From: Methanococcus maripaludis C5
GTDB lineage: Archaea > AGJL01 > Methanococci > Methanococcales > Methanococcaceae
Direction: 5' to 3'
NCBI RefSeq assembly: GCF_000016125.1
Contig: NC_009135.1
Span: forward strand, 62,001-126,000
DNA: 64,000 bases
Shown here: positions 1 through 64,000 of the stretch, piece after piece
Position numbering within the stretch: the first letter of the stretch is position 1
Layout: every line of letters starts with the position of its first letter
Program-made: the position numbers and the translations under genes
The notes under the pieces: model-generated
What the model was told of the DNA's origin: nothing
What the model saw: the letters and a program-made list of their open reading frames with translations, nothing else
The model's database searches: none

Positions 1-1
1 A

Positions 2-277
2 ATAAGATGCTACAGACCACTCCCTGTTGAAATGATTAAAGATGCACTCAAAAATGCTAAAAATGTTGCAATTCTCGATAAAAGCATAAGCCTTGGTATG
101 AACAAAGGTGCAATTTATGCGGACGTTGCATCATTTTTGAAAGATAAAAAGACCGTAAATTACATCGTAGGTCTTGGTGGAAGAGATATTACTCCTGAAG
201 ATATTTTAGGAATTTACGTGGATGTAGAAACATCTGAAGACGGAAAAACAAACTGGGTCGGATTGAAGGAAGAATAA
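2..277 (+). CDS. porA: Pyruvate:ferredoxin oxidoreductase subunit alpha, C-terminal end (partial)
   Basis: The open frame runs into the window from its left edge, so only the last 91 codons are present. The visible tail ([14 protein letters not shown], then a GLGGRDIT segment) is typical of the alpha subunit of archaeal pyruvate synthase, which couples acetyl-CoA, CO2 and reduced ferredoxin to pyruvate. It lies 16 bp before porB in the same direction, as in other Methanococcus por operons. The ATG at 32 is an internal methionine and not the start. The identification leans on the neighbouring porB, porE and porF. Confidence 0.9.
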
Positions 278-293
278 TTTATTTGGTGATATT

Positions 294-1190
294 ATGACTG
301 GAAGCCAATTTCCAAGAGAAGAATTATTTGCTCCAGGACACAGGGGCTGTGCAGGTTGTGGTGCAGCAATTGTCGCAAGACTCGCTTTAAAAGCTGCTGG
401 AAAAAATACAATCGTTGCAAATGCTACCGGATGTCTTGAGGTTATGACAACACCTTATCCTGAAACTGCGTGGAGAGTTCCTTGGATTCACGTTGCATTT
501 GAAAATGCTGCTGCAGTAGCAAGTGGTATTGAAGGAGCGGTAGTTGCTTTAAAAAGAAAGAAAGGAAAATACGGCGAAGAAAAAGTAAACGTCATTGCAT
601 TTGGTGGTGATGGTGGTACTGCAGATATCGGTTTTCAAGCATTAAGTGGTGCAATGGAAAGAGGACATGATATGGTATACATCATGTACGATAACGAAGC
701 TTACATGAACACAGGCGTTCAAAGAAGTGGTTCAACACCTTTCATGGCATCAACAACAACATCGCCTGCTGGAAGCCATATCCGTGGAGAAAACAGGCCT
801 AAAAAAGACATGCCAATGATCATGGCTGCTCACGGAATTCCTTATATTGCAACAGCATCAATAAGCTATCCTGAAGACTTCATGAACAAAGTTAAAAAAG
901 CATGCGAAGTAAACGGCCCTGCATTCATTCAGGTACTTCAGCCATGTACTACTGGTTGGGGATACCCTGCTGAAAACACGGTTGAAATGGGTAGACTTGC
1001 AGTTGAAACTGGTGTTTGGCCACTTTTCGAAATTGAAAATGGTGAATTTAAGTTAAATTACAAGCCATTGAAAAGAAAACCAATTGAAGAATACTTAAAA
1101 GTGCAGAAAAGATACAGACACTTAAAACCCGAAGATATTTCAGTAATCCAAGAGACCATCGACATGAAATGCGACGAATACGGTCTTTAA
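294..1190 (+). CDS. porB: Pyruvate:ferredoxin oxidoreductase subunit beta
   Basis: 298 residues, the normal length for PorB. It binds thiamine pyrophosphate and one [4Fe-4S] cluster in cytoplasmic pyruvate synthase, the main entry of acetyl-CoA carbon into biosynthesis in methanococci. The TPP/Mg2+ motif GDGGTADIG is at about residues 105-113. Candidate cluster cysteines are C19 and C22 (CAGC), C47 and one near residue 218 (QPCTTGW). The ATG follows GGTGATATT with good spacing. It sits between porA and porE in one operon. Confidence 0.96.
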
Positions 1191-1213
1191 TTAACATTTT
1201 TTAAGGTGCGATC

Positions 1214-1717
1214 ATGAAAAAAGTAATGATGGTTAACGAAGCTTGTGATAACTGCGGGGATTGTGTTAAAGCATGTTCTGAAGTTCACGAAGTTAGTGGA
1301 ATCAGCATTTGGGAGCACGAAGGAAGGTACTTGCCAGTAGTATGCCAGCACTGTACTTCATCGCCATGTATGGAAGTATGTCCGGTTTCTGCTATCGAAT
1401 CAAAAGATGGCGTAATTTACCTCGATAAAGAATCATGCATTGGATGTGGACTCTGTGCAATGGCATGTCCGTTTGGTGCAATATACATCAGTGGAAAGAC
1501 TGCACACAAGTGCGATTTGTGTTTTGGAAGAGATGAACAGGCATGTGTTAAAGCATGCAGTAAAAGATGTCTCGAAGTTGTAAATGTTGACGAATTAGTA
1601 ATGGATAAAAAATTGAAAAATATTGAAAATTTAACAGTTTTGGGCCCTAAAGGAAAATCCAAAAATAAAAAAGGACTTCTTTCTTTAGTTACTGCATCAT
1701 CAAGATGTAATCCTTAA
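1214..1717 (+). CDS. porE: PorE, ferredoxin-like protein of pyruvate oxidoreductase
   Basis: 167 residues with four cysteine groups: CDNCGDCVKAC near the N-terminus, CQHCTSSPCMEVC, CIGCGLCAMAC, and CDLC with a later CVKAC. This pattern predicts about four [4Fe-4S] clusters. PorE is a Methanococcus-type extra subunit that passes electrons between pyruvate oxidoreductase and low-potential donors. That role is family knowledge supported by the position 23 bp after porB. The basic C-terminal tail without cysteines is not explained. The start ATG follows AAGGTGCGATC. Confidence 0.92.
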   Translation: MKKVMMVNEACDNCGDCVKACSEVHEVSGISIWEHEGRYLPVVCQHCTSSPCMEVCPVSAIESKDGVIYLDKESCIGCGLCAMACPFGAIYISGKTAHKCDLCFGRDEQACVKACSKRCLEVVNVDELVMDKKLKNIENLTVLGPKGKSKNKKGLLSLVTASSRCNP

Positions 1718-1734
1718 AATAATCTGGTGAAGTT

Positions 1735-2151
1735 ATGAAGGTAATGCCAAATATTGACTTATGCGTAGATTGCAAAAAGTGCGAAAGGGCATGTCCTATA
1801 AACGCAATTCACGTGTTTGAGGGAATTCCAATTAGATGTATGCATTGTGAAGATGCGCCATGTCTTAACGTATGTCCGGAAGATGCAATCAAAAAAATAG
1901 ACGACAAGGTTGTAATAGAATCTGAAAAATGTATCGGATGTGCATTATGTGCTGAAGTATGCCCTGTTGGAGCAATACAAATTGATAAATGCAAAAAAGT
2001 TGCAGTAAAATGTGACGGTTGTGTTGAACGGGGCAGTGAAATATGCATGGAAGTATGTCCTACAAAGGCACTTGATTACTACGAAAATACAATAGAAAAC
2101 AAAAGAGCGGAACTTGTTTCAAAACTTAAGAAATTAACTTCAAGAAAATAA
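1735..2151 (+). CDS. porF: PorF, ferredoxin-like protein of pyruvate oxidoreductase
   Basis: 138 residues with the same four-group cysteine layout as PorE (CVDCKKCERAC, CMHCEDAPCLNVC, CIGCALCAEVC, then CDGC with CMEVC). The two genes look like duplicates. It is the last gene of the por operon, 17 bp after porE, and starts at an ATG preceded by TGGTGAAGTT. It is expected to be a cytoplasmic electron carrier working with pyruvate synthase, and in methanococci it links this enzyme to the Ehb/Eha-supplied ferredoxin pool (family knowledge, not shown by this sequence). Confidence 0.92.
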   Translation: MKVMPNIDLCVDCKKCERACPINAIHVFEGIPIRCMHCEDAPCLNVCPEDAIKKIDDKVVIESEKCIGCALCAEVCPVGAIQIDKCKKVAVKCDGCVERGSEICMEVCPTKALDYYENTIENKRAELVSKLKKLTSRK

Positions 2152-2156
2152 TTTTT

Positions 2157-2648
2157 TTATTTTATGGGAATTAACTCTGCATTAACTTTTTTTTCTTCTA
2201 TTTTTAATTTCATAATGGTTTTTAATGGATATCTTGGAACAGTCGGGCTTCCAGGATTCAAAAGCAGTATTTTTTTATTTTCAACAGTTATTTCTTTGAT
2301 CCTTGGAGTATGAGTGTGACCAGAAATTAAAATATCCCAGTTTTTTTCAAGGCATAGATACTTCATTTTTAATGTATCTCCACGCGGATGGATCTGATTT
2401 CCGTGAATTATTCCTATTTTGAAATTTTCAATAACTACTTCCAGTTCTTTTGGATAATTCATACAATCCATGTTTCCAGAAACAACCAAAAGTTCACTGA
2501 TTTTTTTTAAATCATTTAAAACAGATTCAGACGTTACATCGCCGCAGTGTATTATCAAATCTACATCTGAAAAGTGTTCAAAAATTTCTTTTGGAAGTTT
2601 TTTAGCTCTTTCTGGAATGTGTGTATCTGAAATGAGTCCGATAATCAT
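2157..2648 (-). CDS. Calcineurin-like metallophosphoesterase, YfcE/MJ0936 family
   Basis: 163 residues matching the small one-domain phosphodiesterase family of MJ0936 and YfcE. The metal ligands are visible in order: DTH near residue 8, GDV near residue 37, GNMD near residue 59, HG in the IIHGNQ segment and GHTHTP near residue 110. Such proteins hydrolyse phosphodiester model substrates in the cytoplasm, but the natural substrate is unknown. It converges with porF, with five bases between the stops, and starts after GGGTAAACA. Upstream on the same strand is the SRP RNA. Confidence 0.9.
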   Translation of the reverse strand: MIIGLISDTHIPERAKKLPKEIFEHFSDVDLIIHCGDVTSESVLNDLKKISELLVVSGNMDCMNYPKELEVVIENFKIGIIHGNQIHPRGDTLKMKYLCLEKNWDILISGHTHTPRIKEITVENKKILLLNPGSPTVPRYPLKTIMKLKIEEKKVNAELIPIK

Positions 2649-2699
2649 TGTTTACCCTGAAAAAACTTAAAAGTTGAATAATTGCAAAAATCTATTATA

Positions 2700-2708
2700 A
2701 AATAAAAA
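2700..2708 (-). terminator. Oligo-T end of the SRP RNA
   Basis: On the minus strand the closing helix of the SRP RNA is followed at once by CTTTTTATTTT, a T-rich tract typical of archaeal transcription ends. This supports the 3' boundary but was not tested. Confidence 0.5.
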
Positions 2709-3019
2709 GTGGCTTCCTTGAGGTGGGTAAGAAACCCTGAAACCCATTGTACCCCAAGTCCTGCTCGATTCCGCAACCCTCTGAGCGTTGAAGTTCTCTC
2801 TACCGCTGCTCCCTTCCGGGCCTGACGGGGTTCGAAAGATAAAAGAGGTTTGTCTTTTTCTTCCAAAAAAGGTTCCTCTGCCATCTTACCCCAAAGGACG
2901 AAATGTCTACACAAAACTTGAGAATGAATGACAGAATTTAAAACCGCCCTCAAGTTTTCGGCTCTCGCAAAGGCGATTTCGAGTTACAGGAAACGCCTAA
3001 CTTCCCAGCCTAGCCACAT
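2707..3019 (-). ncRNA. Signal recognition particle (7S) RNA
   Basis: Read on the minus strand, the segment near 2800-2835 carries the conserved SRP54-binding helix 8 signature GTCAGGCCCGGAAGGGAGC followed by AGCGGTA. The 5' part has GGCTAGGCTGGGAAG and CTGTAAC, as in archaeal Alu domains. Helix 1, which in archaea joins the two ends, is seen as GTGGCT (3017-3012) pairing with AGCCAC (2714-2709). Length is about 313 nt, normal for archaea. The end positions are estimates based on helix 1 and on the T-run just after it at 2708-2702. Confidence 0.93.
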
Positions 3020-3037
3020 CAAGGTTTAAGTGTTTAG

Positions 3038-3048
3038 GTTTATATACC
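3038..3048 (-). promoter_or_regulatory. Box A (TATA) of the SRP RNA gene
   Basis: The minus strand reads GGTATATAAAC here. Its centre is about 25 nt upstream of the estimated 5' end of the SRP RNA at 3019, the standard archaeal box A distance. Confidence 0.65.
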
Positions 3049-3125
3049 TTACGATAATATTTAATATAATTGATAACGATAGGCATGCCAAATCCATATA
3101 AAAACTATTATATAGCATAAAAGAG

Positions 3126-3137
3126 GGTATATATTTA
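3126..3137 (+). promoter_or_regulatory. Box A (TATA) upstream of ftsZ
   Basis: GGTATATATTTA on the plus strand is the best TATA-like element between the SRP RNA and ftsZ. It would place transcription start near 3160, giving a leader of about 50 nt that ends in the strong GGAGGA ribosome binding site. Confidence 0.45.
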
Positions 3138-3212
3138 GTAAAAACAATTTTTTGACTGTTAACATACTAAAAGTAATTTACACAACCATCTTCACCGCTT
3201 TGGAGGATTAAT

Positions 3213-4310
3213 ATGAGACTTGTAAAAGAAGCTTTGTCCAAAAATAATGATGAACTATACAACACCCAGATGTCAAAAGAGGATTTTGGGAATGCTAAAA
3301 TTCTTGTTGTTGGATGCGGTGGTGCTGGAAACAATACCATTCACAGATTAAGCGAAATTGGCATTGAAGGTGCTGAAACCATTGCAATTAACACCGATAA
3401 ACAGCATTTAGAACACATAAATGCAGACAAAAAAATATTAATTGGTTCAACCCTTACAAGGGGATTAGGTGCAGGCGGATATCCTGAAATCGGAAAGAAA
3501 TCCGCAGAACTTGCCAAAAACGTTCTTGAAGATGTTATAAAAAGTGCAGATTTAATATTCGTTTCAGCAGGAATGGGCGGTGGAACAGGTACTGGTTCTG
3601 CTCCAGTTGTAGCTGAAATTGCAAAAGAAAATGGTGCTGTAGTTATCGGTGTTGTAACTTATCCATTCAAAATCGAAAGAGCAAGACTTAAAAAAGCTGA
3701 TGAAGGACTTAGAAGACTTACTGAAAGCTGTGATACGGTTATTGTGATTGATAACAATAGACTTGTTGATTTTGTTCCAAATTTACCTATGAACGAGGCT
3801 TTCAGGGTAGCTGATGAAATCATTGCTCAGGCAGTCAAAGGAATAACGGAAACAATTTCATTAAAGAGCTTGATTAATATTGACTATGCAGACGTCAAAG
3901 CGGTTATGACCGATGGTGGAGTCGCAATGATTGGTGTTGGTGAGGTTGACTACGATACTAAAGGTGACAGAGTAGAAAAAGTTGTAAAAGACACATTACA
4001 ATGTCCACTTTTAGATATTGATTACAAAGGGGCAACTGGTGCATTAATACACATCACGGGCGGTCCTGATTTAACCCTGGGTGAAGCTAACAGAATCGGT
4101 GAAGGAATTACAAGCAGCATGGACATAAATGCTAATGTTATTTGGGGTTCAAGGCTTGACCCTTCAATGGACGGAGCAATAAGAGTAATGGCAATTATTA
4201 CTGGAGTCAAGTCCCCTAATATAATCGGCGGTGGAAGATCTCCTGCAAAAATAATTCCAAGTTCAGCCAAGAAGGCTAAAGGTTCACTTGGAATTGACTA
4301 CATCGTATAA
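3213..4310 (+). CDS. ftsZ: Cell division protein FtsZ (FtsZ2-type paralogue)
   Basis: 365 residues. It is a tubulin-like GTPase that forms the cytokinetic ring at mid-cell. The glycine-rich loop VGCGGAGNN is near residue 35 and the tubulin signature GGGTGTGS near residue 120. The C-terminal part carries [11 protein letters not shown]. The N-terminal extension and the GGYPEIG segment resemble MJ0622, so this is the FtsZ2-type copy; the second copy is at 58684-59766. The start ATG follows an unusually full GGAGGA site. A small helix-turn-helix gene follows 39 bp downstream. Confidence 0.96.
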
Positions 4311-4349
4311 TTTTAAAAATTTTTCTTTTTTAGTATTTAGGTGGGACCT

Positions 4350-4862
4350 ATGCGGGCGCATGAACGACTTTTATTGAGTGTGGGTTCAGATAAGTTTACG
4401 GATGAATTTAAGAAGGTTCTCCTTGAATTAGACGTTCCATTAAAGGAATTTTCTGAAATATCTGATATACCGTACAGTACACTTTATAAAATCACAAATG
4501 AAAAGGATTTTAGAATATCAACTCTTAAAAAAATCATAAATACTATAAAAAGCTTTGAAGAAGAGGATTCATCAGAAGAAAAAATAGCCCTGATTGCAGC
4601 AAGGCCATCACTTAATAAAATAAGTACAAAAAGGATAGCAGTAAATGGAAAAACTTATCTTTTGAAAGAATATCCTGCAAGTACACTTGAAGACTGTATC
4701 GTTTCAGCAATATATGCAGAAAGAGAGGGTGTAAAAGCAATAGTCTGTGCCCCGATTGTAAGTACCAGCATTGAAAAGGTTGTAAGAATACCTGTTGCAG
4801 TTATTATTGCCGAAAAAAATGCATTTATGGAAGCACTTGAAATCGTAGTTTCAAAGATTTAA
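4350..4862 (+). CDS. Predicted helix-turn-helix regulator (COG2522-like)
   Basis: 170 residues. The N-terminal half has a helix-turn-helix (EFSEISDIPYSTLYKITN, about residues 33-50). The C-terminal half (about 80-170) is a compact alpha/beta domain seen in archaeal regulators of this group. The ATG at 4350 is preferred over the upstream GTG at 4341, because that GTG lies inside the GGTGGGA ribosome binding site. It directly follows ftsZ on the same strand, so the two may share a transcript. Its target is unknown. Confidence 0.75.
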   Translation: MRAHERLLLSVGSDKFTDEFKKVLLELDVPLKEFSEISDIPYSTLYKITNEKDFRISTLKKIINTIKSFEEEDSSEEKIALIAARPSLNKISTKRIAVNGKTYLLKEYPASTLEDCIVSAIYAEREGVKAIVCAPIVSTSIEKVVRIPVAVIIAEKNAFMEALEIVVSKI

Positions 4863-4871
4863 AAAAAGAAT

Positions 4872-5654
4872 TTAAATTTCCTTTACAAAGGAATTTACTC
4901 TTGAAATATTTTTAGAAAGCGCTTCTTCAAGTTCATATTCAACATGATCTATTGAACTTACCGTTATTGCAGGCATGTTCAATTCAGTTAAAAACTTTTT
5001 TACGTTCTTTTCGTGAAAAACGGTTCCTTCGAAGTATTTTAAATTTGGAATTGTGTACAATACGCCATCTATTTCATTAATTTCTTTACATGACTCCATA
5101 ATAATGTCAACAACAAGGGTCATGGTTCCAGAGGTTTTTGAAAATTTAGATGACCTGTATGTTTTTAAAATTCCTTTTTTATCCCCTACACAGAGTCTTT
5201 TATCAGTATTGTCTATTTTTGAGATTCCTTTATCGTGGTTTCCTTTTGGATCTTCGACAATCAATACTTTTGGATTGAATTTGGAAAGTAAATCCGGAGA
5301 TACTCCTCCAAGGCCTGTTAAATCAATTACTAAGTCTGGATCGATCGAGGTTCCGTTTCTCAATTCAAGTTGTAATCTGTTTAAGTCCATAAATTTTATT
5401 CCTTCGTTAAATAGAATGTCCTGCAAATGTGGCTGGATATCAACGATGATAACTTCATCACAGTCTTTTAAAAGGGTGTATGCAATGTAGCTTCCTGAAA
5501 GATACGCGCCAAAGACAACAGCTTGTTTAAATTCTTCGCCTTCCAAGAAGTATTTAATTGCATTTGCCTTTTTTTCAACAACATCTGAAACAATGTCTTT
5601 TATTTTTATTTTCGATCGAGTAGTTTTTACGCTTTCGGTAATTCCGTAATTCAT
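4872..5654 (-). CDS. hcgC: HcgC, SAM-dependent pyridinol methyltransferase of FeGP cofactor synthesis
   Basis: 260 residues. HcgC methylates the pyridinol ring during assembly of the iron-guanylylpyridinol cofactor of [Fe]-hydrogenase (Hmd). A Rossmann-like glycine-rich stretch (FGAYLSGSYIAY) is near residue 48, an acidic end of the next strand (IIVDIQPH) near residue 70, and DLTGLGG near residue 113. The start overlaps the hcgB stop as ATGA, with GGTGA just upstream, so the two are translationally coupled. The function is assigned from family similarity (MJ0489-like) and this neighbour. Confidence 0.88.
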   Translation of the reverse strand: MNYGITESVKTTRSKIKIKDIVSDVVEKKANAIKYFLEGEEFKQAVVFGAYLSGSYIAYTLLKDCDEVIIVDIQPHLQDILFNEGIKFMDLNRLQLELRNGTSIDPDLVIDLTGLGGVSPDLLSKFNPKVLIVEDPKGNHDKGISKIDNTDKRLCVGDKKGILKTYRSSKFSKTSGTMTLVVDIIMESCKEINEIDGVLYTIPNLKYFEGTVFHEKNVKKFLTELNMPAITVSSIDHVEYELEEALSKNISRVNSFVKEI

Positions 5655-6130
5655 TTTTTCACCTTGATACCGATTCTTTCAAGAGCATTAATTAATTCCA
5701 ACTCTACAGTTTTATCAATTGGATTTTTATGAATAATTGATGATGGGGAAATAGATCCTGTTAAAATTCTTCCCTTTTTATCCATAATAAGAAGAAAAGA
5801 TCCAGAACCTGGAATTCCAAGCCTTCCACGGGATATAATTATGTCTGCATCCGAAGAATCCACAGCAATCAAACCCTTACTTACTGCAGGCATACGGGTT
5901 AAATCTGCAGAATTTGTTGGAATTTCAATCATTGATATATTTGCATCTGTAATCTTAGAGATAATATTAAATACTACTTTAAATTTCTTTTCATTTCTTG
6001 TTGCCACAACAACGCTTTTTGCACTTTTTATTATGCTTTGAATGGCATCAATTTCTTCAAATTTATCCCCAAAGCGTGCACTGTTTAGTGATTCTCCATA
6101 TGCAGTTTTTATGGTTTCTTCGATATTCAT
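5651..6130 (-). CDS. hcgB: HcgB, guanylyltransferase of FeGP cofactor synthesis (DUF3236)
   Basis: 159 residues from the ATG at 6130, which follows AGAGGTTTTTCC; the open frame extends further upstream into pheS without a ribosome binding site. HcgB joins GMP from GTP to the pyridinol precursor of the [Fe]-hydrogenase cofactor. Recognisable family segments are ATRNEKKFKVV, SADLTRMPA, and SRGRLGIPGSGSFL near residues 104-117. The order pheS-hcgB-hcgC also occurs in M. jannaschii. Most other hcg genes cluster with hmd elsewhere in such genomes. Confidence 0.9.
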   Translation of the reverse strand: MNIEETIKTAYGESLNSARFGDKFEEIDAIQSIIKSAKSVVVATRNEKKFKVVFNIISKITDANISMIEIPTNSADLTRMPAVSKGLIAVDSSDADIIISRGRLGIPGSGSFLLIMDKKGRILTGSISPSSIIHKNPIDKTVELELINALERIGIKVKK

Positions 6131-6152
6131 GGAAAAACCTCTAACTATCAAC

Positions 6153-7658
6153 TTACTCTTCACTGATAACGGTTTTTTTAAGCCATTGCATGTCGTTTTT
6201 GTGAAGCTCACGAATATCTGTAAGGCCTAATCTTAACATTGCAAGTCTGCTGAGTCCAATACCCCATGCAAGAACTGGTTTTTTAATTCCAAATGGTTCT
6301 AAAACTTCAGGCCTAAATATTCCCGCACCCAAAAGTTCAAGCCAGCCTTTTCCTTCCATATAAACTTCAGCTTCAAGTGAAGGCTCTGTAAATGGGAAGT
6401 ATGCAGGTCTTATTCTTACCTTTTCAAATCCTAATTTTTGTAAAAATTCTTTTAAAATTCCAACAAGATTGTCGAAATTAACATCCTCAGCCATTACGAT
6501 TCCTTCGCACTGGTAGAATTCTGGCAGGTGTTTGTAATCAATTGCTTCGTTTCTAAATACTCTATCGATGCAAAATACTTTTTGCGCATTTTCTCGTTCA
6601 CATTCTGAAAGCGATGCAAGGTATTTTATCGATGAAACAGTCGTGTGTGTTCTTAAAACTGTTCTTTCAGAAACGTTTTCATCGAAGTTATAGCACCAGC
6701 CTTTTGAAATTTTTTCGTCACCAATGGTTCCACATTCATGAATTCCTTTCACTTTTTCAAGCAAATCTTTTGGAACTGTTCCTGTGTTTGGATATTTTAC
6801 AAAAAATGTGTCTTGCATATCTCTTGCAGGGTGGTCTTGTGGTTCAAATAACGTATCGAAGTTCCAGAATTCCGTTTGGACAATCTGGCTTTTCACTTCT
6901 TTAAAACCCATTGATATCAAAACTTCATTAACTTCCTGAATTATTTTTGACATGGGGTGTGCTTTTGCAGGATAAAGTTCTTCAGTTGGAATTTTTGCGT
7001 CATACGGTCTTATGAAATAGTCATTCCATTTTCCACTTACAATCATTTCCCGTGTAAGTTGTGTGATTTCTTCCTTTATTTCTATTGGCTTTTTAATAAA
7101 ATCAATTCCTGCATTTTTAAGTTCAAAACTTCTGTCAACTACTTCGTTTATTTTTAAGAAACCCCTTTTTTTCAAGTTTTCAATTATTTTAACTTCATCT
7201 TCAGAATAATTTGATAAATTAAAATCTTCCGAAGCTTTTTTTAGTACTTCTTCTTCAATATCAACGTAATCTAAATCTTTGAATACGATATTTCCTTTAT
7301 CGATCGCAACTAATCCTTTTTTCTTCAAATTACCAAGTGCGGCCCCTGTTTCATCCTTTTCCAAAATTTTTGAAAGGTCTTTTATTGGAATTGATTCTAA
7401 ATTATTTTCTTTGATATAATTTGCAACTTTTCTCTCCGGAATTCCTAAATCTAAAGATTGGTTACCAAGTTCGGTTAATTCACATATCTTGGTTTTATTT
7501 TCAATAATTTCAAGAAAATCTCGTCCAGAAAGCCAAAATGCTGCTCTCATGACTTTTTCTTTTTCAATATATTTTGAAAGTTCTTCTAAATTCATTATTT
7601 TTTCATTAGATTCCTGAAATGCTTTTAATAATCTTTTCTCATCATTGTGAAGTTCCAT
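6153..7658 (-). CDS. pheS: Phenylalanyl-tRNA synthetase alpha subunit
   Basis: 501 residues. It is the class II catalytic subunit that attaches phenylalanine to tRNA-Phe, partnered by PheT encoded elsewhere. Archaeal PheS has N-terminal winged-helix repeats, here about residues 1-190. The catalytic core shows motif 2 ([11 protein letters not shown]) and motif 3 ([14 protein letters not shown]) near the C-terminus. Of several possible ATGs, 7658 is best spaced from the GGTGA at 7668-7664. It heads a pheS-hcgB-hcgC run with 22 bp before hcgB. Confidence 0.96.
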
Positions 7659-7737
7659 CATTTTCACCATTATAAACATATAACAATATAAACACCAATT
7701 ATTTAATATATCCTATAATTTAGTTTTCGGTGGTTTC

Positions 7738-8736
7738 ATGAACACGGGCGCTCAAATTTACAGAAATAGTAGTAGTTCAATAGATAAAAATATTGTAGAT
7801 AGAATTTACAAAGATGGTTTTTTAATAGCCCAGTATGGACTCTATATGAAAAGAGAAAGGGATTATAAAACATTCAAAGTTCCAGTTGATGCAGGATTTT
7901 CGTGTCCAAATAAAGACGGTACAATCGATACAAGAGGCTGTATTTTCTGCCCGAAAATGGGTCGCCCGATAAGTGTTGAATACTGTAATATTAAATATTC
8001 GTTAAAAGATCAGATCGAAACCCAGGTAAAACAAAATAAGGAAAAGGGAATTGGAAAATTTTATGTTTATTTTTACCCCGGAACCAATACCCACGGAACT
8101 CCAGAAAGACTAAAAGAACTTTGGGATTATGCACTTTCTTTTGAGGATGTTATTGGAATTTCAATCGGAACTAGGCCAGACTGTCTTGAAGATGAAAAAC
8201 TAGATATTTTAGAAAATTATGTAAAACAAGGCTATGAAATCTGGATTGATCTAGGAATCCAGACGATGCATGACAAAACTCTTGATTTTTTAAACAGAAA
8301 GCATTCTTCGAACGATATAAGACGCGTTCTGATAGAATGTAAAAAAAGGGGAATTTTAGTTTGTGGGCATATAATTTTAGGACTTCCTGATGAAAGCTGG
8401 AACATGATGATGGAAACTTCAAAAATGTTGTCTGATCTAGAAATTGATGCGCTAAAAATATACCCGCTAGTAGTTATTGAAAACACTGAACTCGAAGAAA
8501 TATACTGGAAAGGGGAATACAAATCCCTTGATGAAAAACAGTACATTCACCTGGTTTCTGATTTTTTAGAACATTTATCTCCTTATGTAATTATCCAAAG
8601 AGTTTCAAAGGATAAAGTTCCTGATGAAATAAAGATATCTCCAGAATGGTCTTTAAGACGACTCAGAATTTTAAATGAAGTTTCAAAAGAACTTGCAAGA
8701 AGAAATTCAAAACAGGGTTCAAAATACAAAAAATAA
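7738..8736 (+). CDS. Radical SAM protein, YhcC/TIGR01212-like family
   Basis: 332 residues. The iron-sulfur/SAM motif is the widened form CPNKDGTIDTRGCIFC at about residues 53-68, typical of the YhcC (TIGR01212) family and unlike the common CxxxCxxC. Downstream are YFYPGTNTHG, SIGTRPDCL and IDLGIQTMHD, also characteristic. Members are cytoplasmic [4Fe-4S] enzymes of uncertain reaction; a tRNA-related role has been suggested for some bacterial relatives. It is divergent from pheS and its ATG follows GGTGGTTTC. Confidence 0.88.
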   Translation: MNTGAQIYRNSSSSIDKNIVDRIYKDGFLIAQYGLYMKRERDYKTFKVPVDAGFSCPNKDGTIDTRGCIFCPKMGRPISVEYCNIKYSLKDQIETQVKQNKEKGIGKFYVYFYPGTNTHGTPERLKELWDYALSFEDVIGISIGTRPDCLEDEKLDILENYVKQGYEIWIDLGIQTMHDKTLDFLNRKHSSNDIRRVLIECKKRGILVCGHIILGLPDESWNMMMETSKMLSDLEIDALKIYPLVVIENTELEEIYWKGEYKSLDEKQYIHLVSDFLEHLSPYVIIQRVSKDKVPDEIKISPEWSLRRLRILNEVSKELARRNSKQGSKYKK

Positions 8737-8748
8737 AAATAATTAAAT

Positions 8749-9351
8749 TTAAAATAAAGGAAGCGTTTTTCGAATATCTTTTTCAATTTTTGACATTTCT
8801 TTTGAATATTCAATTGCAATTTCTTCCATAATTTCAAAAACATTTTCAATTCCCATATCATTTAACCCTACTGCAGAAACGTGCGATGGAACAGAATCAC
8901 TTTTTAAGTTTATTCCAAGATGGATTTTTCCAGAAGAAATCCCCCTGCATGCAATACAAACAGACAATTTCTTTTCATCAAAATAAAGGTCATCTCCAGA
9001 TTTTTTTAATTTTAAATTGGAGTGATTTTCAATTACATCTTTTGCAATTGATACAAATATTCTCTGTCTTAAATATGTCATTTTTAAATCTGGATTATCA
9101 AAATGTTCAACGATAAAATTAATGGCTTCTGATGATTGAATTGGAACTGCTATGTATTTTTCTTCTTTAACATCTTTTAAATCTTTCATATTTTCAATTT
9201 TAACATCCATTGGACCGATAAATCCGACAATACTATCTTTTTGAACATCAAATGTTTCAAATGCCCAGAGAGGTTCGATTTCTTCTCCAGTGTATGTTTT
9301 AAATTCTTCTAAAATAATTGCAGAAATTGTATCAAAATCGATTTTTTTCAT
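8749..9351 (-). CDS. DUF366 family protein
   Basis: 200 residues starting at the ATG at 9351 after GGTGGTTTT; the open frame continues upstream without an initiation signal. It resembles the archaeal DUF366 family, thought to have a fold related to biotin/lipoate ligases and class II synthetases. Visible landmarks are GFIGPMDVKI (about 44-53), LRQRIF, CIACRG (about 130-135) and HLGINLKSDSVPSHVSAVGL. It is soluble, with no signal or membrane segment. It converges with the radical SAM gene. The biochemical role is unknown. Confidence 0.7.
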   Translation of the reverse strand: MKKIDFDTISAIILEEFKTYTGEEIEPLWAFETFDVQKDSIVGFIGPMDVKIENMKDLKDVKEEKYIAVPIQSSEAINFIVEHFDNPDLKMTYLRQRIFVSIAKDVIENHSNLKLKKSGDDLYFDEKKLSVCIACRGISSGKIHLGINLKSDSVPSHVSAVGLNDMGIENVFEIMEEIAIEYSKEMSKIEKDIRKTLPLF

Positions 9352-9420
9352 AAAACCACCGCGAAATCTTTCTTTGAGATTTATTAAAGAAAGAATTAAA
9401 AATAATATGTATTTTAAAGG

Positions 9421-9447
9421 GAGTTCCAAGAACCGCAGGTTCTGGGA
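9421..9447 (-). terminator. Hairpin after the S-layer-like gene
   Basis: Directly after the stop codon, the minus strand forms CCAGAACC-TGC-GGTTCTTGG (one G-T pair), followed by CTCCCTTT. It may end transcription or protect the 3' end. The following T-run is short, so it is not a classical terminator. Confidence 0.4.
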
Positions 9448-10791
9448 TTAGATAACACTTACGCTGTCATCACCAGTTAATTTTACGACTAAATTGCCAG
9501 ATCCTGAATAGAGGCCCTGATTAAGTGCCAATACACAGGCTTTTGTTCCATCCCTGTCAGATCCTGCAAGAACCAATATTGTACTTTCGTCATTGTTTGG
9601 ATTAGTAATTGTTTGAATTATTCCTTTTCCTTCTCCAGGGTAGTCGTTTGTAACTTCAACGCTTAAACTGTTTTGAATACTTTCTGTAACTTTGTTTGAA
9701 ACAGGTCCACCAATTAATATTAAATCTGAAGAAGCACTTAACAGTTCATCCTGATCAACTAACTGGACTGAACCTTGGTAATCGACAATTTCACTGTACT
9801 TTTTATTGTTTTTATAGAGGTATGATTCATCGTCAGAATCGTCATCTTCATCATTTTCTATTTTTACTGCAAATATGTTATTTCCGAAGTATTTTGTACC
9901 TTCATCCATATCAAATTCGTAGTTTAAATTCTGTGTTACTGTAAAAAATACCGTTAAGTCTTCGTCACTTACATCTGTAAGTTCTACTTTGTAGTTTAAT
10001 AATTCAAAGTTTTGGGATAGACTTTTTGGACTTTCGTATTCTAAATTTATTCTTTTACCATCGAGGTCTGTATCAATGTTACTATATCCGGATATTGTTT
10101 CCCCATCTTCGATTTCGAGGGAATCATAGATTTCAAAGAAGAAATAAGGGGTATCTCCACTTTCCATATATTCATCATAGTATATTGAAATTTTTGAGCC
10201 AGATACAAAGTAGGTATCATCAGGATACATTTTAACATTTTCAATTCTATCACTACCTTCATAAACACTTACTAAAATTTGTCCGGTGCTATCCATACCG
10301 ATTATTTTAAATGTAAATGCATCGTAACTGAATTCTTCAGTAGTTTCAGTATCTTCGACTTTGTTTCCGAGAACTATTTTTTCATCTTCATCGTATTCTA
10401 TAAGTTTATAAGTTTTTCCCATAAATGTTACTTCGTCCCCTTCATCGTCTGATTCGAGTTCTTCTTCATATTCAAAGTTTTTGTAAGTAACTGTTTCGCC
10501 AGATTTTGTAAATTCGACTAACAAATTGCCCTTACCATCGTTAATTTCAAATTCATCAAGTGCGGGAACATTATAAATTATATTTTCAGTAACAACGATT
10601 TCATTATCTGAATTTATTTCCAAGGTTCTTTTTGAATAATATTTATCCATTAAAAGTTCTGCGTATTCTTTATCGACTTTTTCGCTGTTTACTACAATTA
10701 AAGGGTCGTCTACAACCATACCGTAAGTTATTGGTATGGTGCAGAGTGCTGCTAAAACAAACAGTGCTATTAATTTAGTTGGAGCACTCAT
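9448..10791 (-). CDS. Secreted S-layer-like protein (minor paralogue)
   Basis: 447 residues with an N-terminal signal peptide (KLIALFVLAALCTIPITYG) and a mature part rich in Asp and Glu. The C-terminal block with DLILIGGPVSNKV and STILVLAGSDRDGTKACVLAL matches the C-terminal domain of methanococcal S-layer proteins, and the N-terminal start PLIVVNSEKVDKEYAELL also fits that family. It is probably exported and part of, or associated with, the cell surface lattice. It is not expected to be the main S-layer protein because it is shorter. It starts after GGTGATTGA. Confidence 0.78.
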   Translation of the reverse strand: MSAPTKLIALFVLAALCTIPITYGMVVDDPLIVVNSEKVDKEYAELLMDKYYSKRTLEINSDNEIVVTENIIYNVPALDEFEINDGKGNLLVEFTKSGETVTYKNFEYEEELESDDEGDEVTFMGKTYKLIEYDEDEKIVLGNKVEDTETTEEFSYDAFTFKIIGMDSTGQILVSVYEGSDRIENVKMYPDDTYFVSGSKISIYYDEYMESGDTPYFFFEIYDSLEIEDGETISGYSNIDTDLDGKRINLEYESPKSLSQNFELLNYKVELTDVSDEDLTVFFTVTQNLNYEFDMDEGTKYFGNNIFAVKIENDEDDDSDDESYLYKNNKKYSEIVDYQGSVQLVDQDELLSASSDLILIGGPVSNKVTESIQNSLSVEVTNDYPGEGKGIIQTITNPNNDESTILVLAGSDRDGTKACVLALNQGLYSGSGNLVVKLTGDDSVSVI

Positions 10792-10897
10792 TCAATCACC
10801 GTGTACTTTTTTGAGAAAAGATATATCTACTACCTTAATATAATATTCAAATAGCATTTATACTTTACTTTTTTGTTTGGATTATAAGGTGATATTT

Positions 10898-11455
10898 TTG
10901 GTAACAGCGGAAGAACTCAGTTTAAAAAATGAATTGATAAGATTATTGAAAGATGTAAACTGCGTGAAGTTTGGTGACTTTACACTGGCCTCTGGAAAGC
11001 AGAGTAAATATTACGTAGATATTAAAAAGGCTACAACGAATCCCAAAGTTTTAAAAGCAGCCGCAAAACTTGTAAATTATTATGTTTCAAATGAAAATAC
11101 TGAAAATTTAAAAATTGCAGGAGTAGAATTAGGTTCAGTTTCAATTGCAACAGCAGTATCTCTAGAAACTGAAAAAGACCTTTTAATAATCAGAAAAAAG
11201 GCAAAAGAATACGGAACGAAAAATAAAATTGAAGGGGAATTAAATCATGGTGACAATGTAATCGTGATGGAAGACGTTACAACAACTGGTGGAAGCGTTT
11301 CAAAGGCAGTGGATGAGATAAGGGCAGTTTCTGGAAACGTTAAAAAAATCTACGTAATTGTTGATAGACAGGAAGGTGCAAAAGAGAATTTAGCTCAAAA
11401 TAACGTTGAATTAATCCCTCTCGTTACAATCGAAGAGCTGGGACTCAATAAATAA
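10898..11455 (+). CDS. pyrE: Orotate phosphoribosyltransferase
   Basis: 185 residues. It converts orotate and PRPP to orotidine 5'-phosphate in UMP synthesis. The PRPP-binding motif VIVMEDVTTTGGSV is near residue 124 and the substrate loop segment FTLASGKQSKYYVD near residue 26. The start is taken as TTG at 10898, four bases after AAGGTGAT; the upstream TTG at 10877 would place the ribosome binding site inside the gene. A non-ATG start is therefore likely. dadD follows 44 bp downstream on the same strand. Confidence 0.94.
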   Translation: MVTAEELSLKNELIRLLKDVNCVKFGDFTLASGKQSKYYVDIKKATTNPKVLKAAAKLVNYYVSNENTENLKIAGVELGSVSIATAVSLETEKDLLIIRKKAKEYGTKNKIEGELNHGDNVIVMEDVTTTGGSVSKAVDEIRAVSGNVKKIYVIVDRQEGAKENLAQNNVELIPLVTIEELGLNK

Positions 11456-11499
11456 TTTTTAACTAATTATTAACTTATTTTAAAATTAGGTAGATTTTC

Positions 11500-12768
11500 A
11501 TGATTTTAGTAAAAGATGCGATTATTAATGGAAAAAAGCAGAATATGCTTGTTGAAGGAAATATTATCAAAAAAATTGGAAATATTTCAAATTCAGAAGT
11601 CTCAAAAGATGAAACAGAAATAATCGATGGAAAAAACTGTGTTTTAATTCCAGGATTAATAAATACGCACACTCACGTTCCAATGTCTCTCTTTAGGGGA
11701 GTTGCAGATGATATTCCATTAATGGACTGGTTAAGTGGACACATCTGGCCAATGGAATCAAAATTAAATGAAAAAATAGTTTACGCAGGAACGCTTCTTG
11801 GAACAATTGAAATGATTAAAAGCGGAACCACTGCTTTTAACGACATGTATTTTTTCCTCGATTCGATAATCAAAGCAGTTGATGAAACAGGAATTCGATC
11901 AACAATTGCATACGGAATGATTGATTTATTTGACGAAGAAAAACGGGAAAAAGAATTAAAAACTGCGAGAGAGTCTCTTGAAATGATTAAAAATTTGAAT
12001 AATTCAAGAATTACTGGAGCGTTAGGACCTCATGCGCCATATACTTGTTCAAAAGAAATTTTAGAAAGTACAAATGCTCTTGCAAGGGAATTCAATGTTC
12101 CAATTCATATTCACATGAATGAAACATTAGATGAAATAAATCAGGTTGTAGAAAGAACAGGAATGCGACCTTTTGAATACCTAAATTCATTTGGATTTTT
12201 TGAGGATGTAACTACAATCTGCGCACACTGCGTTCATTTGAGTGATTCAGAAATTCAAATAATGAAAGAAAAAAATATGTTTGCGGCGCACAATCCTGTA
12301 AGTAATTTAAAGTTAGCTTCAGGGGTTTCTCCAGTTTTAAAATTACTTGAAAACAACATTCCTGTAACTTTGGGAACTGACGGCTGTGGAAGTAACAACA
12401 ACATGAATTTATTCGAAGAAATAAAAGCAGTAGCTTTGATACACAAAGGAGTAAATTTAAACCCTGTTGCAGTAACTGCAAAAGAAGCTTTTGAGTTTGG
12501 AACTAAAAACGGTGCAAAAGCACTTAATATCAATTCTGGAGAAATAAAAGAAGGAAAACTCGCAGACTTTGTACTTATCAACATGAAAAAACCTTATTTA
12601 ACGCCTAAAGAAAACATCGAATCGCATTTAGTTTATTCATTCAACGGTGTAGTTGATACAGTGGTGATTGATGGTAAAATCGTGTTAAATGCCGGAAAAA
12701 TGGTTAATATTGATGAAGAAAAAGTTTACGAGTTAGCAGAAGAAGCTTACTTTGAACTAGCTAAATAA
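11500..12768 (+). CDS. dadD: 5'-deoxyadenosine deaminase (MTA/SAH deaminase family)
   Basis: 422 residues of the amidohydrolase superfamily, full length. In methanococci the homologue MJ1541 deaminates 5'-deoxyadenosine and also S-adenosylhomocysteine and methylthioadenosine, recycling radical SAM and methylation by-products. Zinc ligands are visible: H57 and H59 in NTHTHVPMS, the HIHMNE segment near residue 205, CAHCVH near 244 and the catalytic Asp in LGTDGCGSN near 294. The ATG at 11500 follows TAGGTAGAT. It shares direction with pyrE and converges with pstK. Confidence 0.92.
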   Translation: MILVKDAIINGKKQNMLVEGNIIKKIGNISNSEVSKDETEIIDGKNCVLIPGLINTHTHVPMSLFRGVADDIPLMDWLSGHIWPMESKLNEKIVYAGTLLGTIEMIKSGTTAFNDMYFFLDSIIKAVDETGIRSTIAYGMIDLFDEEKREKELKTARESLEMIKNLNNSRITGALGPHAPYTCSKEILESTNALAREFNVPIHIHMNETLDEINQVVERTGMRPFEYLNSFGFFEDVTTICAHCVHLSDSEIQIMKEKNMFAAHNPVSNLKLASGVSPVLKLLENNIPVTLGTDGCGSNNNMNLFEEIKAVALIHKGVNLNPVAVTAKEAFEFGTKNGAKALNINSGEIKEGKLADFVLINMKKPYLTPKENIESHLVYSFNGVVDTVVIDGKIVLNAGKMVNIDEEKVYELAEEAYFELAK

Positions 12769-12771
12769 TTT

Positions 12772-13539
12772 TTATTTTAAATTTTTATTTATACAATTTA
12801 AAAAATATCTTTCAATTTTTTCAAAATCTAAATTCCCAGATTCAATTTTTTTACAGTCTTTTAAAAAAGATTTTCTCAGTTCAGAAACTAATTTTATATC
12901 TTTTTTATCGATTTTTCCGGTTTTTATTAAATTTCCAACAATAGTTCTTGTAATATTATCGATTTTTTGTAAATTACTTTCAACGGGTTCTGATTTTGGA
13001 ATTTTATTTTCATTTATTTTTAAACTTTTATTTTTATTTATTTTTAAAATTTGATTTAATATTTTGCCATGATCTATTTTTTCAGTCGTATCTACTGTAA
13101 TATCTGGTAAATCCCACGCATATTTGGTCCCAGGAGTGTCAAACTTTTCGTACATATTTTTTATAACTTCATTTGGGATTTTTTGCCCTCTTTCAATATT
13201 TCGTTTCAAAAGTAAATCCAAAGGCGCTTTAAGATATATTGTAACGTAGTTACTGTCAAATTCATTTGCAATATTCATTAAATCCCGTCTTTTTGAATTG
13301 TAATAATTTGTATCATCTACAATAACGCTAAAATTGTTTCCAAGTGCTTCTTTTATTAAATAATTGTTAGAATCCCTTATAAATTCTTCATAAGATTCTT
13401 TCCAAACCGGAAAACTTTCCCTAATTAAATCTGTTCCGAGTATGATGTTATCGATATTTTTTTCAGCCATTTTTTTTGAAATTGCTTTTGAAAACGTCGA
13501 TTTTCCAACTGATGGGAGTCCCGTCAAGATAATTAGCAT
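12772..13539 (-). CDS. pstK: L-seryl-tRNA(Sec) kinase (PSTK)
   Basis: 255 residues from ATG 13539 (GGTGAACAA upstream). PSTK phosphorylates Ser-tRNA(Sec), the archaeal and eukaryotic step before SepSecS makes selenocysteinyl-tRNA. The P-loop GLPSVGKST is at residues 7-15, followed by LGTDLIRE and the DDTNYYNSKRRDL segment. The N-terminal kinase domain covers about 160 residues. The Lys/Asn-rich C-terminal helical part contacts tRNA in known structures. Its presence implies the organism makes selenoproteins, although none was seen in this window. Confidence 0.9.
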   Translation of the reverse strand: MLIILTGLPSVGKSTFSKAISKKMAEKNIDNIILGTDLIRESFPVWKESYEEFIRDSNNYLIKEALGNNFSVIVDDTNYYNSKRRDLMNIANEFDSNYVTIYLKAPLDLLLKRNIERGQKIPNEVIKNMYEKFDTPGTKYAWDLPDITVDTTEKIDHGKILNQILKINKNKSLKINENKIPKSEPVESNLQKIDNITRTIVGNLIKTGKIDKKDIKLVSELRKSFLKDCKKIESGNLDFEKIERYFLNCINKNLK

Positions 13540-13630
13540 TTGTTCACCGTAATTTTTAGTTTCCATTTTATTTTTGTGTTTTTTGTTATTTATTTATAAT
13601 AATTAATAGTTATGTACTATTGGTGAAAAA

Positions 13631-15331
13631 ATGGACATGTTGGACATGGCTTTGAATATTGCCAAGGACATCGAGAAAAGTGTTAAACCTTTAATCGGAT
13701 GGGAAAAATCTAACGAAGTCGTCAAAATCGGGGCAGATGGCACCCCGACAAAGAGAATTGATTTAATCGCAGAAAACGTTGCTATAAATTCGATAGAAAA
13801 GGTTTGCTCGGCAATTTTAATAAGCGAAGAAATAGGATTTAAAAAAATAGGCAAAAATAAGCCAGAATACGTCATAGTTTTAGATCCTGTTGACGGGACC
13901 TACAATTCATTGAAGGACATTCCTTTTTATTCTGCAGCAATTGCAATCGGGCGAATTGATAAATTTACAGATAATTTTGAAGAAATGATAAAAAATCTCA
14001 AAATGAGCGACCTCGAAGTAGGTGTAGTTCGAAACATCGCAACAGGGGATACATATTACGCTAAAAAGGGAAATGGTGCATATCTTTTAAAGAAAGACGA
14101 GAAAAAATCGATTTCAATTTCAAATTCTTCCAATTTAAAAGATTCTTCAATAGGTCTTTTTGCACATGATATTTCATTAGATACTCTTAAATTTATAAAA
14201 GATAGGAGATTTAGGAGAATCAGGCTTTTTGGATCGATTGCTCTTGAGATGTGTTATGTTGCAAAGGGTGCACTCGATGCATTTATTAATGTAAATGAAA
14301 CCACTAGGCTTTGCGATATTGCAGCAGGATACGTTATTATTAAAGAAGCGGGGGGACTTGTAACTGATAAAAACGGTCAGGAAGTAAATCTTGATCTCGA
14401 CGTCAATTCAAAAGTTTCAGTTATTTGTTCAAATGAAATGCTCCATAAAAAGCTTGTAGGAATTTTTGGAAACCGCTGGAGAATTAAACCAACTAACTTT
14501 GGAATAATCTCAAGAATTGATAACGAAGAATCTATCGCAGTTGCACAAGATGTCATAAAATATTTGGATTTAAAAGGGATCAAATACGAGCTTGATAGTG
14601 GTACCTATAATGCATTAAAGAATCGTTTATCTAAAGAATGTAATGTAATCTCAAATATTGAAGAGATATCCCACATGATATCCATCGGAGGGGATGGAAC
14701 AGTACTTCGGGCATCAAAAATGATTGAAGGAAATGAAATTCCAATAGTTTGTATAAACATGGGAACCGTTGGATTTTTAACTGAATTTAGCAAAGATGAA
14801 ATCTTTTCTGCGATAGATTCTATAATTTGTGGATGCTACAAAGTCGAGAAAAGAACAAAACTAATGGGTTTTGCAAAGCTTTCTGACGGTAGACAGCAAA
14901 TTTTAAATGATTCTTTAAATGAGGTAGTGATTACAACTAAAAATCCTGCAAAAATGCTTCATTTTGAAGTATACATCGATGGAAATCTTGTAGAAGATGT
15001 GAGGGCTGACGGAATAATTGTTTCAACTCCAAATGGCTCTACAGCATATTCTTTAAGTTCTGGTGGTCCAATAATTGAACCAACAGTCGAAGGATTTGTG
15101 ATTGTCCCAATATGTCCGTTTAAACTCTCATCACGACCGTTAGTTGTAAATGCAAATTCAGAAATAAAAATAAAACTTTTGAAAAAATCCACATATGTTG
15201 TAATTGATGGAAACACGGAATTTGAAGCAAAAAAAGGCGACGAGATAATTTTAAGAAAATCTGAGTCAAATGCATATTTTGTGAAAGGAGATAATTTCTA
15301 TAATAAATTGAAAAAATTAAGTTTAATGTAA
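13631..15331 (+). CDS. Bifunctional NADP phosphatase/NAD kinase
   Basis: 566 residues made of two fused enzymes, like MJ0917. The N-terminal inositol monophosphatase-type domain (about 1-255) has EEIGF and the metal motif DPVDGT at 85-90, and removes phosphate from NADP+. The C-terminal NAD kinase domain (about 275-566) has IGGDGTVLR and NGSTAYSLSSGGP. The opposing activities in one chain would set the NAD/NADP balance in the cytoplasm. The ATG follows GGTGAAAAA. Both catalytic motifs are intact. Confidence 0.94.
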   Translation: MDMLDMALNIAKDIEKSVKPLIGWEKSNEVVKIGADGTPTKRIDLIAENVAINSIEKVCSAILISEEIGFKKIGKNKPEYVIVLDPVDGTYNSLKDIPFYSAAIAIGRIDKFTDNFEEMIKNLKMSDLEVGVVRNIATGDTYYAKKGNGAYLLKKDEKKSISISNSSNLKDSSIGLFAHDISLDTLKFIKDRRFRRIRLFGSIALEMCYVAKGALDAFINVNETTRLCDIAAGYVIIKEAGGLVTDKNGQEVNLDLDVNSKVSVICSNEMLHKKLVGIFGNRWRIKPTNFGIISRIDNEESIAVAQDVIKYLDLKGIKYELDSGTYNALKNRLSKECNVISNIEEISHMISIGGDGTVLRASKMIEGNEIPIVCINMGTVGFLTEFSKDEIFSAIDSIICGCYKVEKRTKLMGFAKLSDGRQQILNDSLNEVVITTKNPAKMLHFEVYIDGNLVEDVRADGIIVSTPNGSTAYSLSSGGPIIEPTVEGFVIVPICPFKLSSRPLVVNANSEIKIKLLKKSTYVVIDGNTEFEAKKGDEIILRKSESNAYFVKGDNFYNKLKKLSLM

Positions 15332-15347
15332 TTTTTCGTTCTTTTTT

Positions 15348-15506
15348 TCATTTTTTTCTAAAAACTAGGTTATTTAGAAAGTATTTCATCTTAAATGCTA
15401 AAATTATTAGAATTAATAATGCGATAATTAGGTAAACTAAATCCAATGTAATATCCAATATATCCTTAAATAGCGCATTTATTAAATTACTGGCTAATTC
15501 ATCCAT
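15348..15506 (-). CDS. Small membrane protein of 52 residues downstream of tldD
   Basis: A short gene missed by length cut-offs. The ATG at 15506 lies 12 bp after the tldD stop, preceded by CGTGA. The product has an acidic N-terminal part (MDELASNLINALFKDILDI), one strongly hydrophobic helix (about 22-38) and a basic tail ending FRKK, which predicts a single-span protein with its tail in the cytoplasm. The T-run near the stop could end transcription. No family is recognised. Probably co-transcribed with tldD. Confidence 0.6.
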   Translation of the reverse strand: MDELASNLINALFKDILDITLDLVYLIIALLILIILAFKMKYFLNNLVFRKK

Positions 15507-15518
15507 ATTTTCACGAGT

Positions 15519-16895
15519 TTATGAAAGTGTAGTTTTTGTTCTAACACTTCCTCCACCGTCCCCTACTGGAACACTTTGACCCCCTTTTCCACAGTATCCA
15601 ACGCTTAATTCAAATTCATCAGACACTGCATCGATATGGTGTAAAATATCTAAAATTTCGCCACTAAGTCCTGCATCCCTTAGTGGTTTAGTTAATATTC
15701 CATCTTCAATTAAAAATGCTTCAACAGCGTTAAACTGGAATAATCCTTTTCCAGTATCTACCTGTCCACCTCTTGAACCTTTCAAAAATATTCCTGTTTT
15801 TGTATCTTCTAAAAGTTCTTCAAATTTCCAGGAACCTGGCTTAATGTACGTGTTACTCATTCTAACAATTGGCCTATTCAGCCCATCTGCTCTAGCATTT
15901 CCTGTAACATCCATGTTAAGTCTTCCAGCAGTTTCTCTTGAATGTAAGTATCCATTTAATATACCATTTTCAATTAATGTAGTTTTTTCTCCTTTAACTC
16001 CTTCGTGGTCGTATTTATATTGTCCAAATGATTTTTCAATTGTGGCATCATCAATTACGGTTACTTCTTCGCTACCCACAGAATTCCCTAGTTTATCGTG
16101 AAAGACACTGTCATTTTGCAAAAAAAGGTCTGCTTCAGCAGCGTGGCCCACAGCTTCGTGAATGAATACCCCTGCAAGTTCTGGATCCAATATAACATCA
16201 AAAGTTCCTTTTGGACAGCTTTCAGCAGTTAAAAGTCTTATTGCTCTTTCTTTTGTACTTTTAGCCATTTCTTCAATTTTCGCATTTTTAATTATTTCAA
16301 ATCCGTTTCCGCCGATTCTATCAAATGCAAACTGCAAAGTTCCATCTTTTGCAATAGCAGTCATTCTCATAAGAGCTTTAACACTTTCATTTTCTATTCT
16401 AGTTCCTTCACTGGTCATTAAAATAGAATGGCCTTCCCCATCACTGTAACTTACGGAAGTACTAACTATTTTTTCTCCAGACATGTTTTCATGCGCTGAT
16501 TTCAAATATTCCTTTTTTTCTTCGATCGAAATTGTTTCAGGATGAATTTTTACATCCGCTTTCACATTATCACAAATTACAGGAATATCTTTCAATTCTA
16601 TCGATTTTTTAGTGTGTGTATTTGATATTTTTGCCATATTATGTGCTTTTTTTATTATTTCTTCAATATTTTTCAAAGAAACATTATTTGAGGTTGCAAA
16701 ACCCCAGCCGTTTTTTTCAAGCACCCGTATAATCACGCCAGAAGACATTCCAGAAGAAATTTCATCGATTATTCCATCTTTTTGGATAATATTGTTTGAT
16801 TCACCGGAAACAATTCTTAAATCTGCGTAAGTCCCAATTTCAAGTAATTTTTCAAGTTTTTCAATGTTTAAGTCAAGTTCGTTTAAAAAACTCAC
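15519..16895 (-). CDS. tldD: TldD family metalloprotease
   Basis: 458 residues, full length for TldD. The zinc motif HEAVGHAAEADLF (an HExxxH type) is near residue 245, followed by a conserved glycine-rich end with SVPVGDGGGSVRT. In bacteria TldD works with TldE/PmbA in a heterodimeric peptidase that matures peptides; the partner is not in this window. The start is a GTG at 16895 after GGTGAAATT. The 52-residue membrane gene follows directly. The native substrate in methanogens is unknown. Confidence 0.92.
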   Translation of the reverse strand: MSFLNELDLNIEKLEKLLEIGTYADLRIVSGESNNIIQKDGIIDEISSGMSSGVIIRVLEKNGWGFATSNNVSLKNIEEIIKKAHNMAKISNTHTKKSIELKDIPVICDNVKADVKIHPETISIEEKKEYLKSAHENMSGEKIVSTSVSYSDGEGHSILMTSEGTRIENESVKALMRMTAIAKDGTLQFAFDRIGGNGFEIIKNAKIEEMAKSTKERAIRLLTAESCPKGTFDVILDPELAGVFIHEAVGHAAEADLFLQNDSVFHDKLGNSVGSEEVTVIDDATIEKSFGQYKYDHEGVKGEKTTLIENGILNGYLHSRETAGRLNMDVTGNARADGLNRPIVRMSNTYIKPGSWKFEELLEDTKTGIFLKGSRGGQVDTGKGLFQFNAVEAFLIEDGILTKPLRDAGLSGEILDILHHIDAVSDEFELSVGYCGKGGQSVPVGDGGGSVRTKTTLS

Positions 16896-16939
16896 AATTT
16901 CACCAGTTTAATAATGACACAAATCTGCTTTTCTTTTAA

Positions 16940-18337
16940 TTAAATGTTATGAATTACAATTGTTTTTGTCTCGCACATTTCTTCTACGGTATATTTTATG
17001 CCTTCTCTTCCAAGACCACTTTTTTTAACTCCTCCAAAAGGCATATTGTCTTTTCTAAATGTGGGGCTGCTGTTTATCATTATTCCGCCGTATTCTAATG
17101 AATCTGCTATTTTCATAGCTTTATTTATATCATTTGTGAATACTCCTGCTTGAAGCCCATATTTTGAATTATTTGCAATAGATACTGCTTCTTCGCTATC
17201 CTTTACTTTTAATATTGGTAAAACCGGTCCGAAAGTTTCAATTTTTGATAAAATATTATTTTCATCAATATTGATGACAGCCGGAGAAATCAAGCTGTTC
17301 TGCCTATTTCCGCCAATCAATACTTCTCCACCTTCATTTACGGATTTTTTTATTAAATTTTCAATTCTTAAGGCACTTTCAGGACTAATGAGTGGGCCGA
17401 TATCTGTTTTAGTATCGAGCGGATTTCCCAAAATTAGTTTTTTAGTTTCTTCGATAACGTGTTTTGTAAATGTTTCTAAAACTTCTTCTTCAACGAGCAC
17501 CTGTCCAACTGAGATACAAACCTGCCCCGCATTTAAGAATTTACTTTTAACCGCGGATTTGGCAGCTAATTTGATGTCAGAATCTTTTAACACTATCATA
17601 GGGTTATTTCCCCCAAGTTCAAGTGCAACTTTTTTCATTTTCGCATTTTTTGATATCGATTCTCCAACTTCAACGCTTCCAGTGAACGAAACCATATTTA
17701 TATTGTCGTTTTTCGAGATTTCATCGCCAACAATATCTCCATTTCCGGTAGCAAGGTTAAATATTCCTCTTGGAACATCCATCTGTTTTAGAACATGTTC
17801 TATAATTTTTGTAAGATATATTGCAACAATCGGTGCTTTTGATGATGGATGTAATACAACTGAATTTCCTGTGGCAATTGCAGGGCCAATTTTATGTGTT
17901 ATCAAATTTAATGGAAAATTAAATGGAGTTATTGCTCCAACTACGCCCAACGGCTCTTTTTTTGTAAATATTAATCCATTTTCCGAATTAATTGTTTCTC
18001 CACGAAGTTCCTTTGCATAGAATGCAGAAAGCTTAAGTGCAGTCAATGTTCTATCTACTTCTATTTTTGACTGTTTTATTGGTTTTCCAACGTCAATTGA
18101 AATTGTTTTTGCAAAAAGATCTTTTTTCAAGCTGATCTGCTCTGCAATCTTCATTAAAATACTGTATCTTTTTGAAGGGCTTAAATTTTTCATTATTTCT
18201 TTATTTTTTTCCGCAACTTCAATCGCACTTTTTGTTTCTTCTCTATCAAGGGCAGTTATTTTCTCGATATTTTCCAACGTGTACGGGTCAAAAACATCGA
18301 TATCTTCTCTTAAAATCCATTTTCCATCGATAAACAT
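16940..18337 (-). CDS. cofA: NAD(P)-dependent aldehyde dehydrogenase (lactaldehyde dehydrogenase CofA or GAPN-like)
   Basis: 465 residues of the aldehyde dehydrogenase superfamily. The catalytic cysteine is in FLNAGQVCISVGQ and the general base Glu in ALELGGNNP; the cofactor segment is FTGSVEVGESI. The M. jannaschii homologue MJ1411 oxidises lactaldehyde to lactate for coenzyme F420. The M. maripaludis orthologue has also been discussed as non-phosphorylating glyceraldehyde-3-phosphate dehydrogenase. Sequence alone does not separate the two uses. It starts after CAGGTGTAAC and lies 44 bp before tldD on the same strand. Confidence 0.85.
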   Translation of the reverse strand: MFIDGKWILREDIDVFDPYTLENIEKITALDREETKSAIEVAEKNKEIMKNLSPSKRYSILMKIAEQISLKKDLFAKTISIDVGKPIKQSKIEVDRTLTALKLSAFYAKELRGETINSENGLIFTKKEPLGVVGAITPFNFPLNLITHKIGPAIATGNSVVLHPSSKAPIVAIYLTKIIEHVLKQMDVPRGIFNLATGNGDIVGDEISKNDNINMVSFTGSVEVGESISKNAKMKKVALELGGNNPMIVLKDSDIKLAAKSAVKSKFLNAGQVCISVGQVLVEEEVLETFTKHVIEETKKLILGNPLDTKTDIGPLISPESALRIENLIKKSVNEGGEVLIGGNRQNSLISPAVINIDENNILSKIETFGPVLPILKVKDSEEAVSIANNSKYGLQAGVFTNDINKAMKIADSLEYGGIMINSSPTFRKDNMPFGGVKKSGLGREGIKYTVEEMCETKTIVIHNI

Positions 18338-18455
18338 AAAGTTACACCTGCAATTTCATTGAATAATATTAACGTGTAATGGGTTATAAATTTTAGTAAA
18401 AATTAATATATTCAAAAATCCATAATTATGAGTATTAATATCGGGGGAGATACAA

Positions 18456-19259
18456 ATGCCGATTTCACTAATGGGTTACACACTATCAATAAATGTGTTT
18501 TTAATTGTTAAGGCTATTTTAGTACTTGTTCTAGGGTATTTGGCAGTAAGGATTGTGTCAGGCATTTTAGAAAGAGGCGCTAAAAAAAGTAAGATTCCAG
18601 AACTGGTTTCTGAATTTGTTATCAAGCTATTTAGTGCAATACTTTATTTATTTGTGATATTGCTCGCAGTAGGTGTTTTTGGTGTTGAAACAGGGCCAAT
18701 AATTTTGGGACTTTCTGCATCACTCGGTTTAATTTTAGGTTTTGGTCTTCAAGACACACTTACAAATCTAACATCTGGCCTTTGGATTGCGGTTATGAAG
18801 CCACTAGACAAAGAAGAAACTGTTCAAATCGGTGGAATGACTGGAAAAGTAGTTGAAGTTGGGATAATGGCAACTAAACTTTTAACTCCCGACAATGTGG
18901 TTATTACACTCCCAAATAAGTTAGTTTGGGGAAGTCCTATAACTAATTTCACTAGAATGGATATAAGAAGAGTAGATGTTGCAGTTGGAGTTAGCTACGG
19001 CGAAAATTTAGACAATGCAGTATCTACAGCACTCGAACTTATTTCTGGACATCCTTTAGTATTAAAAGACCCTGCACCAGCAGTAGCCATAACTGGTCTT
19101 GGTGATTCTTCTGTAGATTTACAGCTTAGGGCATGGACGAAAACTGGCGACTACTGGGCTGTAAAAGGAGATCTTACAAAAGGAATCTACGAAAAATATG
19201 GAAAAGAGGGTATTGAAATTCCGTTCCCACAGATGGATGTACATATCCACAAATATTAA
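18456..19259 (+). CDS. mscS: Small-conductance mechanosensitive channel, MscS family
   Basis: 267 residues, close to E. coli MscS in size. There are three predicted membrane helices: about 10-32, 48-70, and the pore-lining Gly/Ala-rich helix at about 78-110 (LGLSASLGLILGFGLQDT). The cytoplasmic beta domain begins near MKPLDKEETVQIGG and ends in an alpha/beta part near residue 260. The channel opens under membrane tension and releases solutes after osmotic downshock. The ATG follows GGGGGAGAT. It is divergent from the aldehyde dehydrogenase gene. Confidence 0.92.
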   Translation: MPISLMGYTLSINVFLIVKAILVLVLGYLAVRIVSGILERGAKKSKIPELVSEFVIKLFSAILYLFVILLAVGVFGVETGPIILGLSASLGLILGFGLQDTLTNLTSGLWIAVMKPLDKEETVQIGGMTGKVVEVGIMATKLLTPDNVVITLPNKLVWGSPITNFTRMDIRRVDVAVGVSYGENLDNAVSTALELISGHPLVLKDPAPAVAITGLGDSSVDLQLRAWTKTGDYWAVKGDLTKGIYEKYGKEGIEIPFPQMDVHIHKY

Positions 19260-19283
19260 AAAATAAGTTTTTATTTCTTTTTT

Positions 19284-19769
19284 TTATTTTATATGGCCGA
19301 TAATGTGCCCAGTTTCTGTTTTAATAATATCAAGTGCGGTTTTGCAGGCATTAATCGATCCAGGGATAGAATATATGATTTTTTCCTTGTAAATTCCAGC
19401 AGATGCTCTTGAAAGTATTGTTGAGTATTTTACTTCACCGTAGCTTAAGTTATGGAATATTATTTTAAATCCGTCAAGTTCTTTTTCATAAATTTCCTTT
19501 ACAACGTCAGCAGTAACGTCTCTTTTGGAAAGTCCCGTTCCACCGGTGATTACAATGGAATCAACATCTGTAAACTCAACGATATGTTCAATTAACCCAT
19601 TTAACATCAGCTCATTATCTGGAATTAAATGGTATATTTTTGCATCCAATTCTTCCCTTAAAAAATCCCCTGATTTATCGGTTATTTCAGTTCCCGCAAT
19701 TTTTTCGTTAAATCTACTATCGCTTACTGTAATTACAGCATATTTTATTTCAGAAATTCGTTCATGCAT
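19284..19769 (-). CDS. moaB: Molybdenum cofactor biosynthesis protein MoaB/MogA family
   Basis: 161 residues. It binds molybdopterin and adenylates it before insertion of molybdenum or tungsten, needed for formate and formylmethanofuran dehydrogenases. Conserved segments are AVITVSDSRF near the N-terminus, VITGGTGLSKRDVT near residue 75 and IIYSIPGSINACKTAL near residue 130. The ATG at 19769 sits two bases after the cbiO stop, with AAAGGGGGA upstream, so it is translationally linked to cbiO. Confidence 0.93.
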   Translation of the reverse strand: MHERISEIKYAVITVSDSRFNEKIAGTEITDKSGDFLREELDAKIYHLIPDNELMLNGLIEHIVEFTDVDSIVITGGTGLSKRDVTADVVKEIYEKELDGFKIIFHNLSYGEVKYSTILSRASAGIYKEKIIYSIPGSINACKTALDIIKTETGHIIGHIK

Positions 19770-19771
19770 GT

Positions 19772-20608
19772 TTAGTCCCCCTTTATAAACTCTTTAATGT
19801 TATTTCTCGCTTCTCCGATGGTATAACCCATTTTTATTCCAAGTTTATCTTCTTTTTCCAAAAGTTCTATTAAATGTGCAACTCTTGGTAACCTTAAATT
19901 TGCACTTCTAACGGTTTCAGAGTCACTGAAGATTTCCCTTGGAGTTCCACCTTTGATAATTTTTCCCTCATTTAGTAAATAAACTTTATTTGCATATATT
20001 GGAACTAAATCTACGTCGTGAGTGGATATAATTATGGTTATTCCTTTTTTATTTAAGTCGTAAAGTAACTTCATGATCTGTGATGCACCCATTGGGTCAA
20101 GGCCTGAAGTTGGTTCATCAAGAACAATAATTTCCGGGTTCATTGCTAAAATTCCCGCAATGGCGATTCTTTTTTTCTGGCCCCCACTTAAATGATGTGG
20201 AGGTTTTCTCTCAAACCCTTCCATCGATACCGCTTTTAACGAATCTTTTACTCGTTTTTCAATTTCTTCTTTCGAAAGTCCAAGATTCATCGGTCCAAAT
20301 GCAACATCCTGTTCAACAGTTGGTGCAAAAAGCTGGTCATCGGGGTTTTGAAATACGATTCCAACAGTTTTTCTGACATTTAAAAGCGATTTGTTATCAT
20401 ATTTTATTGGATCGTCTTTTAAAATTACGCTACCGCTACTCGGTTTTAAAATTCCGTTAAAATGGAGAAAAGTAGTGGATTTTCCAGCACCATTTGGGCC
20501 TAAAATTGCTATCATTTCGCCTTCTTCAGCTTTAAAATTAATTCCATTAAGTGCGACAGTTCCGTCAGGATAAGAATACTTTAAATCTCTTGTTTCCAAA
20601 ATCGCCAT
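19772..20608 (-). CDS. cbiO: Cobalt/nickel ECF transporter ATPase CbiO (intact copy)
   Basis: 278 residues. It is the ATP-binding subunit that energises the CbiMNQO uptake system at the inner face of the membrane. Walker A GPNGAGKST, Q-loop VFQNPDDQLFAPTV, signature LSGGQKKR, Walker B IIVLDEPTSGLDP and the switch His (STHDVD) are all intact. The ATG follows AGGTGATTTA. It is separated from cbiMNQ by about 1.6 kb containing decayed cbiQ and cbiO copies and a plus-strand gene, so it must use its own promoter. It is followed by moaB. Confidence 0.95.
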   Translation of the reverse strand: MAILETRDLKYSYPDGTVALNGINFKAEEGEMIAILGPNGAGKSTTFLHFNGILKPSSGSVILKDDPIKYDNKSLLNVRKTVGIVFQNPDDQLFAPTVEQDVAFGPMNLGLSKEEIEKRVKDSLKAVSMEGFERKPPHHLSGGQKKRIAIAGILAMNPEIIVLDEPTSGLDPMGASQIMKLLYDLNKKGITIIISTHDVDLVPIYANKVYLLNEGKIIKGGTPREIFSDSETVRSANLRLPRVAHLIELLEKEDKLGIKMGYTIGEARNNIKEFIKGD

Positions 20609-20642
20609 TAAATCACCTTAGAGGATTATATTCTTAAAAGTA

Positions 20643-20864
20643 TAAAAAACTTAAAATTTGAAATCACGGTTTTAAAATATCTTAATATAATTTAGGGGTA
20701 TCGATAATAATCAAATATTCCTCTAAAAATAACTATATAATCCTTATATCTGTAATTAAAAGAAGTACGATGAGAATTTTGAAAAAAAAACGCTGTAATT
20801 TTAGTCCAATATTGATTAAGTTAAATTTGAACGCAAGGTTAATTTTATAACTCCCTACGTCCAT
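20643..20864 (-). pseudogene. cbiQ: Decayed second copy of cbiQ with internal deletion
   Basis: This stretch just upstream of intact cbiO aligns in two blocks to the intact cbiQ gene. Bases about 20643-20720 match the cbiQ 3' end and its downstream gap (about 22200-22285); shared strings include TTAATATAATTTA and ATTTGAAAT. Bases about 20699-20795 match inside the cbiQ 5' part (about 22799-22905), for example AAAAATAACTA and AAGTACGA/AGGTACGA. The middle of the gene is gone, and the join lies at a shared GATAATAAT-like string. No open frame remains. Hand alignment only, roughly three quarters identical. Confidence 0.7.
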
Positions 20865-20885
20865 AATTTTTTTAGGTGATAACTT

Positions 20886-22001
20886 ATGAAAAGTAAAATT
20901 TCTATATTTTTGGTTTTGCTTTCTTTAGTCTTGCTTCAGCAGGGTTTTGCTGCAAGCAATATTGATTTAGGTTCTTATTCTGGAGGTGAAACCGTTTCTA
21001 TATCTGAAGCTGGAGATTACGAAATCAGCGGAAGTTTAATTGGCGGAGGAATTGTTGTTAATTGTGAAGGTAGTGCTGTTAATTTAATTTTGAACGGAGT
21101 AACTATTTCTTCTGTCGACACAGCTTGTATTTATGGTGAGGATTTAGAAACTTTGACAATAACGTTACTCGAAGGAACTACTTCAAATTTAGGAAATGAC
21201 GGTGAAACAGATTATGACGGAGTTATTTACAGTAATTCTGACATAATTGTTGAAGGTGAAGGTAAATTAATTGTTGAAGGAAATGCTGAAGAAGGAATTT
21301 CAACTGAAGATAAAGATATAACAATTAATGGCGGAACTATTGTCATAACTGCTGTTGATGATGGAATTAACGCCGGTGGGGACAATGGTGGATTGATTTC
21401 CATCAATGGCGGTAACATTTATGTAAATGCCGAGGGCGATGGAATTGATTCTAATGGCGACCTTGAAATTAATGGCGGAACTCTTTTTGTTGTTGGAAGT
21501 ACCAGCGCTGACGATTCTGCTTTAGATAGTGACGGCACACTTGCAATCAACGGTGGAACAGTTGTCGCATTAGGCAATGGAATGTTACAATCTCCTGATT
21601 CAGATTCTTTACAAGATTTCTTGGCTGTAAACGTTGATACAATTGATGCCGGAAATATTATTGCATTGGTTGATGCTAATGGTGAAAAAATAGTTTCTTT
21701 TGCAACAACTGAAAAAAGTTTTAGCACAATCGTAATTAGCTCGGCTTTTCTGGATTCTGATAATTATAAATTATATAAGAACTGTGAAAATACAGGATCT
21801 TTAGTGAATGGAATTTACACTGGCGGAGTTTTGACATTGGGCGACGAATTAAGTGTTAGTGAATCAAGTTCAAATATGGGCGGACCCGGAAATATAGGGG
21901 AACCGAGGGAAATTCCATCTGACACAGAAAGTGAAGAAGATGAGGATGTTGGATTTTTTGAGAAAATTTTCAACTTCCTATTGGGATGGCTGTATGATTA
22001 A
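20886..22001 (+). CDS. Secreted beta-helix carbohydrate-binding protein (Cthe_2159/DUF4353-like)
   Basis: 371 residues. A signal peptide (about 1-22, ending GFAA) is followed by a right-handed beta-helix-like body with recurring INGGT steps (about 130-240) and aspartate-rich turns such as DDGINAGGDNGG and DGIDSNGD, which suggest calcium binding. This matches the DUF4353 family, whose bacterial member Cthe_2159 binds polysaccharides. The tail is acidic (SDTESEEDEDVG), ending in an amphipathic FFEKIFNFLLGWLYD. It lies opposite to, and between, decayed cbiQ and cbiO copies. Possibly acquired from bacteria; this was not tested. Confidence 0.75.
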   Translation: MKSKISIFLVLLSLVLLQQGFAASNIDLGSYSGGETVSISEAGDYEISGSLIGGGIVVNCEGSAVNLILNGVTISSVDTACIYGEDLETLTITLLEGTTSNLGNDGETDYDGVIYSNSDIIVEGEGKLIVEGNAEEGISTEDKDITINGGTIVITAVDDGINAGGDNGGLISINGGNIYVNAEGDGIDSNGDLEINGGTLFVVGSTSADDSALDSDGTLAINGGTVVALGNGMLQSPDSDSLQDFLAVNVDTIDAGNIIALVDANGEKIVSFATTEKSFSTIVISSAFLDSDNYKLYKNCENTGSLVNGIYTGGVLTLGDELSVSESSSNMGGPGNIGEPREIPSDTESEEDEDVGFFEKIFNFLLGWLYD

Positions 22002-22055
22002 CATATTTTGAGTCTAAATTACAATAACCAATATTTGGACTCAAAACCTCCTATT

Positions 22056-22190
22056 TTATTTTAGAAATTCTTTTAAAATTTTTTCTTGTTTAATAAATTG
22101 TAATCAATTTTTCCAAATTCATCTTCTTTTTTTAAAAGATCTATCAAATATGCAAATTTTGGAATCCTAAAATCATTGCACAATAAACCG
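22056..22190 (-). pseudogene. cbiO: C-terminal remnant of a second cbiO
   Basis: On the minus strand, directly after cbiQ, about 40 codons translate to NDFRIPKFAYLIDLLKKEDE and, after a frameshift, KILKEFLK before a stop. The intact CbiO ends with ANLRLPRVAHLIELLEKEDK and NNIKEFIKGD, so the match is clear. All ATPase motifs are missing. The remnant begins where a cbiO start would be expected after cbiQ, so nearly all of the gene has been deleted internally. Confidence 0.78.
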
Positions 22191-22240
22191 CCCTAAAGTA
22201 TATTTAAAACGTAAAAAAAGTTAAATTTGAAATTGCAGCT

Positions 22241-23014
22241 TTAATATATTTTAATATAATTTAAAGATAACAATAATAATTCAAAAATGCCAATGAGTAC
22301 AACAGAATTAGTTTTAGGGTAGGAAATATCTCCAAAAAACATTAAATTTCCATCGTACCCTCTTGAATTGAGTGAATTATATATTACATCACCCTTATCA
22401 AGTGCTTTTATGAACAAACTGCCTGCTAATAATCCAAGAGAGTGGTAGGACGTTTTAAGATTTTTATAGCCTAGTCTTGTTTTTTGAGAGTTTTCAATTG
22501 ATAAAGTTTCATCCATAAGCATGAATATGTAGCGGTACATCATCATTGCAATTTCAAGCATGTTTTTTGGCATTTTAGACTTTTTCAAGATGCAGAACAG
22601 TTCAGTAAATGGGGTTGTAAGTGCTAAAAATAGTGTACAGGATACTCCCCCGAGCATTTTAAAAAATGTTAAAAGTCCAAGACTAAATCCGTCTTTTAGT
22701 AAATTGAGTGTAATTCCGAAAAAATCAAATGACATGTAGATTTCGGTTCCGAACAAAAAAGTCATCATTACAAAAGTAATAATTCCGAAAATAAATGGTA
22801 TCGATAATAATTTCAAATAAACAGTTTTTGGTACTTTTGCAGCAAAAATAACTACAAAACTCATTATAAATGCAATTAAAAAAGGTACGACGAAAGTTTT
22901 GGAAAAAAGGCTGACGAGCAGTGATGAGACTGCAAAAATAACCTTTAATGTAGGATTAACTGACCTTAAACTGTTACAATTTGCAATACTGTCAATCAAA
23001 TAACTGTTCGTCAT
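22241..23014 (-). CDS. cbiQ: Cobalt/nickel ECF transporter transmembrane subunit CbiQ
   Basis: 257 residues with about five or six membrane helices. It is the coupling protein that links the CbiO ATPases to substrate-binding CbiM. The coupling-helix region contains MPKNMLEIAMMMYRYIF and SLNSRGYDGN, where CbiQ family proteins carry their Ala-Arg-Gly-type motifs. The ATG follows GGTTAAAAT. It comes 14 bp after cbiN. Its immediate downstream partner is only a cbiO remnant; the working ATPase gene is about 1.6 kb further on. Confidence 0.9.
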   Translation of the reverse strand: MTNSYLIDSIANCNSLRSVNPTLKVIFAVSSLLVSLFSKTFVVPFLIAFIMSFVVIFAAKVPKTVYLKLLSIPFIFGIITFVMMTFLFGTEIYMSFDFFGITLNLLKDGFSLGLLTFFKMLGGVSCTLFLALTTPFTELFCILKKSKMPKNMLEIAMMMYRYIFMLMDETLSIENSQKTRLGYKNLKTSYHSLGLLAGSLFIKALDKGDVIYNSLNSRGYDGNLMFFGDISYPKTNSVVLIGIFELLLLSLNYIKIY

Positions 23015-23027
23015 ATTTTAACCAATT

Positions 23028-23321
23028 TTAGTTTTTATCTTCATATTTAGCTTTGTTGTATCCAAAGAAGTATCCTATGATTATAGCACCTATTGCAGCT
23101 TGAAGCGCAAATAAGAGACTTTCAATTTCCCCACTTGGAGGTTCCCAGAATGGTTCAAACCAAGGTTCGTAATTTGGGCTGATTTCCATGATCAAGTCTC
23201 CAGCAGCACCATCTGCACCACCGAAGTATCCTTCATCTTCACCAAGGCCTGAGTACATGATCAAAGGTGCTAATATAAGGATTATAACTCCGAGAATCAT
23301 TAAAACATGTTTAAATTCCAT
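23028..23321 (-). CDS. cbiN: Cobalt transport protein CbiN
   Basis: 97 residues with two membrane helices (about 8-25 and 67-87) and an acidic extracellular loop between them (GEDEGYFGGADGAAGDLIMEI). CbiN is the small accessory subunit that allows CbiM to load metal. Its start overlaps the cbiM stop (TAATG), so it is translationally coupled. Its presence favours Co2+ over Ni2+ as substrate, although nickel systems can also have a similar subunit. Confidence 0.92.
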   Translation of the reverse strand: MEFKHVLMILGVIILILAPLIMYSGLGEDEGYFGGADGAAGDLIMEISPNYEPWFEPFWEPPSGEIESLLFALQAAIGAIIIGYFFGYNKAKYEDKN

Positions 23322-23998
23322 TATTCAGCACCCCCTTCAGCTTTTGCAGGGTCAATAAGACCAAGTTTTGCAAGGAGATCTGGTCTTAATTTCATGATGT
23401 AATCCCAGATAAGTCCTGTTAAAAGACCTTCCATAATTGCAAGTGGAATCTGTGTCACTGCAAATACGGTTCCAAAGTTTGAAAGCGCTGTTCCAAAATC
23501 TGGTAATGGGTATGCTAAAGCGAGCTGGATTGATGTTGTAGCGTATGTTCCCCAGTCTGCAAATATTGCAGCGAGTACAACAACCCATGTGATATTTAAT
23601 TTTCCTTTTAACAATTTAAACACTAAAAAACCAATTGCTGGTCCCATGATACCCATTGAGAATATATTTGCTCCCAATGTGGTTAATCCACCGTGTGCAA
23701 GTAAGATTGCCTGGAACAATAATACAATTGTCGCAAGTACTGCTGTAATTGCTGGACCAAACATAACTGCGCCAAGTCCACCACCTGTCGGGTGTGAACA
23801 GCTTCCCGTTACTGAAGGAAGTTTTAGCGAACTTAATATAAACATGAACGCTCCTGCGAGGGCTAATGTGGGTTTAACTTCAGGTTTGTCGTTAATTAAT
23901 TTATTTAATTGGATTATTCCGTATATAACGATGATGCCAGATAGCACAAACCAGAATGCAGCCCACATCGGAGGTAGAAAACCTTCCATAATGTGCAC
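23321..23998 (-). CDS. cbiM: Cobalt ECF transporter substrate-binding protein CbiM
   Basis: 225 residues with about six or seven membrane helices. The N-terminus MHIMEGFLPP is diagnostic: in the family the free amino group and His2 bind the metal, so translation must start here. A further conserved segment is GSCSHPTGGGLG near residue 66. It supplies cobalt for corrinoids, including the Mtr methyltransferase cofactor. First gene of a cbiM-cbiN-cbiQ operon with a leader of about 100 nt that contains an inverted repeat. Confidence 0.95.
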   Translation of the reverse strand: MHIMEGFLPPMWAAFWFVLSGIIVIYGIIQLNKLINDKPEVKPTLALAGAFMFILSSLKLPSVTGSCSHPTGGGLGAVMFGPAITAVLATIVLLFQAILLAHGGLTTLGANIFSMGIMGPAIGFLVFKLLKGKLNITWVVVLAAIFADWGTYATTSIQLALAYPLPDFGTALSNFGTVFAVTQIPLAIMEGLLTGLIWDYIMKLRPDLLAKLGLIDPAKAEGGAE

Positions 23999-24072
23999 TT
24001 TATCACCTATTAAAGATAAGTTAATTTATATTACAGTTACTTTTAATCTGGGATGTTATATATTGATTTCGA

Positions 24073-24096
24073 TTTAGTCTAGCCTACTTTACTAAA
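24073..24096 (-). promoter_or_regulatory. Inverted repeat in the cbiM leader (possible operator)
   Basis: TTTAGT-N12-ACTAAA lies about 75 bp before cbiM. It is just downstream of where transcription would start from the TATA-like TTTATATA at 24135-24128. It could be a metal-responsive repressor site. No cobalamin-riboswitch-like structure was recognised here. Confidence 0.3.
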
Positions 24097-24127
24097 TGAA
24101 ACTTATCTTGAATAGTGTCGTTGAAAG

Positions 24128-24136
24128 TATATAAAT
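24128..24136 (-). promoter_or_regulatory. Box A (TATA) of cbiMNQ
   Basis: Minus-strand ATTTATATAC is the only clear box A between hacA and cbiM. It would start transcription near 24105. Confidence 0.4.
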
Positions 24137-24193
24137 CTAATTTCAAAAAAGAGAAAAAACAGTCATTATTACTTTTTTTAATAATTTCATACG

Positions 24194-25450
24194 TTATTCA
24201 TTGGTAATGTATCCTTTAACTGCGGATTTTGCAGCTATTGCAGGAGATGAGAGGTAAACTTCCGATTTTGTGTTTCCCATTCTTCCTTTAAAGTTCCTAT
24301 TGGTTGTAGCAAGACATACTTCCCCATCACCTAAAACACCCTGATGGGCTCCAAGGCATGGTCCGCATCCAGGAGTGCAGATTAATGCTCCAGAATCTAC
24401 AAAAGTATCGATTAATCCTTCTTTTAACGCTTCTTTAAAGATTGATTTTGATGCAGGAATTACAATTAGTCGGGTGCTTTCATTAACTTTTTTTCCTTTC
24501 AAATGTTTTGCAGCAATTCTTAAATCGTTTAATCTTCCGTTTGTACAAGATCCGATGAATACCTGATCTAATTCAATTCCTGATACTTCAGAAACTCCTT
24601 TTACATTGTCAGGGTGGTGCGGGCAAGCAATCTGTTCTTCCATATCGGTTATATCAAATTCAAATGTTTTGTAGTAATTTTCTTCGGATTCATTAACTTT
24701 TATTTTATTTTTTTTCAAGTTAAGAATTTCTTCTCTTGAAACTCCTGCATTTTCAAGGTATTTGTAAGTAGTATCGTCAGCTTCGATAATTCCAGCTTTT
24801 CCGCCCATTTCAATGGCCATGTTCGATAAAACCATTCTTTCGTCCATGTCAAGATTTTGGACTGCATTTCCGCCGTATTCTAAAGACAGGTATGTCGCTC
24901 CACGTCTTCCAACTTCCTTACAAGTTTTTAAGATAATGTCCTTTCCAGAAATATTTTCATTTTCTCCGGTTACATTTACTTGAATGGTTTCAGGAACTCT
25001 AAGCCATGTTTTTCCGGTTGCATAGACGTAACCCATGTCAGTTGCACCAAAACCTGTCGCAAAAGCACCGAATGCCCCATGAGTACAGGTGTGACTGTCA
25101 GCTCCTGCAATTATCATGTTTGGCTTCACGTGGCCTTTTTCAGGAAGTACCTGATGACATATTCCTTCGCCATCAAGGTAATAATTTTTAATTCCCTGTT
25201 TTTTGATAAATTCTCTCGTTATAACCTGCATATTCGCAGCTTTTGACGTGTTTGCAGGGATGTTGTGGTCAAAAATAATAACTATCTTTTCATTATCCCA
25301 AACTTTGTCTGAAATCTGCTCAAAAGCTTTTACTGTAAGAGGGGTAGTCCCGTCATGCGTCATTGCGACATCCACGTCTATTTCAACGCTATCGCCCGCG
25401 TAAACATTTTTTCCAACATTTTTAGAAATGATTTTTTCAGCAAGTGTCAT
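24194..25450 (-). CDS. hacA: Homoaconitase/isopropylmalate isomerase large subunit (HacA)
   Basis: 418 residues of the aconitase superfamily. Three [4Fe-4S] cysteines are visible, one in FIGSCTNGRL (near residue 300) and two in CTPGCGPCLGAHQG (near residue 360). GADSHTCTHGAFG is near residue 116. The ending KSAVKGYITNE and the start MTLAEKI resemble MJ1003, the homoaconitase large subunit that extends 2-oxo acids toward the coenzyme B side chain. The paralogous LeuC is close in sequence, so the substrate is inferred. The small subunit is not adjacent. Confidence 0.85.
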   Translation of the reverse strand: MTLAEKIISKNVGKNVYAGDSVEIDVDVAMTHDGTTPLTVKAFEQISDKVWDNEKIVIIFDHNIPANTSKAANMQVITREFIKKQGIKNYYLDGEGICHQVLPEKGHVKPNMIIAGADSHTCTHGAFGAFATGFGATDMGYVYATGKTWLRVPETIQVNVTGENENISGKDIILKTCKEVGRRGATYLSLEYGGNAVQNLDMDERMVLSNMAIEMGGKAGIIEADDTTYKYLENAGVSREEILNLKKNKIKVNESEENYYKTFEFDITDMEEQIACPHHPDNVKGVSEVSGIELDQVFIGSCTNGRLNDLRIAAKHLKGKKVNESTRLIVIPASKSIFKEALKEGLIDTFVDSGALICTPGCGPCLGAHQGVLGDGEVCLATTNRNFKGRMGNTKSEVYLSSPAIAAKSAVKGYITNE

Positions 25451-25563
25451 CGATTCTCACCGTAAATTCGTAATATAAATAAAAACAGTACTGAATAGGT
25501 TAGGCGTTATTGATTTATAAATATAGGGGGTTTAAATTAAATTTAAAAGAGAATTATTTGAAA

Positions 25564-26496
25564 TTAATATGAGTATTCACTATCATTATTTAGTTTTTTA
25601 GGTTTTATTTCGGATAATATTTCTCCGTTTTTAAAAATCCTTATAATTCCGCCACTTTCTGAAATGGTAATTGCAAGAGCGTTTGTATATTTTGAGATAG
25701 TTGCCGCAGCATGATGCCTTGCACCAAGTCCGAGTGGAAGTTCAATATTTCCACCGCTACAGCTTATATATCGACCAGCACAGAGTACTTCTCCTTTTTC
25801 ACCGATTATAAATGCACCATCTATCGTTGATAATTCTTTAACGGTTCCCTTAACCTGTTTATCAAATATAAATGATTCATGACCCTCAAAAGGATTTAAA
25901 ATCAATTGTGAAGACATTTTTAAAACTTTTTGTGTATCCCCAATGACAAATATTGATCCAACTGGAATTCCTTCCCTACCTTCAACTGCAAGTTCCATAC
26001 AAAGGTTTAAAACTTCATTGATAACTTTTCCTTTCGTTTTTTCAATTGTGGATATGTACTCGTAATATCTGAGAATTTGCGGGTATTCATTTACTTCAAA
26101 GATAGATATAGTATCCGTTCCACCTGTAACCTTTGGAATACCTAAGATTGATACAACAACGTCTCCTTTTTTAACGATATTATTCGAAAAAAGGTTTGTT
26201 ACCGCTTGTTTTATCATTGAAGACCTGTCATCATTCCTATAAGTCATTAGAAGCGGTATAATTTTGGGTTCATTTTTTAACTTCAAAAAAGTTTCTTCAT
26301 TGGGCGTAGTTACAACTACTTTTAAACTTTTGAAGTCTTTTGATGACCTGTTTTTTCGGGCCCGTTTATAGATTGCTTCCTGATCTTTGTAATATTCGTA
26401 AGTTCGTCCGGTTTCAGTAAATATCAATAGAATATCTGCGTTAATATCTATTGCAAGATTGAAACCATGTTTTAATAAACTTTTGACTTTATCCAT
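25564..26496 (-). CDS. dacZ: Diadenylate cyclase (archaeal DacZ, DisA_N domain)
   Basis: 310 residues from ATG 26496, which follows CCGGTGCACCAG; a GTG at 26505 is less likely. It makes cyclic di-AMP from two ATP. The DisA_N catalytic motifs are in the C-terminal part: DGAFIIGEKGEVL near residue 224 and GLGARHHAAATIS near residue 252, corresponding to DGA and RHR. The N-terminal half (about 1-120) is a separate domain found in archaeal DacZ proteins. It lies 14 bp after cfbB on the same strand. Confidence 0.87.
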   Translation of the reverse strand: MDKVKSLLKHGFNLAIDINADILLIFTETGRTYEYYKDQEAIYKRARKNRSSKDFKSLKVVVTTPNEETFLKLKNEPKIIPLLMTYRNDDRSSMIKQAVTNLFSNNIVKKGDVVVSILGIPKVTGGTDTISIFEVNEYPQILRYYEYISTIEKTKGKVINEVLNLCMELAVEGREGIPVGSIFVIGDTQKVLKMSSQLILNPFEGHESFIFDKQVKGTVKELSTIDGAFIIGEKGEVLCAGRYISCSGGNIELPLGLGARHHAAATISKYTNALAITISESGGIIRIFKNGEILSEIKPKKLNNDSEYSY

Positions 26497-26510
26497 CTGG
26501 TGCACCGGTT

Positions 26511-27854
26511 TTAGGTTTTAGAAAGGTTCGCTGCAAAGTAGGGATTTCCAATGCAGTGCTGGTGAGCATAACCTCCAACGATATCGCCATCTTTTGAGGT
26601 TATTCCATCCATAGAGTTTATTATTCCTTTTCCCCTATTTATTCTATATGAAAAGTCGTTTTCATTAATATTTATTAGTTTTGAATAATGGAATTCATGT
26701 GCTTTAAATTCTTTAGATTTTTCACCGATAATGCAGTCTTTTTCAAAAGTTCCTTTAACATAACTCAGACCCTGAACATTTGGAGTCATTACTGCATCTG
26801 CATCTATTAATTTTAACATTTCCTTGCCATCGATTGAATTTGTAAGATACATGAGCCCTCCGCATTCGCCGTAAATTTTTCCATCAAAGTTTCTTATCGA
26901 GTCAATCATGGATTTATTGTTCGAAAGTTTTTCAGAAAATAGCTCTGGATAGCCCCCTCCAAGATAGATGGTATCGCAATCTGGAACTTCCACGTCATTC
27001 AATGGACTGAAAAATTTTATTTTAGCACCGTTTTCTTCTAATGCATCGAAGTTATCCCAGTAATAAAAATTAAATGATTCGTCAAATGCAACGGCAATTT
27101 TTGAATTGTTTTTTTCAACTTTCCAGAGAGTTTCTTCTTTATTTTTTTCATCAACTTCAAAGTCGAAACTTTCGTCACTCAATTCAACTATTTTTTCAAT
27201 ATCTAAACATTCTTCAACAGTGTTTCCCCATAAATCTATTCTTTCAAGCAATTTCTGCTTATTTTCTGGAGTTGGAACGAGTCCAAGATGTCTTTGGGAT
27301 ACAGACAATCCATCATCTCTTGGAATTGCACCGATTATCTCGATGTCATTATCGTAATATTTTACAGCTTCTTTTAATTTATTTAGGTGTCCTTCACCCC
27401 GGATTTTATTGAAAATAACACCTTTAATATTTAATTCAGTATCAAATGATTTGAACCCTTTAATTATTGCAGCAGCACTTCTTGTAAGGCTTCTTGCATC
27501 CATCAATAAAATTACTGGAGCATTCAGGGTTTTTGAAACCGATGCGGTACTTCCAACATCGTTATAAGGTGAAATTCCCTCATATAATCCTCTCACACCT
27601 TCGATAACATTTATATCTTTATTTTTAGAATGCCTTTTAAAAATTGATCTAACTTGCATTTCATCCATAAAAAACGAATCTAAATTCCTTGATTTGTTTT
27701 TAGTGGCTTCTGTGTGATATGTTGGGTCGATATAGTCAGGTCCGATTTTATATGGTTGCACGTTATTTTTTTTAGACAGTGCTTTCATTATTCCTGTCGA
27801 TATGGTCGTTTTTCCAACCATCGAAGAAGTGCCCGCAATAACTACTCTTTTCAT
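26511..27854 (-). CDS. cfbB: Ni-sirohydrochlorin / cobyrinate a,c-diamide synthase
   Basis: 447 residues from ATG 27854 (GCGTGAAAAAC upstream). It is an ATP- and glutamine-dependent amidase of the CbiA family; in methanogens it serves coenzyme F430 synthesis and probably cobamides as well. The P-loop [10 protein letters not shown] is near residue 9, and [12 protein letters not shown] follows near residue 37. The glutaminase half has GGGYPELF and the nucleophile in [11 protein letters not shown] near residue 325, and ends with [10 protein letters not shown]. Cobalt uptake genes lie a few kb away. Confidence 0.9.
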
Positions 27855-27971
27855 GTTTTTCACGCAAATTTTAAAATTAATAATGATTCCTAAAATCTAT
27901 AAACTAATCATAAACTAAATATATTTTAAAAACATAAAAAATTTTTGATATTTTCTTGAGAGGATGAAATT

Positions 27972-28709
27972 TTGAGTTTTGAATTTTTAAAAAAACAGTT
28001 TAGCTGGTTTTTAAACCTGAACTTTACGAATAAATTTATTATAACTTATTTTTTATCTTGGACGGGTTTATTTACGACGTTATTTGTAAGTAAGCTTTTA
28101 AAACCGCTCGTAAACGTTGAATCTGCTGGAGTTTTAACAACTGTAAAATATGAAGTAATTTCAACAGCAGTATCTTCTCAAATCGGAATTAATTACTATT
28201 CGATCTGGTATTCGTATTTTATAAGCAATTCTCTTGCATGCATGACTATATTTTTAGTTTTTATATTACTTCCCTACATATATACAAGAGATATTTCAAA
28301 AGGAAAGTCAACAATTAACGATTATTTCAATGTTTTGTTGTTTTTTTACGTATTGATTATAGTAAATCCTCTAACCGGAGTTTTAGGCGCAAGTTTAAGT
28401 CTTTCAGAAATGCTTGCAATAATTCCGCATGGGCTTTTTGAATACGCGGGATTTTCAATGGCAATAGTTCTTGGAATCGAATATTCAATTTATAAATTGC
28501 CGTTGGAGGCTAAAAAAGAAGTATGGGATACAAAACAAAAACTAAAATTTTCAATGAAATTCTTTTCAATCCTTATCTTCATATTTATTGCAGGTGGCAT
28601 AGAAACTTTGGACTGGATAATATTCAACTATGCAAAAGAAAACGATTTATCAATTTTTAGGACATTTTTTGAAGTGTATTACAGCATTTTAAAGTCTTTA
28701 CTTTTTTAA
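27972..28709 (+). CDS. Polytopic membrane protein (SpoIIM-like)
   Basis: 245 residues with about five membrane helices. The segment AIIPHGLFEYAGFSMAIVLG near residue 155 resembles the PHG-containing core of the SpoIIM/DUF95 membrane family, whose function is unknown. No enzymatic motif is seen. The likely start is a TTG at 27972, six bases after GAGAGGAT; an ATG at 27964 stops after three codons. It stands alone, divergent from cfbB, and the broken lipoprotein gene follows. Confidence 0.55.
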   Translation: MSFEFLKKQFSWFLNLNFTNKFIITYFLSWTGLFTTLFVSKLLKPLVNVESAGVLTTVKYEVISTAVSSQIGINYYSIWYSYFISNSLACMTIFLVFILLPYIYTRDISKGKSTINDYFNVLLFFYVLIIVNPLTGVLGASLSLSEMLAIIPHGLFEYAGFSMAIVLGIEYSIYKLPLEAKKEVWDTKQKLKFSMKFFSILIFIFIAGGIETLDWIIFNYAKENDLSIFRTFFEVYYSILKSLLF

Positions 28710-28814
28710 TCATTTTTTAGTTTTCAAAATCAATTTGTTGTTTTAATACATTAATATATCATCAAACCCCCATCTTTGATGTATTCGCCTAAAAAAGTGA
28801 TTACGGGGGATAAT

Positions 28815-29635
28815 ATGTTTAACAAAAATTTTTTTGCATTTCAGCTCATTTTTGCACTTTTAATTGCAGTTTCGTTTTCAGGCTGTACTGATGATGCATC
28901 TGATTCAGAATAAGATTCATCTAGCGCGGTTGAAACTGAAAATTATGATTTACAAAGTTTTTCTGGTTCAAATACGAATGAAACTTCAGAAATTATGGAA
29001 TTAGTCGCAAATCGAAATGAAATATGGGGTTATTCTATTGAAACTACGCTAAGAATTATGGCAGATGATCTAAATATCGAGATGGATGGGCTTGCAAAGG
29101 TCGATATGAAAAATAAAAAGATGTACATGTCTTTAGTATCTGATGAAGAAATCACAGAATACTATGTTTTCGAAGATGCAATTTATACTAAAACTGTTGC
29201 GGATGGGGAAACCCGTGGGTTAAAATGCCATCCGATGACGAAAATTTTGAAGAAAGTGTTGGAATAATGGCCCAATACAACAAAGATATGAATGATCTTG
29301 AAAATAAGGATTATATTGTGGAAGGTGAAGAAACAGTAAATGGAATTTCATGTTATAAAATAAGAATGGATATAGATGATATTGTTAGTTTCATGGCAGA
29401 ATGCGGTATTGACGATAATTTAGTTTCAAGCTGGGAATCAGCATACGTTACTTACTATATCAGTAAATCAGACGGACATATGGTAAAATCAATAGAGGAT
29501 ATTAAAGTAACTTTTAAATCAGGAGACTTAGTTGAGTTTAACGACATATTAATCTTTAAAAATATCAATGAGGTTCAGGATATAGAACTTCCAGAAGAAG
29601 CAGAAAATGCGATTGATATGTCAAGTTTATACTAA
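28815..29635 (+). pseudogene. Broken lipoprotein gene (LolA/LppX-like)
   Basis: The ATG at 28815 follows GGGGGAT and encodes a lipoprotein signal (FALLIAVSFSGC, Cys near residue 24). The frame is stopped by TAA at 28911-28913, then stays open to about 29216. There a one-base loss is needed to continue in the next frame (ETR, then WVKMPSDDENF) to 29635. The restored protein would have about 272 residues and resembles secreted LolA-like lipoproteins with internal beta strands. Two separate lesions suggest a true pseudogene; sequencing error is not excluded. The stop is TAA, so it is not a selenocysteine codon. Confidence 0.75.
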
Positions 29636-29678
29636 CTAAAAAATACTCATAAAATCATAAAAAATTAAAAAAAGAATT

Positions 29679-32600
29679 TTATTTCATTTTTTCAATATCG
29701 ATTGAGATATCGTAAGTTTCTTCATTTGGAGTTTTTATTGTCCATTTTTGATTGTAATCTGATTTTAAACTATCAACGAAGTTTCCTCTAACTTCATTTG
29801 CGATATGATTCAGGTAATCGCTACTGAAATCGAGTCCTTCTAGTTTAACATTGATTTTTTCGTTAATATCCAAATCCATATCTTTTCTCATTGATTGGAT
29901 TCTTCTAATAACTTCTCTAACCAATCCTTCGGTGATTACTTCATCGTTCATGTCAATGTTGATGTAAACGTTTCCTTTTGAAAATTCTACACCGATGATA
30001 TTTTCAGGGATTTCAACTCTGAATTCAACGTATTCTGGTTTTAAAACATATTCAGAAATTTCAAATTCTCCGGATTTCAAGTTTTCTTTGAGTTCTTTTG
30101 GATCTACTGAGTTTATTGCAGCAACCACTTTTGGAACGTCGCTTCTGAATATTTTTCCAAGCTCTTTGAAGTCTGGTTTTACGGTTACATTTCCTTCGAA
30201 TTCTTTTAGTTCGATTTCTTTTACGTTTCCTTGTTCTTTTATGATGTATCCGTATTTTTCAATTGTTTCAGCAATGTTTTCAGGAAGCGTTATTTTTGTA
30301 ATTGGATATCTTAAGGTGTATTTTGCTTTATCTCTTCCTTTTAGGATTGAATCTACAATTTCTCTGATAATTTCAGTATCTTTTTCAAGAGTTTCATTTA
30401 TAAATTCAGATTCAATTGTTAACTTGTTCATAAAGATGCTTTCAGGCATATCTTCTGTTTTCAAGTTCTGGTAGATTTCTTCTGAAAGGTGCGGTGTTAC
30501 CGGAGCCATTATTGAAATTAATTTCATGATAACATAGTATAGGGTCTGGTATGCAGATAATTTCTGTACGTCGTTTTTCTCCATCCAAGTTCTGTCACGA
30601 ATTAATTTAATGTACCATCTTGAAAAGTCGTTAAGTATAAAATCTCTAAGTGTCCATGTGTACGTATGCAAATGAGGTTTTTCTAAAGCTTCAACAGCCT
30701 CTTTAGCAACGGTGTTTATTCTGCTCAATATCCATGCATCTTCATCTTTAACATGCTTGAAATATTCGTCATTTGGAACGAAATCATCAAGAACCATGTA
30801 GTTTGCAGAGAATGCGTACGAATTCCAGAGCGTATTTAACATACTTCTGGTTTCATCCATTTCGGAGTATGAAAATCTTAAATCTTCCCATGCCTTGTTC
30901 GCACTTAAAAGGTAAAACCTTAAAACATCTGCACCGTACTGTTCTGTAACGTCATCAGGGCTTACAATGTTTCCTAAGGATTTACTCATTTTTTCTCCGG
31001 TTTCATCAAGTGTGAACCCGTGCATCATACATTTTTCGTAAGAAGTATCGTCAAATACCACTGCACTTAATGCGTGCTGTGAGTAGAACCATTTTGTAAC
31101 TTGGTCGTTTCCTTCAGTAATAAATTTAGCTTTTTTAAGAGTTTTGGATCCAATTGACGCGTATGGTGCCAAACCACTGTCATACCAAACATCTAAAACG
31201 TCTGGAGTTCTTTTCATTTTTCCGCCACAAGAGCATGTCAAAGTAATGTTATCAACTGCAGGTTTGTGGATATCGCTTAAATCTAAATCTTTTTCGTTAG
31301 CTCTTTGTGTTAATTCATCAACTGAACCGATTACTTCATAATTTCCACATTCTTCACATATCCAGATTGGAAGTGGAATTCCCCAGTATCTTTGTCTTGA
31401 GATGTTCCAGTCTCCAACAAAACTTACTCCGTTAACGTATCTTGTTTTAACCCAGTCTGGAACCCAGTCAACAGTTTTACCCTGTTCAATAATGGATTCT
31501 TTTATTTTTGATATTGAAAGGAACCACTGTTCGGTTGCCCTGAATAAAAGTGGTGTTTTGCATCTCCAGCAGTGCGGGTAGGTGTGTTTTACTTTTCCAG
31601 AGTTTACGAGTAAATTTTTGGATATCAATGTTTCAATAACTGATTCATTCATATCTTTTACGAAAGTTCCTTTCCAAATGCTATCGATATATCTTCCGTT
31701 ATCATCAATTGGGGCATATACTGGAATATTGTATTTTTTACCAATATTAAAGTCGTCTTCACCAAATCCTGGTGCGGTGTGAACTAAACCAGTTCCGCCT
31801 TCAAGAGTTACGTGGTCTCCAGGAACAATTGTATGCACATTTTCTATTTTTGCAAATTCTTGCTGTTTTTCATTTTCTTCAAGGAGTGGGTGAATATATT
31901 TTAATCCAATTAATGAATCTCCTTTAACTACTTTTGAAATACTGAATTTTGAAATTTCATTGTTTTTTTCAGCTTTTTTCATTACGTCGTTTACTAATTT
32001 TTCAGCAATAACCCATGTTTCAACGTTTCCATTTTCAAATTCAACATTAACATATGCATAATCAAATTCAGGATTTACACATACAAGCATGTTTGAAGGA
32101 AGGGTCCACGGAGTTGTAGTCCAGATTGTGATGTATTCATCGCTTTTTTCAAGTTTGAATTTTACATAAACTGAAGGGTCGAGTACTTCTTTGTATTCCC
32201 CCCTTACTTCATGTTCAGCAAGCGAAGTTTCACATCTTGGGCACCAGTATCCTGATCTCAAGTCTTTTGTAAGTAAATCTTTTTCGTGAGCTTTTTTAAG
32301 CGTCCACCAGCCCATTTCCATGTAATCTCTTTTGATTGGCATGTATGCATTTTCAAAATCTAGCCATACACCTAAATTTTTAAACTGAACTTCCATGAAT
32401 TCGAGGTGGTTTAATGCAAACTCTTTACATTTGTTTATAAATTCTAAAGTTCCGATTTTTGTTTCAATATCCTTTTTAGAGCCGATATTAAATTCATTTT
32501 CCACTTTAACTTCGATAGGAAGCCCGTGCATGTCCCATCCAGCTTTATCTAAAACGTTGTATCCTTGAATTCTTTTAAATCTTAAAACAGTATCCTTTAT

Positions 32601-32783
32601 AATTTTATTCCAAGCAGTTCCGAGGTGTATTGCACCAGAACAGTACGGAGGACCGTCAACAAAATAGTATTCAGGACCTTGTTCGTTTAATGCCTTTACT
32701 TTTTTGTAGATATTTTCTGTTTCCCAGTATTCTTTTATTTTTTTGTCCAATTCTCTAAAATTTACGGATTTGACTTGTTTCAT
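29679..32783 (-). CDS. ileS: Isoleucyl-tRNA synthetase
   Basis: 1034 residues, a normal length. It is a class Ia synthetase with the HIGH-type motif HLGTAWNK near residue 55 and KMSKSLGN near residue 585. Between them lies the CP1 editing domain that removes Val-tRNA(Ile). Cysteine pairs CPRC (near 187), CWRC (near 410) and CEEC (near 475) are candidate zinc sites. The C-terminal part holds the anticodon-binding helices. Last gene of a row with DUF356, HARP and a nucleotidyltransferase, 40 bp after DUF356. Starts after GGGGTGAAT. Confidence 0.97.
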   Translation of the reverse strand: MKQVKSVNFRELDKKIKEYWETENIYKKVKALNEQGPEYYFVDGPPYCSGAIHLGTAWNKIIKDTVLRFKRIQGYNVLDKAGWDMHGLPIEVKVENEFNIGSKKDIETKIGTLEFINKCKEFALNHLEFMEVQFKNLGVWLDFENAYMPIKRDYMEMGWWTLKKAHEKDLLTKDLRSGYWCPRCETSLAEHEVRGEYKEVLDPSVYVKFKLEKSDEYITIWTTTPWTLPSNMLVCVNPEFDYAYVNVEFENGNVETWVIAEKLVNDVMKKAEKNNEISKFSISKVVKGDSLIGLKYIHPLLEENEKQQEFAKIENVHTIVPGDHVTLEGGTGLVHTAPGFGEDDFNIGKKYNIPVYAPIDDNGRYIDSIWKGTFVKDMNESVIETLISKNLLVNSGKVKHTYPHCWRCKTPLLFRATEQWFLSISKIKESIIEQGKTVDWVPDWVKTRYVNGVSFVGDWNISRQRYWGIPLPIWICEECGNYEVIGSVDELTQRANEKDLDLSDIHKPAVDNITLTCSCGGKMKRTPDVLDVWYDSGLAPYASIGSKTLKKAKFITEGNDQVTKWFYSQHALSAVVFDDTSYEKCMMHGFTLDETGEKMSKSLGNIVSPDDVTEQYGADVLRFYLLSANKAWEDLRFSYSEMDETRSMLNTLWNSYAFSANYMVLDDFVPNDEYFKHVKDEDAWILSRINTVAKEAVEALEKPHLHTYTWTLRDFILNDFSRWYIKLIRDRTWMEKNDVQKLSAYQTLYYVIMKLISIMAPVTPHLSEEIYQNLKTEDMPESIFMNKLTIESEFINETLEKDTEIIREIVDSILKGRDKAKYTLRYPITKITLPENIAETIEKYGYIIKEQGNVKEIELKEFEGNVTVKPDFKELGKIFRSDVPKVVAAINSVDPKELKENLKSGEFEISEYVLKPEYVEFRVEIPENIIGVEFSKGNVYINIDMNDEVITEGLVREVIRRIQSMRKDMDLDINEKINVKLEGLDFSSDYLNHIANEVRGNFVDSLKSDYNQKWTIKTPNEETYDISIDIEKMK

Positions 32784-32822
32784 TAATTCACCCCGATAAT
32801 TTTTAAAATAATTTAAGTTATG

Positions 32823-33203
32823 TTAATGTGATTCTTCGATTTCTTCGTCTGAATCAAGACTTTTACTTTTGTAGTACCCTTTTAAAAGCGGCATTTTAGG
32901 AAGGTCTTCTAGGAGGTAAAAGTAAGGTTCGTGCCTCTCGCTAACAATTACGATATGTGCAGGAGGGTGAATTTTTCTAATCCTGTCAATTGCTCTTGGC
33001 GCATTTTCCTCAATCCTGACAAGGCAAGCCTTTTTACATGGTTTTTTAATGTTTCCAACAATATGCTCCAGAATTTCGTCTGCAGCTTCTGGAACCATTA
33101 TTCTTGGTTTTCCAAGTATTGTTAATTTAGCATGCCTGTGAACATCAGCTATTGCGTTTTTTATTTTTTCGTAGCTGTCGCCTCTAATAATCAAGAGTAC
33201 CAT
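32823..33203 (-). CDS. DUF356 family protein
   Basis: 126 residues from ATG 33203 (GGTGAGAAAC upstream; an earlier GTG is inside this site). It matches the archaeal DUF356 family, small soluble proteins without known role. Visible features are a start MVLLIIRGD, a Cys pair in KKPCKKACLVRIEEN (about 57-61) and RHEPYFYLLEDLPKMPLLKGYY near the end, followed by an acidic tail. It is placed between the RNase P protein HARP and ileS on one strand, which hints at a tRNA-related job (inference only). Confidence 0.7.
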   Translation of the reverse strand: MVLLIIRGDSYEKIKNAIADVHRHAKLTILGKPRIMVPEAADEILEHIVGNIKKPCKKACLVRIEENAPRAIDRIRKIHPPAHIVIVSERHEPYFYLLEDLPKMPLLKGYYKSKSLDSDEEIEESH

Positions 33204-33259
33204 GTTTCTCACCGTGTTTTAGTGGTTTTAAGTTTTAGAATTATGAAAATATTCTAAAT

Positions 33260-33931
33260 TTACTTTTTATCCCATAAATCAAGATATTCTTGAATTATAA
33301 ATGGAAAATCTCTTGCGTTGACGAATCTAAGCCCAAGTCTTTGAGCCCATTTTTCAATACCTTCGTCATTTGCAACAACTGCTGCATCGAGCTCTTTTGC
33401 CAATAAAAGAACATCTAAGTCGGGGGCACTATCAAGAGTACCTCCTCGAAGGGTATTTCGATATTTGTCTCTAAAACTGTTAACCGTTTTTGACAGGACT
33501 TCGTTTAACACGTCTTCCCTATCTTTTTCGTCAGGTTTTGAGAGGATGTATGCTTCCAAGGCTGTTTCATACATTGCGTTTTCACTTATTCTCATCCCTT
33601 TATTTATTCTTTCCCTTAAATCTTTTATATATTCATAAAATATTTCAGCGGGAATTTTTATTTCGTAGCGATTTGGAGTTTTTTTGACAAGCCACGTGTT
33701 TACCTTTATCAATGTTTCAGGAGCGCACTCTTCCCTAACTAAAAAACCAATGAGTTCTTTATAAACAGTATTATATGGAATGTGACATGAAATATCGAGC
33801 TGTACTCGTGCTTGTGCAATAATATCCATTATTTTTTCTGCAGATTCTGAGATGTTTGAAACTCCTAATGATTTTCTAACATCACTGTCTGTAATTGCAG
33901 TTGTATCGAGGCAAAATCTCTGTTTTTGCAA
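33260..33931 (-). CDS. RNA-free RNase P, HARP family
   Basis: 223 residues of the former UPF0278 / RNA ligase partner family. It is now known as HARP (homologue of Aquifex RNase P), which can remove 5' leaders from tRNA precursors. It is a PIN-like metallonuclease: acidic residues are seen in CLDTTAITDSDVR near the N-terminus, and in DSAPDLDVLLLAKEL and VANDEGIEKWAQ near the C-terminus. A helical insertion (about 85-150) provides tRNA contacts in known relatives. It lies 16 bp after the nucleotidyltransferase gene. Archaea also have RNA-based RNase P, so its role in vivo is unclear. Confidence 0.88.
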   Translation of the reverse strand: MQKQRFCLDTTAITDSDVRKSLGVSNISESAEKIMDIIAQARVQLDISCHIPYNTVYKELIGFLVREECAPETLIKVNTWLVKKTPNRYEIKIPAEIFYEYIKDLRERINKGMRISENAMYETALEAYILSKPDEKDREDVLNEVLSKTVNSFRDKYRNTLRGGTLDSAPDLDVLLLAKELDAAVVANDEGIEKWAQRLGLRFVNARDFPFIIQEYLDLWDKK

Positions 33932-33946
33932 AATTACCTACCCCCT

Positions 33947-34996
33947 TTATTCGTTATTATTTATCCCCTTTAAAATTTTTAAGTTTGCCGGATAGTTTTC
34001 AATGTATTTTGAGATAGTTTCCTTTTCTATTCTCGCTTCTAGTTTTGAGATTGTTCTTTCAATGTTATTTTTTGAAAAACCTCTAGGAATACATTCTTTT
34101 ATTTCTTCAATTGATTTGTAATATTCTTTTTCATTTAATTTTTCTGAAATATTTTCGGGTAAATATTTACTTAAATCAAAGTTATTCACAGTATCAAGAA
34201 CCATCTGTTCATTTCTTTTAAGAATAATTTCCGATAAATTATTTTCAAAAGATTTAAAGACATTTAATGTAGTTTCTGGAAGCATATGTTTTATGGATTC
34301 AAAATTATTGTTAAAAACTCCTTCCCGTATTTTTGTTCCACTTATACCTTCAATTCTTTCGATAAATTTGAATTTGGGTTTCCATTCTGGGAAATTTTCT
34401 TTTAATTTGTAAATTGTGTATGACATCGATGCAATCACGTAGTTGTCGATTTCCAACTTTTCCCCGAATTTTTCACCGGTTTCAATACAAGAAATATTGT
34501 AAGGCTTTATTTTGATATGATTTTTATTATTTATCGAATTAATCACTTTTTCCATGGTTTCTTCTTCAATGTACCCTCTTGGAATGATATCCCCATTTAA
34601 CGCAGAAAAAATCTTTATCAAACACTGCATGTATTGCCCTGAACCCATAATTCCCATTGGTGGGCCTTCAACTACCAAATCTGCACCTGCAAGTAATGCC
34701 ATTTCTGATCTAATATATCTATTAACTAAATATGGAATTCCCCTTCCACTTCTTTCAAGGGGTCCTGGAATAACACTGATAAATAATCCTTCACGTTTAC
34801 CAAAATCCATGCAGTATTTATGTCCATTATGGAGCGGATTGTATTCAGTAAAGTCTACAACAACGTTTTTTGCATTTTTTTCGTCTTTTAAAGTTTCAAT
34901 GGCCTTTTGAACTTCAACAATGTTATTTTTTGAATTTTTCGAGTCTTCAATTATCAACTTTCTATCTTTTGCAAATGACTTTATTTCGTCTTCCAT
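33947..34996 (-). CDS. HIGH-superfamily nucleotidyltransferase, COG1323 (TmcAL-related)
   Basis: 349 residues. The nucleotidyltransferase motif is in [15 protein letters not shown] near residue 58, followed by [15 protein letters not shown] and [16 protein letters not shown]; a later [13 protein letters not shown] is the second conserved block. Bacterial relatives (TmcAL) activate acetate with ATP to acetylate the tRNA-Met wobble base. Whether the archaeal member does this is unknown. The N-terminal 45 residues are an extension. It leads a minus-strand row with HARP, DUF356 and ileS and is divergent from tRNA-Val. Confidence 0.75.
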
Positions 34997-35032
34997 CTTA
35001 CCACAAATCCCATGTTTTCAAAGCTTACCGAA

Positions 35033-35044
35033 AAATTTATATAT
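35033..35044 (+). promoter_or_regulatory. Box A (TATA) of tRNA-Val
   Basis: AAATTTATATATT is a strong archaeal box A. Transcription would start near 35065, just before the hairpin at 35066-35082 and about 30 nt before the mature tRNA. Confidence 0.55.
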
Positions 35045-35065
35045 TATGAATGCAATGTTTATTTT

Positions 35066-35082
35066 GCTCTCAGAACGAGAGC
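35066..35082 (+). other. Hairpin in the tRNA-Val 5' leader
   Basis: GCTCTC-AGAAC-GAGAGC is a perfect 6-bp stem with a 5-nt loop between the box A and the mature tRNA 5' end. It would be part of the leader removed by RNase P. Confidence 0.45.
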
Positions 35083-35097
35083 CAAGAGAAGCAGAAG

Positions 35098-35174
35098 GGA
35101 CCTATGGTCTAGTTGGCTATGACATCGCCCTTACAAGGCGAGGGTCGCCGGTTCGAATCCGGCTAGGTCCACCA
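35098..35174 (+). tRNA. tRNA-Val (anticodon TAC)
   Basis: A complete cloverleaf. The acceptor stem GGACCTA pairs with TAGGTCC, the anticodon arm is TCGCC-CTTACAA-GGCGA with anticodon TAC (reads GUA valine codons), and the T-arm has GGTTCGAATCC. The CCA end is encoded at 35172-35174 after discriminator A. No intron is seen. Confidence 0.97.
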
Positions 35175-35304
35175 TTTTTATTTTAGGCAGATATATCGAT
35201 AAATTTAAATATATTTGCAAGGGTTAGGTTGTAACTCTTTTTAGATTGAATATTTTGGTTATATTTTTTTAAAATTTAATTTAAAAGTTAAAAATTAGGC
35301 AAAA

Positions 35305-35739
35305 TTAGTTCGTCCTAGGTTTCATTTGAGCGCTTCTTTGTTCAATTGCGGCAGCTCTTTTTTCGAGTTCAGATCTTAATTTTACAATTTCTTGGTTTGT
35401 TTTTTGGATCTGGGTGTTTACAAGTTCTTTGGTCTGTTCGAGCTCTTCAACACTTTTTTGGAAGTCAACGATTACTTCGTCAACGTCCTTTTCAAGTAAA
35501 ACATCAACTCCTACTGAAAGAACGATTTTTTCAGGATTTTGAACTTGTGCGTTTACAAATGCACCTGCACCAAGTGGCAACAAAATTTCTTTAGAGGTTT
35601 TTAAACCTTCCATAGATTCAATGGATTTTAAAAGTTCCATAATCATCATATCAATGTTTGAAAGTTCTTCCTGAAGTTTTTGCACCTGTTGGTTATAAAC
35701 ATCGAGCGCCATGAATTGATTTTGAAGTTCTTCGTTCAT
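35305..35739 (-). CDS. pfdA: Prefoldin alpha subunit
   Basis: 144 residues from ATG 35739, which follows GGTGATAAAA. It consists of two long coiled coils (about 5-45 and 90-135) flanking a central beta-hairpin region with [14 protein letters not shown] near residue 55, the hallmark of the alpha class. With beta subunits it forms a hexamer that passes unfolded proteins to the thermosome in the cytoplasm. It stands alone between tRNA-Val and the divergent MnhE-like gene. Confidence 0.93.
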
Positions 35740-35932
35740 TTTTATCACCATTAATAACAATTTTGGATTAGAATTGGAACACCATAAACTCTGAAAGTAA
35801 ATCGTGTTTTGTTTTCAAATCTTTAAAACAATGAGCCTTCTTTTTAATATTTTTATAGTTACGATAATTATATATAGCTATTTATCATTATTGATAATTA
35901 CGAATTGTTCCCACATGGACAAAGGTGTTAAA

Positions 35933-36235
35933 ATGAAGCTTTTTGGATTTTTCGGGTATTTAATTGTTTTTTTAAAGGCTTTGGGCGAAGCATGGATTGA
36001 TGTTGTAAAACGAAGTTTCGATGGTAAAATCGACCCAGAAGTTATTGAAATTAACACAGATATAAACAGCTTAATGGGACAAGTTTTACTTGCATCAAGC
36101 ATTACATTAACTCCAGGAACCCTTACAATTGATTTAAATTCTGAAAACAAAACCCTAAAAGTAGCTTCAATAAGTCCGAGAACAAAAGATGAGATAGTTC
36201 CTTTTGAACCTTACATAAAAAAGATTTTTGATTAA
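35933..36235 (+). CDS. MnhE/MrpE-like membrane protein
   Basis: 100 residues from ATG 35933, five bases after GGTG; longer starts lack a ribosome binding site. A hydrophobic N-terminal helix (about 3-20) is followed by a soluble part with the family motif [15 protein letters not shown] near residue 55. MnhE subunits belong to multisubunit cation/proton antiporters, and the Ehb hydrogenase of methanogens contains a related subunit (EhbA type). No other antiporter or ehb gene is adjacent, so it may serve a complex encoded elsewhere. Confidence 0.75.
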
Positions 36236-36285
36236 ATTAATTTTTTTAAATATTGTTTTTATTTTCTAGATATTTAGTTGATATT

Positions 36286-37479
36286 ATGGATGATTCTAAA
36301 CGCATTTTAATTACAAAAATATTAAAAAACGAAGTAACGGAAGCATTGGGATGTACTGAAGTTGGATTGATCGGTTACGCAGTTTCACTTTGTAATATTT
36401 CAGATCCTTTTTCGATCGAAAAAATCGAACTTACACTAAATAATGGCTCTTTTAAAAATGTTTACGCTGTAGGAGTTCCAAATACTGGAAAATATGGACT
36501 ACTGCCTGCAGTTGTTGGCGGATTTTTGGGAAATTCTAAAAACAAACTTTTAATTTTTAACGATATAACTTACAGCCAAGAATTGGAAGATTTTACCAAA
36601 GAAAAACTCGAAATAAAAGTAATTAATGGCCCATTATACTGCAGTGTAAAAATTAAAGATAATTCTGGAAAAATTCATGAATCTTTAATTAAAGACAATC
36701 ATTTAAACGTTGTAATTCCCGAAATTAAAAAAGAAAAAATAAATATGGAAATAAATAGTTCTGAAAAAGAAAAATACAAAAACCTTGAATTATTGGATTT
36801 TTTAAATTATCTAGACGAAATTCCAGAAGAAATTATTAAACTGGTTGAAAAAACAATTTATACAAATAAAAATTTAATTAAAGGCGACTTTTTAAATTAT
36901 GGGACCGATATTTTGTCAAACATGGTTAATAAAACCACGTCAGCCTGCAACATCCGAATGACTGGGGAAAATATGACTGCAATGAGTGTTGCAAAAAGTG
37001 GAAACATGGGAATCATGGCAACACTTCCAATAATTTCCTATGATTTTTCAACTGAAAATAATTCAGAAAAATTAATAAAATCTGTTCTTCTTTCAATGCT
37101 CGTTACAATTTATTCTACGTATAATTCATCATACCTTTCATCAATGTGTGGATGCGTAAGTAAAGGTGGAATGGGGGCAGTTATTGGGCTTAGCCACTAC
37201 AAAAATGGCAAAAACCTTAAAAAATTTGATAGTTCTGCAAGGACATTCACTGCAAATTTACCTGGAATAATATGCGATGGTGGAAAAGTTGGATGTGCAT
37301 TAAAACTTGCATCAGGATGTTTTGCAGCGTATTCTTCTCTTTTTGTCGATATATCTTATGAAAATGGAATCGTCGGCAAAAATTTTAAAGAATGCGTTGA
37401 AAATATTTCAAAAATTAGTAAAGCAATGGGAGATCTCGATTGTGATATCGTAGAAATCATGTCCAAAAAAGAAATGTAA
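36286..37479 (+). CDS. L-cysteine desulfidase (UPF0597/MJ1025-like)
   Basis: 397 residues from ATG 36286; upstream only a weak AGTTGATA site is seen. The family breaks L-cysteine to sulfide, ammonia and pyruvate with an oxygen-sensitive [4Fe-4S] cluster. Likely cluster cysteines are in ALGCTEVG (near residue 25), SSMCGCVSKGGMGA (near 288), GIICDGGKVGCALK (near 330) and ASGCFAAY. It resembles serine dehydratase alpha chains. It lies 50 bp after the MnhE-like gene and converges with the eha operon, three bases between stops. Confidence 0.87.
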   Translation: MDDSKRILITKILKNEVTEALGCTEVGLIGYAVSLCNISDPFSIEKIELTLNNGSFKNVYAVGVPNTGKYGLLPAVVGGFLGNSKNKLLIFNDITYSQELEDFTKEKLEIKVINGPLYCSVKIKDNSGKIHESLIKDNHLNVVIPEIKKEKINMEINSSEKEKYKNLELLDFLNYLDEIPEEIIKLVEKTIYTNKNLIKGDFLNYGTDILSNMVNKTTSACNIRMTGENMTAMSVAKSGNMGIMATLPIISYDFSTENNSEKLIKSVLLSMLVTIYSTYNSSYLSSMCGCVSKGGMGAVIGLSHYKNGKNLKKFDSSARTFTANLPGIICDGGKVGCALKLASGCFAAYSSLFVDISYENGIVGKNFKECVENISKISKAMGDLDCDIVEIMSKKEM

Positions 37480-37481
37480 GT

Positions 37482-37883
37482 TTAAACATTTTCTCCGTTT
37501 AAAAACCAGTCCGGAGTTTTTAGTAATTTATATCCGCCAAGCGGCCCAGGCTTGGTTTCAATACTAAATTCAAGTTTTCTTAAATCATTGATTCTATTAT
37601 GAACTGCAACCCTACTTTCTCTATCAATATGCTTTTTTATATATTCTCCTGAAATGTATTCCGAATTTTTAGAAAAGATCCCTTCTTTTTCAAGAATTTT
37701 CCTCGCTTCTTTTTTAGAAGTATCTTTACTCAGGTTTTCGTAAAAATCCATGACATCAAGAAACATGCAAATGATTTTAAAGTGCCCAATGTCAATTTTA
37801 ACATTTTTTTCAAATGCTTTTTTAAGGCAGGTCCAGAAATCAATTTTTCTGCCGTATTTAGGAATGTTTATAAGTTCAGACAT
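37482..37883 (-). CDS. ehaT: Winged-helix-like protein at the end of the eha operon (EhaT position)
   Basis: 133 residues. The C-terminal half (about 70-125) looks like a winged helix: HIDRESRVAVHNRINDLRKLEF as the recognition part, then a PGPLGGYKLL wing. The N-terminal half is helical. It is the last of 20 genes after the first-gene regulator, so it takes the letter T by position only. Start ATG 37883 follows TTAGGTGTCTGA. It could bind DNA or serve as an assembly partner; no target is known. Confidence 0.6.
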   Translation of the reverse strand: MSELINIPKYGRKIDFWTCLKKAFEKNVKIDIGHFKIICMFLDVMDFYENLSKDTSKKEARKILEKEGIFSKNSEYISGEYIKKHIDRESRVAVHNRINDLRKLEFSIETKPGPLGGYKLLKTPDWFLNGENV

Positions 37884-37903
37884 TCAGACACCTAAATTTT
37901 TAG

Positions 37904-38545
37904 TTATTTTTTTATGACATTTTTGCAACTTACTTTTCTTGCGAGCGCAACTTCACCGATTTTTATAAGGCCGGTAAAGAATTTTTCAAGTCCCCCACAA
38001 GCCCAGATGGCTTGCCCGAATGTAGAACCTTTTATTCTTCTTTCGTAATCTTCACCAGTGATCGTTTCACCAGTAGTCTGTTTTGTAACGATTGCAGCAG
38101 CATTCATTAATTCTTCCCAGGAAATCCCTTTTAATTCGCCCATTAATGATTTAAAAATACTGTGTACTGGAATGTCGTACAGTTTAGAAAGAGTTTTTGT
38201 AATATCGCAGTTTCTAACAATTCCAACAAGCTGTCCTCTGTCATTTAAAACTGGAATGCTTATAACTTTGTATTCAACTATTTTGGTAACTGCTTCCCTT
38301 GCAGGTTCGTTTTTATTTACAACAATTACATCCGCAATGGGACTCATAATGTCTTTTATTGGAATATTTTTATCGGAAACTACCATCAAATCAATAGCAG
38401 TCGTCCAGCCAACCATTTTACCGTCATTGTCAATAATTGGTGTGCTGAATTTTTTATTTTTATACATTAAGTCAATAACCGTCTGTACAGTAAAATCAGG
38501 ATATATTTTAATAAATTTTTTATCCATCAAGCTTTTTACTTTCAT
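37904..38545 (-). CDS. ehaS: CBS-domain protein of the eha operon (EhaS position)
   Basis: 213 residues. Two CBS repeats fill residues 1-125: MKVKSLMDKKFIKI with VGWTTAIDLMV, and IKDIMSPIADVIVVN with LVGIVRNCDIT. Such pairs sense adenine nucleotides or SAM. The C-terminal 85 residues (containing GETITGEDYERRIKGSTFG) are a separate domain found in similar methanogen proteins. It could tune Eha activity to energy state (inference). It lies 15 bp after the polyferredoxin gene and starts after GGAGAGGGG. Confidence 0.75.
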   Translation of the reverse strand: MKVKSLMDKKFIKIYPDFTVQTVIDLMYKNKKFSTPIIDNDGKMVGWTTAIDLMVVSDKNIPIKDIMSPIADVIVVNKNEPAREAVTKIVEYKVISIPVLNDRGQLVGIVRNCDITKTLSKLYDIPVHSIFKSLMGELKGISWEELMNAAAIVTKQTTGETITGEDYERRIKGSTFGQAIWACGGLEKFFTGLIKIGEVALARKVSCKNVIKK

Positions 38546-38560
38546 AGTACCCCTCTCCGA

Positions 38561-39319
38561 TTACATATTTTTTGATTGAATTGCTATCGCAGTTACAGGA
38601 CAGTTTTTCTCACATTTTCCGCAGAATATGCACTTTTTATCATCCAATTTCATCAGTCCGTCCTCGTAAATTATCGCACCAACAGGACAGATTTCACTGC
38701 ATACCATACAGTTAATGCAGGTGTCATTATTTAAAGATATTACATTTTCAGTCGGAATTTCGCCCATTTCATTCTCAACTTTTATCGAAGATTTAGGGCA
38801 TACTTTTTCACAAGCAGTGCATCCCATGCAGAGATCTAGGTTTATATCGATACTGGTCCTTTTTTCAACTTTTATTGCAGAAGTCGGGCAGAATCTTTCG
38901 CAAATTCCACATTTTATGCAGGATTCTTCGTCGAGTTCATGTTTTTTAAGTCGTATTTTCCTGTGGGTCACATCTATTTCTTTTAATTCGTAAATTACAT
39001 TATCATCTTTTAATTCTGCACGACCTTCCAAGACATTGATTGCCCCAACTGGGCAGGTTTTAGCACATATTTCACATTTTACACATTTTTCAGGAATTAT
39101 TTCAGCAGGACTTTTAACACTCGGTTCTTTTATCGCCTGAACAGGACATACTTCGTAGCAAAGTTCACATCTAACGCATTTATTGGTTTCTACGTATAAA
39201 TTCCTTTCAACTGGCACAATAATATCTTGTAATTTCTTTTTTACGGATTCTTCATCAATTCCGAGCTTTTCCGAAATATCTGAGATGATTTTTGGGACTG
39301 GTTTTTTTACGGTTATCAT
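38561..39319 (-). CDS. ehaR: Polyferredoxin with six [4Fe-4S] motifs (EhaR position)
   Basis: 252 residues with six CxxCxxCxxxCP motifs: CVRCELCYEVCP, CVKCEICAKTCP, CIKCGICERFCP, CMGCTACEKVCP, CINCMVCSEICP and CIFCGKCEKNCP. It should carry electrons between the Eha hydrogenase module and soluble ferredoxin partners on the cytoplasmic side. The N-terminal 40 residues have no cysteines. Start ATG 39319 follows AAAGGTGTTT. The letter is assigned by gene order. Confidence 0.87.
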   Translation of the reverse strand: MITVKKPVPKIISDISEKLGIDEESVKKKLQDIIVPVERNLYVETNKCVRCELCYEVCPVQAIKEPSVKSPAEIIPEKCVKCEICAKTCPVGAINVLEGRAELKDDNVIYELKEIDVTHRKIRLKKHELDEESCIKCGICERFCPTSAIKVEKRTSIDINLDLCMGCTACEKVCPKSSIKVENEMGEIPTENVISLNNDTCINCMVCSEICPVGAIIYEDGLMKLDDKKCIFCGKCEKNCPVTAIAIQSKNM

Positions 39320-39339
39320 CTAAAACACCTTTTTAGGTA

Positions 39340-39816
39340 TTATTCAAGTTTAATCGCTTTTGCAGGGCATATCTTTTCACAATGTCCACAAAGTACGCAT
39401 TTTTCCATATCGAAAGAAATTTTATCATCAGATTCAGATATTGCACCAAATGGACAGTTTTTGGAACAAACTAAACACATTACGCATTTCTGTCGATTGT
39501 ATTCTAAATTTTCACTTTTTAATCGATTTTCGATTATTAACTTTCCATTTTCCACTTTTACCCTTGTTTTAGTAATGTTTATGGCATTAACTGGGCAAGT
39601 TTCTACGCAAGTGTTGCAGTAAACACATTTATCATTAATATTTGGAATTTCTGAAAAATTTGAGCTGATTGCAGTTACTGGACACACTTCAAGGCATCTA
39701 TTGCACAATATGCAAGTTTCAGGATTTATTTCGATTTTATTATTGATGTACTGGCGGTCAAGTTCGAATTGTATATCCAAGTCACCAAAGTATTTTTTAA
39801 GAATTTCCGATATCAT
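39340..39816 (-). CDS. ehaQ: Polyferredoxin with four [4Fe-4S] motifs (EhaQ position)
   Basis: About 158 residues with four CxxCxxCxxxCP motifs: CILCNRCLEVCP, CVYCNTCVETCP, CVMCLVCSKNCP and CVLCGHCEKICP. The last lies almost at the C-terminus. It is an electron carrier of the Eha complex. The start is uncertain: ATG 39816 follows GGATGATTG, while ATG 39825 overlaps the previous gene and follows GAGGAAGG. Either way the gene is coupled to the eight-cluster polyferredoxin before it. Confidence 0.85.
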   Translation of the reverse strand: MISEILKKYFGDLDIQFELDRQYINNKIEINPETCILCNRCLEVCPVTAISSNFSEIPNINDKCVYCNTCVETCPVNAINITKTRVKVENGKLIIENRLKSENLEYNRQKCVMCLVCSKNCPFGAISESDDKISFDMEKCVLCGHCEKICPAKAIKLE

Positions 39817-39817
39817 A

Positions 39818-40999
39818 TCAATCATCCTTCCTCTTTTCACCAATATTTTCATCTGAAACCGACTGTTTTCCAAGAGTTTTGATTTCTTCTTTCACTAACA
39901 CGTAATTTTTGGTGAACTCTTCAAGGTCGTTATGTAAGATATTTTCAAATTCATCCCGTACTTTTCTTTCGGAGTATAGATCCTTGGCTACTTCAGTTTT
40001 AATGTAAGTTATTGCATCAACCGGACATGCATTTTGGCAAAGTCCACACCTTACACAGTATTCCGGATTAATATATGGTAAATTGGTTTCGTTAGATATA
40101 GATACTGCTTCAGGAACATTACATGCCCTGTAACAAATCCTACATCCAATACATTTTTCTTCATCGACTAGGTAGCATTCAGCAGTTCTTTTAGTAATTT
40201 TTTCAGGGATTCCGATTCTTATTGCAGTTGTGGGGCACACTTCAAGGCATTTTCCGCACCTTACACAAGATGTAACTTCGAGCCTTTCAAGATCGATTGA
40301 ACCCGAACACACATCAACACAATTCCCACAGCCAATACATAAACTCGGAACGATTCTTGGAACTTCTGAGATTAATTCAGTTTCTTCTTTAAAATCGCTT
40401 CCGAGTCTTTTCCTGTTAAATTTGATGTTTTGTGCGATTTCTATTTTTTCAGAAAGTCCCGATTCATCGTAAGTGACTATTGCATTTTCTACAGGACAGG
40501 CTTCAACACAGTTTTTACAGCTTACGCAAAGATTAACGTCTATTTCGTAAAGTCCATTACTGTTATGCGAAATTGCATCAACCGGACATGCATTTTCACA
40601 CGAGCCACAACTTACACAAATTTCTTCATCAATTAAAAGATTGACAAGTTTTGGAACGTTCCATAAAAGCTCAGTAGCTTCTTTTCGAAGAGTTCCCATC
40701 TCTAAAACATTTGTTGGACATGATTCAACACAGTTTCCACAGTTTATACAGGAACCTGCATCAAATACCGGCATATTCTTTTTAAATTCTTCGTTGTATT
40801 CCATTTTAATTGCATCAGACGGGCAGGATTCTGCACACGCACTGCAACTTATACATTTTTCAGGCAAATCAAAAATTACCGGAATTTTTCTAAATCTTTT
40901 CGGTGGGATGAAACTTCCCTTTTCAGATTTGGCGTTTGTAAATCTCATAAACCATTTTTTTCTTACGAACTCGTAAAGATACCAAATAGATGATGACAT
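39818..40999 (-). CDS. ehaP: Polyferredoxin with eight [4Fe-4S] motifs (EhaP)
   Basis: 393 residues from ATG 40999 (GGTGGTATTC upstream). Eight ferredoxin cysteine groups are counted, from CISCSACAESCP through CINCGNC, CVSCGSC, CVSCKNC, CIGCGNCVDVC, CVRCGKC and CIGCRICYRAC to CVRCGLCQNACP. Two groups (fifth and seventh) lack the usual proline after the last Cys. The N-terminal start (IWYLYEFVRKKWFM) may touch the membrane. The charged C-terminal tail has no clusters. It follows the large hydrogenase subunit gene by 25 bp. Confidence 0.88.
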   Translation of the reverse strand: MSSSIWYLYEFVRKKWFMRFTNAKSEKGSFIPPKRFRKIPVIFDLPEKCISCSACAESCPSDAIKMEYNEEFKKNMPVFDAGSCINCGNCVESCPTNVLEMGTLRKEATELLWNVPKLVNLLIDEEICVSCGSCENACPVDAISHNSNGLYEIDVNLCVSCKNCVEACPVENAIVTYDESGLSEKIEIAQNIKFNRKRLGSDFKEETELISEVPRIVPSLCIGCGNCVDVCSGSIDLERLEVTSCVRCGKCLEVCPTTAIRIGIPEKITKRTAECYLVDEEKCIGCRICYRACNVPEAVSISNETNLPYINPEYCVRCGLCQNACPVDAITYIKTEVAKDLYSERKVRDEFENILHNDLEEFTKNYVLVKEEIKTLGKQSVSDENIGEKRKDD

Positions 41000-41024
41000 G
41001 AATACCACCTGCAATCAGGTTTAT

Positions 41025-42155
41025 TTATTGGAATTTGTAGTCGCTCAATTTTCCATTATTTAAGTCTTTTAATTGGATAGTTCTTTCAGTACATGACACA
41101 CAAGGGTCTATTGAAGTGTAGGTCGCAACTGCATCCGCAATTGTTGGACAGTCCTTTATCATGTATTTGTAAGCTTCAAGATTCATTACTGTTGGAGTTC
41201 TTATAATAATCCTTTTTATGAGTCCACCATCAGTAATTGCAATTTTATAGTAAACTTCACCCCTATGGGCTTCATTATACCATTCTCCTTCAGTTGCCCT
41301 AATTTCAGCTTTATTTCTGACAATTCCTGAACATTCTGCGTACTGTTCAAGGGCTCGTCTTATAAGTTCAACACTTGTTAGAACTTCGTCATGCCTTACC
41401 ATCATTCTTGCATAGTTGTCCCCCTCATCTCTCCAATCGGGTTTGAAATTCAATGCCTGGTAAGTTTCATGTCTTATTCTCCAGTCACTTTCAGGAATTC
41501 CAGAAGCTCTAGCAACAGGCCCTGCTGCACGTGTTTTCATGATTTCTTTGTATCCGATGTTTCCAATATGTTTACTTCTCAAAGCAATCAAAGGCCCAGT
41601 TTCGAATGCTTCAATGATATTTTTCACATCTTCTTCAAATTCATCGATTTTTTTGTGAATTGTATCTAAAATTTCCTTGTTTAAATCGAGTCTTACTCCT
41701 CCAACAACGTTAAAACCCATGTTTACCCGGTTTCCAGTAATTAATTCGAGTAAATCCATGGAGGTTTCCCTTACATTTAACAGCCATATCCCTATAGTTT
41801 CATGCTCGATTGTAAGGTTGTAAACTGCTGCTGCAATTAAGTGACTGTGAATTCTCTCAAGTTCACAGGTAATTACTCTTAAATATTTTGCTTTATCTGG
41901 AACTTCAATTTTACACATGTTTTCAATACATTCTGCAAAGGATTGGGTGTGAATGTACGAACAAATTCCACAAACTCTTTCTGAAAGGTGTATACATTTC
42001 AAATAATGTTTTCCTTCCATAATACGTTCAATACCCCTGTGAACGTAACCCATGTCTATTTCAGCACCTTTTACGTTTTCCCCTTCAACTAGGAGTTTTA
42101 TTCGCAAAGGTTCTTTCAATATCGGGTGAATGGGTCCAATCGGTACTACATTCAT
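41025..42155 (-). CDS. ehaO: Energy-converting hydrogenase A large subunit EhaO
   Basis: 376 residues of the [NiFe]-hydrogenase/NuoD family. Both nickel-binding pairs are present: ERVCGIC near residue 61 and DPCVSC near residue 356. The site is therefore complete, as expected for an active enzyme. The chain ends at YKFQ, about 20 residues after the last Cys, so there is no obvious long cleaved tail. With EhaN it oxidises H2, using the ion gradient to reduce ferredoxin for CO2 fixation to formylmethanofuran. It starts 14 bp after ehaN. Confidence 0.95.
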
Positions 42156-42169
42156 GCTATCATCTCAAA

Positions 42170-42640
42170 TTATGCTTTGGCTTTATTTTTTTCTTCTTTT
42201 AATTTTTGATTAAGTAATTTCTCTTTAGCAGCAAGTGCATCTGGGGCAATTGTGACTACTGCAGATATAATTTCTGAGGGTCTTGGAGGGCATCCTGGAA
42301 GTTTTGCGTCCACAGGAATTACACTGTCAACAGGCCCGTGAATATGCCCTTCTTTAAATATTCCACCACTAAGTGCGCACGCACCAACCGCGATAACTAT
42401 TTTAGGTTCGGGGGTCTTTTCGTAAATTTCAAGAAGTCTTTTTTCCCAAGCTCCAGTCACAGGGCCGGTTACAACTAAAACATCGGCTTCTCTTGGATTG
42501 TTATGCACATAAATTCCGTACTGTTCGATATCATACCTTGGGGCAAGGCAGGACACTACTTCGATATCACAACCATTGCAACCACCAGTATTTACCAGAC
42601 AGACGTTAATTGATCGTTTTCTTACAAAATCTTTAATCAT
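42170..42640 (-). CDS. ehaN: Energy-converting hydrogenase A small subunit EhaN
   Basis: 156 residues from ATG 42640, with GGAGATGA just upstream. It belongs to the NuoB-like small subunits with one proximal [4Fe-4S] cluster: CNGC near residue 18, the Cys in VGACALSGG near residue 85, and PGCPPRP near residue 113 supply four cysteines. A Lys/Glu-rich C-terminal tail follows. It sits between ehaM and ehaO, and is thought to pass electrons from the NiFe site to the polyferredoxins. Confidence 0.94.
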
Positions 42641-42661
42641 CGAGATCATCTCCAACTTAAT

Positions 42662-43072
42662 CTATTCCTCGCCTTTCAGGATTTTAACTGTAAGTGCACG
42701 GCCTTCTTCAAGCGCTTCTTTGTACGGTTTTTTTCTGATAATTGTATCTTCAACGACCCTTTTTCTTATTAAATCGGCATCTTGTTTTGATATCAATCCG
42801 AAAAAGTCTGCAATCCAACACAAACCTAAATCGATATCTACTTTTCTTCCAAGGCATCCCATTTTAGCCTGTTCAACGTATGCGTGAGATTCATAAAGAG
42901 CCACTCCATCACAAGTCTTTACAAATACATCAATGACTTCTTCCATTGACATTTTGAGAGCTTTTGAAATTGGAACAATCGCTTCTTCCATAATGTAACG
43001 ATTGCCCTTTATTATATTGTATTTTTGCTCTAAACTTGAATTTTCATAATTTTTATCAATTTCTTCTAGCAT
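42662..43072 (-). CDS. ehaM: EhaM (DUF1959)
   Basis: 136 residues, soluble, mostly helical, of the DUF1959 family found only with Eha operons. It has Cys residues in [10 protein letters not shown] and [22 protein letters not shown], but no ferredoxin motif. Possibly an assembly or peripheral subunit. Start ATG 43072 follows AAAGGTGAAAAT, 15 bp after ehaL. Confidence 0.85.
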
Positions 43073-43087
43073 ATTTTCACCTTTTTG

Positions 43088-43387
43088 CTAGATTAGCCCA
43101 ATTGTTAGTAAGATATAGCCGATAAGTGCAATTAATAGTCCAAGACTGAATTCGGAATGTCCATATCCGGGCCTCATTCCAAGTGGGAATGCAAGGAATA
43201 ACACAGATATTGGCGCATTTACTGTAAAAGCAAGCCCCCCAATAATTGCAGAAACTAATGCAACACTGTCGAGGGTTTTTTCTACGTAAGGTTTTCCATA
43301 TTTTTTGTAGCTGTAGGATAACCCAAGAGCCGATCCGATAACAAATGTAATTGCGCAATAAAGTAGCATGAATGGAACTTCGTTCAT
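43088..43387 (-). CDS. ehaL: EhaL, small membrane subunit
   Basis: 99 residues with three predicted membrane helices (about 4-22, 40-67, 75-97). It has no charged catalytic motif. It is a small integral subunit of the Eha complex, assigned by order and size. Start ATG 43387 follows CAGGGTGATTTT, four bases after the ehaK stop. Confidence 0.85.
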   Translation of the reverse strand: MNEVPFMLLYCAITFVIGSALGLSYSYKKYGKPYVEKTLDSVALVSAIIGGLAFTVNAPISVLFLAFPLGMRPGYGHSEFSLGLLIALIGYILLTIGLI

Positions 43388-43391
43388 AAAA

Positions 43392-43643
43392 TCACCCTGT
43401 GATAAATGCGAAATATCCTAAATAGATAAACGCAATTAATACAGCCAGCATCATTAAATGCTCTGTAGTTTCTATTAAATGGGTTATTTTTTTGTTCTGA
43501 ATAATTAATACTAAGATTCCCATGAGAAGGACTACGAAAAGGCCTAAAATTGGGGTTACAGGGTATTGAAGTATGTTAATAAGTACTATCATTCCCAAAA
43601 CCACAAATCCTGCAATTGAAAGTAACTGGATGTACTGTTTCAT
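43392..43643 (-). CDS. ehaK: EhaK, small membrane subunit
   Basis: 83 residues with three membrane helices (about 5-25, 28-48, 60-80). The short loop NKKITHLIETTEHL is the only charged part. It is assigned as EhaK by its place between the NuoH-like EhaJ and EhaL. Start ATG 43643 follows TTAGGTGTTATC. Confidence 0.83.
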   Translation of the reverse strand: MKQYIQLLSIAGFVVLGMIVLINILQYPVTPILGLFVVLLMGILVLIIQNKKITHLIETTEHLMMLAVLIAFIYLGYFAFITG

Positions 43644-43651
43644 GATAACAC

Positions 43652-44530
43652 CTAATGGATGATTCTGTAAGCCAGATCAATTAGCGTAAGTGATGCAATT
43701 GTAATTTGGAGCATTACTGAATGATTTGGAGCAAGCAGAGGAGTCAAAGCGCAGATGAATGCAATAACCACCGTTAAGACAAACATTCCAACTAAAGTCA
43801 AAACTGAACTTGCCAAGACTAATGGGCCTAAAAACAATGCCATAAATAGCCATAATAATACAAACCATGCCATTGCGTCTCCAATCATGATAATTGCTTC
43901 GAGAGGCCCGTAGTGTTCGGTAATGTATCCGCTTACGATATCTTTTCCTTTTACTATCGCAAATGGGCTGAAAGGCGCTTTTGAAAGAACTAACACAAAT
44001 ACTGCAAAAGCACATATTGGAAGTTGGAACAACAACGGCCCATTTATGGCTTGATAGTTGATAATGTCTCCAATCATTAATGAATCAGTCACAGTATAGA
44101 CGATTCCAGCAGCAGCAAAGAGTGGAACTTCTGCAGCGGCTGAGAAAACACTTCTAACACCACCAACTTTTCCATATGGGGATCCGCTACTTAGACCACA
44201 ACCGTGTTCAACAATCTTTTGCATGATGTAGAGTCCGATTAATATCAACAAGGATGATTCAAAGACAACCGCAATTGATAGTGCACTCATCCAGACCATA
44301 ATATCCATTAAAGCCACAAAGACGTACAATGGATTTCCTGCTGAGATCGGGAACGTTAGTTCTTTAAAGTAAAATTTGAATGTATGAATTAAATACTGAA
44401 TAATTGGGGGTCCTGGTCGACACTGAATCCTTGCCATAAGTTTTCTGTGGAATCCAAGCAATATGCTACCAATTAAAAAGGCATACAATGCATACATAAG
44501 TCCGTTAACCATACTAAGCGCTGCGCTCAA
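43652..44530 (-). CDS. ehaJ: EhaJ, NuoH/ND1-like membrane subunit
   Basis: 292 residues with about eight membrane helices. It is the ion-channel subunit at the join between membrane and hydrogenase modules, homologous to NuoH of complex I. Family features are GFHRKLMARIQCRPGPP near the N-terminus (the quinone-site loop in complex I) and VFSAAAEVPLFA near residue 145. The start is taken as TTG 44530, just after GGTGGTAAT; the open frame extends into ehaI without a ribosome binding site. It overlaps the ehaI end closely. Confidence 0.92.
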   Translation of the reverse strand: MSAALSMVNGLMYALYAFLIGSILLGFHRKLMARIQCRPGPPIIQYLIHTFKFYFKELTFPISAGNPLYVFVALMDIMVWMSALSIAVVFESSLLILIGLYIMQKIVEHGCGLSSGSPYGKVGGVRSVFSAAAEVPLFAAAGIVYTVTDSLMIGDIINYQAINGPLLFQLPICAFAVFVLVLSKAPFSPFAIVKGKDIVSGYITEHYGPLEAIIMIGDAMAWFVLLWLFMALFLGPLVLASSVLTLVGMFVLTVVIAFICALTPLLAPNHSVMLQITIASLTLIDLAYRIIH

Positions 44531-44531
44531 A

Positions 44532-44741
44532 TTACCACCCTCTGAACGGAATTTGGCCAATTTTTTCTCTTCTCGATTTTGGATTAAGGAACATCGCAAT
44601 ACCGAAAATTAAGAATGGGGTAAATACTGCTGTTAGTAAATACGTTACCATTTCATTCTGGGAATTTAGGTAAAGTGTTCCGATATATCCCAAGATTCCA
44701 ATTATAAGTGCTATAAACCCACTTTTCGTTTCTGGACTCAT
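44532..44741 (-). CDS. ehaI: EhaI, small membrane subunit
   Basis: 69 residues with two membrane helices (about 7-24 and 30-48) and a basic tail (NPKSRREKIGQIPFRGW) that should face the cytoplasm. The end of the gene contains the ribosome binding site of ehaJ. Start ATG 44741 follows GGTGAAAAA. Assigned by order. Confidence 0.83.
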   Translation of the reverse strand: MSPETKSGFIALIIGILGYIGTLYLNSQNEMVTYLLTAVFTPFLIFGIAMFLNPKSRREKIGQIPFRGW

Positions 44742-44750
44742 TTTTTCACC

Positions 44751-45413
44751 TTAAGATATTGTAAGCAGAATTTCTACGGTTCTTACGATAACCAAAAGGG
44801 ATGAAAGGTGTATCATCAGAATGTAAGGTGCCCCTGGAGCCCTGAACATTTCCGCTTTTGCTGCATAAAACGGTGCAACACCAGTTTCTCCAATCATTCC
44901 AACTGCGTAGAGTAGTTTTTGATAGAATAATTCATTACCATTTTTTGCAAGTTCAAATATTGAAAGAGTTCCTGTTTTTCCTAAAATCAGTGCAGCACCA
45001 CCAAATAATGGAAGGGATGAAATTATTGCAATGATTCCATAGTGAAATGCTGCATTCAAGACCCATTCTTTTTTAACTGCCGAAACAATTCCAATGTTTG
45101 TAATACCAATTACTGCAAGGAATAATGCAAAGTCGAAGAGATCTCCAGTTAGCATTGAAAACGCAGTAGCAATACCACAAACTATTGACATAAATCTTCT
45201 TATTTTAAGTTCTTCAACTGTCACGTAATTAAATTTGTCACCAAATTCATGTACTTGAGCTTCTAGCTGTTTTTCAGGTTTTGTAAGGTATACTATGGCC
45301 GTGAAAAGCATCGCTATTATGAATGCTATAAGCGAGAAGTCGGTCATGTAGAATATAATATCTCCCAAAGGAATTATTCCGTGAAAGTTTCCTGCGATAT
45401 ATTCAACGAGCAT
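44751..45413 (-). CDS. ehaH: EhaH, membrane subunit
   Basis: 220 residues from ATG 45413 (GGTGATTAAG upstream), with about six membrane helices. The region IGETGVAPFYAAKAEMFRAPGAPY near residue 180 recalls loops of the proton-pumping antiporter-like subunits of complex I, although the protein is much shorter than those. It is probably part of the ion-translocating arm of Eha. It lies 22 bp after ehaG. Confidence 0.88.
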   Translation of the reverse strand: MLVEYIAGNFHGIIPLGDIIFYMTDFSLIAFIIAMLFTAIVYLTKPEKQLEAQVHEFGDKFNYVTVEELKIRRFMSIVCGIATAFSMLTGDLFDFALFLAVIGITNIGIVSAVKKEWVLNAAFHYGIIAIISSLPLFGGAALILGKTGTLSIFELAKNGNELFYQKLLYAVGMIGETGVAPFYAAKAEMFRAPGAPYILMIHLSSLLVIVRTVEILLTIS

Positions 45414-45434
45414 CTTAATCACCTTTGGTCGAAG

Positions 45435-46121
45435 TTATTCGAACAACTCTCCAATTAGTCCGAGTTTAGAACCTACTTTTAATGCAAGTCCAAATCCGGC
45501 TATAATTAGGAAGTATGGCCATTTTGAAGGGAATAAGAAAAATCCAATAAACCCGAGTATCCAAATTGCCCATGCAATTCCTGAAAATGCTGAAATTCCT
45601 TCCCAGGATACTTTTAAATCTTCTGGAAGTATTTTCTGACCAAGTACTCTTTTTGCCAATACGTAGAACAAAAGACCGCTTGCCATGACTGCCCCACCGG
45701 TAAATCCGCTTAGCATTGCACCGTAAACAACGAGAACAAATGCAAAGAATTTTGGGGTGGTGTAGAGCACTTCCATTTTACTAAAGTTTATGTCCATGTT
45801 GGGGGTTTCTTTAATCGTAAACTCTTCTAAAAGTTTTGATCTTTTCTTTTTACTTTGTTTTCTTAAATCATTTCTTGAAACATATATTTCTGCAACTGCC
45901 AATAATTCAGCCATACCTACAACCAATCCTGGAAGGATAAGTGCTTCTGCAAGGTCTGAACCAATTGCTGCAATAATTACGAGCATTCCATATTCTACAA
46001 GGTCCGTTAACAAAATCATGTTAAGATCTGTTTTTTGGCGAGAAATAGAATAGAGCGAAATTATTCCAACTATTAATCCGACAGTAACGGTTCTACTGAA
46101 TAATAAACTTACGTAGTCCAT
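45435..46121 (-). CDS. ehaG: EhaG, membrane subunit
   Basis: 228 residues with six or seven membrane helices and a charged cytoplasmic loop (RNDLRKQSKKKRSKLLEEF) near residue 85. Charged residues inside helices, such as the DLVEYG segment, could take part in ion movement. Start and ehaF stop overlap (TAATG), so they are translationally coupled. Assigned by order and size. Confidence 0.87.
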   Translation of the reverse strand: MDYVSLLFSRTVTVGLIVGIISLYSISRQKTDLNMILLTDLVEYGMLVIIAAIGSDLAEALILPGLVVGMAELLAVAEIYVSRNDLRKQSKKKRSKLLEEFTIKETPNMDINFSKMEVLYTTPKFFAFVLVVYGAMLSGFTGGAVMASGLLFYVLAKRVLGQKILPEDLKVSWEGISAFSGIAWAIWILGFIGFFLFPSKWPYFLIIAGFGLALKVGSKLGLIGELFE

Positions 46122-46594
46122 TATTTCACCCGATTATTCCTATTTAGGAATAGCCATCCAAATATTGTAAACGAGAGGAGCAAGGTCAAAGACTCTAAAA
46201 CTGTGTCAAATCCTCTTGTATAGTATAATATCTCATCTAATATTCCACCAGGGGTTGAAACAATTGTTGTACCAAAGTACATTGTATTTTCACTTATTGC
46301 AATAGCAACAGGGGATAAATAAGCAGTAATTTGGCCCCCAATACCTTGATATTTAGGGTATTGAGATTTTATATCTGCAGGTTCTGTTAAGGTGATTCCT
46401 CCTCTGTCGTATGGTGCAAGAGGGGTTTTCAAAACCTGATTTTGGATTGCATCTTTTGGATATAACTGGTCGCTTGTAAATTCCGTAGGTAGGAATATAC
46501 CGATGAATAAAACTATACAAATAAATCCTGCAAACAATCTGGAGACTGCACTGGGCTTTGAAATATAATTCCAGGCTTCATTTATCTTTTTCAT
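46121..46594 (-). CDS. ehaF: EhaF, membrane subunit (MnhB-like ends)
   Basis: 157 residues from ATG 46594 (GGAGGAATAAT upstream). Two membrane helices lie at about 18-38 and 133-150. Between them is a long loop with [18 protein letters not shown] that is probably outside the membrane. The last helix is preceded by [15 protein letters not shown], which resembles antiporter MnhB-type segments. The gene starts right at the ehaE stop. Assigned by order. Confidence 0.85.
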
Positions 46595-46595
46595 A

Positions 46596-46850
46596 TTATT
46601 CCTCCAGTTCCTCATTTTTGATAATCGCTCTCACGAGTACAAGTGTAAGGATAGCATTTACCCCGAGGAAGGTCATAAGTGCAAGAGTTTGGTTGTATGC
46701 GAGAAATATTAAACAAACACCAATTGAGGGAACTTCGATGTTTAAAAATCTCTTAAATGGATCTTTGGTTAATGGTCCAATAACTGCACCGACTGTACCC
46801 AATATGAGTAAGAAGTAGCCCACATACATTGCCAAGGTAACTAAATCCAT
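46596..46850 (-). CDS. ehaE: EhaE, small membrane subunit (MnhG-like)
   Basis: 84 residues with two or three membrane helices. The segment [20 protein letters not shown] is similar to MnhG-type antiporter subunits. The C-terminal end is acidic (KNEELEE). Start ATG 46850 follows AGGTGATAAA, eight bases after ehaD. Assigned by order. Confidence 0.84.
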
Positions 46851-46858
46851 TTTATCAC

Positions 46859-47137
46859 CTATTTGGTAAGCACAGGGACTTCTGTACTATATTTTTTCTT
46901 ATTTTTAAGCATATATTCATATTTTAACACGCCCAAAAGCAAGATCAATGTAGCAACTGGTTCTAACATCGAGGAAATAATTGCAACATCTAGGTAGTAG
47001 AATGAAGCAATTAATCCGATAAGTCCGCTTTCAAGAAGTGCAAACATGATTATCTTGTTAATATTGTGCGTATGAATGATGGTACCTATTCCTCCAAGAA
47101 TACAGCACCCGGCAGCAACGATAGGTAGAATTTCCAT
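46859..47137 (-). CDS. ehaD: EhaD, small membrane subunit (NuoK/MnhC-like)
   Basis: 92 residues from ATG 47137, with GGTGATTTT formed by the end of ehaC. Three membrane helices are predicted. A glutamate lies inside the second (FALLESGLIGLIAS), as in NuoK and MnhC subunits, where it helps move protons. The C-terminal tail is basic. Assigned by order. Confidence 0.85.
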   Translation of the reverse strand: MEILPIVAAGCCILGGIGTIIHTHNINKIIMFALLESGLIGLIASFYYLDVAIISSMLEPVATLILLLGVLKYEYMLKNKKKYSTEVPVLTK

Positions 47138-47142
47138 CAAAA

Positions 47143-47412
47143 TCACCTTTTCTTCTCAAATTCATCCATTTTATCGAGTTCTCCAAGTGTATGGGCTATC
47201 GCATTACTGGATACTGTTGATGATATGAAGTAAACAACTGCGGCAATTGCACCCATTGGGCTTTTTATGTAGAGTGCAATTAGTGCGGCAATGCAGAAGT
47301 TAATGCAGCAAAGTATAGGGAGTTTCAATGCTCTGCTTTTTGTCAGAAATACTTTTATAACTGAAATTATCCCTACAATTCCGATAACAAATGTTACAAG
47401 AGACGATTCCAT
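47143..47412 (-). CDS. ehaC: EhaC, small membrane subunit
   Basis: 89 residues with three membrane helices (about 5-20, 28-46, 52-68) and a charged C-terminal end (GELDKMDEFEKKR). The start overlaps the ehaB stop as TAATG. The stop is within the GGTGA site of ehaD, so all three are tightly coupled. Assigned by order. Confidence 0.84.
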   Translation of the reverse strand: MESSLVTFVIGIVGIISVIKVFLTKSRALKLPILCCINFCIAALIALYIKSPMGAIAAVVYFISSTVSSNAIAHTLGELDKMDEFEKKR

Positions 47413-47900
47413 TATATCCTCCCCATTTTTCGAGCAATACTGCCGAGAAGTCTTGATGCAGCGCTGTGATCTACGCCCTGAATTGAGAATATTGCGAGAA
47501 CCATTCCTGCAATAAAGTATTCAGCACTTATAAATCCGCTAAGTAAATAAATCAATATTGTAGCAGTAATTGCTCCAATTGTTCCTGCATAACCTGTATC
47601 GTTACACAACCTGTTTCCAATGTAAATGAACAATGCAGCAATTAATCCTCCTTCAAATCCCATTAAATAGTAGAATATTGAAGCCATCAATGTTCCTGCC
47701 GATGCATCAGGGGAACATACGATATTTCCCATGAAATAGCCACCGTTAATGTTTCCACCGACATTTTCTATCTTTTCACCGATTACTTTGGCACCAAGCA
47801 CTCCTGGTTTTTTTGGAAGTCCAAAGTAGGTATCAACAATAACAAAATTTAACCAGCAAACTGCAAATGCAGCCAATATCTTTCCAGTTTCAATTAACAT
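47412..47900 (-). CDS. ehaB: EhaB, membrane subunit
   Basis: 162 residues from ATG 47900, which overlaps the end of ehaA by 11 bases; the longer open frame inside ehaA is not used because AGGTG lies just before this ATG. About four membrane helices are separated by a polar loop ([17 protein letters not shown]). The C-terminal end is basic. It is an integral Eha subunit by order. Confidence 0.85.
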
Positions 47901-48153
47901 CAGTAACACCTGGGAATATTTTATTTGCAAATTTTGAGAAAACACTCGCAAAAATTCCGATGATTACACTGGAAATCAGGTCTAATGTTATCAAGTAGCC
48001 TATTAAAGCAGTCAAGCCAAGTGCTACAAATGGAGTTGGAAATAGTACTGATCCTTCAAACGAATCCATATCAAATGAGATTTTCATACCCAAAATTGCT
48101 CCAACTACAATTGAAGAAACAAGAGCTACTGCATAGTTAATTAATAAAATCAT
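47890..48153 (-). CDS. ehaA: EhaA, small membrane subunit
   Basis: 87 residues from ATG 48153 with three membrane helices (about 4-23, 40-57, 59-76). The stop codon of the upstream regulator gene is part of the GGTGATTTC ribosome binding site used here, so expression of the hydrogenase is linked to that of the regulator. First structural gene of the Eha complex. Confidence 0.87.
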
Positions 48154-48157
48154 GAAA

Positions 48158-48796
48158 TCACCAGCAGTGTACAATCATGCAGTCTTTTTTTATTGAATAT
48201 ATTGGGGGAACTTCCTCTTTTGGGAATATTTGAATTATTGTCTTGTTATTCAATACGTTAGATACCTTATGTTCAAGCCTTCGAATGTCTGAGCAGTCTA
48301 ACTGGATTAGTACGGTTTTTTTATCAAGGTGCAATCCTCTAATATTCATTCTGCCCCTGAAAAAATCAACTTCATTGATATCTACGACACCAAGTCGTTT
48401 TTTGATTTCTCCAGTAAAATATTTTATATCTATAATATACACAGGATGTCCTTCAATATATCTTTTACAGAAGATATCGTTTTTTGACGTTAAATCCTGG
48501 ATAAAATCGACAATAGCACCTTCAAGTTTTGTCAATGAAAGTACGTCTAATAAATATAAAACAGGATTCTCTTTATCCCAAAAATTACTACATTTAAGCA
48601 TCCCAAGCGTTATTGCGGCAGCATGTGCTTCCCCAATTTCCCGTTTTCCTTTTTCAAGCATACTCAAATGGGACTGACTAACCCCACTTTCTTCAGCAAG
48701 TTTGGACTGGGTTATCTTGAGCTTTTCACGAAAAACTTTTATATTTTCGGGATTGAGCAGAATTGCCCTTTCTATGATTTTTAATTTGTCGTACAT
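48158..48796 (-). CDS. XRE-type transcriptional regulator, first gene of the eha operon
   Basis: 212 residues from ATG 48796 with GTGGTAAA upstream. The Cro/CI helix-turn-helix is at about 18-60 (FREKLKITQSKLAEESGVSQ, then SMLEKGKREIG). The remaining 140 residues form an unrecognised domain with Cys residues in LGMLKCSNFW, FCKRYIEGHP and QLDCSDIRRL, and end in IVHCW, so a metal, cluster or redox sensor is possible. The gene is the first of the eha transcript and faces a 16-bp palindrome in its promoter, suggesting self-regulation. Confidence 0.82.
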   Translation of the reverse strand: MYDKLKIIERAILLNPENIKVFREKLKITQSKLAEESGVSQSHLSMLEKGKREIGEAHAAAITLGMLKCSNFWDKENPVLYLLDVLSLTKLEGAIVDFIQDLTSKNDIFCKRYIEGHPVYIIDIKYFTGEIKKRLGVVDINEVDFFRGRMNIRGLHLDKKTVLIQLDCSDIRRLEHKVSNVLNNKTIIQIFPKEEVPPIYSIKKDCMIVHCW

Positions 48797-48839
48797 TTTA
48801 CCACTTTTAGACACTCTTGGACCTAAAAATTATTTCCTA

Positions 48840-48876
48840 AGAATAATATTATTCTAGTCGGATTATCTATATATAA
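48840..48876 (-). promoter_or_regulatory. eha operon promoter with 16-bp palindrome
   Basis: A minus-strand TATA-like TTATATATAG (48877-48868) is followed about 13 bases downstream by the perfect palindrome AGAATAATATTATTCT (48855-48840), which would cover the transcription start. This is a natural place for an operator. The remaining 48877-49143 stretch shows only AT-rich sequence and no convincing gene. Confidence 0.5.
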
Positions 48877-49143
48877 TTTTTTACTTGGATTTTTGGATAT
48901 ATTATTACCCCATTTACTCCAAAGTTACAGGTTCAAATGGCAAATGGGTGTATTTTTGGTCGCATTTATTATGTATCTTTATATGGTTTGGCCGGTATTT
49001 ATCATGATTAATCATTATAGATTCTTTATATTAATATATGTACATATTGAGCATGCTTACCAAAATTTATCACAGATTTTTTCAGAAATATTTTTTTATC
49101 CTAGAAGCAAGTAAATGTTTTTGCTAGTAATTAGGTGAGAAAC

Positions 49144-49716
49144 ATGGAAAAACAATGTAATGTAATGGACTGCCCAATCTGCAGAAAAGAGAATTCATTA
49201 AAACTCATTACTCAGGAACTCGAAATACCTTACTTTGGAAAAGTTATCGAAACTACTATTTTTTGCGAGGAATGCAAATACAAAAAAAGTGATATATTCC
49301 CAGTAGATGTAAAAGAACCTAAAAGATATACTTTAAGAGTCGAAGACGAATATGATTTAAATAAACGGGTTATACGAGGTTCATCAGGCCATATTTCAAT
49401 ACCTGAATTTGGGTTTGAGGTGTCCCCAGGTCCCGCATCAGAAGCATACGTTTCAAATGTTGAAGGTGTATTAACAAGAATGGAAGGCGCAATCAAAACA
49501 TTAATGTCTTGGGTAGAAAGCGAAGACGAAAAGAAAAAAGCAGAAGAATTAATCGAGAAATTAGAAGAAGTAAGACTTGGAAAAGAAAAAATAACTTTAA
49601 TTATTGAAGATCCACTTGGACACAGTGCAATAATTGGGGATGGCGTAAAAGAAGAAGTTTTAACTGAAGAAGAGATAGCTTTGCTAAGTGATAATACTAT
49701 TATTATGGATAAATAA
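49144..49716 (+). CDS. ZPR1-type zinc-finger protein
   Basis: 190 residues from ATG 49144 (GGTGAGAAAC upstream). One C4 zinc finger is formed by CPIC near residue 10 and CEEC near residue 40, followed by the ZPR1 beta domain with IRGSSGHISIPEFGFEVSPGP. Archaeal ZPR1 has one such unit, eukaryotic ZPR1 two. It is thought to help fold elongation factor 1A in eukaryotes; the archaeal role is unproved. An acidic helical stretch (about 110-150) follows. Confidence 0.9.
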   Translation: MEKQCNVMDCPICRKENSLKLITQELEIPYFGKVIETTIFCEECKYKKSDIFPVDVKEPKRYTLRVEDEYDLNKRVIRGSSGHISIPEFGFEVSPGPASEAYVSNVEGVLTRMEGAIKTLMSWVESEDEKKKAEELIEKLEEVRLGKEKITLIIEDPLGHSAIIGDGVKEEVLTEEEIALLSDNTIIMDK

Positions 49717-49749
49717 TTTTTAAAAAAATAAAACTTTTTTTTATTTAAT

Positions 49750-50319
49750 TTATTCTTCAAATTCAAATCCGCATTTTTTACAGAAGTTTTTCAAAATTAC
49801 ATCCCCGTATTCAGTGTGTGACACTTCAGGGTGGAATTGAACACCGTAAATTGATTTTTCTTTGTGTTTTATTGATTCTATTCCACAAATGTCAGAGTAA
49901 GCTAAAACTTCAAAGCAGTCAGGTATTACTTTAACTTCATCCATATGGGAAGCCCATGCAGTAAATTCGCTTGGAACTCCGTTGAATAGATCGTTTTCTT
50001 CTTTTACGTAAATTTTAATACTCGCGTATTCTTCTGAATCGGCTCTTGAAACTTCTCCACCATATGCTTTTGAAATTAACTGGTGTCCAAGGCAGATTCC
50101 AAGAACTGGAAGTTCTGAATTTAATGCAATATTTTCGCAGTTTGTAGCTTTCGTAATATCTGGTCCACCGCTTAATATTATTCCTTTTATTTCAGAATCT
50201 GCAATAATTTCTTCGAGAGTGGTTGAATTTGGAATTATTTTAGCAGGTACATCAAGGTACTTCAAGCTTCTCTGGATCCTGTGTACGTACTGCCCACCGT
50301 TGTTTAAAATGACGATCAT
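49750..50319 (-). CDS. guaAA: GMP synthase, glutamine amidotransferase subunit
   Basis: 189 residues. It is the glutaminase half of the two-subunit archaeal GMP synthase and releases ammonia for XMP amination by GuaAB, which is encoded elsewhere. The class I triad is present: Cys in PVLGICLGHQLI near residue 76, and HPEVSHTEYG with its His and Glu near residue 166. The ATG follows AAGGTGAAGTT. It lies 21 bp after map on the same strand. Confidence 0.95.
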   Translation of the reverse strand: MIVILNNGGQYVHRIQRSLKYLDVPAKIIPNSTTLEEIIADSEIKGIILSGGPDITKATNCENIALNSELPVLGICLGHQLISKAYGGEVSRADSEEYASIKIYVKEENDLFNGVPSEFTAWASHMDEVKVIPDCFEVLAYSDICGIESIKHKEKSIYGVQFHPEVSHTEYGDVILKNFCKKCGFEFEE

Positions 50320-50340
50320 AACTTCACCTTTTATTTTAAA

Positions 50341-51228
50341 TTATTTTGTGGTGACTTCAACACCATTTTCGGTAATTAAGACTGTATGTTCACACTGGGA
50401 TACCATTCCATGTTCTCTTTCAACTAATGTTGGGTATCCGTATAATACGCCTGCCATCATCAAGCCTTTTAAGCCCGTTTTGTAATGTTTATCGATTTTT
50501 GCCATGTCTCTTTCTGAAAATGGTAGATATGCATGGTTTTGTTCGATATCTCTTAATAAGTTTCGTGCAGCTGGAAGTCTTACTGGTCTTGATCTTAAGT
50601 ATTTAAAGATGTATACGTCTTTTCCATCGACAACTTGTCCAAATCCGTCTGTTGCAAATGGTTCAATTGCAACGAGGTCGCCAATATCAATTGTATCTCT
50701 TGTATTTTCAGAAACATTTGGAATACTTACTCCTGAGTGGAGTGAATACTGATGCATAACGTGCCCAGAAAGATTTGAAATTGGTTTATACCCGTAACTT
50801 TCAATTACTTCCTGAATTATTTTCCCCATTGCACCAACATTTATTCCAGGAACGATTTCTTTAATTACTGTATTCAATGCATCTTCTGAAGCTTTTTTTA
50901 AGTCAGAATATTTTCCAGATAAATCAATAGTTACTGCAGTGTCAGCAATAAATCCATCAACGTGAGATCCTAAATCTAATTTCACAATATCTTCTTCTGA
51001 AAAAACAGACTCATCGCCATATGACGGGCTGTAGTGTGCAGCAATATTGTTTAATGAAATATTGCACGGGAATCCGACACCTGCTCCCAGTTCTCTTGTC
51101 CTGTTTTCTACAAATTCTGCAACATCGTAGAGTTTTGCACCAGGTTTTACTAATTTTATGGCTTCTTTTTTAACTTGTGAAGCAATTTTTCCAGCTTCAA
51201 TAATTTTAGTATATTCTTCATTATCCAT
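50341..51228 (-). CDS. map: Methionine aminopeptidase, type II
   Basis: 295 residues from ATG 51228 (GGTAGATAAA upstream); an ATG at 51240 overlapping the GTPase stop is less well placed. It removes N-terminal methionine. Metal ligands are visible in KLDLGSHVDGFIADTAVT (two Asp near residues 80-95), SGHVMHQYSLH (His near 153), AIEPFATDG (Glu near 187) and the last EHTVLITE. The type II insertion is present (about 200-260). Confidence 0.95.
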   Translation of the reverse strand: MDNEEYTKIIEAGKIASQVKKEAIKLVKPGAKLYDVAEFVENRTRELGAGVGFPCNISLNNIAAHYSPSYGDESVFSEEDIVKLDLGSHVDGFIADTAVTIDLSGKYSDLKKASEDALNTVIKEIVPGINVGAMGKIIQEVIESYGYKPISNLSGHVMHQYSLHSGVSIPNVSENTRDTIDIGDLVAIEPFATDGFGQVVDGKDVYIFKYLRSRPVRLPAARNLLRDIEQNHAYLPFSERDMAKIDKHYKTGLKGLMMAGVLYGYPTLVEREHGMVSQCEHTVLITENGVEVTTK

Positions 51229-51239
51229 TTTATCTACCA

Positions 51240-52349
51240 TTAAAGTGCTCTTTTAACAACGATCGTCAATATATCGCCGTCTTTTAGTACGTGGTCTAAT
51301 CCTACTCTTTGGCCAGGGTGTTTTGCAGAATCCCCCCAGACAAGTGCGTATCTGAAATTTTTAACAAAATCCCTGTGAAGCCTGTTACAAACATCTTCAA
51401 CAGTTGAATTTTTTAAGATAATCAAAGGTTCTTCAAGGTCTGCTTTTCCACCTTGAGGTTTTAAGTATAATTTTATAAATCCTAAAGTTTCAAAGATTTT
51501 GTCTTTTAATTCTTCAAGGTTAATTTCTTTATGTCCTGAAACAAATACGTGTGGTCTGTCGCCAATTGCAGCTTCTGTCTTTTTTAAATTTGCTTCATCT
51601 GCAAGATCGATCTTGTTTACAATAACAAGTGTTGGGATATATGACCTGCTATTCAATACAACATCGATAAGTTGGTCTGCATTAATATCTTCCCTTATTA
51701 GAATAGCTGCATTGTGGATTTTGTGTTCTCCAACTATTGCAGTTATGGTGCCTTCATCTATCTTTGTTAAGTTAACGGTTTTATTGATTGCAAGTCCACC
51801 ACGATCGTGTTTTTCAATTTTTACGTCGGGTTTTTCCTGATCAAGTCTGATACCTACGTTTCCAAGCTCTTTTTCAAGGATTGGGATGTGTTCTGGTGAA
51901 AATACATCCACAACGAGCATTACTAAGTCCACGTTTCTAACGGCTGCTAAAACCTCGCTACCTCTACCTCTACCAAAAGAAGCTCCAGAAATAATTCCTG
52001 GTGCATCCAAAACCTGAATTTTAGCGCCTTTGTGCTCCATAAGCCCCGGAATAATTGTAAGTGTTGTAAATGCATACGCTCCAACTTCTGAATTTGCATT
52101 GGTAAGTTTATTCAAAAGTGTTGATTTACCAACTGACGGAAATCCGACGAAAGCAACTGTTGCATCTCCCGTTTTTCTAATTGCATATGAAGGTCCACTT
52201 GATCCACCTGATCCTTTTGGGTTTTGCTGTTCATCCCTTAATTTGGCGAGTTTTGCTTTTAATATTCCAACGTGTTTTTGGGTGGCCTTGTTATATTGGG
52301 TATGTAATAGTTCGTCTTCCAATTTCTTGATATCTTCTTGTATTCCCAT
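51240..52349 (-). CDS. DRG/Obg-like GTP-binding protein with TGS domain
   Basis: 369 residues from ATG 52349 (TTGTGAGAAT upstream). It is a developmentally-regulated GTP-binding protein type. N-terminal helices (about 1-55) precede the GTPase domain with G1 GFPSVGKST (near 70), G3 DAPGII, and G4 NKID (near 250). The C-terminal TGS domain holds KHPGQRVGLDHVLKDGD. Family members bind ribosomes. It lies one gene-end apart from map and may share its transcript. Confidence 0.92.
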   Translation of the reverse strand: MGIQEDIKKLEDELLHTQYNKATQKHVGILKAKLAKLRDEQQNPKGSGGSSGPSYAIRKTGDATVAFVGFPSVGKSTLLNKLTNANSEVGAYAFTTLTIIPGLMEHKGAKIQVLDAPGIISGASFGRGRGSEVLAAVRNVDLVMLVVDVFSPEHIPILEKELGNVGIRLDQEKPDVKIEKHDRGGLAINKTVNLTKIDEGTITAIVGEHKIHNAAILIREDINADQLIDVVLNSRSYIPTLVIVNKIDLADEANLKKTEAAIGDRPHVFVSGHKEINLEELKDKIFETLGFIKLYLKPQGGKADLEEPLIILKNSTVEDVCNRLHRDFVKNFRYALVWGDSAKHPGQRVGLDHVLKDGDILTIVVKRAL

Positions 52350-52468
52350 ATTCTCACAACGCATAACCTGTAAATTGAATAAATCGATGAAAATTGTTTT
52401 AATTACAAAATTAAAAAAGAAAATTATGTTTTATTTATCCTCAAGTCTCAAAATATCACTTTAATTAT

Positions 52469-52497
52469 TCACTAATAGTGATATTTGGTATATAAAA
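52469..52497 (-). promoter_or_regulatory. TATA box and palindrome before the GTPase gene
   Basis: Minus-strand TTTTATATACC (52497-52487) is followed by TCACTATTAGTGA (52481-52469), a 5-3-5 palindrome at the expected start point. A further TATCACT-type half-site lies at 52454-52460. It may be an operator. Confidence 0.35.
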
Positions 52498-52507
52498 TTA
52501 ACTATGA

Positions 52508-52520
52508 TGGTCAAAGACCA
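52508..52520 (-). other. Small hairpin after the ArsR-type gene
   Basis: TGGTC-AAA-GACCA is a perfect 5-bp inverted repeat, 24 bases past the ArsR stop. No T-run follows immediately, so a terminator role is only possible. Confidence 0.3.
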
Positions 52521-52543
52521 ATTTATCACAGTTAATACAATGA

Positions 52544-52831
52544 TTAATCTACAATTCCGCCCATAATAGATATCATTTCCCTTACCTTTGGATTTACAAT
52601 ATAGTAGTGGTTCCAGGTACCTTCTTTTCTGGCTTTAATGATTCCAGACTTCTTTAATATGTTCAGGTGATGGGAAATTGTTGGTTGGGGTTTTTTCAAC
52701 TCATCAATAATTTTACATACGCACATGCTTTCGTTTTCACTCAAAAGCTCCAAAATCATTAATCTAGTGGGGTCAGCGAACGCCTTAAAGACTTCAGCCA
52801 TATATTCGTACTTGTATTCTTCCATAGCCAT
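52544..52831 (-). CDS. ArsR/SmtB-type regulator
   Basis: 95 residues, one winged-helix domain. The family start AEVFKAFADPTRLMILELL is followed by the metal-binding-type motif SMCVCKIIDEL (two Cys, as in arsenic or cadmium sensors) and the recognition helix QPTISHHLNILKKSGII. It probably releases DNA on metal binding. Start ATG 52831 follows GGTGATACT. No metal resistance gene is adjacent, so the target is unclear; self-regulation is likely because a palindrome lies just upstream. Confidence 0.88.
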   Translation of the reverse strand: MAMEEYKYEYMAEVFKAFADPTRLMILELLSENESMCVCKIIDELKKPQPTISHHLNILKKSGIIKARKEGTWNHYYIVNPKVREMISIMGGIVD

Positions 52832-52869
52832 AGTATCACCAAATAACCGTAATATATTTTATTTATTAC

Positions 52870-52883
52870 AATATTTAAATATT
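52870..52883 (-). promoter_or_regulatory. Palindrome overlapping the ArsR gene promoter
   Basis: AATATTTAAATATT is a perfect 14-bp palindrome about 40 bp before the start codon. It is AT-rich like many SmtB/ArsR operators and lies where box A would be, so it could serve both as TATA element and as operator. Confidence 0.35.
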
Positions 52884-52943
52884 TTGAGATACGAAAAAAG
52901 TCCATAATACTCGGTATGGGATCTTTATTCAAAAATAAGAGTG

Positions 52944-53633
52944 TTATTTCTTTTCAATTTTGATTGAAATTGTTTCAGGGTTTTCCGTACCCTTCAGTGT
53001 TCTTACAATCCCTTTCAGAGTGTTTTTTATAATGTCGGAAACAAATGGATTTACCGGGATTGTTCTGCCATCGACTATCAGTGTTAATGCTGTTGACATA
53101 ACACATTTGTTCCATTTAACTTCGCCCGAAGCCAATTTATTCGCAAAACCTTTGCAGTTGTATCCGCAGTGACCGCAGTTTAGGTTATACGTTGGAACTA
53201 TAGCTTTTTCAAGAACCTGGGCAGTAACTTCATCTATATCATATTTGAAGTCATCAATGACCATTATGGTCTGGTTGTCTTTCAATTCAGCGCCCCGTCC
53301 CCCTTCAGTTACAAGTATTTTTGGAATATTTAATTCGATCAAATCTTCTTTAAAACCTTCAACGAAAACAAGGTCGCAGTCGAGCTTTGCAAGGATTTCT
53401 TTCAAATTCATCCTGTTATAATAAAAGGCAGAGCCTTTTTGAGTAACAAAAACAGAAGTATCAGCAAGCTGTTTTAGCCTGTACGAGTCAGTATCTGGGG
53501 AATCAACGTCTATGTCCATATGTGAATTTTTAACTGTCGCAACCGACATGCCATCCAAGTTCTTGAGGATATTGGCTATCAAACCTGTTTTTCCAGTATC
53601 CTTTCTTCCGATTACACCTATAACTCTTATCAT
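52944..53633 (-). CDS. mobB: MobB-like GTP-binding protein with C-terminal cysteine domain
   Basis: 229 residues. The N-terminal P-loop domain (GRKDTGKTGLIANIL near residue 9, VKNSHMDIDVDSPDTDSYRL near 35, VFVEGFKE near 90) is that of MobB, which aids molybdopterin guanine dinucleotide formation. An added C-terminal part has CGHCGYNC near residue 153 and a later KWNKC, a possible iron-sulfur or zinc site not found in E. coli MobB. The ATG follows GGTATG with weak match. Likely serves Mo/W enzymes such as formate dehydrogenase. Confidence 0.85.
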   Translation of the reverse strand: MIRVIGVIGRKDTGKTGLIANILKNLDGMSVATVKNSHMDIDVDSPDTDSYRLKQLADTSVFVTQKGSAFYYNRMNLKEILAKLDCDLVFVEGFKEDLIELNIPKILVTEGGRGAELKDNQTIMVIDDFKYDIDEVTAQVLEKAIVPTYNLNCGHCGYNCKGFANKLASGEVKWNKCVMSTALTLIVDGRTIPVNPFVSDIIKNTLKGIVRTLKGTENPETISIKIEKK

Positions 53634-53738
53634 ACCTTACTTATAATAAATTATCATATATTTAAATGTTGCCATATAGAACGCATAGTTTAAAAGATAT
53701 AAGTAATTAAACAATGCTTGAATACAATGGTGATAATT

Positions 53739-54680
53739 ATGATTCCTGAACAAATACACAATATTTTAAGAAAACAGCACTACCAGTTAAAAGAACACAG
53801 CGGGGTAAAACTCTGTGGATGGGTTAGAAAATCTTTTTTAGAAGGAAAAGAATGCTATAAATCAAAGTTTTACGGCATAAACACCCATAGATGTGTTCAA
53901 AGTACTCCTTCAGTTGCATGGTGTCAGCAATCATGTATTTTTTGTTGGAGGGTTCTTCCAAAAGATTTAGGATTGGATTCATTTGAATCTCCAGAATGGA
54001 AAGAACCAGAAGTTGTTGCAGAAGATATTTTAAGCATGCATAAAACTATCATAACGGGATACAAGGGAATTTTGGACAGGATTGGTGAAGAAAAGTACCT
54101 CGAAGCAACAAAACCAAAACACGTTGCACTTTCCCTTTCAGGAGAGCCTACGATGTATCCTTACATTGACGAATTAATCGAAGTATTCCATAAAAAGGGA
54201 ATGTCCACATTTTTAGTTTCAAACGGAATTTTAACTGATGTAATTGAAAAGGTAAATCCAACACAGCTCTATATTTCCCTTGATGCATACGATTTAGAAA
54301 GCTACAAGAAAATATGTGGCGGAACAAAAGACAACTGGGAATCCATATTAAATACTTTGGATATTTTAGACTCAAAAAAACGAACCTGCATTAGAACCAC
54401 GGTTATTCGAAATATAAACGATAATATTTTGAAATTCAAAGAATTATTCGAAAGAGCAAACTCAAACTTCATTGAACTAAAATCTTACATGAATGTTGGA
54501 TATTCAAGAAAAAGATTAAATCTTGATGATATGGTAAAACAAGATGAACTTTTGGAAATGGGTAAAATTTTAGGTGAAAACAGTATATTTGAAATTGAAG
54601 ATGATTCTCCTGAAAGCAGGGTAGTTTTACTTACTAACAAAAATAGAAAAATTAATCCAAAAATAGATTTTGGATTTTAA
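53739..54680 (+). CDS. taw1: 4-demethylwyosine synthase (TYW1/Taw1)
   Basis: 313 residues from ATG 53739 (GGTGATAATT upstream). It is a radical SAM enzyme that turns N1-methylguanosine-37 of tRNA-Phe into the tricyclic 4-demethylwyosine, using pyruvate. The SAM cluster motif is CQQSCIFC near residue 67. Further cysteines in KLCGW, KECYKS and NTHRC upstream belong to the second cluster. LSLSGEPTMYPYI and TTVIRNINDN are also conserved. Length is normal for the archaeal form without flavodoxin domain. Confidence 0.94.
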   Translation: MIPEQIHNILRKQHYQLKEHSGVKLCGWVRKSFLEGKECYKSKFYGINTHRCVQSTPSVAWCQQSCIFCWRVLPKDLGLDSFESPEWKEPEVVAEDILSMHKTIITGYKGILDRIGEEKYLEATKPKHVALSLSGEPTMYPYIDELIEVFHKKGMSTFLVSNGILTDVIEKVNPTQLYISLDAYDLESYKKICGGTKDNWESILNTLDILDSKKRTCIRTTVIRNINDNILKFKELFERANSNFIELKSYMNVGYSRKRLNLDDMVKQDELLEMGKILGENSIFEIEDDSPESRVVLLTNKNRKINPKIDFGF

Positions 54681-54681
54681 T

Positions 54682-55902
54682 TTACGCACCATATTTTTTT
54701 GCAATACTCATAAGGTCCATTAAAATGGGCATAATATTTGTTCCTTTTATCCAGTTCAATCCACCTTTATATGTGGAAAATTCGTCGAATTTTTCAACAT
54801 CGTCAACTCTAACACTTTTTCCCCAGATTAATATTGGTAAGGGGTCTGCAGAGTGGTCCATTTCTTCAATCGGGGTTGAGTGGTCTCCCGACATTGCAAT
54901 GTAAACTTCATCTTTGTCGATATTTTTTGTAATGTAATCGAGCATTTCATCAATTTTTTCAATTATTTCTTTTTTAAGTTCGTAATTTCCATCATGTCCT
55001 GCTTCATCTGCGCCTTTTACGTTTACAAGTATAAAGTCGTAATCTTTAAGTGTTTCAACAATTGCACATGCTTTGGCCATAAGGTCTGAATTCGGAGTTC
55101 CATCACAACCTTCAACATCTATAACATCTAACCCGACCATTTTTGCAATTCCTTTGATAAGTCCAGTTCCTGCAATACATGCCCCTTTAAGTCCAGTTTT
55201 TTCACTAAACTGCATAATTTCTGGAACCTGTCCAACACCTCGTGGAACGATCATGTTTGCAACAGGCAAGTTCTGTTTTCTTCTCTCTTCGTTCACGGGG
55301 TGTTTATCTAATTTTTCGTAAGCAATTTTTAACAATTTATTAACAATTTCCGCAGTTTTTTTAGCTTCTTTTGAATTATCAAGAGGATGTATTTCTTTTA
55401 CTCTTTTTCCTTCTTTTTTAGGGTCTGCATCGCTTATTTTATCACTTAAACCAGGACCTCTTAAAACAAGGGCCGCTCGGTATCCTCCAGACTCTTTAAA
55501 AATAATATCTATATCGTCAATTTTTAGTCCATCGAGCTCTTTTTCAAGTTCCGACGTATCTTCAATTCTTCCAGCTCTCCTATCTGTTACAATGAAATTT
55601 TCATTAACTGAGGAAAAATTGCATCTAAATGCAATATCTCCAGGTTTTACTGTAACTCCAACACCGCATGCTTCAAATGGCCCCCTTCCAGTATATGTTG
55701 TGTATGGGTCGTAGCCTAAAATTGCGAGGTGTGCAGTGTCGCTTCCAGGTCTCACTCCAACATCAACAGCGTTCATAAGTCCACAAATTCCGTCTTTGGC
55801 CATTTTGTCCATTACTGGAGTCTTAGCTTCTTTTAACGGAGTGTTTCCATCTTTGTTTGGCCTATCTCCAAGCCCATCCATAATAAAAATAACCGCTTTC
55901 AT
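54682..55902 (-). CDS. apgM: 2,3-bisphosphoglycerate-independent phosphoglycerate mutase, archaeal type
   Basis: 406 residues from ATG 55902 (GGTGAATCT upstream); the upstream extension of the frame has no start signal. It interconverts 2- and 3-phosphoglycerate in gluconeogenesis. The alkaline-phosphatase-like metal sites are visible: IFIMDGLGDRP near the N-terminus, GSDTAHLAILGYDP (catalytic Ser near residue 53-60), KGADEAGHDGN near 305 and MSGDHSTPIEEMDHS near 350. It converges with taw1, one base between stops. Confidence 0.95.
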   Translation of the reverse strand: MKAVIFIMDGLGDRPNKDGNTPLKEAKTPVMDKMAKDGICGLMNAVDVGVRPGSDTAHLAILGYDPYTTYTGRGPFEACGVGVTVKPGDIAFRCNFSSVNENFIVTDRRAGRIEDTSELEKELDGLKIDDIDIIFKESGGYRAALVLRGPGLSDKISDADPKKEGKRVKEIHPLDNSKEAKKTAEIVNKLLKIAYEKLDKHPVNEERRKQNLPVANMIVPRGVGQVPEIMQFSEKTGLKGACIAGTGLIKGIAKMVGLDVIDVEGCDGTPNSDLMAKACAIVETLKDYDFILVNVKGADEAGHDGNYELKKEIIEKIDEMLDYITKNIDKDEVYIAMSGDHSTPIEEMDHSADPLPILIWGKSVRVDDVEKFDEFSTYKGGLNWIKGTNIMPILMDLMSIAKKYGA

Positions 55903-56051
55903 AGATTCACCATTACGATAATTTTGAATGATATCAGCTATTGTTTCGTTTTTATTAATATTTTTGGGTCTTAAATTCAAGAAAAATTGATAAATAGCCA
56001 AAAGCTTTAAATTTCGTTTGAAAAAATAGAAAAAAAGATAGATTAATTTGA

Positions 56052-57170
56052 TTAATAGAAATTTTGGGTAGCAACATAATACGTACCATCAAAAGATACG
56101 CCTATGCCCATATTGGTGTATTGGGAGTTTAGAATATTTGCCCTGTGGCCGGGACTATCCATCCAGGCATCCACGATAGCTTTTGCAATACTTTCAGCAT
56201 CGTCTGAAACATATCCAATTCCAATTACATTGCCAGTAGGCATTTTTGCAATATTTTCGCCAATTCCTGTAGCGTAATATCCGTCTCCTAGGTATTTTAC
56301 AACGTTATAATCTGCTGCAATGGCCCTATCGGTAGGAGTTTCTCCATCTAAGTTTACATGGGAAAAATAATCATTTTCCACCATGTCATCACTATGAGCT
56401 TGTGAAATTTGACTTAACTTACTATCTAATATTAACTCATCGAGTCCATATGAGGAGCGTTCTATATTGGTATAGTCTAATATATATTGTTCAATCAATG
56501 AGTTTTTATCTACTACTGGTTCTTCTACTACTGGTTCTTCTACTACTGGTTCTTCTACTACTGGTTCTTCTACTACTGGTTCTTCTACTACTGGTTCTTC
56601 TACTACTGGTTCTTGTGTAGTTTTAATGATATATAGCGATGTTTTTGGAGATTGAGTAATTTTTGAAGGTAAATAAACGTAATCTTCAGAAGACGTGTCG
56701 GTATTATCTTCAGAAGACGTGTCGGTATTATCTTCAGAAGACGTGTCGGTATTATCTTCAGAAGACGTGTCGGTATTATCTTCAGAAGACGTGTCGGTAT
56801 TATCTTCAGAAGACGTGTCGGTATTATCTTCAGAAGACGTGTCGGTATTATCTTCAGAAGACGTGTCTACCGTAGTCACTGGAACATATCTTGATTCAAG
56901 AAAATCTATTTTTGAAGACGTCTTTTTCAGGGGAGCATATGCTTTAACTTCAAAAGTCTTGTAGTCCAAATTATTTTTAAAAAGGCTGTTTAATTCGAAG
57001 AATAGATTATGGTTGTTATCAAATAAATTAGAATAGTTTTCGTTAAAATTTTGGTAAGTTACGTTTGAAAAAGTTGGTTCACATCCATCGAAGACACAAT
57101 TTGCGCTAGCGGCTACTAATAAGGATAGTGTAATTAACGTTAATGTAAAAGCTTTAAACGGCCAATCCAT
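56052..57170 (-). CDS. Secreted CAP/SCP-domain protein with two repeat tracts
   Basis: 372 residues. A signal peptide (about 1-23) is followed by about 75 residues, then eight copies of SSEDNTDT (about 100-165) and seven of EEPVV (about 185-220). The C-terminal CAP domain (about 225-372) has the usual His in AHSDDM, Glu in GENIA and His in PGHRAN, like bacterial YkwD. CAP proteins are extracellular, with roles from adhesion to proteolysis. The repeats look like a flexible acidic stalk. It starts after GGAGACTGAAC. Confidence 0.88.
   Translation of the reverse strand: MDWPFKAFTLTLITLSLLVAASANCVFDGCEPTFSNVTYQNFNENYSNLFDNNHNLFFELNSLFKNNLDYKTFEVKAYAPLKKTSSKIDFLESRYVPVTTVDTSSEDNTDTSSEDNTDTSSEDNTDTSSEDNTDTSSEDNTDTSSEDNTDTSSEDNTDTSSEDYVYLPSKITQSPKTSLYIIKTTQEPVVEEPVVEEPVVEEPVVEEPVVEEPVVEEPVVDKNSLIEQYILDYTNIERSSYGLDELILDSKLSQISQAHSDDMVENDYFSHVNLDGETPTDRAIAADYNVVKYLGDGYYATGIGENIAKMPTGNVIGIGYVSDDAESIAKAIVDAWMDSPGHRANILNSQYTNMGIGVSFDGTYYVATQNFY
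56509..56613 (-). repeat. Seven tandem 15-bp units (EEPVV)
   Basis: The plus strand repeats ACTACTGGTTCTTCT from 56512, with units at 15-base steps through 56602. They are almost identical and keep the frame. They code for EEPVV in the CAP-domain protein. Confidence 0.97.
56683..56867 (-). repeat. Eight tandem 24-bp units (SSEDNTDT)
   Basis: Units begin at 56683 and every 24 bases to 56851, each containing TCTTCAGAAGACGTGTCGG; the last is cut short. The copies are identical, which suggests recent expansion or homogenisation. There are no spacers, so this is not a CRISPR array. Confidence 0.97.
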
Positions 57171-57320
57171 TGTTCAGTCTCCATATATATTTTTGAATAT
57201 TGGGGATTACCCATTATTTAATATATTGGATCTATTTATATTGTTTTCTATAATTTTGACTTAATATCGGCCGATTTTAGCGTAATAAAATAAAAATATT
57301 TTTAGGAAGTGCTTTTTGAT

Positions 57321-57346
57321 CCCAGATTGTCGAGATACAATCTTGG
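57321..57346 (-). terminator. Hairpin after top6A
   Basis: AGATTGT-CGAGAT-ACAATCT gives a 7-bp stem (with a flanking CC/GG) just past the top6A stop codon. T-rich sequence follows at some distance on the minus strand. It may end the top6A transcript before the CAP gene. Confidence 0.4.
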
Positions 57347-57357
57347 TAGTTATCTAA

Positions 57358-58455
57358 TTATGGAAGCCATGTTTTTGAATCTTCAATTTTTGCAGGCAAG
57401 TATTCTTCAACAACATACTTCAAACCGTATTTTGCCAAAGACTGTTGTTCTGCCCTTACTTTACCGTCAGCCATCTGATTTAATGCTTTCTGCCATTCAG
57501 GAAATGATCTAACGAAGTCATCGTTTTTAAGACCATCTTTTAATCTTTTAACATCGTGGTCTTTTAGCGGGTGGGTTGGAAGTTCGTAATCAACAATATC
57601 TTGTGGAGTTACCCCAATAAGTCTAGATTCGGGAACTGCCAATTTATCCGCTAGGTGAACTGCTTTACCACTTCCTACCTTTAAAGTCCTGTAGATGTTT
57701 AAGTATCCGTAAGGGTCACCATCCGTAAATACTAAAATTGGCAATTTGTGTTCTTCATTTAATCTTTTGATAAATCTTCTAGTTGCCCTTGCAGGAACAC
57801 CTTTTAAAGAGATTAATATACAGTTGTGTTTCTTCCAGAATTCTTCAGCATTTAACCTTGCAAACATACCCGCAGTCTCTATTGCTAAAATGAAATCTGC
57901 TTTTGTTTCAAATTCTAATTTTGTAACATCATTTGGAATGTTGTATGCACCGCTTCCAAGTTTAGTACAGTCAATTTTAATTTCTTCCCCATCTGCAGTT
58001 TTATCTGCGATTCTTAACGGCCCGATAACAGCTGCACCATCTTCTTCAGGGATGAATCCTAAATCTTCCCTTAAATGTTCCGAAGCAGCTTCAATATCCT
58101 CAATAACTCCGTTTGATGGCTGTTGATCATCAAATCTAGCTTCACCCCAGTTTTTGGAGACATAATAAGCTTCTCTCAAGGTTGAGAAATCGTTTGTATC
58201 AAGCAGTTCTTTTGAAAATTCCATCATTTTGATAGTTTGGGCAAATATTTTTGCTTGATTTACCGTTAACATCCTATCTTTTTCTTTTCCAAGTATCGCA
58301 AAAGTTCCTTTTTCAGCATCAAATTTTGCATTGGCGAGACTTCTTATTGGGAAGGTGATTTTAGGTCTTTTTCCTCGTATGATGTCTTCATACATATCAT
58401 TAGCAAGTTTTAATAATTTTTTGGCCGCTAAATTTCTCTCTTCTGAGGTTATCAC
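57358..58455 (-). CDS. top6A: DNA topoisomerase VI subunit A
   Basis: 365 residues with a GTG start at 58455 after GGTGAAACT; the open frame extends further upstream without support. It is the Spo11-like subunit that cuts both DNA strands. The catalytic Tyr is in LREAYYVSKNW near residue 103, in the winged-helix (CAP-like) domain. The Toprim metal site is seen as LAIETAGMF near 205 and FTDGDPYGYLN near 257. Subunit B is not adjacent. It is divergent from ftsZ. Confidence 0.94.
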   Translation of the reverse strand: MITSEERNLAAKKLLKLANDMYEDIIRGKRPKITFPIRSLANAKFDAEKGTFAILGKEKDRMLTVNQAKIFAQTIKMMEFSKELLDTNDFSTLREAYYVSKNWGEARFDDQQPSNGVIEDIEAASEHLREDLGFIPEEDGAAVIGPLRIADKTADGEEIKIDCTKLGSGAYNIPNDVTKLEFETKADFILAIETAGMFARLNAEEFWKKHNCILISLKGVPARATRRFIKRLNEEHKLPILVFTDGDPYGYLNIYRTLKVGSGKAVHLADKLAVPESRLIGVTPQDIVDYELPTHPLKDHDVKRLKDGLKNDDFVRSFPEWQKALNQMADGKVRAEQQSLAKYGLKYVVEEYLPAKIEDSKTWLP

Positions 58456-58602
58456 AGTTTCACCGCATTTTAATAGAAAATAATATAAATATGAATCAAA
58501 TAAATGAAAGCTATAATCGGCATTTATACTCCGAATATTAATAATTTTATTTATAACTATATTTTTGGTATTAGTCCTAATCAAAAGATATAAATCTTGT
58601 AA

Positions 58603-58613
58603 CTTATATATTT
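58603..58613 (+). promoter_or_regulatory. Box A (TATA) upstream of the second ftsZ
   Basis: CTTATATATTTC lies about 80 bp before the TTG start and predicts transcription from near 58638. It is the best box A in the gap between top6A and ftsZ. Confidence 0.45.
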
Positions 58614-58683
58614 CCAATGATTATTTAAAACCCACACAATCAGGGCTTTGAGGGCATGCACTATTCATGAGGAGGTAATAATC

Positions 58684-59766
58684 TTGAAATTTTTAAAAAA
58701 CATAGCACAAACCGATTTTTTGGAACCTGCTCCAGAACAGCTTTCCGATATAGATAGAGAATTGCTTGAGTTGATAGAACAATCAAAAGCAAGAATCACA
58801 GTTGTAGGTTGCGGCGGCGCAGGAAACAATGCAATAAACAGATTAATTGCAGAAAGTATCGAAGGCGCAAGAATTGTTGCAATAAACACAGACGCACAGC
58901 AACTCGTAAAAACTCATGCCGATCAGAAGGTTTTGATTGGTAAAAACCTCACTAAAGGGCTGGGTGCAGGCGGAAACCCAGTTAAAGGTGAAGAATCTGC
59001 AAAAGAAAATTCAGAAGAAGTTAAAAAAGCAGTTCAAGATTCAGACCTCGTATTTGTAACATGTGGACTCGGTGGTGGAACTGGAACCGGTTCTGCCCCT
59101 GTAGTTGCAGAAATTTCTAAAAAAGTGGGTGCTTTAACAGTTGCAGTTGTTACATTACCATTCTCAATGGAAGGAAAAGTTAGAATGTCAAATGCAATTG
59201 CAGGCCTTAACAAATTAAAAGAAGTTGCAGATACGATTGTTATCATACCTAACGATAAATTGTTGGAAATTGTTCAAAACGTTCCATTAAGAACAGCTTT
59301 CAAAGTCGCAGATGAAGTTTTAATGAATTCCGTTAGGGGAATGGTTGAACTAGTAAACAACGCTGGAGACATCCACGTGGACTTTGCTGACGTTAGGGCA
59401 GTAATGAACAACGGCGGAATTGCAATGATGGGTATTGGTGAAAGTGACTCTGAAAAGAGGGCAAGAGAAGCAATACAAATCGCATTAAACAGCCCACTTC
59501 TTTGTGTGGATGTTGACGGTGCAACCGGTGCATTAATTCATATAACTGGGCCTGAAGACATGAGCCTTGAAGAAGCAAAAGAAATTGTTTCAACAGTTTC
59601 AGATAGATTAGACGAAAAAGCAACGATTATTTGGGGAACTACAATCGATGAAACACTCGAAAATTCATTAAGGGTTTTACTTATCGTTACAGGTACAAAA
59701 TCAACTGGTGACTACACCATTGACGTAACGAAAAAGAAATACTTAATAGATATCCCAAAAATCTAA
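58684..59766 (+). CDS. ftsZ: Cell division protein FtsZ (FtsZ1-type paralogue)
   Basis: 360 residues with a TTG start at 58684, seven bases after the full GGAGGT site; the upstream ATG-less extension is not used. GTP-binding VGCGGAGNN is near residue 40 and GGGTGTGS near 128; GGNPVKG and the C-terminal IIWGTTIDETLE mark the FtsZ1 type (MJ0370-like). It forms the division ring together with the copy at 3213-4310. It leads a row with secE, spt5 and rpl11. Confidence 0.95.
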   Translation: MKFLKNIAQTDFLEPAPEQLSDIDRELLELIEQSKARITVVGCGGAGNNAINRLIAESIEGARIVAINTDAQQLVKTHADQKVLIGKNLTKGLGAGGNPVKGEESAKENSEEVKKAVQDSDLVFVTCGLGGGTGTGSAPVVAEISKKVGALTVAVVTLPFSMEGKVRMSNAIAGLNKLKEVADTIVIIPNDKLLEIVQNVPLRTAFKVADEVLMNSVRGMVELVNNAGDIHVDFADVRAVMNNGGIAMMGIGESDSEKRAREAIQIALNSPLLCVDVDGATGALIHITGPEDMSLEEAKEIVSTVSDRLDEKATIIWGTTIDETLENSLRVLLIVTGTKSTGDYTIDVTKKKYLIDIPKI

Positions 59767-59797
59767 ATTTAATCTTTAATATATGCCGAGGGATATT

Positions 59798-60037
59798 ATG
59801 GCAAAAGAAAAAACTACAAGTACTGAAATTTCTACATCAAAGGTAAATACGACATTGAATAACTTAAAAGACTTTTTACACCAATGTAGAAGAGTTTTAA
59901 TGATTTCAAGAAAGCCAACAAGACAGGAATACATAACAATATCTAAAGTAACTGGACTTGGTATATGCCTTCTTGGTTTTGTTGGGTTTATAATACATGT
60001 GCCAATTACGTACGTGAAAGGATTAATAAAGCCATAA
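59798..60037 (+). CDS. secE: Protein translocase subunit SecE (Sec61 gamma)
   Basis: 79 residues from ATG 59798 (GAGGGATATT upstream). One membrane helix lies near the C-terminus (about 52-70), preceded by the conserved amphipathic helix and KPTRQEYITISKVTGLG. It clamps SecY in the membrane. The Ser/Thr-rich N-terminal 25 residues are longer than in many archaea. The order secE-spt5-rpl11 is widely conserved. Confidence 0.94.
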   Translation: MAKEKTTSTEISTSKVNTTLNNLKDFLHQCRRVLMISRKPTRQEYITISKVTGLGICLLGFVGFIIHVPITYVKGLIKP

Positions 60038-60172
60038 AACACGAAACATACTTTTATATTTTTAAATTTATGAATAGATATATATACTATAAATTGATAG
60101 TAATTTTCAATTATTTTGAGATCTATTTTTAAAATTATTTATTTTCAAATTTCATTCCATTTTGGTGATATT

Positions 60173-60613
60173 ATGATTTTTGCAGTAAGGACCACTACCG
60201 GTCAGGAAAAAAACGTTGCAGAATCTCTGGCTTCAAAAGCTGAAAAAGAGAACTTAGAAGTATTTTCAATTTTAGCAACCGAAGATTTGAAAGGATACAT
60301 CCTAATTGAAGCTGCTAACAAAGGGGCTTTAGATGACCTTGTTAGAAAAAGCTTCAAGGTAAAAGGAATCGTTCCGGGAGAAACCAGCGTAAGCGAACTC
60401 GATCACTTGTTAACTCCAACAAAAATCATTGAACATATCGATAAAGGAGATATCGTTGAATTGGTTGGCGGTCCGTTCAAAGGTGAAAGGGCAAGAGTTA
60501 CAAGAGTTGACAAACACAAAGAAGAAATTACTCTTGAATTGATAGATGCAGCAGTACCTATTCCAATAACTGTTGGTGTTGAACAGGTTAAAATTGTATC
60601 TAAACAGGATTAA
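60173..60613 (+). CDS. spt5: Transcription elongation factor Spt5 (NusG)
   Basis: 146 residues from ATG 60173 (GGTGATATT upstream). The NGN domain (about 1-85, starting MIFAVRTTTGQE) is followed by one KOW domain (about 90-146, IDKGDIVELVGGPFKGERARV). It binds the RNA polymerase clamp with Spt4 and keeps elongation going. It lies between secE and the ribosomal protein L11 gene. Confidence 0.95.
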   Translation: MIFAVRTTTGQEKNVAESLASKAEKENLEVFSILATEDLKGYILIEAANKGALDDLVRKSFKVKGIVPGETSVSELDHLLTPTKIIEHIDKGDIVELVGGPFKGERARVTRVDKHKEEITLELIDAAVPIPITVGVEQVKIVSKQD

Positions 60614-60726
60614 TTTGTATTTTATAAAGTCATGGTAAATTTTAAATAGGATACACATAAATAGAAATAAGGAACTTATGATAGTATTATTGCGATACTA
60701 AACACGATTCATTTAGAGGTGAATAT

Positions 60727-61206
60727 ATGGCAGAACAAGTAGTAGAGATACTCGTATCTGGTGGAAAAGCAACAGCAGGTCCTCCTTTGGGTCCAGCAAT
60801 CGGTCCTTTGGGCGTAAACATCATGCAAGTTGTTCAAAAAATCAACGACATGACAAAAGACTATGACGGAATGAGTGTTCCAGTTAAAGTTATTGTTGAT
60901 ACTGATAAAAGAACATTCGAAGTTGAAGTGGGTATTCCTCCTGCATCCGCATTAGTTAAAAAAGAACTCGGAATTGCAACAGGGGCACAAGAACCAAAAC
61001 ACCAAGTTGCAGGAAACTTGACAATGGAACAAGTAGTTAAAATTGCAAAAATGAAACAAGATGCAATGTTAGCATACAACTTGAAAAACGCTTCAAAAGA
61101 AGTTATTGGAACATGTGTATCAGTTGGAGTGAACGTAGAAGGAATGACTCCAAAAGAAGCACAAAAAGCAATTGACGCAGGACAATTTGACAGCTACTTT
61201 AATTAA
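60727..61206 (+). CDS. rpl11: Ribosomal protein uL11
   Basis: 159 residues. The N-terminal domain has the proline-rich [19 protein letters not shown] near residue 18. The C-terminal rRNA-binding domain (about 75-140) has [13 protein letters not shown] and [14 protein letters not shown]. It binds 23S rRNA at the GTPase centre. The ATG follows AGAGGTGAATAT. It may be transcribed from its own start, because 113 bp separate it from spt5. Confidence 0.97.
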
Positions 61207-61314
61207 ATGAATTTCACTCTCTTTTTTTCTGGAAATTCATATTTATTAATTCAAATATTTATTGGATATGAACTCCTACAAGTATGCTTGAGGATTTGAA
61301 TGGAGGTTCTGTAA

Positions 61315-62328
61315 ATGACATGTACCATAGTAGTTGGTGGCCAATGGGGCGACGAAGGAAAGGGAAAAATAATAAGCTACCTCTGTAAAAAAGACAACCC
61401 GTCAATTATTGCAAGAGGCGGTGTAGGCCCTAATGCAGGACACACTGTTGAAGTAGACGGAGAAAAATACGGAATAAGAATGGTTCCAACCGGTTTTCCA
61501 AATGTTAACGCGAAACTCGCCGTTGGTGCTGGAGTTTTAACTGATCCAGAAGTTTTACTCAAAGAAATCAAAATGCTCGAAAAGTTCAATGTCGGAGAAA
61601 GGATGATAATTGACTACAGGTGTGGTATCATTGAAGATGTTCACAAAGAAACTGATAAATCAAACGAACACCTTTCAAAAGAAATTGGATCAACTGGAAC
61701 AGGATGTGGTCCTGCAAATGTTGACAGAGCAATGAGAACATTGAAACAAGGAAAAGACGTAGAATCAATTTCCAAATACCTCGGAGATGTTTCAGAAGAA
61801 GTGAATGAAGCGCTGGAATCTGGAGATAACGTATTAATCGAAGGTACTCAAGGATCCCTCTTATCATTATTCTACGGAAGCTACCCTTACGTTACCTCAA
61901 AAGATACAAATGCAGCATCTTTTGCAGCAGATGTGGGTGTAGGTCCTACAAAAATTGACGAAGTCGTTGCAGTATTCAAATCCTACCCTACAAGAGTTGG
62001 TGAAGGACCTTTCCCAACAGAAATGACTGTGGAAGAAGCTGAAAGTCTCGGAGTCGTTGAATACGGAACCGTTACTGGGAGGAGAAGAAGAGTTGGTTAC
62101 TTCGATCATGATCTTGCTAAAAAAGTATGCAGATTAAACGGAGCAACCCAAATAGCAATAACATGTCTTGATAAGTATGATACTGACTGTTATGGCATAA
62201 TAGAATACGATAAATTATCTGAAAAAGGTAAGGCATTCATAAAAGAAGTTGAAGAAAAAGTTGGCGTTAAGGTAACTCTTATTTCAACAGGTCCTGAACT
62301 TGGACAGACTATCGATGTTAGAAAATAA
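61315..62328 (+). CDS. purA: Adenylosuccinate synthetase
   Basis: 337 residues, the short archaeal form. It joins IMP and aspartate using GTP, the first step to AMP. The P-loop-like [12 protein letters not shown] is at residues 7-18 and the base GPNAGH near 40. [21 protein letters not shown] and [12 protein letters not shown] are all conserved. The ATG follows GGAGGTTCTGTAA. It stands as a single gene. Confidence 0.96.
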
Positions 62329-62406
62329 ATAATTATAAAAATTTTAACTTACTACTTTTTTATGGTTATAAATCATTATTCATTTTTATTTTAGATTGGT
62401 AGGGAT

Positions 62407-63351
62407 ATGATGACGTTTGACGAGAACATTAGCAGAATTTTGGTAAAAGATAAAGAATATGAAATGCCCTTTTCAAAGGGTCTTTTAGCGAGATCCCTAA
62501 CCGCTGCGGGAATGAAACCTAGTGAGTCCTATACTTTAGCACGTGAGATTGAGCGAGATTTAAACGAGCAAAATGTATTAAAGATTTCTAAAGATGAATT
62601 AAGACGAAGAGTATATTACACACTTATTAATCGAGATTATGAAGGAATTGGAGAAAAATATCTCTTATGGCGAAGAGTTTTAAAGAAACATTCGATAATT
62701 ATTCTCGTAGGCGGATCAAGTGGAGTTGGAACTTCCACAATTGCATTTGAGCTTGCATCAAGGCTCGGTATTCCAAGCGTTATTGGAACCGATTCGATAA
62801 GGGAAGTAATGAGAAGAAGTATCTCAAAAGATTTAGTTCCGATGCTCTACGAATCGTCATATACTGCATGGACTGCACTTAGGCGTTCACAATGGGATGA
62901 ACAGGACACAAAAGAAATGCATTTACTTGGATTTGAAAGGCACGTTGAACCTGTTCTTTTGGGTATTGAAAGTATTATAGATAGAAGCTTAACTGAAGGA
63001 ACGAGTGTTATAATTGAAGGAACACACATTGTTCCGGGATTAATGGGTGAAAAATACCAGTCAATGCCAAACGTGATATTTTTGAATTTAACATTAAGTT
63101 CAGAGGAAACCCATAAAAAACGATTTACTGCAAGAGCCAAGGTAAGTGACAGGCCTCTTGAGCGGTATTTAGAGAATTTCGAAATAATAAAAGAAATTAA
63201 TCAGTATATTGTTGAAAAATCAAAAGAAAATAAAGTTCCAGTCATTGAAAACGTTTCAATCAGTGAAACTGTTCAAAAATGTTTAGAAATTGTTACTGAA
63301 CGATTTAGCAATCTAAATGATGAGCCAATAATCGATTCAGATATGTACTAA
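62407..63351 (+). CDS. pgk2: 2-phosphoglycerate kinase
   Basis: 314 residues. It makes 2,3-diphosphoglycerate, the precursor of the solute cyclic 2,3-diphosphoglycerate in some methanogens. An N-terminal ATP-cone-like part (about 1-90) precedes the kinase domain with P-loop [11 protein letters not shown] near residue 99 and [10 protein letters not shown] near 125. ATP-binding [10 protein letters not shown] is near 200. Two adjacent ATGs (62407 and 62410) follow TGGTAGGGAT and cannot be told apart. Confidence 0.88.
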
Positions 63352-63372
63352 TTCTTTTATTTTTGGGGTATT

Positions 63373-64000
63373 ATGAAAATTTTCAAAAAGAGCGACATTT
63401 CGGGGATATTACACGAATTGGGGATATTAATATCTACAATCGGCCTCATAATGATGTTGCCATCTTTTATCGGACTTTACTTTCACGAACCATTTTTTTA
63501 CTTTTTGTATCCATCACTTTTTTTCATGATTGTTGGATTGTTGATAAACAAACTCACTAAACCTGTTTCTGTAAAATTAAAGCATGCAATGGTTATTTCA
63601 GCATTAGCATGGCTCATGGCATCATTAATTGGGGCAATTCCATTTTATATTGGAATTGAATATTTCGGATACCTTGATGGTGTTTTTGAAAGCATGTCTG
63701 CATGGACTACAACTGGATTTAGTATTGTTCGGGATGTAGAATCCTTACCAAGAACACTTCAAATATGGAGAAGCCTTGAACAGTGGATTGGCGGGGTTGG
63801 TGTACTTGCAATGGTTATATCAATTCTATCAAAAGCAGGTGCATCAGCATACTACCGTGCAGAAGCAAGGGAAGAAAAAATCATGCCAAGCACTATTGGA
63901 ACGATTAAAAAGATTTGGCATATCTATCTGTTATACACAACGATTGGGATATGTTTACTTTATTTGAGCGGTTTAAATTTGTGGGTTGCATTAAATATTT
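63373..64000 (+). CDS. trkH: Potassium uptake protein TrkH, N-terminal part (partial)
   Basis: The frame runs off the right edge; 209 codons are present. The ATG at 63373 follows TTGGGGTATT. Several membrane helices are visible (about 15-33, 39-57, 69-91, 130-150 and one at the edge). The first pore loop has the selectivity sequence WTTTGFS near residue 110, followed by WIGGVGVLAMVIS, both typical of the Trk/Ktr K+ channel family. Its partner TrkA was not found in the window. Confidence 0.93.
   Translation, partial: MKIFKKSDISGILHELGILISTIGLIMMLPSFIGLYFHEPFFYFLYPSLFFMIVGLLINKLTKPVSVKLKHAMVISALAWLMASLIGAIPFYIGIEYFGYLDGVFESMSAWTTTGFSIVRDVESLPRTLQIWRSLEQWIGGVGVLAMVISILSKAGASAYYRAEAREEKIMPSTIGTIKKIWHIYLLYTTIGICLLYLSGLNLWVALNI

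Follow-up and report, generated by a model that had tools for sequence, protein, structure and literature searches.

The cbi locus of Methanococcus maripaludis C5

The window analysed here is a 64,000-nucleotide stretch of the 1.78-Mb chromosome of Methanococcus maripaludis C5, whose genome also includes an 8.3-kb second contig. Read along the minus strand, the locus runs cbiM-cbiN-cbiQ-spacer-(cbiO 3' remnant)-[plus-strand gene]-(cbiQ remnant)-spacer-cbiO-moaB, an order that a first-pass annotation had proposed, with its two remnants on either side of the plus-strand gene, and that Pfam searches and alignments bear out. CbiM, CbiN, CbiQ, the ABC ATPase encoded by cbiO and the MoCF_biosynth protein encoded by moaB are all found by Pfam at the expected places. 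The features are listed below by window position; copy 1 denotes the cbiQ side and copy 2 the cbiO side, and scores are those of local DNA alignments.

23321..23998, minus strand: cbiM, intact (PF01891, E = 2e-55; collinear in relatives)
23028..23321, minus strand: cbiN, intact (PF02553, E = 1.9e-30)
22241..23014, minus strand: cbiQ, intact, copy 1 (PF02361, E = 3.6e-50; 84.8-85.8% DNA identity to genomes G001 and G002)
22185..22240, minus strand: cbiQ-cbiO spacer of copy 1, decayed, with the ancestral ribosome-binding site and TATA-like box degraded (alignments)
22061..22184, minus strand: cbiO remnant, copy 1, the last sixth of the gene only (score 70, shuffle maximum 37)
22005..22046, plus strand: imperfect inverted repeat TTTTGAGTC...GACTCAAAA 3' of the inserted gene, probably its terminator (read from the sequence)
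20886..22001, plus strand: inserted gene, encoding a secreted-looking Cthe_2159-type beta-helix protein of a carbohydrate-binding family (PF14262, E = 2.7e-35)
20733..20796, minus strand: cbiQ remnant, copy 2, 5' piece, about codons 35-55 (score 47, shuffle maximum 36; E = 3.3e-8)
20672..20724, minus strand: cbiQ remnant, copy 2, 3' piece, ending at the former stop codon (within the alignment of score 86)
20609..20671, minus strand: cbiQ-cbiO spacer of copy 2, conserved, carrying TTTTTATA at -40 and AAGGTGAT ahead of the start of cbiO; closer to G001 and G002 than to copy 1
19772..20608, minus strand: cbiO, intact, copy 2 (PF00005, E = 6.9e-32; about 90% DNA identity to G001 and G002)
19284..19769, minus strand: moaB-like gene directly 3' of cbiO (PF00994, E = 6.9e-21; same position in G001-G003)

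The cbiM, cbiN and cbiQ genes are contiguous and intact (23998-22241, minus strand) and, with cbiO, all four transporter components are intact at the locus. The split CbiMNQO set is predicted from its genes to be a working cobalt/nickel transporter. A perfect TTTATATA box at 24135 on the minus strand (within 24080-24150), about 135 bp upstream of cbiM, implies a long leader. Rfam returns no riboswitch or other known RNA at the locus, cbiM leader included, at the gathering score, and no tRNA that might have served as an integration site lies within 15000-30000. A second, distant CbiQ-like gene at C1:670344-670967 adjoins a CbiM-like gene and belongs to another ECF-type metal transporter of the same genome. 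This gene is the sole other CbiQ, a distant paralogue (28% identical), and a second full cbiQ-cbiO elsewhere in the genome is accordingly rejected.

Two decayed half-copies of cbiQ-cbiO

Each proposed remnant and the spacer beside it were aligned locally, as DNA, with the proposed partner and compared with 500 dinucleotide shuffles. The cbiQ 3' end plus spacer (20609-20732) aligns with the intact cbiQ side at a score of 86 (shuffle maximum 46), while the cbiQ 5' piece (20733-20797) and, compared with the 3' end of cbiO, the cbiO remnant (about 22061-22176) reach the scores listed above. In a DNA search of the whole genome the same pairs are the best non-self matches (E = 2.8e-12, 1.2e-10 and 3.3e-8). 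Both copies of the cbiQ-cbiO segment lie in the same orientation. GC content in the gaps of this very AT-rich region is 0.24-0.25, and weak AT-rich matches are numerous across genomes, so the similarity around the inserted gene might be suspected of arising by chance, with no duplication at all. Three separate blocks in the correct order and orientation, each above every dinucleotide shuffle, and the alignment of known relatives in the same columns as the remnants make this explanation exceedingly improbable; the shuffles themselves rule it out. The alignment of remnants and spacer with their intact partners, as first annotated, is upheld, and the chance-level similarity that was to count against it is not what the alignments show.

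The two copies have lost complementary genes, copy 1 retaining cbiO and copy 2 retaining cbiQ only as fragments, as had been claimed. Of cbiQ there remain two pieces, one of early and one of the last codons, with about 550 bp deleted between them. What is left of cbiO lacks about 700 bp from the start codon on and abuts the spacer almost directly. Against intact cbiO it shows 2 synonymous and 8 non-synonymous codon changes, compared with 6 and 1-2 in relatives, and the fragment has therefore decayed without constraint. On the side of the cbiO remnant, homology ends at the cbiO end; a duplication reaching into moaB was considered and rejected, the 22-bp match having a score of 34, inside the shuffle range (maximum 36). 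No significant cbiQ similarity is found in 20797-20885, beside the plus-strand gene.

Comparison with other Methanococcus genomes, suggested at the outset, yields a single uninterrupted cbiMNQO and no second cbiQ-cbiO in six of six. In the three nearest relatives the order is cbiM-N-Q-O-moaB, with moaB directly after cbiO and a cbiQ-cbiO spacer of 62-83 bp. The cbiQ match of G003 (around 2265 of its locus) contains one in-frame TAA near its end, and the protein stops at residue 255 within the aligned stretch; the TAA is probably just an earlier stop. Among the genomes compared, the duplication and the opposite-strand gene are seen in C5 only. Because the alignments beat all shuffles and six relatives have one uninterrupted cbiMNQO, duplication of cbiQ-spacer-cbiO with complementary loss is confirmed.

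The inserted gene

The plus-strand gene scores far above the family cut-off for PF14262 and matches the sequence of PDB 4peu/4phb (E = 7.6e-15). The Cthe_2159 family members named in the scan are bacterial, whereas this one resides in a Methanococcus without a relative in its order. None of 35 other genomes of the order has a relative of the gene. The best 80 matches listed in the genome collection are all bacterial, mostly from Bacillota, at 28-46% identity, and archaeal relatives may rank below them. The gene was probably acquired horizontally. Its product has a long acidic stretch and a hydrophobic C-terminal tail (EEDEDVGFFEKIFNFLLGWLYD), which might be a membrane anchor.

The insert holds no mobile-element gene, and no convincing border repeat was found. 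An inverted similarity between its borders has a score of 29, equalled or exceeded by 0.65% of shuffles, a figure uncorrected for the choice of region. Mobile-element terminal inverted repeats were not adopted as a reading of this weak similarity, which overlaps the probable terminator. A DNA search found no other copy of the border sequence, and none of the species representatives carries the insert beside cbiO as a donor might. The gene occupies the precise junction between copy 1 and copy 2.

A probable promoter before cbiO

Despite the break in the operon, cbiO may retain a promoter of its own. A TATA-like box, TTTTTATA, precedes the start of cbiO by 40-41 bp in copy 2, G001, G002 and G003 and is broken in copy 1. 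The ribosome-binding site after it, AAGGTGAT, is likewise conserved, and degraded in copy 1, where cbiO is dead. As such a box match occurs on one strand of about 7% of random 60-mers from the window, the box alone is weak evidence, and the case for a promoter rests on the position of the box and on differential decay between the copies. On this footing the copy 2 spacer is a probable cbiO promoter and ribosome-binding site. The annotated picture of one working set split over 4 kb, with cbiO probably under a separate promoter, is supported.

Retention of the box in the living copy and three relatives, against its destruction in the dead copy, suggests that a separate cbiO promoter predates the insertion. 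Its conservation in those relatives suggests a promoter inside cbiMNQO in the M. maripaludis/M. vannielii group. If real, such a promoter would mean that splitting the operon cost little.

Relationship between the two copies

Copy 1, copy 2, G001, G002 and G003 were compared in three blocks with just 333 columns in all. Quartet site patterns for the two copies, G001 and G002 number 10 for copy 2 with G001 and copy 1 with G002, 4 for the two copies as sisters and 0 for the third split. At the 3' end of cbiQ the outgroup is readable, and there the state common to copy 2 and G001 looks derived. The best tree with sister copies is 7.5 log units worse than the best tree, a difference reached by none of 100 parametric bootstrap replicates, which rejects sister copies under a test that tends to be liberal. 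The best such tree, ((copy 1, copy 2), G001), is not rejected by the AU test (p = 0.10), and the first block, the cbiQ 5' piece, leans slightly towards sister copies (2 patterns against 0).

Across the locus between leuC and the aldehyde dehydrogenase gene (16940-25450), adjacent 300-bp stretches are G001-like or G002-like in turn, a mosaic suggestive of frequent recombination between strains of the group. Later recombination could therefore mimic a foreign copy. Naming a donor lineage by a mosaic scan of C5, G001 and G002 along the locus was abandoned, the pattern being too mixed. Since the bootstrap tends to be liberal, the locus is mosaic and the first block is mildly in favour of sisters, the evidence that the two copies are not each other's nearest relatives is suggestive. 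At that same strength, uptake of an allele from a different strain or duplication before the strains split accounts for the data better than does recent tandem duplication within the lineage.

Origin of the split operon

The absence of the inserted gene from 35 other genomes of the order and its position right at the copy junction make a link between duplication and insertion probable. The cbiQ-cbiO end of this CbiMNQO (ECF-type) cobalt/nickel transporter operon may be a partial diploid frozen in place, in which two diverged cbiQ-spacer-cbiO copies bracket an opposite-strand Cthe_2159-family gene of horizontal origin. DNA carrying this gene and the cbiQ-cbiO segment of a related Methanococcus strain would have joined the chromosome in one event, a single crossover. 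With a donor that was circular or concatenated, such a crossover leaves the insert flanked on both sides by the shared segment. An internal deletion would next have taken most of cbiO from copy 1 and another most of cbiQ from copy 2, the outcome being one working set over about 4 kb. Complementary loss would have barred removal of the insert by recombination between the copies, and cbiO, together with moaB, would have stayed expressed via the TATA box already in the spacer, which survives in copy 2 but has decayed in copy 1.

The insert is flanked by direct repeats of a homologous segment, as single-crossover integration leaves, and the relatives lack it and each have one uninterrupted copy, as such an event requires. 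M. maripaludis strain JJ is naturally competent, and natural transformation is documented in it (PMC10133366, PMC11267900). The origin of one copy in a foreign strain and the single crossover are both read back from the present arrangement, and linked duplication and insertion by this route, followed by complementary loss, is about an even proposition. The fuller reading is more tentative and somewhat short of even: a naturally fixed inter-strain merodiploid in an archaeon, in which a bacterial-type surface-protein gene would have arrived by single crossover and been locked in by complementary allele decay, the split being tolerable via a pre-existing internal promoter.

Tandem duplication had been put forward as the simplest history. 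Its two copies and complementary loss stand, and a plain origin within the lineage does not fare as well, given the gene at the junction and copies that do not seem to group. By such a history, cbiQ-cbiO would have been duplicated in tandem and reciprocally deleted, and the foreign gene would have inserted later at or near the junction. The same copy layout would result, two sites are common to the cbiQ 5' piece and intact cbiQ, and the sister-copy tree survives the AU test. The copies are not adjacent, however, as unrelated DNA (the gene at 20886-22001 and its flanks) lies at their junction; a later insertion could account for this, at the price of an independent event exactly at that point. 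The derived sites found in copy 2 and G001 but not in copy 1 would also call for several reversals or a recombinational replacement of the intact cbiQ 3' end, and the parametric bootstrap runs against sister copies. A plain tandem duplication is therefore unlikely, if far from negligible.

Non-grouping copies would also be explained, without any donor, if duplication and insert were older than the strain split, had collapsed elsewhere by recombination between direct repeats and were frozen here by complementary loss. Direct repeats of such length readily collapse in principle, but the six relatives hold no trace of a second copy or of the inserted gene, and at least two independent clean collapses would be demanded. 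An old duplication is accordingly rather improbable.

Comparison with known systems

Tandem duplication with complementary gene loss is known as duplication-random-loss and figures in the SNAP hypothesis (Brandis and Hughes 2020; PMC7055797). Compared with SNAP, the cbi case is very small (two genes) and leaves the ancestral gene order unchanged; its copies are separated by a foreign gene and do not resemble recent identical duplicates, and selection is not in evidence at the locus. Single-crossover (Campbell-type) integration giving merodiploids is used in methanogen genetics (PMC11267900) and likewise leaves direct repeats of a homologous segment flanking the inserted DNA. The cbi locus differs in being natural, with diverged and half-deleted repeats and an event reconstructed after the fact. 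All four components of the CbiMNQO ECF-type cobalt transporter operon are similar to those of relatives, yet cbiO lies 1.6 kb away from cbiMNQ with an opposite-strand gene between.

The type of event is already known (PMC7055797), and the locus is a small, well-preserved genome scar with no new system or function. Its value is as a readable case of a foreign gene becoming fixed in an archaeal operon. Insertion-linked duplication would supply spare copies, complementary loss would stop the insert from recombining out, and an internal promoter would keep the downstream genes on. The internal cbiO promoter in Methanococcus is a prediction for testing.
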